A DNA stretch of 33,669 nucleotides from positions 52,545 to 86,213 of the forward strand of contig DBFD01000049.1 of the NCBI GenBank assembly GCA_002294185.1, read 5' to 3'. The DNA is from Paracoccus sp. UBA889 (GTDB lineage Bacteria > Pseudomonadota > Alphaproteobacteria > Rhodobacterales > Rhodobacteraceae). Both the position numbers and the translations under genes were made by a program. The notes below the pieces were generated by a model. The model ran no database searches. It was not told the DNA's origin and saw only the letters and a list, made by a program, of their open reading frames with translations. Of the stretch, positions 1 through 33,669 are shown one piece after another (the stretch's first letter is position 1; every line of letters begins with the position of its first letter).

Positions 1-27
1 CAGCGGCACAATTTACCGGAAAACTGC

Positions 28-52
28 GGAACAATGCTGGCCAAGTTGTGTT
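28..52 (+). promoter_or_regulatory. EcfG-like general stress promoter
   Basis: GGAAC at 28-32 and TGTT at 49-52 are separated by 16 bases. The alphaproteobacterial general-stress sigma factor EcfG/RpoE2 is known to use GGAAC-N16/17-CGTT, so one of nine core positions differs. The site lies 43 bases before the ATG of a DUF883/ElaB-like gene, a class often under general stress control. Assignment is by pattern only, and whether this organism has EcfG cannot be seen here. Confidence 0.4.
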
Positions 53-95
53 GTGGCTTCGAAGGTCAACCAAGGCCAACGAAAGGACGAAAATC

Positions 96-518
96 ATGAC
101 CCATTCCGACGATGCAGCCAACAAGATGAAGCGCGACGCTCAGGCTGCGGCCAGCGAGGCGAAGAATGATCTCCGCGAGGGGGCCGGCCGCGTGGGCGAC
201 GATGTTCGCAGGACGGCACGCGACCTTGGTGACAATGCCGGGATCGACCGGCTCAAGGAACGGGGTGCCGATCTGGCCGAGACGGGGCGCGAATATGCCA
301 ACCGCGCCCGTGAGGCCGGAGAGGAATATGCCGAACGCGCCCGCGAAGAGGCGAACCGCCTTTATGAGACCGGTCAGCGCAAGGCGAACGAGGTCGCCCA
401 CTACGCCGAGGAACGCTATGACGAGGTATCCGAGATGGTGCGGCGCCATCCGGCTCAGGCATTGGGGATCGCAGCGGGCGTCGGTTTCCTCGTCGGATTG
501 ATCCTGGCACGTCGCTGA
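96..518 (+). CDS. DUF883/ElaB-YqjD-like membrane-anchored stress protein
   Basis: This 140-residue protein has a long, highly charged Ala/Glu/Arg-rich helical stretch (about residues 5-115) and one C-terminal membrane helix ending in LARR. That layout is typical of the DUF883 (ElaB/YqjD) family, whose E. coli members tether to the inner membrane and bind ribosomes in stationary phase. The ATG at 96 is preferred over an in-frame ATG at 48 because AAAGGA at 82-87 is correctly spaced and the upstream residues look non-coding. It is followed 10 bases later by a holin-like protein, so the two probably share a transcript and a stress promoter. The coiled, late-embryogenesis-like repeats (AREAGEEYAERAREEANR) fit a helical scaffold. 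The family call is fairly secure, but the role in this organism is inferred. Confidence 0.8.
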   Translation: MTHSDDAANKMKRDAQAAASEAKNDLREGAGRVGDDVRRTARDLGDNAGIDRLKERGADLAETGREYANRAREAGEEYAERAREEANRLYETGQRKANEVAHYAEERYDEVSEMVRRHPAQALGIAAGVGFLVGLILARR

Positions 519-528
519 GGTCGGCCGC

Positions 529-1179
529 ATGTTCGATTATGTCAACCGGCTTCAACTGGCCGCCAAGGATTCCGCAAGACGGACGGTGATGAAGGTTGTG
601 GCCGGGCTGATCCTGGCGATCGGCGCCGGCTTTCTGATCGCGGCATTATGGTCGTATCTCGCGATCAATCTTGGCTGGGGTCCGATGTTGGCATCCCTCG
701 CCATCGGCGGCGGATTCGTGGCGATCGCATTGATTCTGCTGATGGTTTCCAACCGTCAGCGTCACGCGATGCCGACCACGGACGACCTGAAGCGCGAGGT
801 CGAGGCGCGCGTGACGCTGGCCACCGACGCCGCTGTCGAGCGCGCCCGCACCGAAGCTTCGCGTCTGGTCGATTTGGCGGGCAGCCGCGCGCAATCCCTG
901 CTGGACGATGCGGGCGATCGGGTCGGCAGGATTGCCGATGATACCGGGCAGCGATTCTACGGCTTGGCACGGTCGGTCGGGATCACGCCCCAGAACATGG
1001 CTCGTGCCAAGGCGGATGCGGGGCAGGTCAGGGACGGCGCGAAACGGGCTGCAGACAGCAATGCCGGCAGCATGGCCAAGTTGATCGGGGCTTTCGCGAT
1101 CGGGGTCACGCTGGCAGCCAAGTTGCAGGAACGGCGGCAAGGACCCAAGACCGTCTTCGACGACGACGATCTGATGTAG
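529..1179 (+). CDS. Phage-holin-like superfamily / DUF1469 membrane protein
   Basis: A 216-residue protein with two adjacent membrane helices (about residues 22-44 and 52-73) joined by a short loop. A long soluble, Ala/Arg/Asp-rich helical tail follows. Two N-terminal helices with this loop are typical of the 'phage holin family' DUF1469 (PF07332) proteins of bacterial chromosomes. These are not lytic holins and usually travel with DUF883-type genes, as here. GAGGT upstream acts as the ribosome site. The second gene of a two-gene operon, it probably acts with its neighbour at the inner membrane under envelope or osmotic stress. That role is inferred from context. Confidence 0.7.
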   Translation: MFDYVNRLQLAAKDSARRTVMKVVAGLILAIGAGFLIAALWSYLAINLGWGPMLASLAIGGGFVAIALILLMVSNRQRHAMPTTDDLKREVEARVTLATDAAVERARTEASRLVDLAGSRAQSLLDDAGDRVGRIADDTGQRFYGLARSVGITPQNMARAKADAGQVRDGAKRAADSNAGSMAKLIGAFAIGVTLAAKLQERRQGPKTVFDDDDLM

Positions 1180-1213
1180 ATAAAGACTTCGCCGCTCAGC
1201 CTGCGCGGCGAAG
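1180..1213 (-). terminator. Hairpin with T-rich tail between convergent genes
   Basis: CTTCGCCG at 1187-1194 and CGGCGAAG at 1206-1213 form an 8-9 bp perfect stem. On the minus strand the stem is followed by TCTTTAT, so it fits a factor-independent terminator of the leftward receiver-like gene, whose stop lies in the loop. The same stem also lies just after the rightward stress operon and may serve both directions, although the plus-strand tail lacks T residues. Confidence 0.5.
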
Positions 1214-1576
1214 GCCAGTCAGGGAATTGACCAGATGGCTCAGATCCTCGCGCGTGAATGGCGAGGTCAGGCTGCGCCAGCCTTTCCGTATCACCTCGGT
1301 CACGGGGTCGTCGCCGGCTCGGATGACGATTTCTGCGCCGTTCGCGATTGCCCAATCGGCAAGGCCGCTATCCTCGACCTCCTGCACGTTCATCTTCGTG
1401 ACGATCACGGGAACCTCATCGGCACTCGGTGATACCTGCGAAACAAGCTCGGACGGAAAGCGCAGATGAATCACGTCACAGCCGGGACAGGCGGCGAGAA
1501 GGCCGGCGCACATGTCGCGGGCCACGAAGGTATCGCGTTCGATCACGATGAAACTGTAGCCGGATTGAGTCATCAT
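1196..1576 (-). CDS. Receiver-like protein lacking the phosphorylation site
   Basis: This 126-residue single-domain protein has the pattern of a CheY-like receiver. It opens with a beta strand ending in acidic ERD (Glu13-Asp15) and closes with a segment SLTSPFTREDL that matches the end of receivers, normally KPF. The central strand VPVIVTKMNV has no aspartate where the phosphate acceptor should be, and the conserved lysine is replaced by serine. It therefore cannot be a conventional phosphorelay receiver and may work as a phosphorylation-independent partner protein. AAAGGTGG precedes the start; two tandem ATGs (1576 and 1573) are possible. It is monocistronic, convergent with the stress operon. 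The family assignment is moderate because similarity is structural rather than motif-based. Confidence 0.55.
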   Translation of the reverse strand: MMTQSGYSFIVIERDTFVARDMCAGLLAACPGCDVIHLRFPSELVSQVSPSADEVPVIVTKMNVQEVEDSGLADWAIANGAEIVIRAGDDPVTEVIRKGWRSLTSPFTREDLSHLVNSLTGLRRAG

Positions 1577-1603
1577 GCGTCCACCTTTCCATCTCGGCGT
1601 CTT

Positions 1604-1626
1604 TTGATCAACTCAATTTAGATCAA
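1604..1626. promoter_or_regulatory. TTGATC-N11-GATCAA dyad upstream of the receiver-like gene
   Basis: TTGATC (1604-1609) and GATCAA (1621-1626) form a perfect 6-bp dyad with 11 intervening bases, 28 bases before the receiver-like start. It recalls FNR/CRP-type half-sites (TTGAT...ATCAA), but the spacing is not the usual four bases. It may be an operator; there is no further support. Confidence 0.25.
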
Positions 1627-1652
1627 GCCCGCGAATCTCTGTCTGGTATGGA

Positions 1653-2012
1653 TCAGGGGCAGGGCCGCAAGATGATGGGGTCGGAACGGGCCATGCCGAT
1701 TTCGCGGCAGGTCGCGTCGTCGCAGATCCGCCAACCGCCCCCGGTTGCCCCACTTGCCGCCAGGATCAGCTTGTCCCGGGGTGGAAGATCCGGCGTCCAG
1801 ACCCACCATCCATCGACCAGGCGCGCATCAGGCCCAGGCTCCATCCCCGCGCCCGAACCCTTGATCGCGGCGCCGGCAAGCACCAGCTTGTCGCCCTCGA
1901 TCCGCCACTCCTCGCGCCAGATCTGCCGCTCGACCGAATGGGTCCATTCCAGACGGAAATCGGCCCCGGAAAGCGCCAGCGTCACCATTCCCGCCAGCAG
2001 ACAGCCGCTCAT
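1653..2012 (-). CDS. DUF1850 domain-containing protein
   Basis: A 119-residue protein starting with a short hydrophobic stretch (MSGCLLAGMVTLALSGAD) that could be a signal or lipoprotein-like leader. The family motif FRLEWTHSVERQIWREEW, the central G-DKLVLAGAAIKGSGAGME and a C-terminal W-x-I-C-x-D-x-x-C segment follow. DUF1850 proteins are nearly always encoded beside TAXI-type TRAP transporters, and this is the case here: its ATG overlaps the permease stop in ATGA, so it is translationally coupled as the last gene of the operon. The biochemical role of the family is unknown; an accessory function in substrate binding or export is only a guess. Cys3 and Cys97/Cys102 are visible, but no lipobox is convincing. 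Confidence 0.8.
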   Translation of the reverse strand: MSGCLLAGMVTLALSGADFRLEWTHSVERQIWREEWRIEGDKLVLAGAAIKGSGAGMEPGPDARLVDGWWVWTPDLPPRDKLILAASGATGGGWRICDDATCREIGMARSDPIILRPCP

Positions 2013-4102
2013 GCCGCACGCGTCCGCAGCCACCAGACCCCTGCAAACAAGGCGGCCAGCGCAAAGCCGATCTCGTCGGTCAGGGGCAGGGCGGCGATCA
2101 TGGTAAAGGCGGCAGCCGCGGCCAGCAGCCGCTGCCAGACGGGCAGCCTGTGTCCCAGCCAGCCGATCACCGCCACGCCCCACAGCCCGATGGCCAGCAC
2201 GGATTTGCCGACGATATAGGCCACGGCAGGGGCAAATCCGACAGATGCGACCAGCGGCCCCCCGTCTTGCAGCATCAGGGCGGGCGTATAGACGGCCATG
2301 AAGGGAATGACGAAGCCTGCCGCTGCGACCTTCAGCGCCTCCATGCTGATCTTCAGGCCGTTTTCCCTGGCGATGGGCGCGGCCGCGAAACAGGCCAGCG
2401 CGACCGGCGGCGTCAGGTCGGCGAGGATGCCGAAATAGAAGACGAACATGTGGCTGACGATCAGCGGCACGCCCAATTGCAATAACGCGGGCGCGGCGAT
2501 GGTCGAGGTGATGATATAGTTCGGGATCGTCGGAATCCCCATGCCAAGAACGATACAGGTCAGCATGGTCAGGATCAGCGACAGGATCAGGCTGTTCTGC
2601 CCGACCGAGACGATGTAGATTCCGAATGTGTTGGCCGCCCCCGTCAGGGTCATGGTGCCGATGATGACGCCGACCAGCGCGGTGGCGACGCCCACCGGCA
2701 GGGCGGTCTTGGCGCCTTCGGCAAGGCTGTCGATGACCTGACGGATGGTCTCGCGTCCGCCTCTGGACAACAGGTTCCAGGCCAGCAGCGCGCCGATGCC
2801 GCCCCACAGGGCCGTGTTTCCGAAACGCAGGAAACTGCCCGCGACCAGGCCGAGGCCGATCCAGAAGATCACCTTCAGCACCATCGAAGGCAGGCCAAGC
2901 GCGGCGGATGTGCCAAGGATCAGCATGATCGTCAGGCCCAGACCCACCGTGCCCGCGAAAAGCGGCGTATAGCCCGAGAACAGCAGATAGACCAGCATTG
3001 CCAGCGGCAGCAGCAGATACCAGTTCTCGCGCAGGGCCGCGACGGCCGAGGGCAGATCCTCCTTTGCCATGCCGCGCAGGTTACGGCGTCCGGCCTCGAG
3101 ATGGACGATCCAGAAGGCGCTGGCGAAATAGAGGATGGCGGGAATGATCGCGGCGCGGACAATCTCGACATAGGCGACGCCCAATGTCTCGGCCATGATG
3201 AAGGCGACCGCCCCCATCACCGGCGGCATGATCTGCCCGCCCATAGAGGCGGTGGATTCGACCCCGCCGGCGAAGGCCGCGCGATAGCCGAAGCGTTTCA
3301 TCAGCGGAATCGTGAACTGCCCGGTGGTGACGACATTGGCCACGCCGGACCCCGAAATCGTACCCATCAGCCCCGACGAGATCACCGAAACCTTCGCCGC
3401 ACCACCCATCCTGTGCCCGACCATGCCCAGCGACACGTCGGTGAACAGCTTGATCATCCCGGCCTTTTCCAGAAAGGATCCGAACAGGATGAACAGGAAG
3501 ATATAGGTCGTGCTGACATAGAGCGGCGTGCCGTAGATACCTTCGGTGCCATAGGCCATCTGTTCGACAACCTGGCCCAGATCATAGCCGCGCGTGACCA
3601 TGGGTCCGGGAAAATACTGCCCGAACAGGGCATAGATCAGGAACAATCCGGCCACGATCGGAAGCGCCGGCCCCATTACCGCGTAGGCGGCAGCAAAGGT
3701 GGCGATCAGGGCGATGATGCCGATCACGATATCGGTCCGGTTCAGCATCCCCGACCGCATCATCAGCGGAACGTATTCCACCCATTGATAGCCGGCGACC
3801 AGAACGCCGGCGCCGGCCATCACCCAGGCCAGCGTCTTCGGCAGCAGGCCGGTTCGCCCGCGCAGGGCCGCCAGCAGCGGAAACCCGAGCAGCATCAGAA
3901 AGCCCAGATGCAACGCGCGCTGGATCTGGCTGGACAGGGTGATCAGATGGGCCGCGATCGCGATCTGGTAAAGCGAGAAGGCGACAGCGATCCAGAACAG
4001 AAGCCGCCCCTCGAAGCCGGGCGGAAAGCTTTCGGCCAGCGGGTCGTGAAGCCCCAGATCGGGATCGCCCGCCGGTGCGGCGTGCTGTTGCGCTGTGGTC
4101 AT
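2009..4102 (-). CDS. TRAP transporter fused permease (4TM/12TM)
   Basis: A 697-residue polytopic inner-membrane protein that fuses the small (DctQ-like, four-helix) and large (DctM-like, twelve-helix) TRAP subunits. The N-terminal helices span about residues 33-170. The DctM part begins near residue 190 and contains GTISGSGVANVVTTGQFTIP followed by EST-ASMGGQIMPPVMG, the conserved substrate and ion pathway. A second repeat has TGAANTFGIYI and LGMGIPTIPNY. It moves a substrate with sodium or protons, fed by the periplasmic binding protein encoded just upstream. The fused form is characteristic of TAXI-TRAP systems. Substrate is not predictable; glutamate, 2-oxoglutarate and other carboxylates have been reported for relatives. 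The stop overlaps the DUF1850 start. Confidence 0.92.
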   Translation of the reverse strand: MTTAQQHAAPAGDPDLGLHDPLAESFPPGFEGRLLFWIAVAFSLYQIAIAAHLITLSSQIQRALHLGFLMLLGFPLLAALRGRTGLLPKTLAWVMAGAGVLVAGYQWVEYVPLMMRSGMLNRTDIVIGIIALIATFAAAYAVMGPALPIVAGLFLIYALFGQYFPGPMVTRGYDLGQVVEQMAYGTEGIYGTPLYVSTTYIFLFILFGSFLEKAGMIKLFTDVSLGMVGHRMGGAAKVSVISSGLMGTISGSGVANVVTTGQFTIPLMKRFGYRAAFAGGVESTASMGGQIMPPVMGAVAFIMAETLGVAYVEIVRAAIIPAILYFASAFWIVHLEAGRRNLRGMAKEDLPSAVAALRENWYLLLPLAMLVYLLFSGYTPLFAGTVGLGLTIMLILGTSAALGLPSMVLKVIFWIGLGLVAGSFLRFGNTALWGGIGALLAWNLLSRGGRETIRQVIDSLAEGAKTALPVGVATALVGVIIGTMTLTGAANTFGIYIVSVGQNSLILSLILTMLTCIVLGMGIPTIPNYIITSTIAAPALLQLGVPLIVSHMFVFYFGILADLTPPVALACFAAAPIARENGLKISMEALKVAAAGFVIPFMAVYTPALMLQDGGPLVASVGFAPAVAYIVGKSVLAIGLWGVAVIGWLGHRLPVWQRLLAAAAAFTMIAALPLTDEIGFALAALFAGVWWLRTRAA

Positions 4103-4121
4103 TCGGGGATCCCGCTTCAGG

Positions 4122-4150
4122 GACCGGGCCGGGACGATCCCGGCCCGGTC
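4122..4150 (-). other. Intercistronic hairpin between TRAP binding protein and permease
   Basis: A perfect 13-bp inverted repeat (arms 4122-4134 and 4138-4150) with a three-base CGA loop lies between the binding-protein stop and the permease start. No T-run follows, so it is less likely a full terminator than an mRNA-stabilising or attenuating hairpin. Such elements typically give more binding protein than permease from one operon. Confidence 0.55.
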
Positions 4151-4156
4151 AGACCA

Positions 4157-5113
4157 TCATTCGGCCTTCACGCCGACTTCGTCGTAGTATTTCTGCGCCC
4201 CGGGATGGACCGGAATCGGCATCCCCTTCAGCGCGTTCTGCACGTCGATGCTGGCGGTCGCAGCATGGGCGGCCTTCAACTCGTCCAGGTTTTCATACAA
4301 CAGCTTGGTCATCTGATAGGCCAGATCGTCGCTGACATTGCTGCTGCTGACCAGGAAATTGATGACGGCGACGGTAGGCACGGCCTCGTTCTGGCCGTCA
4401 TAGGTGTTGGCGGGGATGTTCTCGGCCACATAGGGCGCGCCCAGCTTTTCGGCAACATCGGCGGGCACCGAGACCACGGTGATCGGGATCGAGGTGGACA
4501 GATCCTTCAGCGAGGCCACGCCGAGCCCGGCAGATTGCAGCGTCGCGTCAAGCTGACGGTTCTTCATCAGATCGACCGATTCCGCAAAGGGCAGATATTC
4601 GACCTGGCCCAGATCGTCATAGCTCATCCCGGCGGCGGCCAGGATCGCGCGCGCATTCAGTTCGGTTCCCGATTTCGGCGCGCCCACCGACAGCGCCTTG
4701 CCCTTCAGATCCGCCAGCGTCTTGATGCCGGATTCCTTGCTGGCGACGATCTGGATGAAGTTCGGATACATGGCCGAAATTCCGCGCAGCTTGTCCAGCG
4801 GCTGCGGAAAACCGGCATCGGCGCTGCCCTCGGCCGCCAGCTTGACGGAGTCGCCAAGCGCCAGACCGATCTCGCCCTTGCCCTGCTGCAGCAGGTTCAG
4901 GTTCTCGACGCTGGCCTTGGTGGACTGGACCTGAACCTTGGCACCCTCGATGCCGTCGCTGTAAATCTTCGACAGCGCGCCACCGACCGGGTAATAGACG
5001 CCCGAGGTGCCGCCGGTCAGGATATTGATGAATTCCTGCGCCGAAGCCGTCAGCGGCGCGGCCGTCAGCGCCACGCCCGCCGCGAGGCAGGCGATCTTGT
5101 TGCGGATTGTCAT
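4157..5113 (-). CDS. TAXI family TRAP transporter substrate-binding protein
   Basis: A 318-residue periplasmic protein with a Sec signal peptide (about residues 1-25, ending ASA-Q). The mature start FINILTGGTSGVYYPVGG, the segment STKASVENLNLLQQGKGEIG and a C-terminal P-V-H-P-G-A-x-K-Y-Y are typical of the TAXI (TRAP-associated extracytoplasmic immunogenic) family. A strong GGAGGGG ribosome site stands before the ATG at 5113. It captures a solute in the periplasm and hands it to the fused permease encoded downstream. It is the first and presumably most expressed gene of the operon. The substrate cannot be read from sequence alone. Confidence 0.93.
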   Translation of the reverse strand: MTIRNKIACLAAGVALTAAPLTASAQEFINILTGGTSGVYYPVGGALSKIYSDGIEGAKVQVQSTKASVENLNLLQQGKGEIGLALGDSVKLAAEGSADAGFPQPLDKLRGISAMYPNFIQIVASKESGIKTLADLKGKALSVGAPKSGTELNARAILAAAGMSYDDLGQVEYLPFAESVDLMKNRQLDATLQSAGLGVASLKDLSTSIPITVVSVPADVAEKLGAPYVAENIPANTYDGQNEAVPTVAVINFLVSSSNVSDDLAYQMTKLLYENLDELKAAHAATASIDVQNALKGMPIPVHPGAQKYYDEVGVKAE

Positions 5114-5204
5114 GTTTCCCCTCCCTGGGACATTTTCTTGGTGGGCGCAGGTTAGGCAGCTTTCCGGACAAGGTCAAAAGGGAAAAGCTTCGGCCCATCG
5201 CAAA

Positions 5205-5235
5205 GGGCGCCGCGCGAGAAGATCGCGCGGCGCCC
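5205..5235 (-). terminator. Hairpin terminator after grxD
   Basis: Arms at 5205-5217 and 5223-5235 form a perfect 13-bp GC stem with a five-base loop, directly after the grxD stop. On the minus strand it is followed by only TTT, so it is strong by stem but weak by T-tract. It probably insulates the TRAP operon from the bolA-grxD transcript. Confidence 0.6.
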
Positions 5236-5260
5236 GGAAATATCATGCGCTTCAGGCCCT

Positions 5261-5623
5261 TCAGGCATTTGCCTCGCGAATTTTCGCGGCCGCGTCCTTG
5301 TCATAGCCGACGCCCTGCTTGTCGAAAAGCTGATCCAGTTCGCCCGTCAACGTCATTTCGGTCACGATGTCGCAGCCGCCCACGAATTCGCCCTTCACAT
5401 AAAGCTGCGGAATCGTCGGCCATTCCGAGAAATCCTTGACGCCCTGACGGATGCCGTCATCGGCCAGCACGTTCACGTCGCGGTAATCCACGCCCATGTA
5501 GTTCAGCACGCCGGCGACGCGGCTGGAAAACCCGCATTGCGGCATTTCCTTCGTGCCTTTCATGAACAGCACCACATCGCTGGTATCGATCAGGTCCTGG
5601 ATCTTGTCCTTGACGTCGCTCAT
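5261..5623 (-). CDS. grxD: Monothiol glutaredoxin Grx4 family
   Basis: This 120-residue protein has the monothiol active site CGFS at Cys30, the KGT glutathione-binding segment at about residues 22-24, and WPTIPQLYVKGEFVGGCDI. All are standard for Grx4/GrxD proteins, which hold a glutathione-bridged [2Fe-2S] cluster and deliver it in cytoplasmic Fe-S and iron homeostasis. Length matches the single-domain family (about 105-120 residues). It lies 51 bases downstream of bolA in the same direction; BolA and Grx4 are known to form cluster-bridged heterodimers, so co-expression makes biological sense. The call is secure. Confidence 0.95.
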   Translation of the reverse strand: MSDVKDKIQDLIDTSDVVLFMKGTKEMPQCGFSSRVAGVLNYMGVDYRDVNVLADDGIRQGVKDFSEWPTIPQLYVKGEFVGGCDIVTEMTLTGELDQLFDKQGVGYDKDAAAKIREANA

Positions 5624-5674
5624 CTGATTTGTCCTTTCTGTCGCGCGGCCGAAGCCCCGGGTGGGGCAGGGGCG

Positions 5675-5917
5675 TCAATCGGGGGCCTTGGTTGTCAGCG
5701 CCAGGGCGTGCAGTTCGCCCGCATTGCCGTCCATCCTGCCCTTCAGCGCGGCATAGACGGCGCGCTGCTGCTGGACGCGGTTCTGACCCCGGAAGCTTTC
5801 GTCGATGACCTCGGCCGCGAAATGGTTCCCGTCGCCGGCCAGATCGGTGATCGTGATACGCGCATCGGGGAAGGCGGCCCGGATGAGGGCTTCGATTTCG
5901 TGGGCTTCCATCGCCAT
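5675..5917 (-). CDS. bolA: BolA family protein
   Basis: An 80-residue BolA-fold protein. The segments DLAGDGNHFAAEVIDESFRGQNRVQQQRAVYAAL and GELHALALTTKAP fit the family; His in GNHF and the late His in GELHALAL are the cluster-ligand candidates. GAGGA is placed seven bases before the ATG at 5917, so that start is preferred over the second ATG at 5911 and over upstream readthrough. It is the first gene of the pair with grxD. The protein likely partners Grx4 in handling Fe-S clusters. Because there are several BolA paralogues in alphaproteobacteria, it may correspond to the IbaG/YrbA-like class instead of true BolA. Confidence 0.9.
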   Translation of the reverse strand: MAMEAHEIEALIRAAFPDARITITDLAGDGNHFAAEVIDESFRGQNRVQQQRAVYAALKGRMDGNAGELHALALTTKAPD

Positions 5918-6110
5918 GGCGCTGTCCTCTGTCGCTTGCTGCAAGATGTAGGGGATGCACGATAGCCCCGCAAGTGCGGCGGAGCTCGGCCCGGGCCGCG
6001 AGGCGGGCTTGACGATTGTGTTCGCCGGCATGGCCCGACCAAAAACGGTTTACGGCGGCACGGTTTTCGGTTCAGGCTGAAGCAACGCGACTGCGGCAAT
6101 GGAAGCCCCG

Positions 6111-6800
6111 ATGACGACACAACGCCCGATCCTTGTCTTCGACGTGAACGAGACGCTTCTGGACCTCGACCACCTGGGGCCGGTGTTCCAGGAGATTTTC
6201 GGCGATCGCGCCGTGATGCGCGATTGGTTCGCCCAACTGATCCTGTATTCGCAGACGCTGACCCTGATCGGCGCGCGCGAGAATTTCGCCGCGCTGGCGG
6301 TTTCGGTGCTGGAGATGATGGGAACCATCCGTGGCATCGCGATCACCGACCGCGACAGGGCTGCCCTGGCGCGCGCCCTGGGATCGCTGCCGGCGCATCC
6401 GGATGCGGCCGAGGCGCTGGATTACCTGCGCGACCTCGGGTTCCGCATGGTGACGCTGACGAATTCGCCGCCCTCGGATGGCCCCTCGGCGCTGGATCGC
6501 GCAGGCCTGGGCGGCTATTTCGAAAGATCCTTCAGCGTCGCGCCGACCGGACGTTTCAAGCCCGCGCCGCAGACCTACCGGCTTGTCGCCGACGCATTGG
6601 CCGTCACGCCGCGCGATCTGTGTCTGGTGGCGTGCCATGTCTGGGACACGATGGGCTTGCAGGCCATGGGCGGCAAGGGCGCGCTTGTCACCCATGGCGT
6701 GAATGCACCGCTGCCGGGCCGCTCCGTGCCGCAGCCCGATCTGGTCGCGGCCGATCTGTCCAGCCTGGCGCGAAGGATCGCCGAGGCCTGGCCGGGTTGA
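6111..6800 (+). CDS. Type II haloacid dehalogenase-like hydrolase
   Basis: A HAD-superfamily protein of 229 residues (233 if the in-frame ATG at 6099 is used). GGAAG lies before the ATG at 6111, which favours that start. Motif I is VFDVNETLLDL (nucleophile Asp11), motif II TLTNSP, motif III FKPAPQTY with its lysine, and motif IV HVWDTMGLQAMGG, as in L-2-haloacid dehalogenases, where HpWD-hGA is usual. It may cleave carbon-halogen bonds or act on a phosphorylated metabolite; substrate is not determined by motifs. It is divergent from bolA and monocistronic. The HAD type II subgroup is a good fit; true dehalogenase activity is inferred. Confidence 0.85.
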   Translation: MTTQRPILVFDVNETLLDLDHLGPVFQEIFGDRAVMRDWFAQLILYSQTLTLIGARENFAALAVSVLEMMGTIRGIAITDRDRAALARALGSLPAHPDAAEALDYLRDLGFRMVTLTNSPPSDGPSALDRAGLGGYFERSFSVAPTGRFKPAPQTYRLVADALAVTPRDLCLVACHVWDTMGLQAMGGKGALVTHGVNAPLPGRSVPQPDLVAADLSSLARRIAEAWPG

Positions 6801-7050
6801 TCATGGCAGGTTCTTGGTCGTGACCGGTTCCCCTTGTCGGGACTCGAGGTGCTGCAATCTGCCTCTGCTTCCGGTCGGAACGATCATTCCGAAGGCGGCG
6901 TGATCCGTGACGGCCGAAAGGCTGCCGGTCGCAGCCTTTGCTTGCCTTTACGCGCAGACAAGGCCCGCGACCGCCGCGCGGTTTCGCTGTTCCTGTAACG
7001 AAATCGGAAGACAGGACGAACTGCCCGCCACGGCCAACGAAGGAGCAGTC

Positions 7051-9201
7051 GTGAAAAAAACCGCCTTTCTCGTCATCCTTGCGGTCCTTGTCGGGGCGGC
7101 GTTGTGGCTGTTGCGCGATCAGGATCTTGGCGTCGATGCCCTGCGCGGCCATCTGGCCGGGTTCACCGAATTGCGGCAATCTCGTCCGCTGGCGCTGGCG
7201 GTGGCCTTTCTTGTGGCCTATGTCGCCGTGACCGCGCTGTCCCTGCCGCTGGCGGTCTGGATGACATTGGCCGCCGGGGCGCTGTTCGGCTTCTGGCAGG
7301 GGCTGCTGCTGGTCTCTTTCGCCTCGGCCATGGGGGCGACGCTGGCCTTTCTGGTGGCGCGCTATCTGGCGCGGGACTGGGTGCGGGCGCGGCTTGGCGC
7401 GCGGGCGGACAGGATCGACAAGGGCCTGGCGCGCGACGGCGCCTTCTACCTGTTCTCGCTGCGATTGATCCCGGTGGTTCCGTTCTTCGCGGTCAATCTG
7501 CTCATGGGGCTGACCCTGATCCCGATCTGGAGCTTTTACTGGATCAGCCAGCTGGGGATGCTGGCGGGCACGGCCGTCTACGTGAATGCGGGCACCCGGC
7601 TGGCCGGGCTTGAAAGCCTGTCAGGCATCGTTTCGGCGCCGGTCCTGTTCTCTTTCGCGGCGCTGGCCGTCTTTCCCTGGTCGGCGCGGGCGGTGCTGGG
7701 GCTGGTCCGGTGGCGCCGCGTCCATGCCGGCTGGCGTCGGCCGCGGCGGTTCGATCGCAACCTGATCGTGATCGGGGCCGGATCGGCCGGGCTGGTCTCG
7801 GCCTATATCGCGGCGGCGACCAAGGCGCGTGTGACCCTGATCGAGGCGGGCAGCATGGGGGGCGATTGCCTGAACTATGGCTGCGTGCCCTCCAAGGCGC
7901 TGATCCGCAGCGCGACACTGGCCCATCAGATGCGTCATGCAAGCCGCTGGGGACTGGCCGACACGCAACCGGACATCCCGTTCCGCGCGATCATGGAACG
8001 GATCCACGAGGTGATCGCCACGATCGCCCCTCATGACAGCGTCGAGCGCTATACCGGGCTTGGCGTCGAGGTGCTGAAGGGCCATGCCCGCCTGATCGAC
8101 CCCTGGACCGTCGAGACAAGTGGCAAGAATGGCGAAACCCGGCGTCTGACCACGCGCGCCGTGATCATCGCCACCGGGGCGCGGCCTTTCCTGCCGCCGC
8201 TGCCCGGACTGGATATGGTCGAGCCGCTGACCTCGGACGATCTGTGGACCCGGCTGCGGGGGCAGGATCATGCGCCGCGCCGTCTGGTCGTCCTGGGCGG
8301 CGGCCCGATCGGCTGCGAGCTGGCACAGGCTTTCGCCCGCCTGGGATCGCAGGTGACGCAGATCGAGATGGCGCCCCGGCTGATGCTGCGCGAGGATCCC
8401 GAAGTGGCAGAGCTGGTATCATCCGCATTGCGGGCCGATGGCGTGACCGTGCTGACCGGACACAAATCCACAGGCTGCGGCAGAGACAATGGTGAGACAT
8501 GGATCGAGGTCGAAAAGGATGGCGCGACCACCCGCATTCCCTTTGACCGGATCATCGTCGCGGTGGGGCGCAGCGCCCGGCTGGAAGGGTTCGGCCTGGA
8601 CCGGCTTGGCATCGCGGCCGATCGCACGATCGAGACGAACGAATATCTGGAAACGCGGTTTCCCAACATCCTGGCGGCGGGCGACGTGGCGGGTCCGTTC
8701 CAGTTCACGCATACGGCCTCGCACCAGGCCTGGTTTGCCAGCATCAATGCCCTGTTCGGCGTGCTCAAGCGCTTCAAGGCCGATTACCGGGTGATTCCCT
8801 GGGCCACGTTTACCGACCCCGAAGTCGCCCGCGTCGGATTGTCCGAGGCCGAGGCACGGCAAAAGGGTATCGCGGTCGAGGTGACGCGCTTCGATCTGGC
8901 CGATCTGGACCGGGCCATCACCGATGGCGCGGCGCGGGGTTTCGTCAAGGTTCTGACGCCGCCGGGCAAGGATCGCATCCTGGGCGCGACCATCGTCGGC
9001 GACCATGCCGGCGATCTGATCGCGGAATTCGTGCTGGCGATGAAACACGGGCTGGGGCTGAACAGGATCCTCGGCACCATCCACATCTATCCGACCTGGG
9101 CCGAGGCCGGCAAATCCGTCGCCGGCGTCTGGCGCCGCGCCCATGTGGACGCGCGCGCGCTGGCGCTGGCAGAGCGGTTCCACCGCTGGAGGCGCGGATG
9201 A
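7051..9201 (+). CDS. TVP38/DedA-like membrane domain fused to FAD-dependent disulfide reductase
   Basis: A 716-residue fusion. Residues about 1-220 form a TVP38/TMEM64 (SNARE-associated/DedA superfamily) membrane region, with GALFGFWQGLLLVSFASAMG and the late FSLRLIPVVPFFAVNLLMG. From about residue 235 there is a class I pyridine nucleotide-disulfide oxidoreductase: FAD motif VIGAGSAGL, redox pair Cys273-Cys278 in CLNYGCVPSK, NAD(P)H motif VLGGGPIGCE, AAGDVAG, and the C-terminal catalytic His678 and Glu685 (HIYPTWAE). The closest soluble relatives are mercuric reductases and lipoamide dehydrogenases, but the MerA C-terminal vicinal cysteines are absent. GTG at 7051 is chosen because AAGGAG lies five bases before it and the longer reading adds an implausible leader. 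Its stop overlaps the next gene's ATG. Substrate is unknown; a membrane-anchored thiol/disulfide enzyme is implied. Confidence 0.87.
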   Translation: MKKTAFLVILAVLVGAALWLLRDQDLGVDALRGHLAGFTELRQSRPLALAVAFLVAYVAVTALSLPLAVWMTLAAGALFGFWQGLLLVSFASAMGATLAFLVARYLARDWVRARLGARADRIDKGLARDGAFYLFSLRLIPVVPFFAVNLLMGLTLIPIWSFYWISQLGMLAGTAVYVNAGTRLAGLESLSGIVSAPVLFSFAALAVFPWSARAVLGLVRWRRVHAGWRRPRRFDRNLIVIGAGSAGLVSAYIAAATKARVTLIEAGSMGGDCLNYGCVPSKALIRSATLAHQMRHASRWGLADTQPDIPFRAIMERIHEVIATIAPHDSVERYTGLGVEVLKGHARLIDPWTVETSGKNGETRRLTTRAVIIATGARPFLPPLPGLDMVEPLTSDDLWTRLRGQDHAPRRLVVLGGGPIGCELAQAFARLGSQVTQIEMAPRLMLREDPEVAELVSSALRADGVTVLTGHKSTGCGRDNGETWIEVEKDGATTRIPFDRIIVAVGRSARLEGFGLDRLGIAADRTIETNEYLETRFPNILAAGDVAGPFQFTHTASHQAWFASINALFGVLKRFKADYRVIPWATFTDPEVARVGLSEAEARQKGIAVEVTRFDLADLDRAITDGAARGFVKVLTPPGKDRILGATIVGDHAGDLIAEFVLAMKHGLGLNRILGTIHIYPTWAEAGKSVAGVWRRAHVDARALALAERFHRWRRG

Positions 9202-9815
9202 TCGACGCCCAGCTTCTGCCGCTGCAACGCGCGGCGATGCGTCCGCTGGCACAGGCCCTGTCCGAGCGTGGCATCGGCGCCGACGCGATCAGCCTGGCCG
9301 GGTTTGCGGTGGGGCTGCTGGCCATTCCGGCCCTGGCTGCGGGATGGTTCGCCGCGGCGGCCGTGCTGATCGTCGTCAATCGCACGATGGACGGGCTGGA
9401 CGGCGCGGTGGCGCGGATCGCGGGTCCGACCGATCGCGGGGCGTTCCTGGACATCGCGCTGGATTTCGTCTTTTACGCCCTGGTTCCGCTGGGCTTCGCG
9501 CTGAACGATCCGGCAGCGAACGCGCTGCCGGCCGCGGCACTGATTGCTGCCTTCGTGGGCACGGGTTCGTCGTTTCTGGCCTTTGCCGCCATTGCCGCCA
9601 AACGGGGCCGGGAAGCATCGGCCTTTCCGCAGAAGGGGATCTATTATCTGGGCGGGCTGACCGAAGGCTTCGAAACGATCGTCATCTTCCTGCTCATGTG
9701 CCTGCTGCCGGGCCGGTTTCCCATCCTGGCCTGCATCTTCGCGGCGGCCTGCGCCCTGACCACGGTGCTGCGCTGGCGCATGGGATGGAAGACTTTCGGT
9801 CGAGGAGAGCCCTGA
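9198..9815 (+). CDS. CDP-alcohol phosphatidyltransferase family protein
   Basis: A 205-residue membrane enzyme with about six helices. The family signature D-x2-D-G-x2-A-R-x7-G-x3-D-x3-D is intact in DGLDGAVAR followed by GAFLDIALD. Such enzymes join CDP-diacylglycerol or a CDP-alcohol to a lipid acceptor. The specific reaction cannot be assigned, although the compact protein is closer to generic YnbA/PgsA-type members than to the cardiolipin synthases with PLD motifs. The ATGA overlap with the disulfide reductase fusion couples the two, suggesting a common membrane or lipid task. Confidence 0.87.
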   Translation: MIDAQLLPLQRAAMRPLAQALSERGIGADAISLAGFAVGLLAIPALAAGWFAAAAVLIVVNRTMDGLDGAVARIAGPTDRGAFLDIALDFVFYALVPLGFALNDPAANALPAAALIAAFVGTGSSFLAFAAIAAKRGREASAFPQKGIYYLGGLTEGFETIVIFLLMCLLPGRFPILACIFAAACALTTVLRWRMGWKTFGRGEP

Positions 9816-9864
9816 CGCGCGACGGTCTGCAGGGACGGGCGTGCCCAAGCGGCGCCCGGCCGAT

Positions 9865-10542
9865 CTATCCCAAAGCCAGATTCGACAGGCTGGCGCGCAG
9901 CGCTGTGTCGGTATCGTCGCTGTCGGCCGAGACTGCCAGCCCCACCAGAACGCCCGGCGCGGTGCGGAAGGCGCTTGCATGATCGGCGGCCAGGTCCACA
10001 CGCGCCTGGGCCCGACCCGTCCCCGGCCCGCGCAGCACCACCGTCACCCCGCGCCCGCGCATGTAGGGGCTGGGAATCAGGCTGCCCGGCGCCCGCTGGC
10101 CCCCCCAGACATAGATCAGCGCCCGCGCCGAACGGTTGGCCAGCAGCCGGCGGGGCGAGGTGTCGGGTGACAGCCGCGCCGCCGCCTGCGGATCCATGAA
10201 GACGAAATAGACAGACAGATTGCGGTCGTCGCCCCCCTTGCGCGACAGATCGGTCGGCGGAACGCTGGCCGAGACCGACCAGGACCAGCGGGCGGTCGTG
10301 GCGCCGCGCGCGGCGTCCGGCGCCGGCCGGTAGATCAGCGACGAGCTTGCATCCGCCTCGATCGTCAATGTCGTTCCGCCCAGCTTATAGCGCGTCGGCG
10401 TCCGGCCCGGAAAGGTCAGCGCCCGCCAGCGCGCATCGAAGGCCACCGGCACCATCCGCGGTGATTGCGCGGCGGCAGGCAGGGCGGCGGTCGTGGCCGA
10501 TGCGGCCGCGGCGGTCGCGATCAGAAAGCTGCGTCTGTCCAC
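9865..10542 (-). CDS. Tat-exported DUF3047 domain protein
   Basis: A 225-residue protein starting at GTG 10542, where AGGAG lies seven bases upstream; the longer upstream reading is less likely. The N-terminus VDRRSFLIATAAAASATTA with an ALPAAAQ cleavage region is a twin-arginine signal. The mature part fits DUF3047 (PF11249): WRWSVSASVPPTDL-type core, DDRNLSVYFVFM, ALIYVWGG and a C-terminal LAVSADSDDT segment. This family has no known function but is common in the envelope of proteobacteria. The protein is divergent from the EEP phosphoesterase and convergent with the CDP-alcohol gene. Confidence 0.82.
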   Translation of the reverse strand: MDRRSFLIATAAAASATTAALPAAAQSPRMVPVAFDARWRALTFPGRTPTRYKLGGTTLTIEADASSSLIYRPAPDAARGATTARWSWSVSASVPPTDLSRKGGDDRNLSVYFVFMDPQAAARLSPDTSPRRLLANRSARALIYVWGGQRAPGSLIPSPYMRGRGVTVVLRGPGTGRAQARVDLAADHASAFRTAPGVLVGLAVSADSDDTDTALRASLSNLALG

Positions 10543-10699
10543 GGTCTCTCCTGTCTTTCGCGGCCTTGCAGGCCAGGGGTAGTCCTGTCCCATTCGACGG
10601 GACGGGCCGAAATGTTACAAGCCTTGCTTCAGCGCGCGGCACTGGGCGTCGCAAGACAGCGTGAATTGACAGCGGCGCGATTCCCGTCACCTTGGCACG

Positions 10700-11638
10700 A
10701 TGTCTTCGCGATGGATTATTCGGTGTCTCGCGGGTGCCGTGATGGCGATCCTGGTTCTGGGCGCCGGATTGCAAGCGTGGAATTCGCGCGGTGGCCCGGT
10801 TCCGCCGCCGCGTCCCGGCACGCTGCGTATCGCGACGATGAACATCCATTACATCGCCTTGGCGGCGAGTGACGACGATCGCTGGTCGGCAGCGGGCTGG
10901 CAGAGGCGGCGCGGCGCGGCCGCCGAGGTGCTGGGCCGCCTCGACGCCGACCTGATCGCGTTTCAGGAAATGGAAAGCTTTCGGCACGGCAGCGACGGCA
11001 GCGTCAATCTGGCGCGCGATGACCTGCTGGCCGCGATGCCGGATTTCGCCGCCGCGGCCAGCGGCGACTGGCGCAACTTTCCCTCGACCCAGCCGATCTT
11101 TTATCGCAAGGACCGCCTGCGGCCCGAGGAACAGGGGTGGTTCTTCTTTTCCGACACGCCCGAGGTGATCTATTCGCGCAGCTTCGACGGCTCATGGCCC
11201 GCTTTTGCATCCTGGGCGCGCTTTACGGACCTCGAGACCGGACAGAGCCTGCGCCTGGTCAACGTCCATTTCGATTTTCGCAGCGGCCAGAACCGGCTGC
11301 GCTCGGCGCGGCTGGTGGCCAGCCGGATCGCGCCCTGGCTGGCTGCGGGCGAACATGTGGTGGTGGCGGGGGATCTGAACGCGATGGCGGGCTCTGCCAC
11401 AGCCGACATTCTTCGCGGCGCGGGCCTGTCGCTGACACCGGTGCGCGGATCCAGTTTCCATTTCGGCCGCGGCCTGAACCTGTTCGGCGCGATCGACCAT
11501 GTGCTGTATGATTGCGACAGCGTGCTGACGGACCGACCGGTCGCCTTGCGCGACAATCCGGGCGGGCGCTGGCCCTCGGATCATTATCCGGTACTGGCGC
11601 AGATCAGGCTTGGTGACGGTACCTGCGATCAGCCCTGA
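10700..11638 (+). CDS. Endonuclease/exonuclease/phosphatase (EEP) fold protein
   Basis: A 312-residue protein with one N-terminal membrane or signal segment (about residues 5-26). The full EEP active-site set is present: Asn48 in MNIHY, Glu90 in FQEME, Asn188 and His190 in NVHFD, Asp225 and Asn227 in GDLNA, Asp266-His267, and Asp294-His295 in SDHYP. Such enzymes cleave phosphodiesters or phosphomonoesters with Mg2+; secreted members include nucleases and sphingomyelinases. No clear ribosome site precedes the ATG. The last ten bases overlap the convergent flavoprotein gene. Substrate is unresolved; a periplasmic or membrane-bound site is likely. Confidence 0.88.
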   Translation: MSSRWIIRCLAGAVMAILVLGAGLQAWNSRGGPVPPPRPGTLRIATMNIHYIALAASDDDRWSAAGWQRRRGAAAEVLGRLDADLIAFQEMESFRHGSDGSVNLARDDLLAAMPDFAAAASGDWRNFPSTQPIFYRKDRLRPEEQGWFFFSDTPEVIYSRSFDGSWPAFASWARFTDLETGQSLRLVNVHFDFRSGQNRLRSARLVASRIAPWLAAGEHVVVAGDLNAMAGSATADILRGAGLSLTPVRGSSFHFGRGLNLFGAIDHVLYDCDSVLTDRPVALRDNPGGRWPSDHYPVLAQIRLGDGTCDQP

Positions 11639-12717
11639 AGCCTGTCCATGAAGCGGCGGTCGATCCGGTCCTTCCACCGCCACAGCCAGCGGCCATGCAA
11701 AGTCAGCCCGTACCATTCGGCCAGCGCGGTCCGTCCACCCAGCGAGATGATCTTGAGATAGTCGCGCTGCGGATCATAGTGCAGAAGCGGTCGTCCATGA
11801 TACGCGGCCACCAGATTTCGCGCCAGGACCGGGGCCTGCCGCACCGCGAAGACGCCGGCCTTGGGGCGCGGGGCGTGGATCATCGCGGCGCAATCCCCGG
11901 CGGCGAACAGGGTTGGATGCCCCTCGACCTGAAGCGTCGGCAGGACCCGCACGAAACCCGCGCCATCCGCGGGAAGATCGCGCGCCAGCCAGTCCTGCGG
12001 CCGCGCGCCCGCGATACCGATGGTCACCTGGCCGGCGATCCTGCGCCCGTCGGCCAGCACCACGGCGTCGGCCTCGACCGAAGCGACCGTCGCCCCGGTC
12101 AAGACCTGCACGCGGGCCCGGTCCAGCGCCGACCGCAGCCGCGAACGCGTCCGCCGGCCCAGACTTGCCGCGATGTCGGGCCCGGCCTCGATCAGCGTGA
12201 CGCCGCCGGTCAGCCGGCAGGCCAGGGCCAGCGCCATTTCGGCACCCGCAATGCCGCCGCCAATGATCGCCGCATTGCTGCCCGTCGGCATCAGCGACAG
12301 GCGGGCGGTAAAGCCCGCCAGCGGCTTTATCGGCACTGCGTGGCGGGCAAAGCCCGCAAGTCCGGGCATCGCGGTGTGACTGCCCAGATCCAGAGCCGCA
12401 AGCCCGTAGGCGATCTGTGCGCCATCCGCCAGCGCGATCTGCCGCGTCGTCGGATCAACACCGGCGACGCGCCCTTGCAGAAAGCGGATGCCGTTCCTGG
12501 CGGCAAAATCCGTCAGTGCGACACGCGGTTCGTCCGGGCCATAATGCCCGGCCACCAGTCCGGGGATCATTCCCGAATAGACCGCGTCGGGGGCCGCGTC
12601 GATCAGCAGAATCCGGGCATCGGGCAGGGCCTTGCGAAGAAGCGGTGCCGCCAGAAGATTCGCATGGCCGCCACCCAGCAGCAGGATTTCGGGATGATCG
12701 GATTCGGGAACGCTCAT
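11629..12717 (-). CDS. SelD-associated type FAD-dependent oxidoreductase
   Basis: A 362-residue flavoprotein resembling NDH-2-type NADH dehydrogenases and specifically the family found fused N-terminally to selenide water dikinase (TIGR03169-like). Seen are LLLGGGHANL (FAD), YSGMIPGLVAGHY, a second Rossmann motif AIIGGGIAGAEMA, and FAAGDCAAM near the C-terminus. No SelD domain follows and no sel gene is adjacent. ATG 12717 is chosen because the reading frame continues upstream only as unlikely sequence; the ribosome site is weak. The reductase may pass electrons from NADH to an unknown acceptor. Confidence 0.82.
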   Translation of the reverse strand: MSVPESDHPEILLLGGGHANLLAAPLLRKALPDARILLIDAAPDAVYSGMIPGLVAGHYGPDEPRVALTDFAARNGIRFLQGRVAGVDPTTRQIALADGAQIAYGLAALDLGSHTAMPGLAGFARHAVPIKPLAGFTARLSLMPTGSNAAIIGGGIAGAEMALALACRLTGGVTLIEAGPDIAASLGRRTRSRLRSALDRARVQVLTGATVASVEADAVVLADGRRIAGQVTIGIAGARPQDWLARDLPADGAGFVRVLPTLQVEGHPTLFAAGDCAAMIHAPRPKAGVFAVRQAPVLARNLVAAYHGRPLLHYDPQRDYLKIISLGGRTALAEWYGLTLHGRWLWRWKDRIDRRFMDRLQG

Positions 12718-12738
12718 GTCGCTATCTGAGGCAAAACC

Positions 12739-12812
12739 GGCGCCGATTGCCAGCACTGACCGCGCAAGCCCTGATCGGCGCCCCTTCGCGAACCCGATCG
12801 CGGCTGGCAATC
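12739..12812. promoter_or_regulatory. Two interlaced dyads in the divergent spacer
   Basis: GGCGCCGAT (12739-12747) pairs with ATCGGCGCC (12774-12782), and GATTGCCAGC (12745-12754) pairs with GCTGGCAATC (12803-12812). Both are perfect and overlap, so only one can form at a time. They lie between the flavoprotein and DUF302 starts and could be operators or alternate leader hairpins. Confidence 0.3.
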
Positions 12813-12867
12813 CGCGTCGCGACGGCGCAAGCTGGGCTTGCCGCCAGAACAGCAAAGGAACAATGCC

Positions 12868-13320
12868 ATGCGTAAACTGATTGCCGCGATCTCGCTCTGC
12901 CTCGCCGCCGCGACGGGTGTCGCCAACGCGGATGAATGGGTGGTCAAGTCCAGTCCCGATGATGTCGCCACAACCGCCGATCGGCTTGAAGCGGCGGTCG
13001 CGGACAGCCCCGCCACGCTGCTGGCGCGGGTGGATCACCAGGCCGCCGCCGCCGAGGCCGGGCTTGAAATGAAACCCGCGACGGTGCTGATCTTCGGCAA
13101 CCCGGCCCTTGGCACGTTGCTGATGCAGGCCAATCCGCGCGTGGCGCTGGATCTGCCCCTGCGCGTCCTGGTCTGGCAGGATGGTGAGGAAACGAAGATC
13201 GGCTATCTCGCGCCCGATGCGCTGGCCGCGCGCTATGACATCACCGGCGCCGATGAAACGCTGGGCAAGATTGCGAACGCTCTTGATCAGATGACGAACA
13301 AGGCCGCCGCCGCGGAATGA
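12868..13320 (+). CDS. Secreted DUF302 family protein
   Basis: A 150-residue protein with a signal peptide (about residues 1-22, ending ANA-D) and a DUF302 domain: WVVKSSPDDVATTADRLEAA, then the hallmark MKPATVLIFGNPALGTLLMQ and a C-terminal YLAPDALAARYDI. DUF302 proteins are periplasmic or lipid-associated, with unproven function. AAAGGA is eight bases before the ATG at 12868, so an earlier in-frame ATG at 12838 is unlikely. It is followed by a 192-base gap before hfq, which has its own start region, so it is probably monocistronic. Confidence 0.85.
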   Translation: MRKLIAAISLCLAAATGVANADEWVVKSSPDDVATTADRLEAAVADSPATLLARVDHQAAAAEAGLEMKPATVLIFGNPALGTLLMQANPRVALDLPLRVLVWQDGEETKIGYLAPDALAARYDITGADETLGKIANALDQMTNKAAAAE

Positions 13321-13512
13321 TCCGCAACAGGCGCGCGTCCGTCCGAGATCGGGAAGGCCGGATCGGCGTCCAGGCCGGGGCGTCTTTCCGCCTTGGCCGC
13401 AAGCCCGATCCGCAGTTGATTTTTCATGTGGCCACTGTCGCTTGCATGGCCCGTCTTGACGGCTTAGATGTAACTTTCGATCGGGACAGTTCCAAAGACG
13501 GGTAAAAACAAG

Positions 13513-13746
13513 ATGGCTGGCGACAAGCAGAACCTGCAGGACGCGTTTCTCAACCATGTCCGCAAGGCAAAGGTGCCGGTCACGATCTTCCTGATCAATG
13601 GCGTGAAATTGCAGGGTGTGATCACCTGGTTCGACAATTTCTGCGTGCTTCTGCGCCGGGACGGGCAATCGCAGCTGGTCTACAAGCACGCCATCAGCAC
13701 GATCATGCCGGGTCAGCCGATCTCGCTTTACGAAAACGAGGATTGA
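13513..13746 (+). CDS. hfq: RNA chaperone Hfq
   Basis: This 77-residue Sm-like protein carries [29 protein letters not shown] (Sm1) and [10 protein letters not shown] (Sm2, the YKHAISTI signature). It forms hexamers that help small RNAs pair with mRNAs. Length and sequence are typical of alphaproteobacteria, without the long C-terminal tail of E. coli Hfq. The ribosome site is weak. It abuts hflX directly, the usual hfq-hflX pairing of proteobacteria. Confidence 0.97.
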
Positions 13747-15078
13747 TTGGCCGAACCCACCTCGACCGAGGCCAGGCCGACCCGCGCCTATGTGATCCAC
13801 CCGGATCTGGGCCATGCGCGCGTGCGGCGGCGCACGCCCGAGCATGCGCTGGCGGAAGCTGTGGCGCTGGCCCATGCCCTGCCGGGAATCGAGATCGTGG
13901 GCCAGGAAGTCGCGCGCCTGCGCAGTCCCGATGCGGGACGGCTGTTCGGAAAGGGCAAGCTGGCCGAGATAGGCGAAAGGCTGTCGGCGGAAGAGGCCGA
14001 ACTGGTCCTGGTCGACGGTCCGGTGACGCCTGTCCAGCAGCGCAATCTGGAAAAGGCCTGGGACGTCAAGCTTCTGGACCGGACCGGCCTGATCCTGGAA
14101 ATCTTCGCCGACCGGGCGCGGACCCGCGAGGGGGTGCTGCAGGTGGAACTGGCGGCCCTGTCCTATCAGCGGACCCGGCTGGTGCGCGCCTGGACGCATC
14201 TGGAACGTCAGCGCGGCGGCCTTGGCTTTGTCGGCGGCCCCGGCGAAACGCAGATCGAGGCTGACCGCCGCGCCATCGACGAACAGATGACCCGGCTGCG
14301 CCGCCAGCTGGAACGTGTGGTCAGGACCCGGACGCTGCACCGCGCGGCCCGGGCCCGGGTTCCCTATCCGATCGTCGCGCTTGTCGGCTATACCAATGCC
14401 GGGAAATCGACATTGTTCAATCGCCTCACCGGTGCGGATGTCATGGCCAAGGACATGCTGTTCGCGACGCTGGATCCGACGATGCGTGCGGTCCGTCTGC
14501 CTGATGCCGGCGCCGGCGCCCCAGGCCGCAAGATCATCCTGTCGGATACGGTCGGCTTCATCAGCGATCTTCCCACGGAATTGGTCGCGGCCTTCCGTGC
14601 CACGCTGGAAGAGGTGCTGGCGGCCGATCTGATTTTGCATGTGCGCGACATCAGCCACCCCGAGACCGAGGAACAGGCCGAAGATGTGGCCGAGATCCTT
14701 GGATCCTTGGGTGTCGACGAGGATGTGGACCTGATCGAGGTCTGGAACAAGATCGACGCCCTGTCCGCCGATACCCGCGCCGCCCTGCGCCGCACCGATG
14801 CGCGGACGCAGGGGGTGCAGGCGGTCAGCGCCCTGTCGGGCGAGGGGCTTGACGACCTGATCGCTGCGATCGACGCGCATCTGGCGCAGGCGCTGGACGA
14901 GCCGCGCGAAGCGGCGGTCGTGACGCTGGAATTCGCCGATGGCCGGCGCCGGGCCTGGCTGCACGAGGCCGGGGTGGTCGAACGCGAAGAGGCCGGCGAG
15001 GACGGGCTGGTCCTGCATCTGCGCTGGACGGCGCGCCAGAAGGCAGGGTTCGAGGCGCTGGATCAGCCGACCGATTGA
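13747..15078 (+). CDS. hflX: GTPase HflX
   Basis: A 443-residue ribosome-associated GTPase. The N-terminal HflX domain (about residues 25-200) includes GRLFGKGKLAEIGERL, VQQRNLEKAW and GGLGFVGGPGETQIE. The G domain has G1 GYTNAGKS (214-221), G3 DTVGF (about 269) and G4 NKID (about 334). HflX splits stalled or hibernating ribosomes after stress. The start is a TTG at 13747 that follows the hfq stop without a gap, with GAGG inside the end of hfq five bases before it, so translation is coupled. An alternative start is GTG at 13792, but it has no better signal. Confidence 0.95.
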   Translation: MAEPTSTEARPTRAYVIHPDLGHARVRRRTPEHALAEAVALAHALPGIEIVGQEVARLRSPDAGRLFGKGKLAEIGERLSAEEAELVLVDGPVTPVQQRNLEKAWDVKLLDRTGLILEIFADRARTREGVLQVELAALSYQRTRLVRAWTHLERQRGGLGFVGGPGETQIEADRRAIDEQMTRLRRQLERVVRTRTLHRAARARVPYPIVALVGYTNAGKSTLFNRLTGADVMAKDMLFATLDPTMRAVRLPDAGAGAPGRKIILSDTVGFISDLPTELVAAFRATLEEVLAADLILHVRDISHPETEEQAEDVAEILGSLGVDEDVDLIEVWNKIDALSADTRAALRRTDARTQGVQAVSALSGEGLDDLIAAIDAHLAQALDEPREAAVVTLEFADGRRRAWLHEAGVVEREEAGEDGLVLHLRWTARQKAGFEALDQPTD

Positions 15079-15082
15079 CTTT

Positions 15083-15098
15083 CCGGCCGGGCGGCCGG
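15083..15098 (+). terminator. Short GC hairpin after hflX
   Basis: CCGGCC (15083-15088) and GGCCGG (15093-15098) form a six-bp stem with a four-base loop, four bases after the hflX stop. No T-run follows, so termination would be partial at best. Confidence 0.3.
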
Positions 15099-15152
15099 CG
15101 CCCTGTGTCCGGCCTCCCGGCGGTATCTTCACCAGGACAAGGAGGATCGCGG

Positions 15153-15758
15153 ATGGACTGGAACGAACGTTTCAGCGGAGAGGAATTTCATTTCGGCGAG
15201 GCGCCGGCTGCCTTCGTGCGCGATCACTTGGGCGGCCTGGGCGCAGGCGCCCATGTGCTGACCATCGCCGAGGGCGAGGGCCGGAACGCCGTCTGGCTGG
15301 CGCGGCAGGGCTGTCGCGTGACCGCGATCGAGCCGACCGGGACCGGTCGTGAAAAGGCGATGGCGCTGGCCGCGCGGCATGGCGTGACAATGGAATGGCG
15401 GCAGGAAAGCCTGGAATCCTATGGCTGGCCGTCGAACGGTTTCGACGTCGTCCTGGGCTGTTTCTTCCAGTTCGCCGATCCACGCCTGCGGGCCGAAATC
15501 CTGGCCGGGATGGCGCGGACGACGATGCCCGGCGGCACCGTGTTCCTGCACGGCTTCAGCACGCGGCAATTGGGGAACGGCTCGGGCGGGCCGCGCAGCG
15601 AACCGAATCTGTGGACGCCGGACCGTCTGTTGCCGGCCTTCCCCGGTTGGCAGGTGGTCAGGGCCGAGGATTATGACGCCGTGCTGGACGAGGGGCCGGG
15701 CCATTCGGGACCGGCGGCCCTGGTCGATGTGATCGTCCGCAAGCCTGGCCAGCCTTGA
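15153..15758 (+). CDS. Class I SAM-dependent methyltransferase
   Basis: A 201-residue Rossmann-fold methyltransferase with SAM motif I VLTIAEGEGRNAVWLARQG (about residues 31-49), an acidic residue after strand 2 (AIEPT), and FDVVLGCFFQFADP before the late strands. It resembles the small TehB-like/thiopurine-type methyltransferases of proteobacteria, which act on small molecules. AAGGAGG lies seven bases before the ATG at 15153, and an upstream in-frame ATG at 15075 would overlap hflX and lacks a site. It follows hflX by 74 bases in the same direction, so it may share its transcript. Substrate is unknown. Confidence 0.83.
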   Translation: MDWNERFSGEEFHFGEAPAAFVRDHLGGLGAGAHVLTIAEGEGRNAVWLARQGCRVTAIEPTGTGREKAMALAARHGVTMEWRQESLESYGWPSNGFDVVLGCFFQFADPRLRAEILAGMARTTMPGGTVFLHGFSTRQLGNGSGGPRSEPNLWTPDRLLPAFPGWQVVRAEDYDAVLDEGPGHSGPAALVDVIVRKPGQP

Positions 15759-15917
15759 ACGCAAGGGTCGTCTGGCGAGCTGTCCTGCCGAAAATTCCCG
15801 CCACCGCGACCGGACAGGGCCGGCCCGCCACCATCTGCATCCCGTCGCCGCGATTGGAACCAGGCCGATGGTTGGGGCTGGCCTGGCCTGGGGCCTTCGC
15901 AGGGCGGCTGCCGGGAT

Positions 15918-16727
15918 TCAGCCTGTCAGGGCCTTGCGCATCATGTTGATGGCGACGAGGAACAGAAAGATCGCGAAGATCCGCTTCAGCCGGGCAGGGT
16001 CCGTGCGATGGGCCAGCGCGGCGCCGAAAGGCGCCGTGATCAGCGTCATGGCGATGGTGATGAAAAGCGCGGGCAGATTGACCGAACCCAGGGTCCAGGG
16101 CGGCGCATCCGAGGCCGGAACGATCAGGAACGCCGCGACCGAGGGCACCGCGATCAGCACGCCGAACCCGGCCGAGGTCGCGACCGCGCGATGCATCGAC
16201 CGTCCGTGCAGCGTCATCAGCGGCACGCCCATGCTGCCGCCACCGATCCCGACCAGGACCGAAACGAAGCCGATCACCGGACCGATCAGCGCGCGCCGGA
16301 TGCCGGTGGGCATCTCGGTTCCCAGCCGCCAATGCGGCCGCGAGATGGCCATGAAACTGGCGATCAGCACGACCAGCACCGCGAAGATGACCTGCAGCGT
16401 GCGGGTTCGCAGCGCGCCGACCGTCAGCACCCCCAGAAGCGCCCCGATGGCGATCCAGACCGCCCAGTCCCGCAGGATCGACCAATCCACCGCCGCGCGC
16501 CGGTGATGGGCCATGACCGACCGCATCGACGTGACGATGATCGTTGCCAGCGAGGTCGCCAGACAGATCTGCATCAGGTCCGGCCCGGAATAGCCCGCCC
16601 GCGTGAAGGCAAAAAGGAAGGCCGGAACGAGGATGATCCCGCCGCCGACGCCCAGCAGTCCGGCAAGAATTCCCGCTGCGGCGCCCGTGGCGGTCAGGGT
16701 CAGGGCGGGGATCAGCAGCGCGCTCAT
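15918..16727 (-). CDS. Sulfite exporter TauE/SafE family permease
   Basis: A 269-residue membrane protein with about eight helices and the internal duplication of the TauE/SafE family. Both halves carry the glycine signature, as GVGGGIILVP near residue 27 and GIGGGSMGVPLM near residue 167. Members export sulfite, sulfoacetate or related anions, or take up organosulfur compounds; no sulfur gene is adjacent to indicate which. It is 49 bases downstream of dusA in the same direction and may be cotranscribed. Facing it is the methyltransferase gene. The ribosome site is weak. Confidence 0.92.
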   Translation of the reverse strand: MSALLIPALTLTATGAAAGILAGLLGVGGGIILVPAFLFAFTRAGYSGPDLMQICLATSLATIIVTSMRSVMAHHRRAAVDWSILRDWAVWIAIGALLGVLTVGALRTRTLQVIFAVLVVLIASFMAISRPHWRLGTEMPTGIRRALIGPVIGFVSVLVGIGGGSMGVPLMTLHGRSMHRAVATSAGFGVLIAVPSVAAFLIVPASDAPPWTLGSVNLPALFITIAMTLITAPFGAALAHRTDPARLKRIFAIFLFLVAINMMRKALTG

Positions 16728-16776
16728 GCGGCTGTGGTTATCGCCGGCGCGCGACGGGCGCCAGAGCGAAATCGGC

Positions 16777-17784
16777 TCACGCAGCCATCCGCGTCACCTG
16801 CGCCAGTGCCGCGTCATAGACCTCGATCCCGCCTTTCGATGCGCCTTCTGACAGCGTCCGCTTCCATCCTCGCGCGCCCGGCTGGCCATGAAACAGACCC
16901 AGCATGTGGCGCGAGATCTGATGCAGCCGCCCGCCCGTGCCCAGATGCTGCGCGATCAGCGGGCGCATGGCATGGGCGACCTGTCGCGGCGTCGCGAAGG
17001 GCGGCATCTGGTCCCACAGCAGATCGGCCCCGCCCAGAATGTCCCATGGCTGGTGATAGGCCGCACGTCCGATCATCGCGCCATCCATGACGCGCAGGTG
17101 ATCGCGCGCCTGATCCAGCGAGACGACGCCGCCGTTGACCGACAGGTGCAGATGGGGAAATTCGGCCTTCATCGCATGGACCAGCGGATAATCCAGCGGC
17201 GGCACCTCGCGGTTCTCGCGCGGCGACAGACCTTGCAGCCATGCCTTGCGGGCGTGGATGGCGATGCGGGTGACGCCCGCCTCGGCCATCCTGGCCAGAA
17301 AGGCGGGCAGCACCTCGGCCGGGTTCTGGTCGTCCACGCCGATGCGGCATTTCACCGTCACCTCGACCGGGCTGACGGCGATCATCTCGGCCACGCAATC
17401 GGCCACGAGATCGGGCTGTTTCATCAGGACCGCGCCGAAACAGCCCGATTGCACGCGGTCGCTGGGGCAGCCGACATTGAGATTGATCTCGGCATAGCCC
17501 CAACCGGCGGCGATTCGCGTCGCCTGTCGCAATTCCGCCGGATCCGAGCCGCCGATCTGCAAGGCCAGCGGATGTTCGCCCGCCTCGTGGTCCAGCAGCC
17601 GCTCAGGATCGCCATGAATGATGGCCGGGGCCGTGACCATTTCGGTATAAAGCAGCACCCGGCGCGACATGATCCGGTGAAAACGGCGGCAGGCGCTGTC
17701 GGTCCAGTCCATCATCGGCGCGACCGACATGCGTGCGGCGTCGCGGATGGTCTGCTGGCTGTCCGGGTCGGGGCGCGGGGTCAT
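16777..17784 (-). CDS. dusA: tRNA dihydrouridine(20/20a) synthase DusA
   Basis: A 335-residue flavoprotein that reduces uridine 20/20a in tRNA D-loops with FMN and NADPH. Signatures seen are SVAPMMDWTD, ALQIGGSDP, INLNVGCPSDRVQSG (residues about 100-114), VKCRIGVDD, HARKAWLQGLSP and NGGV. In most DusA proteins the catalytic cysteine sits in GACLM. Here that position is Val119 (GAVLM), and a cysteine appears four residues earlier (Cys115, SGCFG). GAAGG stands before ATG 17784; the longer reading frame upstream is unlikely. Family assignment is firm; the active-site change needs care. Confidence 0.93.
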   Translation of the reverse strand: MTPRPDPDSQQTIRDAARMSVAPMMDWTDSACRRFHRIMSRRVLLYTEMVTAPAIIHGDPERLLDHEAGEHPLALQIGGSDPAELRQATRIAAGWGYAEINLNVGCPSDRVQSGCFGAVLMKQPDLVADCVAEMIAVSPVEVTVKCRIGVDDQNPAEVLPAFLARMAEAGVTRIAIHARKAWLQGLSPRENREVPPLDYPLVHAMKAEFPHLHLSVNGGVVSLDQARDHLRVMDGAMIGRAAYHQPWDILGGADLLWDQMPPFATPRQVAHAMRPLIAQHLGTGGRLHQISRHMLGLFHGQPGARGWKRTLSEGASKGGIEVYDAALAQVTRMAA

Positions 17785-17958
17785 CACTTGCCTTCGGGTA
17801 TGGTTGCGCTGCATGTAGCAACCGGCGGCGCGCTTCGCAAACCGTGCACGGCAACGCCGTTCCCGGAGGCGGCGGGCGACGGATCGTCGGGCCTGTGGCC
17901 TTGCAGGGACATGGATCAAATTCCTGCCCCGCCGACGAGCGGCGGGCACCACGCGGCA

Positions 17959-17981
17959 CGGCCGGCACTGGATCCCGGCCG
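17959..17981 (-). terminator. Weak hairpin after the giant-protein operon
   Basis: A seven-bp GC stem (17959-17965 with 17975-17981) with a nine-base loop directly follows the stop of the PLD-like gene in the leftward direction. There is no T-tract, so it is only a possible 3' end. Confidence 0.3.
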
Positions 17982-17985
17982 GCGT

Positions 17986-20900
17986 TCAGGCCTCGCTCAG
18001 GAATGCTGCCAGTCCAAGTCCGGCGGGTGCGCCGTTCGTGCCGTCGGGATCGGCCACGTCGTCATCCTGCGGCAGCACCGCATTGTCCTGCGGGCCGTGC
18101 CACAAGGGCTGGATCAGCCCCGCGCCGTTCTGTGCAAGCAGGTCGCGGATCAGCGAGAAGGCCGAGGCCGGTCGCGCCAGTCGCAGGAATTCCGCCACCG
18201 GCGAACCGTTGGCATCCATCCGCGCCACGCCCAGTCGCGCGGCCATGGCGGCCACGCGCTGGCCCTGCACCTTGACGCTGTAGCCGCGCGCGATGTCGCG
18301 GTCGAACGAGGCCACCGCGGCGCTGCCGTCGAAGGTCATGCCGCGGCGGCGGATATGGCTGGCGCCGGTCAGCGACCAGATGTCGTCCACGATGACGATG
18401 GTGCTGCGGATCAGTGCGTCCCGGCCGGGAAAACCCTTCGGATGGAAGGCCGCCACCCGGCCCGGCGCGGCTGCGGACAGCGTGTCATAGGCCTCCTTGC
18501 GCTGCGCGAAGGCGCGCCGGGCGAAGGGAGCGGGAATCAGGTCTCCGTCACGCGGGGTGACGATGATCGCCTTCAGATTGGGCCGCGCCGACATGCGCTG
18601 CGCCAGAAGCGCGATCAGGTCGATTTCCTGGGGTGCGGGTGTGCCCTGGGGCCGCGCCGTGCGGGCAAGTCCGGGGGTTTCGATATAGACCAGTTCCTCG
18701 GCCTCCAGAATGGCGCGGGCCAGCGACCACAGCGCATCCCGCGCCCCGTCGCGGGACAGGAAATATTCGCGCCGCACCTCGTTGATCAGGCGATTCTCGT
18801 TGGCCACGGTGATGCTGCCCGAAGGCGATGGAATGCCAAGCGCCCCGGCGATGTCGTCGAGAAGCTGGTCGAAGGTGATCGGCGCGCCGCTGTCCAGCGG
18901 GTTGCCCGCCGGCAGCAGCGACAGTTCCGGCGTCTCGGCGATGGCCGCCACGGTTTGCAGCAGCACCCCGGCCGAGGTTCCCGCCGCGGGCGGATTTGCG
19001 GGATCGGGGGCGGGCGGGTTCATGTTGTTGCCGCCCGACATGACGATCCAGCCCGGCGAGGTTCCCGCCGCGGCGCCGCCCGGCAGAGGCAGCATCGGCT
19101 GCACCCGCCTGACCGCATGGCGGGCCAGGTCATAGCCAAGAGCGCCCGTCACCCGGACGCCGGAGACATGCGTATCGGGTCCGGCCGGATTGCCGGGATT
19201 GCCCTCGCGCATCAGCGCGCAGCGCGTCTCGCGCGTCCAGCGGGCGCCCGACAGCACCCCGTCCCAGTCCAGCCCGGCCTGCAATTGCACATTACCGATC
19301 CCCGAGACGGTGATCCCCTCCAGCCGGCCCATCGTGGCGTGGCGCGGGCCCTCGCGCGGCTCGGTCTCGTTGCCCAGGGCGCGGACGATGTCGATGGGAT
19401 TCGTCAGGCCGCCGGCCGGATTGGTGGTCCGGGTCATCCCGAAGATCGGAGCGGGGCAGACGGACTTGATCGCGGGCGGCAGCGCGGCCATGGGATCAGG
19501 CGTGCCAAAGGGGTCGGGCGGCAGCGCGGCCGGGCCTGCCGCGATATCCAGCCGGCGGTTGGCGAACAGCCGCCGGCTGCCCCGGCGCGGCGTCACCACC
19601 AGATCGAAGACCAGCACCGCCGGGCTGGGTCTGGGATCGCCCGGCGCAAGCGCCATCGGATTGCCGACCAGGATCCGTGTGGGCTGGCCCCCGGCGGCGA
19701 TGGCCGTGCCGCCATCGCCGCGCAGGAAGGATGGCGCCTCGCCGATCGAATCGATCAGCTGAAAGCGTTGCGCATAGATGCGGACCGACGCCCCGTCGGG
19801 AACCAGATCGGCGGGCAGGCTGACGACGACATCCGTGCCTGCGGTCCAGGCGGCACTTGCCCCGGCCAGCGGGTTGGCATTGCCGGTGGCAAAGCCTGCC
19901 GCCGTGTCGGGCGCGGGAAAGGCTGGCCAGTGGCCGGGGCCTCCGACAGCCGGCGGCAGGCCGACCCCGTCCGCGATCAGCGGCGCCACGGCAAAGACCA
20001 GCGGACTGCCCGGCGCGCCGCCGGTGCGGGTGATGATGCGGCCGGATTCGGCCAGCAGGTCGGGACCGTCGGTCAGGTAATCCACCGTGATCGCGTCGCG
20101 CACCTGTGGTTGCAGATCGGCGGGCATCTTGCCGTCATCGGCGGGCACGCCGCTGACGGTTGCATTGCTGCGATTGCCGCGCAGGTGCCAGTCCAGATCG
20201 GTGGCGAAGGCGCGCAGGAATTGCCGGGGCAGCGTGACGCCGGCAGGCAGCGTCGGCAGCGCCAGCGGCCCCGCGCCCATCACCCCGCCCGTGGCCCAGC
20301 CCAGTCGCAGCCGCGCCGCGGCCGCCGTGCCGGTCCCGGTCAGCGTGTCGCCGGGGGCAGGCTCGATCAATCCGTTGCCGTCGGGCGTCCCGGCGGGATT
20401 GCCGCCGTTGCGCCCTTCGACGCCCGGCCCGCCGGGGATCGCGATATAGGGCTTGCCATGAAGATCGCAGATCTGAACCTGGATGCCCGAGGCAAGGCCC
20501 GCGATGCTGGCCACGCCACCCGCCCCGTTCCGCGCCGCCCCGTTCGAGGCATCCAGCGCCGGAAACGCCGTCATCAGGTCGTCGAACAGGGCAGCCACCG
20601 CGACCGGATCGACGATCAGCCCGCGATGGTCGTGAAAGCTGTAGGGCTCGGTTCGGGGCAGTGTATCGCCCGGTTCCCAGGTCTGGGGCGACCGGTCCGG
20701 GGCGGGCACCGCGCCGGTGAACACCATCGTCTCGGGGATGATGCGGTGATGCGGCTGGCCGGGCTGGCCATAGCGGCCCTGGGCCAGCGCCTCGAGCCGC
20801 TGGGCGGATTGCGGATGCAGCCGGAAGACCGCGACCGGCCCGATGATCGGTGCGCCGGACACATCGCGAAAGGCCGCGCCATTGTCGAGATATTCCAGAA

Positions 20901-21084
20901 CCCCGAACCAGGGCGCCCGCGCCGAACCCGAGGGCGTCAGCCGCAGCCCTGCCGCGTCGAAGCCGGGATTGGCCGTACCCCAGGCAGCCGCCAGGCGCGG
21001 CGCGGTCAGGCCAAGCGCATCGAGCCCGCTATCCTGCAACGATTGTGCGGCCGCCGCCGGCGTCAATGTGAAGACGGTCACCAT
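17986..21084 (-). CDS. Large protein with C-terminal PLD-like domain
   Basis: A 1,032-residue protein, third in the giant-protein operon. Residues about 790-930 resemble a phospholipase D half-domain: EELVYIETPGL, an Arg-rich helix with LKAIIVTPRDGD, then FHPKG (His881 and Lys883 as the HxK), IVIVDDIWSLTGASHIRRRG and DGSAAVASFD. Between HxK and VDD there is an extra stretch of about ten residues compared with classic HxKxxxxD. No second complete HKD was found, although LHGKP near residue 205 is a possible decayed first half. The middle (about 480-580) is beta-rich and may be Ig-like. No signal peptide or membrane helix is visible. GGAAAGGA is eight bases before ATG 21084. Function unknown; nuclease, lipase or a scaffold are all possible. 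Confidence 0.7.
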   Translation of the reverse strand: MVTVFTLTPAAAAQSLQDSGLDALGLTAPRLAAAWGTANPGFDAAGLRLTPSGSARAPWFGVLEYLDNGAAFRDVSGAPIIGPVAVFRLHPQSAQRLEALAQGRYGQPGQPHHRIIPETMVFTGAVPAPDRSPQTWEPGDTLPRTEPYSFHDHRGLIVDPVAVAALFDDLMTAFPALDASNGAARNGAGGVASIAGLASGIQVQICDLHGKPYIAIPGGPGVEGRNGGNPAGTPDGNGLIEPAPGDTLTGTGTAAAARLRLGWATGGVMGAGPLALPTLPAGVTLPRQFLRAFATDLDWHLRGNRSNATVSGVPADDGKMPADLQPQVRDAITVDYLTDGPDLLAESGRIITRTGGAPGSPLVFAVAPLIADGVGLPPAVGGPGHWPAFPAPDTAAGFATGNANPLAGASAAWTAGTDVVVSLPADLVPDGASVRIYAQRFQLIDSIGEAPSFLRGDGGTAIAAGGQPTRILVGNPMALAPGDPRPSPAVLVFDLVVTPRRGSRRLFANRRLDIAAGPAALPPDPFGTPDPMAALPPAIKSVCPAPIFGMTRTTNPAGGLTNPIDIVRALGNETEPREGPRHATMGRLEGITVSGIGNVQLQAGLDWDGVLSGARWTRETRCALMREGNPGNPAGPDTHVSGVRVTGALGYDLARHAVRRVQPMLPLPGGAAAGTSPGWIVMSGGNNMNPPAPDPANPPAAGTSAGVLLQTVAAIAETPELSLLPAGNPLDSGAPITFDQLLDDIAGALGIPSPSGSITVANENRLINEVRREYFLSRDGARDALWSLARAILEAEELVYIETPGLARTARPQGTPAPQEIDLIALLAQRMSARPNLKAIIVTPRDGDLIPAPFARRAFAQRKEAYDTLSAAAPGRVAAFHPKGFPGRDALIRSTIVIVDDIWSLTGASHIRRRGMTFDGSAAVASFDRDIARGYSVKVQGQRVAAMAARLGVARMDANGSPVAEFLRLARPASAFSLIRDLLAQNGAGLIQPLWHGPQDNAVLPQDDDVADPDGTNGAPAGLGLAAFLSEA

Positions 21085-21109
21085 CGCTGCGGTCCTTTCC
21101 CGATCGTCA

Positions 21110-24100
21110 TCATCCCCTGACCCTCTTGCTGTCGCTGGCCCCGTCCGGGCCGGTGATCGTGGCTGAAACCGCCCGCAGGGCCGATTTCGCCATGATCGAG
21201 ATCCGCAGGCTGTCGCCCACCCGCTGGCGCGCGGCGGCGAAGGTTTCGTCCGGCGCCGTGACCGGGATCGAGGCAAGCGCCGCGTCATAGATCCATTTGC
21301 CGTCCGACAGCGTGAACTGTGTCCGTCCGCGGATGGTCAGGCCGCCGCCGGGCAGGGGAATTCCCCGGCCCGGCAGGCCTCCGGGCACGCCCCGACGCGG
21401 AAAGCGGGTCGGCGGGACGATCGTTGCCGGTGCCAGCTCGATCCGCAGGCGCCAGGGCTGGCCGTTGATCATGTCGTCGCGTGTATTCGCGAGGGTGAAG
21501 GTAAAGACCTTGCCGCGCCCGGCGATCGAGAAACTGTCGATCTCGGACATCTGTGGCGGCGGCAGAAGCACGCCGGGCCCGATCGCGGCGACGCGTTCGC
21601 TTGCCCGGCCCAGCGGGTCGATCAGGCGGATCGTCAGGCTGGCCGAATGGGTCACGTCGGCGCGCCGCAAAAGCAGCGAATATTGCCCCGGCGCGCTGCG
21701 CCACAGGCCGGAATCCGGCGCGGCGGGCGCGGCAGCGGCGATTTCGGCAAGGGCGATCCGCCGGCGGATGACCGGTGCGGGAAGGCCCTGTTCCAGCGCC
21801 TCGACCTCGAGGATATGGGCGCCCAGCGGCGTCTCGGCCACGGGCGCATCGGTTGCGAAGCTCGCCAGCACATCGCCCGGACCGCCGCCCGGCCAGCTCA
21901 GCGCAAGCGCCGAAAGCGGCGGCGGTCCGGCGGGCGGGATCACCACCGGCACCGCGGGCGAGGCCAGCGACCGGCCGCCCAGCACGCCCCTTTGCGGCAG
22001 GCCGTCGGCCAGGGCCACGGCGCGATACCAGACATGTTTCCACGATCCGCCCGGCGCGTCCGTCCCCGTCGCCACGTCGATCCAGCCATCGGCGGCGGGC
22101 GCGGGCGGCGTCGTGGACCAGCCCCCGCCCGAGGCCGAGATCTCGGCCACCGGCAATCCCATGCTGTCCAGCGCGCGGGCGGCGTCGGCGACGCGGGTGC
22201 GATACAGTTTCAGATGCCGTGGCCGCGCGCCCGCATCGGCCCGCGTCTCGACCCGGATGCGGGCGGCAAAGCCCGCGCCCTGTTCGATCCGGCGCACCTC
22301 GATCCGGGGCGGCGCGGGTTCGGCCACCTTGGGCGCGGCATAGACGATCATCGCGCTGGAGGTCATGGGCCAGGGCGCCTCGGTGCCGCCGGCGCTGACG
22401 GGCAGCACGATCCAGGCATGGATCGCCTGCGAGCCGCGCGGGATCGCGACGTCCAGACTGGTCGCGGTCAGAAGCGTGTCGTTGACACGGGTGAAGGCGT
22501 TGCGGTCGGGATCGGCATCGAAGGCGGCCTGCATCGCCACCAGCCGCTGGGACAGAGTGGCGTCGGGGGCGGCGCGCGGTTGCCCGGTCCGATCCAGCAG
22601 GGTGAATTCGTTCGAGGTATAGACGACGTAACCGGCGGCGCCGGGCAGGGCGGCCCAGGACAGCCGCGCGTGCCCCTGGCCCCCCGCATCGGGCAGGCTG
22701 GTCAGCGGAACGATCGGCATGATGTTGGTCAATCGTGCACGCGGATCCGAAGCATAGGCCAGTTTGGGCGGCGACCAGGCGCCGGTTCGCATGGGCGCCA
22801 GCCGTTCCTGCAATCGCGCCGACAGCGCCAGCCCGATATGGGGCGTGGCCGCGTAATCCAGCGAGAAGCCCGGCACGATCAGGCGATAGCGCCGGCTGCT
22901 GCCCTGCGCGGGGCCCGGCGCGACGGTGGCGTCGCCCTGCGAGTTCAGCGCCAGGATGCTGCCGCCCGCGACACTGGGCACGTCGCCTGCGAAGCTGATC
23001 GTCACAATCCTGGTCGCCCCGGCCAGATCGGTCTGGACCGCGCCGGGCATTCCGGCGGGCGGATCGTCGTGCCGCGTGGCCGAGGCGAAAAGCCGACCGC
23101 GGAACGCGACCGAGGCCGGGCGCCGCGCGCGCCAGTCCAGCACGATCTCGACCCGCAATTCGCCCGGGCAGACGGTGGCCGGCGGACCGGGATCGGTGGG
23201 GACCAGATTGGCATCGACGATCTGGACGGCATCCGGATCGGGCTGGCTGGAATCGAATGCGGTGACGACCCAGGGCGACCAGATACCGAAGATGTTCTGG
23301 GTGGCGATGCCATAGCGCGCGCTGACACTGCCCGGATCGTTGGGGATCGGATAGAAGCTGTCGCTGGCGCTTTGCCGCGTGGGTTCGGGATCCTGCGGAT
23401 TGCGGGCATCGCCGATCGGCAGATGGCCGGGCGCGGTCGCCCGGCGTTCCATCAGCGGATGGGCGGGCTGTCCGGGCTGCGCCAGATCGGCCCGGCCGGC
23501 GGCAAAGCTGGCCACGCGCGACAGATTGTCCAGCGGCAGCCGTTCCCAGGACAGCCGCGTCGCCGCGCTCCAGGGTCCGTCTGGCGCGGCGGGCTGGTGG
23601 TGGCCCAGGAAATCCAGGGCCAGATCGGCGGGGGCGGGTGGCGGAAGGACCAGGCGCGGTCGCGGGATCAGGGCCGCGAATTCGACCTCGCGCCCGGCCC
23701 GCATCCCCTCGCCGCGCCACAGGCCGGTGACCATGAAATCCCAGTCGCTGACGCCCCTGTCATCAAAGAACGACATCGCGCCCAGCGTGATGCCGGGAAT
23801 GTCCTCGTAAAGATAGCCGGTTCCGAACCCCAGCGTGACGGCCTGCAACGGATCGGTCGAAACCGTCATCTGCAGCAATGTCAGCGGCGCGATGGTGGCG
23901 CGGCCGGGATCGCCGCTCATCTGCTGGCCCGAGGGATTTTCGGGCGGGTTGATCTGGAAATCGCGGGTGAACCCGGCCTGGTCGGCGGGGGGCAGCCGCA
24001 TCGCCTCGTGCAGCATGGGCAAAAGCTGGGTGTCGGCATCCGCGATCAGATCCTTGGGCGACGGCAGCGTCCAGGCGGGCGCGATCTCGCCCGTGGGAAA

Positions 24101-24793
24101 GGTCTGGTGCCAGCCGAAGGGGTTGATGCCGCGCGCATATCGCTGGGCTGCGGCGTCAGGCGCCGGCACCTCGGCGCCCACCAGGCCCTGCTTGACGCCG
24201 TGGTTCTGGTCGGCGAGATCGGACCAGCCGCCTTCATCGACCGGCAGCCCGACCGTTTCGACCAACTCCCATCCCCCGATCTTGTCGGCCGCCGATTGCG
24301 GCAGGCCCGCGAAACCCTGCACGCTGCCAGTGCCCAGGATCAGGACCGCGGTGACGTAGGCCGCCTGAAAGCGCATCACGGTCGCGCCGTTCGCGCCCAG
24401 ATTATAGGGCAGGATCGCGAGGATGTTCTCGAACCCGATGCCGTCGGCGAAAAAGACCACATTGCCCGCCGCGCCCGAAGATCCGGCGCGCAGGTCCAGC
24501 GACAGCGACACCATCGGCTCGGGCATGACATGGATCTGTCCCAGCGGCGGCAGGGTCAGGCGTTCGGGTTCGATCGCGGTTTCCTCGACCGGGAAGGCCT
24601 GGCGGCGCCAGACCTTGAACGGTTCGACCGGCATCCCGATACGCGGATTGACCTGCCAGCGCAGGAAGACCAGGCGCGGCGCGTCGCTGAGATCGGTGGG
24701 CGGGCGCGGAAAGCCCTTGAACAGAGCGCGCGTGGTGATCAGCGCGCCCTGCGCCTTGAATGCGGTCGGATCGAAGATGCGCGGCGGTGCCAT
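21110..24793 (-). CDS. Large multi-module protein, fibronectin-III-like
   Basis: A 1,227-residue protein of unrecognised family, second in the giant-protein operon. It starts MAPPRIFDPTAFKAQG, one base after the stop of the first gene, so translation is probably coupled. Several stretches look like fibronectin type III or related beta-sandwich modules: YGIATQNIFGIWSPWVV (about 491-510), ARLSWAALPGAAGYVVYTS (about 705-725), HLKLYRTR (about 855), WKHVWYRAVALADG (about 920) and IRLIDPLGRAS (about 1060). The first 450 residues are less regular and contain proline-rich, aspartate-rich loops. No signal peptide, membrane helix or enzyme motif was seen. Such modules usually mediate protein or surface contacts, so a structural or adhesive role is a guess. 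The family may be unknown. Confidence 0.68.
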   Translation of the reverse strand: MAPPRIFDPTAFKAQGALITTRALFKGFPRPPTDLSDAPRLVFLRWQVNPRIGMPVEPFKVWRRQAFPVEETAIEPERLTLPPLGQIHVMPEPMVSLSLDLRAGSSGAAGNVVFFADGIGFENILAILPYNLGANGATVMRFQAAYVTAVLILGTGSVQGFAGLPQSAADKIGGWELVETVGLPVDEGGWSDLADQNHGVKQGLVGAEVPAPDAAAQRYARGINPFGWHQTFPTGEIAPAWTLPSPKDLIADADTQLLPMLHEAMRLPPADQAGFTRDFQINPPENPSGQQMSGDPGRATIAPLTLLQMTVSTDPLQAVTLGFGTGYLYEDIPGITLGAMSFFDDRGVSDWDFMVTGLWRGEGMRAGREVEFAALIPRPRLVLPPPAPADLALDFLGHHQPAAPDGPWSAATRLSWERLPLDNLSRVASFAAGRADLAQPGQPAHPLMERRATAPGHLPIGDARNPQDPEPTRQSASDSFYPIPNDPGSVSARYGIATQNIFGIWSPWVVTAFDSSQPDPDAVQIVDANLVPTDPGPPATVCPGELRVEIVLDWRARRPASVAFRGRLFASATRHDDPPAGMPGAVQTDLAGATRIVTISFAGDVPSVAGGSILALNSQGDATVAPGPAQGSSRRYRLIVPGFSLDYAATPHIGLALSARLQERLAPMRTGAWSPPKLAYASDPRARLTNIMPIVPLTSLPDAGGQGHARLSWAALPGAAGYVVYTSNEFTLLDRTGQPRAAPDATLSQRLVAMQAAFDADPDRNAFTRVNDTLLTATSLDVAIPRGSQAIHAWIVLPVSAGGTEAPWPMTSSAMIVYAAPKVAEPAPPRIEVRRIEQGAGFAARIRVETRADAGARPRHLKLYRTRVADAARALDSMGLPVAEISASGGGWSTTPPAPAADGWIDVATGTDAPGGSWKHVWYRAVALADGLPQRGVLGGRSLASPAVPVVIPPAGPPPLSALALSWPGGGPGDVLASFATDAPVAETPLGAHILEVEALEQGLPAPVIRRRIALAEIAAAAPAAPDSGLWRSAPGQYSLLLRRADVTHSASLTIRLIDPLGRASERVAAIGPGVLLPPPQMSEIDSFSIAGRGKVFTFTLANTRDDMINGQPWRLRIELAPATIVPPTRFPRRGVPGGLPGRGIPLPGGGLTIRGRTQFTLSDGKWIYDAALASIPVTAPDETFAAARQRVGDSLRISIMAKSALRAVSATITGPDGASDSKRVRG

Positions 24794-24794
24794 G

Positions 24795-27700
24795 TCAGTC
24801 CTCTTCCTCCCATGGCGCGCGGGCCAGCGTCTCGGCCAGGATGGGATAGCGCGCATCGCTGGCCCCGGCGCCGTCCAGATAGGGCAGCGGGAAGGCGCGG
24901 CGGACCAGATCGGCCTGCAGGATCTTGCCGCGCGAGCCGGGTTTCAGGGTCATCAGCAGACGTTGCGCGCCGGGAGCGTGGATCAGCCGGTCGATGATCG
25001 CGTCGCTGCCCGGCCCCTCGGCCACGTTCAGCCATTCCTGCGCGACAAGTTCCAGCCGCGTGACCGGTGTTTCGTCATCGCTCGCGATCTCTCGTGGCAG
25101 CATCCTTGTGCGGCGCAGGGGTTCGGATGCGTCGATCAGCACGGCGGCAGGGGCGGGCTGAGCGGCGGGGCCGGCCTGTTCCCAGAAGATCACGATGCGC
25201 GGGCGATCCGGCACCGGCATCGGTTCCAGCCCGGCGGCGATCATGGCGCTGTCGAGTTCCGGACCCTCGGGCTGACGGGCGGCGAATTGCACGCCGATCG
25301 CCTGCATCGCGCCCGGCGCCACGGCGCGATGTTCGGTGCGGGTGGCGGCGAATTGCAGCGCGAAGTCCTCGGTCGAGGCAAAAGCACCGGTCGAGAAGGG
25401 CTTGCGCAGCACGCGCTGGCCGGTGGTGTTCGGCGCGGCGCCGATATCGACGGCCTCGATATCGAGGACGTAATCGGTATGGGGGTCCATCGGGATCGGG
25501 ATCTCCAGCATGGAATGGCGGGCGCGCGTCTCATCGACGGCGATACAGGGTCCGGCCTCTTTCAGAAGTTCGGTCAGCACTGCCTCGAAGGGCGACAGAT
25601 GAGTGGCCGAGACAGGCTCCAGCGTGGCGTCGCCGATGGGCAGGGGGTGCTGCACGCCCGGCTCGTCAACCTGGCGGAACGATGCCGCCTTCAGGCGTGC
25701 CCGCAATTCCTTGCCATAGGCGGCATAAAGCTGATCCACATCGTTGGTATTGAAGACCAGCTTGATCGCCTCGTGGCCGAAGACATGCTGTTCCTTTTCG
25801 TCGGGCAGGGTGCACAGCATCCACGGATCCAGCCGCGCCGGCGCGCTTGCATCGGTGCGGAACCAGAAGGTTTCGGTCTGGTCCGTCTCGGTCTGCACCT
25901 GCCCTTCCGAATTGCGGACCTGCACGCCGGTGACGGTCGTCACCTTGTAGGTCTTGCCCGGCAGCATCAGCGCGACACTGGCCGAATCCGGTCCGAGGAA
26001 GCTTTCGACAACGCCGCGGTTGCGGGTGATCTGGGTTTCGTCCCAGTCGCTGCGGCTGAGTTCGGACATGCGGGTCAACTCGATCCCGGCGATGTAATAG
26101 GGCCGGCCAAGCTGTTCCATCGCCGTCGCGGTCTTGAGGTCGGAATAAAGAACGCCGATGCGGACCGCCTGCGTTCCGGCGGGCGGCTTCAGCGTCACCA
26201 GAACCGGCACCCGCCCCAGGATCGTGTTGGCATAGAGAACGGCGTGGAAGACATCCTCGATCCACGGGCCGGCCATGTCGATCCAGCGCGGTGGCAGCAA
26301 GGTGCCGGGCATCAGCATGTCGGACAGGAGCACGGGACGTTCGTCCAGAACGGCGCCGTCGTCGTCAAGGTAATGGATCGTCAGATTGCGACCGCGCCCG
26401 GATTCCTTGTTCAGCAGCCGTTCATTGGCCCACATCAGGATCACGCCCTCGGCGATCTCGCCTGTGGCCAGGTCGATCACGTCCGACAGGGGACCGTGCT
26501 TGTGGCCGATCAGATCCAGTTCGGCGGCGATGCTTTCGGATTTGCTGCGATCGCCGAAGACGACCGGCTGACCGGTATCCCACAGCGGCGAAGCCAGCAC
26601 CCGACCGTCGCAATTCGGCCCGTCTGGATTGGATCCGCCATCCCCGTTATCCGTCAGGCTGGCGGCCAGCGAGGCGCGATGGACCGCGCTGCCCTGGGCA
26701 AGGTTCTGGACCACCTGGGACAGGGTCAGCCGCGGCACGTCCAGCCGGTCGTTGCGGCGCTTGCCGGTGCTGCCCTCGGTCGCCGCGTTCAGTCGGGCGG
26801 TCTCGGCCGCGAGCCGGTCCGGGAAGCGGCCCGGCGCCGCGCCCGTGCCGAGGCTGGTAGCCCGGCTTGCGGTTTCGGCCAGCGGCGGCACGAGGATGCG
26901 GTCGCGGCCGGCGCGGATCAGGTCCGCCAGCGGTCCGGTCAGCATCGCATCGGCAAGGCGGCGATTGCCGCCGGCGCCGGTATTTCCGTCCTGCCGGGGC
27001 AGGCAGCGGACCTTGCCGCCCTGCACGATGGCAGGGACGATGCCGCGCGCGCGGTCCAGATCGCGATCGCCGGTGCGCCAGGTCTCGCGAACCTCGAGAA
27101 TGTCGTCGGCGGGCTCGGACCGCTCGGTCCCGCCCGGGTCGGGCCAGGCCACGCCCTTCAGCCGCCACCCGCTTTCCGAAGGTCCAAGCGGTTCATCGTT
27201 GAAGGTCCACAGCACGGGCGCGGCCGGCGCGGCGTCGTTGCAGATCGTGCCCCAGCGTTCGAGGATGGACTGTTCCTGGAATTCGGTGCGCTCCAGCGCC
27301 TTGGGCGCGGGGTTCGGCGTCCAGTTCAGCAGCGCCAGCTGCGCCGCCAGATTGGCGTCGGCGGGCGCGTTCTGGGTCCACCAGACCGAAGGCGCCGACC
27401 CGCCGCCGATGGCCGGGCCGCCATCGGCGGTTTCCAGCGTCACCGTCTTCAGATCGTAGCGATAGGAAAAATCGCCGCGCTTGACAAAGCCGTCGGCAGG
27501 CGCGCCGGGCGAGCCCAGAACATCTTCCCCGAAGATCGTCAGCGCGTCGTCGCGAGGCGTCGCCGACATGACCATGACCGGAATGGAATCGATCGGCACC
27601 ACCGGCATCGCATCGGCCGCGGGCTGGGCGGTCGCCGCCACCGCATCACCGATCTTGGCGTCGATCTTGCGATCCGTGCCGGTGCCCATGGCCAGCGCCG

Positions 27701-30700
27701 GCGAACGGCCCACCAGAGAGGCCGCCGTGACCAGTCTGGGCGCCGGCGGCAGGATCTGGTTCTGCTCGCCCAGATGGAAATTGACGCAGCCCTTGAGGGT
27801 GAAGAAGAACAGGTCCAGCTCGCCGCAGACCTCGCCGTCGATGCGCGCGATCTCGGTCTTGACCTCGACGCCGCCGATCACGTCGATGCGCTGGCCGATC
27901 TGCACGGCCAGACCGGCCGAGGCCGACAGCGAGATGATGAACAGCTTCAATTCGCCGCGCAGATACAGCAGGCCGCCGACATAGAACGGCTCGAATCCCA
28001 GCACCGCGTTAAAGCCTGCGGTCACCCGCAGATAGAGGTTGATCGAGGTGTTGCCCCAGACGATCGAGACTTCCAGCCCGGTTGCCAGGGCGGTTCCCTG
28101 CACCTGCGGCAAGGCGGGCAAATTCGACCAGGTGGGTTTGTAGGACGGGATGCCGTGCCCCGACACCATCATGTAGCCGGCGCCGTCGAAGACCTCGAAG
28201 ATCCGGATCCGGATCGGTCCGGGCATCGGACGGCCCTGCAGATCGCTGCCGGCGAATGTGCCCAGATAGACGTGCCAGTCGCCGCCGGACTTGAGGTTGA
28301 AGAAGGCCTCGATGGGGATCTTGATCTCGACGATGGGCTTGATCGAGAAGTCGATGGACAGCCCGATGGTCAGCGTGCCCCGCCCGAAATCCAGGTCGAT
28401 CACGCACATGAAGGTGCCTTCGGCGTTCTTGTCCTTCAATTCCGGCAGCACCGCCAGAAGCTTGGCCTTGACCATCAGCATGATGCGCGGTCCGGGCAGT
28501 TCCAGCAGGAACATGCCCTTGACGTTGAAGATCACCGGCGAGCCCATCGTGCCCAGCGTGATCCCGGCGCCAAAGGCCCAGCGGCCGACCTGCGGCTTCC
28601 AGGCCTGAAGGTTCGTGGGATCGCCCTGCGCCCGGTCCTTCAGCCATGTCAGCGCCGGCGTCAGCGAGGTGATGCCGTCCTCGTCCCGCCCGTAATGCAT
28701 CGCGAAAAGGCCGAGGAATCCGTAGATGCCGAAGCCCGATTGCGCCAGCGGGATCGCGACGGGCAACTCCACCTCCAGCGCGATGGCGACGCCGGTGGCG
28801 GGGCCGCCCTGGGCCGCGGGGATCTGGGCCACCGCGACCTGTGCTGCGATGCGCAGCTTGATCGGGATCAGCGAGACGTCGATGCCGCCCTTGATCTCCA
28901 TCGCGCCGCCGGAATTGTTCATCTCCATATAGCCGCGGCCTTCCAGGACGCCGGGAACCTTGAGCCCGGCGGCGAAGGCTGTCAGTTCGGGCGGTCCCAG
29001 CGGGTCCAGCGGCAGGCGGACGCGGGCGCGTTCGACGGTGATCACGCCCAGATCGACGGCAAAGCCCAGGTCGATCTCGAAGTTCAGCGGGTTGGTCCGG
29101 GCGATGCGCGCGCCCAGCACCTGCAGGATCTTGCCCAGCGGATCGGGCAGGCGAATCTGGCCCGGCCCCGAGACGTCGATGGTATAGCCCTTGGACTGAT
29201 CGAAGACCGGCCGCAATTCCCAGCCGGCGGTCGATCCCGGAGGCTGGCCGAATTTCAGCCCGATGGCCTTGTAGCGCACCGCCAGCGGCGTATCGCGCGG
29301 GATTTCCAGCAGCAGGAAACCGCCCAGCTTGATCCGGGCCGAAATCGCCGTTTCCACGTCGAACAGGATCACGGTTTCCCACCGGTCGCCGACGCGGCGG
29401 AACTTGCCCTCGCCGCCGAACAGCACGACACGTTCGACATTCAGAAGCGGCGTCCCGTCGATGCGGATCTCGGCCAGCGCCGAGGGCAGGGCGATCACGG
29501 CGGCCGACAGGATGATGGGCGCGACGCCGCCATCGGCGGGATTGGCGGGCGCGATTTCGGCCAGAAGCGGCGTGAAGATCGTCGTCATGCCAAGGATGTT
29601 GCGCGCGGTATTGGGGGCCTCAAGCGCCTGACCCTGCAACTGACCGGTCATCACCAGCCCGTCGCGGTCGTTGGGATCGGCCCCGATATACAGCTTGATC
29701 TCGTCGGTCTGGCTGGCCGGATCGGTCTGGTAGAGAAACAGGAAATCGGTGATCCCGTCGGCGGGATTGTTGCCCAGCCCGCGAATGTCGGGGATGGTGT
29801 TGCCGCCCGAGGTGTCCATCTGCGATTCCAGCGCGGTTTCGAAATCGACCTGGCCGGACAATTCGACGGCGACGAACTGATCCTGCACGATACGGATCTT
29901 CAGCCGTGCCTGGCGGAACCATGGCGGTGGCGGCGGATTGTCGGGCGGCACATCGCGCGCCGGCGGCACCGCGGGGGGCGGCTCGGGCGCGGCGGGGCGT
30001 CTCGCCTCGCCCTCGATCACCGGACCGGGCAGGGTCACGGAGAAATCGCGGATATTGGCCTTCCACCATTGCTCGCGCGGGCTGCCATGGGTTTTCCAGC
30101 CCGTGGTCCAGGCGCCTGCCGGCTGGGCGCTGGCGGCGACGGGCACGGGCAGGAAATTGACGGTAAAGCCCGACAGCGCCGGATCGTTGCGGATCAGCGC
30201 ATCCAGACCCTGCGCGCGGCGCTGCGACAGCAGGTAATTGTACTTCGCCTTCTGATCGTCGTTCTCGTAGCTTGCCGTGCCCTCGATGGTGACGGTCTTC
30301 GGGGTGATCCGCGCCAGAACCTGCCGCCACTGGGCCAGGAACTGCCGTGCCGGCGGCTTCCAGGGCGCGGTCGCGGCCGGATCGGTCGCCTGATCGGCCG
30401 AGGTGTTCAGCGGATTGATCGAGAATGTCACCACGTCATCGACCGGCGGGTGATCAAAGCGGAAATAGCCGTCGATCGAGGTGATCGTCTGGCCGGGCAG
30501 GGCGGCGCGCACCGTCTTAGTCTCGCCCCCCGCCAGAGCCAGGCTCAGCGTGGACGAGGCACCGGCGGGCGCGCCGTCGATCTGCCACTGGGTCGCGGCG
30601 TTCGGCGCCACGCCATCGACGCCGATCACCACCCCGCTGCCGCCGTCCGACACCAGGCGCAGCGGCGGCGCGTCCTGCGGTTGCCCGTCGAGCGTGATCG

Positions 30701-32051
30701 AGGTGGTGCGCAGACTGGCGGCCAGATCGGGCAGCGCGCCGGGCGCAGGCTCGACCGAGATCGCCTGCCGCAGCATGACGCGGATGGACAACACCTTCTG
30801 CTTGACCGGGGACGAGGTGTCGCGCGCCGTGATCGTGACCGTCTTGGCGGCCGCGGTCGCCGTCATCGAATGCAGCATTCCGGCGTGATCGGCACCGTCG
30901 AAATTCGCGTTGACGGTAAAGGGCGCACGCCCTCCGGTGACATCGACGACCATGCGGGTCGTTGCGGGCAGGCGGGCCTCGGCGGTGGTGTCGGTCAGAC
31001 GGGTGATGCCGATGGCGCGGCCCTCGGGGTCGAAGAACCGGGCCGACAGGGCCAGATCTCCCGACCCCTGATTGATCACCGCCACATCGAAATCGCCGGT
31101 GATGCCCGAGGATTGGCCCAGACCGATCAGCAGGTTTTCGACCCCGGCATTGACGGCGAAATCCTCGGCCCCGTTGGGCGCAAAGAAGATCCGCACCTCG
31201 GGCAGGAAGAGCCCGGTCCAGCTTTCGTCAAAGCCGAACTGGTCCAGAACCTCGGGCGGGGTATAGCCGTCGGCCAGATCCAGAAAGGCCGATCGGAAGG
31301 CGAAGCCCACAACGCGGCCGCTGCCGATGAAGGCATAGGCGGGCTGCATCCGGATCATCTCGACCGCCGCCAGGTCGCCGGGATCGTCCAGCCCCGCCAC
31401 ACCCAGCGACACCAGCGCCACGTCCAGAACCGCGTTGTTGCCCGAACCCTGCGACAGGCGCAGCTTCACCCTTGGCAGATGAAAGACGACATCGGGGCGC
31501 GAATCGTCGGGAACCAGAAGCCCGTTGGCCTCCATCTTCGCCGGTTTCAGGAAAGGCGGACGGATCTCGATTCCCGACAGGACCATGTCCAGCGTGAAGC
31601 CGGTTCCGGGATAATCCGAGGGCGGCGCATCGGTCGGAATCGCATCCAGGGCCGAAAGCAGGTTGCGCACCGGCTGAAAGGCGGTGGCGCCACCGGGAAC
31701 CGAGGCGACGCCCGCCGCCACGATCTGCCCTGCGGCGCGCGGAACGGTCAGCGCGAACTCGACCCGCGCATCGGTGATGTCAAGCCAGGGCTCGCGACGG
31801 TCGGGCTGGCTGCGGGGATGGCCTTCGGTATTCGCCGCACCGGCCCGCAAGGTTCCGGTCACGGGATCGTAGCTGGGCGGGTCGACATTGCCGGAAAACC
31901 GCGCAATCCCGCGGATTACCGTGCCATCATCGCTGGCCGCCGCCTCGTAGCTTTCCACATAGATCACCGACAGGGCGGCGTGCCACGCCGTCGATTCACC
32001 CTTCAGAAGATAGGGGCGGATGAGGTCGGCAAGAGCCAGGTCGAACTGCAT
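24795..32051 (-). CDS. Giant protein with OmpA-like segment and DUF6603-like core
   Basis: A 2,418-residue protein if the ATG at 32051 is used; the open frame extends to a TTG at 32132 (2,445 residues), but this overlaps the predicted -10 box, so the ATG is preferred despite no clear ribosome site. The N-terminal 500 residues are beta-rich. About residues 540-650 resemble an OmpA C-terminal domain (KTVTIEGTASYEND, then NYLLSQRRAQGLDALI), although the usual TD aspartate is lost. A proline-rich hinge (about 683-711) follows. Residues about 880-1430 form a long amphipathic, glycine-rich beta region with GFGIYGFLGLFAMHYGR, LLELPGPRIMLMV and YMMVSGHG, loosely recalling DUF6603. The last 900 residues have no recognised family. 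There is no signal peptide. First gene of a three-gene operon. Function unknown. Confidence 0.7.
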   Translation of the reverse strand: MQFDLALADLIRPYLLKGESTAWHAALSVIYVESYEAAASDDGTVIRGIARFSGNVDPPSYDPVTGTLRAGAANTEGHPRSQPDRREPWLDITDARVEFALTVPRAAGQIVAAGVASVPGGATAFQPVRNLLSALDAIPTDAPPSDYPGTGFTLDMVLSGIEIRPPFLKPAKMEANGLLVPDDSRPDVVFHLPRVKLRLSQGSGNNAVLDVALVSLGVAGLDDPGDLAAVEMIRMQPAYAFIGSGRVVGFAFRSAFLDLADGYTPPEVLDQFGFDESWTGLFLPEVRIFFAPNGAEDFAVNAGVENLLIGLGQSSGITGDFDVAVINQGSGDLALSARFFDPEGRAIGITRLTDTTAEARLPATTRMVVDVTGGRAPFTVNANFDGADHAGMLHSMTATAAAKTVTITARDTSSPVKQKVLSIRVMLRQAISVEPAPGALPDLAASLRTTSITLDGQPQDAPPLRLVSDGGSGVVIGVDGVAPNAATQWQIDGAPAGASSTLSLALAGGETKTVRAALPGQTITSIDGYFRFDHPPVDDVVTFSINPLNTSADQATDPAATAPWKPPARQFLAQWRQVLARITPKTVTIEGTASYENDDQKAKYNYLLSQRRAQGLDALIRNDPALSGFTVNFLPVPVAASAQPAGAWTTGWKTHGSPREQWWKANIRDFSVTLPGPVIEGEARRPAAPEPPPAVPPARDVPPDNPPPPPWFRQARLKIRIVQDQFVAVELSGQVDFETALESQMDTSGGNTIPDIRGLGNNPADGITDFLFLYQTDPASQTDEIKLYIGADPNDRDGLVMTGQLQGQALEAPNTARNILGMTTIFTPLLAEIAPANPADGGVAPIILSAAVIALPSALAEIRIDGTPLLNVERVVLFGGEGKFRRVGDRWETVILFDVETAISARIKLGGFLLLEIPRDTPLAVRYKAIGLKFGQPPGSTAGWELRPVFDQSKGYTIDVSGPGQIRLPDPLGKILQVLGARIARTNPLNFEIDLGFAVDLGVITVERARVRLPLDPLGPPELTAFAAGLKVPGVLEGRGYMEMNNSGGAMEIKGGIDVSLIPIKLRIAAQVAVAQIPAAQGGPATGVAIALEVELPVAIPLAQSGFGIYGFLGLFAMHYGRDEDGITSLTPALTWLKDRAQGDPTNLQAWKPQVGRWAFGAGITLGTMGSPVIFNVKGMFLLELPGPRIMLMVKAKLLAVLPELKDKNAEGTFMCVIDLDFGRGTLTIGLSIDFSIKPIVEIKIPIEAFFNLKSGGDWHVYLGTFAGSDLQGRPMPGPIRIRIFEVFDGAGYMMVSGHGIPSYKPTWSNLPALPQVQGTALATGLEVSIVWGNTSINLYLRVTAGFNAVLGFEPFYVGGLLYLRGELKLFIISLSASAGLAVQIGQRIDVIGGVEVKTEIARIDGEVCGELDLFFFTLKGCVNFHLGEQNQILPPAPRLVTAASLVGRSPALAMGTGTDRKIDAKIGDAVAATAQPAADAMPVVPIDSIPVMVMSATPRDDALTIFGEDVLGSPGAPADGFVKRGDFSYRYDLKTVTLETADGGPAIGGGSAPSVWWTQNAPADANLAAQLALLNWTPNPAPKALERTEFQEQSILERWGTICNDAAPAAPVLWTFNDEPLGPSESGWRLKGVAWPDPGGTERSEPADDILEVRETWRTGDRDLDRARGIVPAIVQGGKVRCLPRQDGNTGAGGNRRLADAMLTGPLADLIRAGRDRILVPPLAETASRATSLGTGAAPGRFPDRLAAETARLNAATEGSTGKRRNDRLDVPRLTLSQVVQNLAQGSAVHRASLAASLTDNGDGGSNPDGPNCDGRVLASPLWDTGQPVVFGDRSKSESIAAELDLIGHKHGPLSDVIDLATGEIAEGVILMWANERLLNKESGRGRNLTIHYLDDDGAVLDERPVLLSDMLMPGTLLPPRWIDMAGPWIEDVFHAVLYANTILGRVPVLVTLKPPAGTQAVRIGVLYSDLKTATAMEQLGRPYYIAGIELTRMSELSRSDWDETQITRNRGVVESFLGPDSASVALMLPGKTYKVTTVTGVQVRNSEGQVQTETDQTETFWFRTDASAPARLDPWMLCTLPDEKEQHVFGHEAIKLVFNTNDVDQLYAAYGKELRARLKAASFRQVDEPGVQHPLPIGDATLEPVSATHLSPFEAVLTELLKEAGPCIAVDETRARHSMLEIPIPMDPHTDYVLDIEAVDIGAAPNTTGQRVLRKPFSTGAFASTEDFALQFAATRTEHRAVAPGAMQAIGVQFAARQPEGPELDSAMIAAGLEPMPVPDRPRIVIFWEQAGPAAQPAPAAVLIDASEPLRRTRMLPREIASDDETPVTRLELVAQEWLNVAEGPGSDAIIDRLIHAPGAQRLLMTLKPGSRGKILQADLVRRAFPLPYLDGAGASDARYPILAETLARAPWEEED

Positions 32052-32356
32052 CGAAAGCTGCCGTGCTGAAAGACATGCCCCGGAGGGCACCACGAAGAAC
32101 GAAAAACGCGGATTGGTCACCCGATAAATCAATATTAATACGACAAAATATTTCAGTCAAATTATTTTGCTTGTGCTTAAATAACCTAAACGTTTTTATT
32201 GCAGGAGTGTTCTGGAGGAATATTTGATATAGGTTTATCATATCATTGAAGTTCAATCGTAAAAAACGGACCCCGGGATCAAAGTCGCTGGTGGCAGGCT
32301 GCGGACGGGCCGGTTCGGGTCGATGATATCGGGCGCAGGCGCATGACATTCTGCTT
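32052..32356. other. Long AT-rich intergenic stretch
   Basis: No credible gene lies between the giant-protein start and the DUF1045 stop. About 32125-32275 is strikingly AT-rich against the GC-rich window and holds the promoter described separately. An open frame through it on the minus strand (to 32406) has no ribosome site and no coding character. The rest is GC-rich with the hairpins listed separately. Confidence 0.7.
32132..32160 (-). promoter_or_regulatory. Sigma-70-like promoter of the giant-protein operon
   Basis: On the minus strand, TTGACT (32155-32160) matches the -35 consensus in five of six bases, and TAATAT (32132-32137) lies after a 17-base spacer as a -10 element (four of six). 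Transcription would begin near 32125, leaving a leader of about 74 bases before the ATG at 32051. The site lies in the AT-rich island; it is predicted from pattern only. Confidence 0.5.
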
Positions 32357-32380
32357 TGGAAAACGGTCCGGCGCCGGGCC
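32357..32380 (-). terminator. Possible terminator of the DUF1045 transcript
   Basis: On the minus strand, GGCCCG and CGGACC form a six-bp stem (32365-32380, loop GCGC, one G-T pair) followed by GTTTTCC. It lies about 105 bases after the DUF1045 stop. The T-run is short, so efficiency is uncertain. Confidence 0.4.
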
Positions 32381-32435
32381 AAAAAAACTTTGCAGGCACA
32401 AAGCATTCCTTTCGGGTTGGGATCCGGGCATCGCG

Positions 32436-32466
32436 GCCGGCTGCCCGATACTTCGTGGCAGCCGGC
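32436..32466. other. Perfect 10-bp stem-loop downstream of DUF1045
   Basis: GCCGGCTGCC (32436-32445) and GGCAGCCGGC (32457-32466) form a perfect stem with an 11-base loop, 20 bases after the DUF1045 stop. It has no T-tail on either strand, so it probably protects the mRNA 3' end or aids termination with the next hairpin. Confidence 0.4.
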
Positions 32467-32485
32467 GTGATCCGGATCGCGCGAC

Positions 32486-33151
32486 TCAGCCCTTCGCTGT
32501 TCCGGTCAGTGACCAGACCCCGATCTGGCGAAAGCGGCCGCCCTCGGGCTGCTGAAACAGGCAAAGTCGGTCGATCGGAAAGGGGCGGGGCAGGGCCGGC
32601 TGGAGGATCGGGGCCAGCGCGGCCACGATGGCGCGGCCCTCGGCCCCGTCAACGGGACCGGTCAGGGTCAGGTGAAAGCGGAAATCCTCGGCCACATGGG
32701 GATAGCCCCAGCGATCGAGATTGCCGCGCTGTCGCGGAGACAGGCTTTCGGGGCGGCGCCGGGCAATTTCGGTCGCGGTCAAGGGCGCACGAAGGTCGTC
32801 CAGATGCCGCACCACGGCAAGGGCCAGCCGTGCCAGCGCCTCGGAGGGCGCGACCGGGCGCAGGGCGACGAAACCGGCATCGCAAGCCAACTGCATCGCG
32901 GGCAGCGCGACCGGCGCGAGGCTGGCGCAAAGCCGCTCCATCCGGCTTTCGATCGTGGCGATGCTGCAACCCTCGGCCAGCCGGAACGGCGCCTTGATGG
33001 TGCCGTGAAAGCCATAGCGGGCGGGCGCGGCGACCAGATCGCGTTGGGGGCGCGGCAGGCCTGTCGTCCCGATATCCTCGCCCGACAGCCACCGGCCGGC
33101 CAGATCGTCCAACTGCCCCGGCGGCGGCGCCCAGTAAATCGCAAGTCTCAT
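32486..33151 (-). CDS. DUF1045 / putative phosphonate metabolism protein
   Basis: A 221-residue protein of the DUF1045 family (TIGR03223-like), a two-histidine phosphoesterase-like fold found in phn operons. Both signature motifs are intact: FHGTIK (His49, Thr51) and FHLTLTG (His160, Thr162). The family is thought to act on nucleotide or ribosyl phosphate intermediates beside the C-P lyase pathway, but no reaction is proven. AGGG lies before the ATG. Next to it are decayed phnC and phnF remnants, so the gene may have outlived its pathway. It reads leftward, divergent from the phnC remnant. Confidence 0.88.
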   Translation of the reverse strand: MRLAIYWAPPPGQLDDLAGRWLSGEDIGTTGLPRPQRDLVAAPARYGFHGTIKAPFRLAEGCSIATIESRMERLCASLAPVALPAMQLACDAGFVALRPVAPSEALARLALAVVRHLDDLRAPLTATEIARRRPESLSPRQRGNLDRWGYPHVAEDFRFHLTLTGPVDGAEGRAIVAALAPILQPALPRPFPIDRLCLFQQPEGGRFRQIGVWSLTGTAKG

Positions 33152-33208
33152 GATCCCTCGCTAACCGCTTTGCAAGGCGGACGCATGTCACGGCTGTCGA
33201 TTCACCCA

Positions 33209-33263
33209 TCCGACGGAACCTTCACGGAACCGTCCCCAAGGCGTCAAGGGATCGTCACGGGAC
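33209..33263 (+). promoter_or_regulatory. Tandem 11-bp repeats resembling a PhoB-binding array
   Basis: Five consecutive degenerate 11-base units fill 33209-33263: TCCGACGGAAC, CTTCACGGAAC, CGTCCCCAAGG, CGTCAAGGGAT and CGTCACGGGAC. The last two share CGTCA at exactly 11 bases apart (33242 and 33253). PhoB is known to bind 11-bp direct repeats (CTGTCAT plus four bases), and phn genes are classic Pho targets. The units are weak matches to the consensus, and binding is inferred from spacing and context. Confidence 0.35.
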
Positions 33264-33300
33264 GCGCGCAAGGAATCTTCCGGACAAGGCAGGGGCAGCA

Positions 33301-33462
33301 ATGCGCATCGAGGCCGAGAACATGATCCGCGATTTCCGCGCCATGCGCGCGGTTGATCGCGTCAGCTTCGTCGTCGAGACGCCGATGATGATCGGCATGA
33401 TCGGCAGGTTGATCCACGGCCAGGCGCGGCGCCGACGCCGCGAGGCGCGTCCGTCCGACTAA
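33301..33462 (+). pseudogene. phnC: phnC remnant lacking the ATP-binding loop
   Basis: A 53-codon open frame whose start matches the N-terminus of the phosphonate ABC importer ATPase PhnC: RDFRAMRAVDRVSF, then VVETPMMIGMIGR. In a normal PhnC this is followed by SGAGKSTLLRMINRL, the Walker A loop. Here GR is joined directly to LIHGQ, as if about 13 codons were lost between two GR/NR-like sequences, and the frame ends soon after in an arginine-rich tail. An AGGGG ribosome site and an upstream repeat array remain. It cannot bind ATP, so it is a broken gene. The identification rests on the N-terminal pattern and the phn neighbours. Confidence 0.6.
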
Positions 33463-33669
33463 CCGTCGTGACTGGGCGACAGGGTCACCCGTTCCGCCGC
33501 CCACCAGGTCATCCCGCAGGCCGCCAGAGCCACCGTGATCGACTGGCTTTCGCGCAGCCGCGCGGGCAGATCGGGCAACGGATCCGCCGGAAAACAGGCG
33601 CGGAACAGCGCAACCGGCCTGAAATCCACCATCGAGACTCCTTCGGCCACATGAACCAGCGCCGCCTTG
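33459..33669 (-). pseudogene. phnF: Truncated phnF-like GntR/UTRA regulator, running off the window edge
   Basis: The frame is open to the right edge and reads leftward to a TAG that overlaps the phnC remnant stop. FRACFPADPLPDLPARLRES followed by QSITVALAACGM and a weak RVTL closely fits the middle of PhnF UTRA domains (FP...LA..LRETGSITAALA..G...Y.R..TRVTA), but the last part of the domain, usually about 60 residues, is missing. An ATG at 33632 with AAGGAG before it could instead start a free-standing 57-residue protein. The best reading is a decayed phosphonate regulator cut by the same deletion that damaged phnC. The rest lies outside the window. Confidence 0.5.

Follow-up and report, generated by a model that had tools for sequence, protein, structure and literature searches.

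The described systems closest to the operon analysed here are the proteins of the DUF6603 family (Pfam PF20248), the phospholipase D (PLD) superfamily, the sheet proteins apolipoprotein B100, LptD and the porins, and the bridge-like lipid transfer proteins of the RBG superfamily. Canonical DUF6603 members, like gene A of the operon, adjoin large proteins without a Pfam family (10/10 scanned, 3/8 loci), but their two large partner families show no profile relation to proteins B or C of the operon and were rejected as forms of either. The likeness to the PLD superfamily (human PLD1 and PLD2, Pseudomonas aeruginosa PldA) lies in the predicted two-lobed fold of C, which differs by about 290 extra N-terminal residues and by lacking the HxKx4D motif. 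Apolipoprotein B100 and the LptD and porin sheets resemble A in its predicted long antiparallel strands, many of them alternating in hydropathy, although among the 50 Foldseek matches listed for the core of A the query-normalised TM-score did not exceed 0.20, rmsd values were large (about 10 to 14 Å for porin alignments) and identity was 4 to 11%. The RBG proteins, for which a repeat of five strands plus a loop is described (PMC7613979), resemble A in being giant and in the long strands, hydrophobic on one side, that are predicted for it, whereas no clear five-strand period appears in A, where loops follow about 7, 6 to 9 and 6 strands in a model with a pTM of 0.47. A literature search for DUF6603, PF20248 and the operon, beyond whose scope most subscription papers lay, found no paper.

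The window, by which we mean the whole stretch of 33,669 nucleotides analysed (Paracoccus sp. UBA889, contig DBFD01000049.1), carries genes A, B and C as leftward neighbours with gaps of 1 base (A/B) and 25 bases (B/C) and about 14 kb of coding DNA (Table 1). An earlier sequence-only reading had given these lengths and gaps and the AT-rich region upstream, as we find them; the gene order and strand within its range of 17986..32132 also hold, but not its end, 32132 being the first possible TTG while the ATG at 32051 fits the homology. The chosen starts of all three genes are consistent with the onset of homology, and by eye an AGGA-type sequence lies 5' of B and of C, with none visible 5' of A. 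The promoter-like site upstream of A has 9 of 12 matches, with two overlapping hits against 0.4 expected. The four scanned neighbours of the operon belong to ordinary families (Dus, TauE, DctM and DUF1045). No strongly hydrophobic N-terminus was seen in A, B or C by a crude, uncontrolled hydropathy measure (best 12-residue Kyte-Doolittle means of 1.35, 0.92 and 1.55, respectively); the earlier reading had noted no signal peptides.

Antisense open reading frames of 2,548, 1,410 and 1,116 residues, similarly long, might suggest that all these frames arose by chance in GC-rich DNA. This is refuted, with next to no probability left to it, by full-length relatives in several phyla and by the nucleotide differences from four relatives: in 12 of 12 comparisons of single genes these were most frequent at third positions of codons read in the leftward frames (0.18/0.13/0.40 by codon position for A against Thauera). 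The excess identifies the leftward strand as coding despite the long antisense frames.

Table 1. Position of the operon and of features within it (window coordinates).
Feature	Coordinates	Strand	Description
AT-rich region upstream of A	32052..32260	-	contains promoter-like site 32160-32132
Gene A	32051-24795 (24795..32051)	-	2,418 aa; giant protein with beta-rich core, putative distant DUF6603 relative
OmpA-like segment of A	30210..30356	-	approximately residues 566-614; sub-threshold Pfam match with family-profile support
Core of A	27768..29444	-	residues 870-1428; 23 predicted strands of at least 10 residues
Gene B	24793-21110 (21110..24793)	-	1,227 aa; without recognised domain, directly after A in 35/38 loci
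Gene C	21084-17986 (17986..21084)	-	1,032 aa; predicted phospholipase-D-like fold without HKD motif
Phospholipase-D-aligned part of C	18061..20199	-	residues 296-1008; predicted fold against PLD structures
Degenerate second HKD-type site of C	18328..18411	-	residues 892-919; DD and RRG retained, H and K substituted

Sequence kinship and predicted folds of the three proteins

None of the three proteins reached a Pfam or NCBIfam cut-off, and NCBIfam, PHROGs and PADLOC returned zero families for them at E ≤ 1, in keeping with the earlier statement that they fit no named system, as far as the libraries searched (Pfam, NCBIfam, PHROGs, PADLOC) extend. PF20248 had no match at E ≤ 10 in the window's A protein and none in its genome. 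The DUF6603 model was found at E ≤ 0.1 in 8 of 20 aligned A proteins (best 2e-11), and hhalign of the A core against canonical DUF6603 giants gave E 1.4e-5 at probability 80 (probability 40 for the whole of A). Profiles thus link A to DUF6603 as a putative distant relative, the related part (approximately residues 1030-1372) lying inside the core. This kinship escaped the sequence-only reading, as did the degenerate state of the PLD fold of C, although the reading had named a PLD-like domain.

The OmpA-like segment proposed earlier is supported by the A family profile but not by Pfam on the window protein, where PF00691 (OmpA-like C-terminal domain) reached 11.9 bits, the cut-off being 27.2 (E 0.29); of the 20 aligned A proteins, 3 matched this model at E ≤ 0.1. 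When the family profile was searched against PDB (E ≤ 1), 26 of the 27 sequences found covered profile positions 547-681, which correspond to this segment (best match 5u1h, E 1.5e-5). One of these 26 PDB sequences is labelled a chain of photosystem I.

The structure model for A is of moderate quality only (mean pLDDT 73.3), and its core is predicted to fold into a large sheet whose long strands run antiparallel and in many cases are hydrophobic on one side. Hydropathy alternation over 28 chosen strands gave a combined z of 7.7 against shuffles, with 6 of the 28 alternating no more than their own shuffles; the control strands of C gave a combined z of 0.7, from only 9 short strands with little power. 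Foldseek matches of the A core included porin-, usher-, LptD- and lipoprotein-type structures, most of them outer-membrane proteins, and none of VPS13, TamB, AsmA or RBG type among the matches listed, which does not count against kinship to any of these. Given the moderate model, the low TM-scores and the high rmsd values, any long strand meander could yield such matches.

For B, Pfam gave one sub-threshold match (YegS_C, E 0.031), and across B and 16 aligned homologues a weak YegS_C match in one member and nothing else; the fibronectin-III-like modules read earlier from the sequence were not borne out, since no FN3 profile matched in the window's B or in these 16 homologues. No Pfam family was found for C at E ≤ 1, and its profile had no sequence relative in PDB (sole match E 0.77). 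The structure predicted for C has a two-lobed phospholipase D fold, which confirms the PLD-like domain noted earlier. The HxKx4D motif is absent from the window's C, from 23/23 aligned C sequences and from 23 of the 25 readable ones.

Since for DUF6603, for PLD enzymes and for OmpA alike the window proteins themselves fail a defining test, we do not file the operon under a known family. It appears to be new in the sense that nothing matched in the libraries searched, rather than by a proven mechanism.

Recurrence of the genes and variation in the place of C

Scanning an A-core alignment against genome contigs gave 37 loci which, with 4 plasmid loci, made 41; three cut inside A (L016, L017, L030) were left out, so that 38 were counted. 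These loci are not independent, several hosts being represented repeatedly (Cellulomonas 5; Tateyamaria, Arthrobacter and Nannocystis 3 each; Marinobacter, Rhizobium tropici and Mycetohabitans 2 each). The sequence-only reading had held that its proposal would fall if the three genes rarely occurred together; this is not what we found, B lying directly downstream of A in 35/38 loci and a C homologue being present in 25/38. The latter count includes the two Mycetohabitans loci (E 2e-9 and 8e-10) and L029, where C is truncated by the contig end. In the remaining three loci for B (L005, L006, L045), a weak relative lies upstream of A with one gene between. Profile comparison shows the pAMI4 type of B to be clearly homologous (E 6.9e-22); the match for the B of these three loci is weak (probability 54, E 1.3e-4), and this B was detected via a profile made from itself. 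The A-B pair is present both in Actinomycetota and in phyla that have an outer membrane, and tblastn located A, B and C together on a Rhizobium tropici megaplasmid.

C was not detected in 13/38 loci (L004, L022, L023, L031, L032, L034-L038, L040, L044, L045). Across loci, its place is taken by a degenerate PLD protein, a PLD protein with one intact HKD motif, a right-handed beta-helix protein or no gene that we could find; in L045 it is occupied by a 776-residue protein that matches a beta-helix family. Since A and B keep together, and the gene in the place of C varies or was not found, the working core is probably formed by A-B, with C as a specialised subunit. No other neighbour cluster occurred in more than 4 loci over approximately 7 kb upstream and, in most loci with C, less than 1 kb downstream of it, flanks short enough for a downstream partner to have escaped the survey. 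Recurrence of some 14 kb as a unit in several phyla suggests that the operon probably pays for itself.

Distribution across phyla and probable mobility

A was found in six phyla, the tree of 38 A cores comprising Pseudomonadota (16), Actinomycetota (9), Acidobacteriota (6), Myxococcota (3), Gemmatimonadota (1) and Nitrospirota (1), with two rows in no group, one of which is the window. Members of different phyla intermingle in part, with 11 label changes where 5 would suffice; as the mean for shuffled labels is 18, kin do cluster in the tree, and the interleaving, with some long branches unsure, does not prove transfer. Closest to the window's A in this tree is that of Thauera (pairing support 100/99), followed by Marinobacter, hosts presumably of other classes than the window's own, at core identities of 84% and 83% (76% and 73% over the whole protein). 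Within the order, for which 149 genomes were covered, the only other A match is a 28% relative in a genome of the same genus (G088). The housekeeping protein Dus is 68-81% identical in 15/15 same-genus genomes, so that the A proteins of the window, Thauera and Marinobacter are about as alike as Dus proteins within the genus. A core 84% identical to that of Thauera beside a 28% relative in the same genus suggests horizontal transfer, and on these sequence comparisons the operon probably moves horizontally.

The subfamily of the window is rare, being found in 2/149 genomes of the order and in 1/398 of the phylum (the window's own), counts based on scoring no more than two candidates from each listed genome; the Pfam DUF6603 model was found in 8/299 and 9/296 genomes of two phyla. 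No clean empty site between Dus and DUF1045 was seen in same-genus genomes, the two genes being separated by 39 kb or more, or sitting on separate contigs, in the 13 genomes that have both. Relatives of the operon proteins were also found on plasmids by tblastn. One of these plasmids, pAMI4 of Paracoccus aminophilus JCM 7686, is described in its genome paper as among the plasmids readily removed from their host (PMC3925955), and the passages covered contain no discussion of the operon genes.

Candidate functions of the operon

Our best explanation, held tentatively at a probability of about 0.3, is an accessory operon that moves horizontally and whose products make up a single complex for handling lipid or membranes, the lipid step being drawn from the predicted sheet of A and the predicted fold of C. 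The hydrophobic side of A would hold lipid or sit in a membrane, perhaps by analogy with the beta-belt of apolipoprotein B, the groove of bridge-like lipid transfer proteins or an LptD-type sheet; C may recognise membranes or the headgroups of phospholipids but leave them uncleaved, and B would join A and C. Storage, transfer, envelope repair and attack are candidate uses of such a complex. A bolder form, which we consider doubtful, is a new horizontally transmitted bacterial lipid machine comprising a giant cytosol-made beta-sheet lipid carrier or wrapper, a dead-PLD sensor and an adaptor, with a swappable third subunit; this would be a bacterial counterpart of apolipoprotein B or of a bridge-like lipid transfer protein, in which the dead PLD might sense lipid or membrane. 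Against a lipid complex stand the lack of a visible secretion route, when most structural matches of A are outer-membrane proteins, the loci in which C was not found, and the fact that no recurring lipid-metabolism neighbour was seen in the survey, in which downstream flanks were short and neighbours were not named individually.

A surface or extracellular complex, such as an adhesin or glycan-binding scaffold that leaves by an unrecognised export route with C as an exchangeable module, is possible but somewhat unlikely. It would account for the OmpA-like segment, the varied gene in the place of C and the lectin-like stretches of divergent A proteins, which fit a surface role and count against the lipid reading: PF06439, which we take to be a concanavalin-like family, matched the divergent A of L045 at E 6.7e-9 (whole-protein cut-off passed, no single stretch passing) and the Mycetohabitans A proteins at 5.5e-5 and 6.1e-5, below the cut-off, as was a tectonin model in divergent A proteins (2.2e-4). 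However, the window's A has no lectin match, the crude hydropathy measure detected no hydrophobic N-terminus and the flanks covered hold no neighbour of any kind that more than 4 loci share. That same N-terminal result, and the occurrence of the A-B pair in Actinomycetota as well as in outer-membrane phyla, would suit a cytoplasmic giant scaffold or storage particle free of lipid, with the hydrophobic side of the A sheet buried against protein; strand alternation alone is no proof of lipid contact. We regard this scaffold as rather doubtful, because of the number and length of the alternating strands in one region of A and the membrane proteins and lipoproteins among its structural matches.

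The porin- and usher-like matches of the A core, a PLD fold in C shared with P. aeruginosa PldA (presumably a type VI effector) and the patchy distribution could instead point to a membrane-inserting weapon against other cells, in which A would be a beta-sheet pore that B and C target or chaperone. This is unlikely, as no recurring small neighbour fit to be an immunity gene was seen in the flanks covered, A, B and C have neither a toxin-family or PADLOC match nor a visible catalytic domain, and a search of the window's genome (a 97% complete draft) turned up neither TssK nor a sheath gene. Cargo of a type VI or contractile injection system is likewise unsupported, TssK occurring in 9/23 and sheath genes in 6/23 of the host genomes tested; of the earlier interpretation, one conserved, very large operon without a named match survives, the fibronectin-III label is unsupported, and no positive evidence emerged for the injected structure. 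Rarity, patchiness and plasmid-borne relatives recall many defence operons, but an anti-phage or anti-plasmid conflict system is improbable in proteins with no nuclease, ATPase or protease family and no PADLOC match (E ≤ 1), whose sole enzyme-like fold, that of C, is without its catalytic motif.

The operon defines a testable family of giant-protein operons. Should the lipid reading be true, it would represent a new kind of bacterial lipid-carrying or membrane-bridging machine and shed light on part of the DUF6603 group. Its apparent novelty could yet give way to a structure that groups it with known lipid-transfer proteins.

Protein sizes of this order bring Tc-type toxin complexes to mind, a candidate rejected since no such family was among the Pfam or NCBIfam matches. 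Phage origin was rejected as well, no PHROGs match being found at E ≤ 1 and no tblastn match to A in 50,697 phage records. Foldseek of the A core against viral models gave two matches at E ≤ 0.001, with TM-scores of at most 0.12, one of which is named a putative tail fibre protein.

Antisense reading frames over the operon

Three long antisense ORFs lie across A, B and C, the leftward giant genes of the window, and were rejected as genes: differences from four relatives peak at codon position 3 of the leftward frames (12 of 12 gene comparisons), which favours those frames and leaves the antisense ORFs as shadows of GC-rich coding. A separate 764-aa ORF, judged by eye, resembles a fusion of a DedA/TVP38-type membrane domain with a disulfide oxidoreductase.

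Features of the window and of other loci
Locus	Coordinates	Strand	Feature
Window	24423-32069	+	Antisense ORF, 2,548 aa, overlapping operon genes
Window	16888-21120	+	Antisense ORF, 1,410 aa, overlapping operon genes
Window	21647-24997	+	Antisense ORF, 1,116 aa, overlapping operon genes
Window	6907-9201	+	764-aa ORF
L002	1177-2841		554-aa PLD-like protein, same-genus genome G020
L004	430-11440		A and B, Paracoccus aminophilus pAMI4
L005	8201-21222		Mycetohabitans plasmid, gene order B-C-A
L006	8228-20796		Mycetohabitans plasmid, gene order B-C-A
L026	7223-14390		Split A gene
L041	7127-14407		Split A gene
L043	17632-21224		Frame-shifted C
L045	6301-8631		Protein with right-handed beta-helix match, Arthrobacter oryzae

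Variation around A, B and C

Both Mycetohabitans loci have a weak relative of B and a PLD-like gene that retains one intact HKD motif. The G020 PLD-like protein has two intact HKD motifs and is weakly similar to C. No C was detected beside A and B on pAMI4, a plasmid that is reported to be readily removed from its host (PMC3925955). The Arthrobacter beta-helix-match protein has a B relative on one side; on the other is an A relative of 3,338 aa, which shows lectin-like matches. The split A genes and the frame-shifted C, whose pieces were kept unjoined, may reflect sequencing error or decay.

Canonical DUF6603 loci

Canonical DUF6603 giants (L054-L061; 1,513-3,390 aa) adjoin other large proteins, and none of 10 neighbouring ORFs, drawn from three of these eight loci, had a Pfam match at E 0.01. 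Together, giants and large neighbours possibly constitute a second unexplored giant-protein system.
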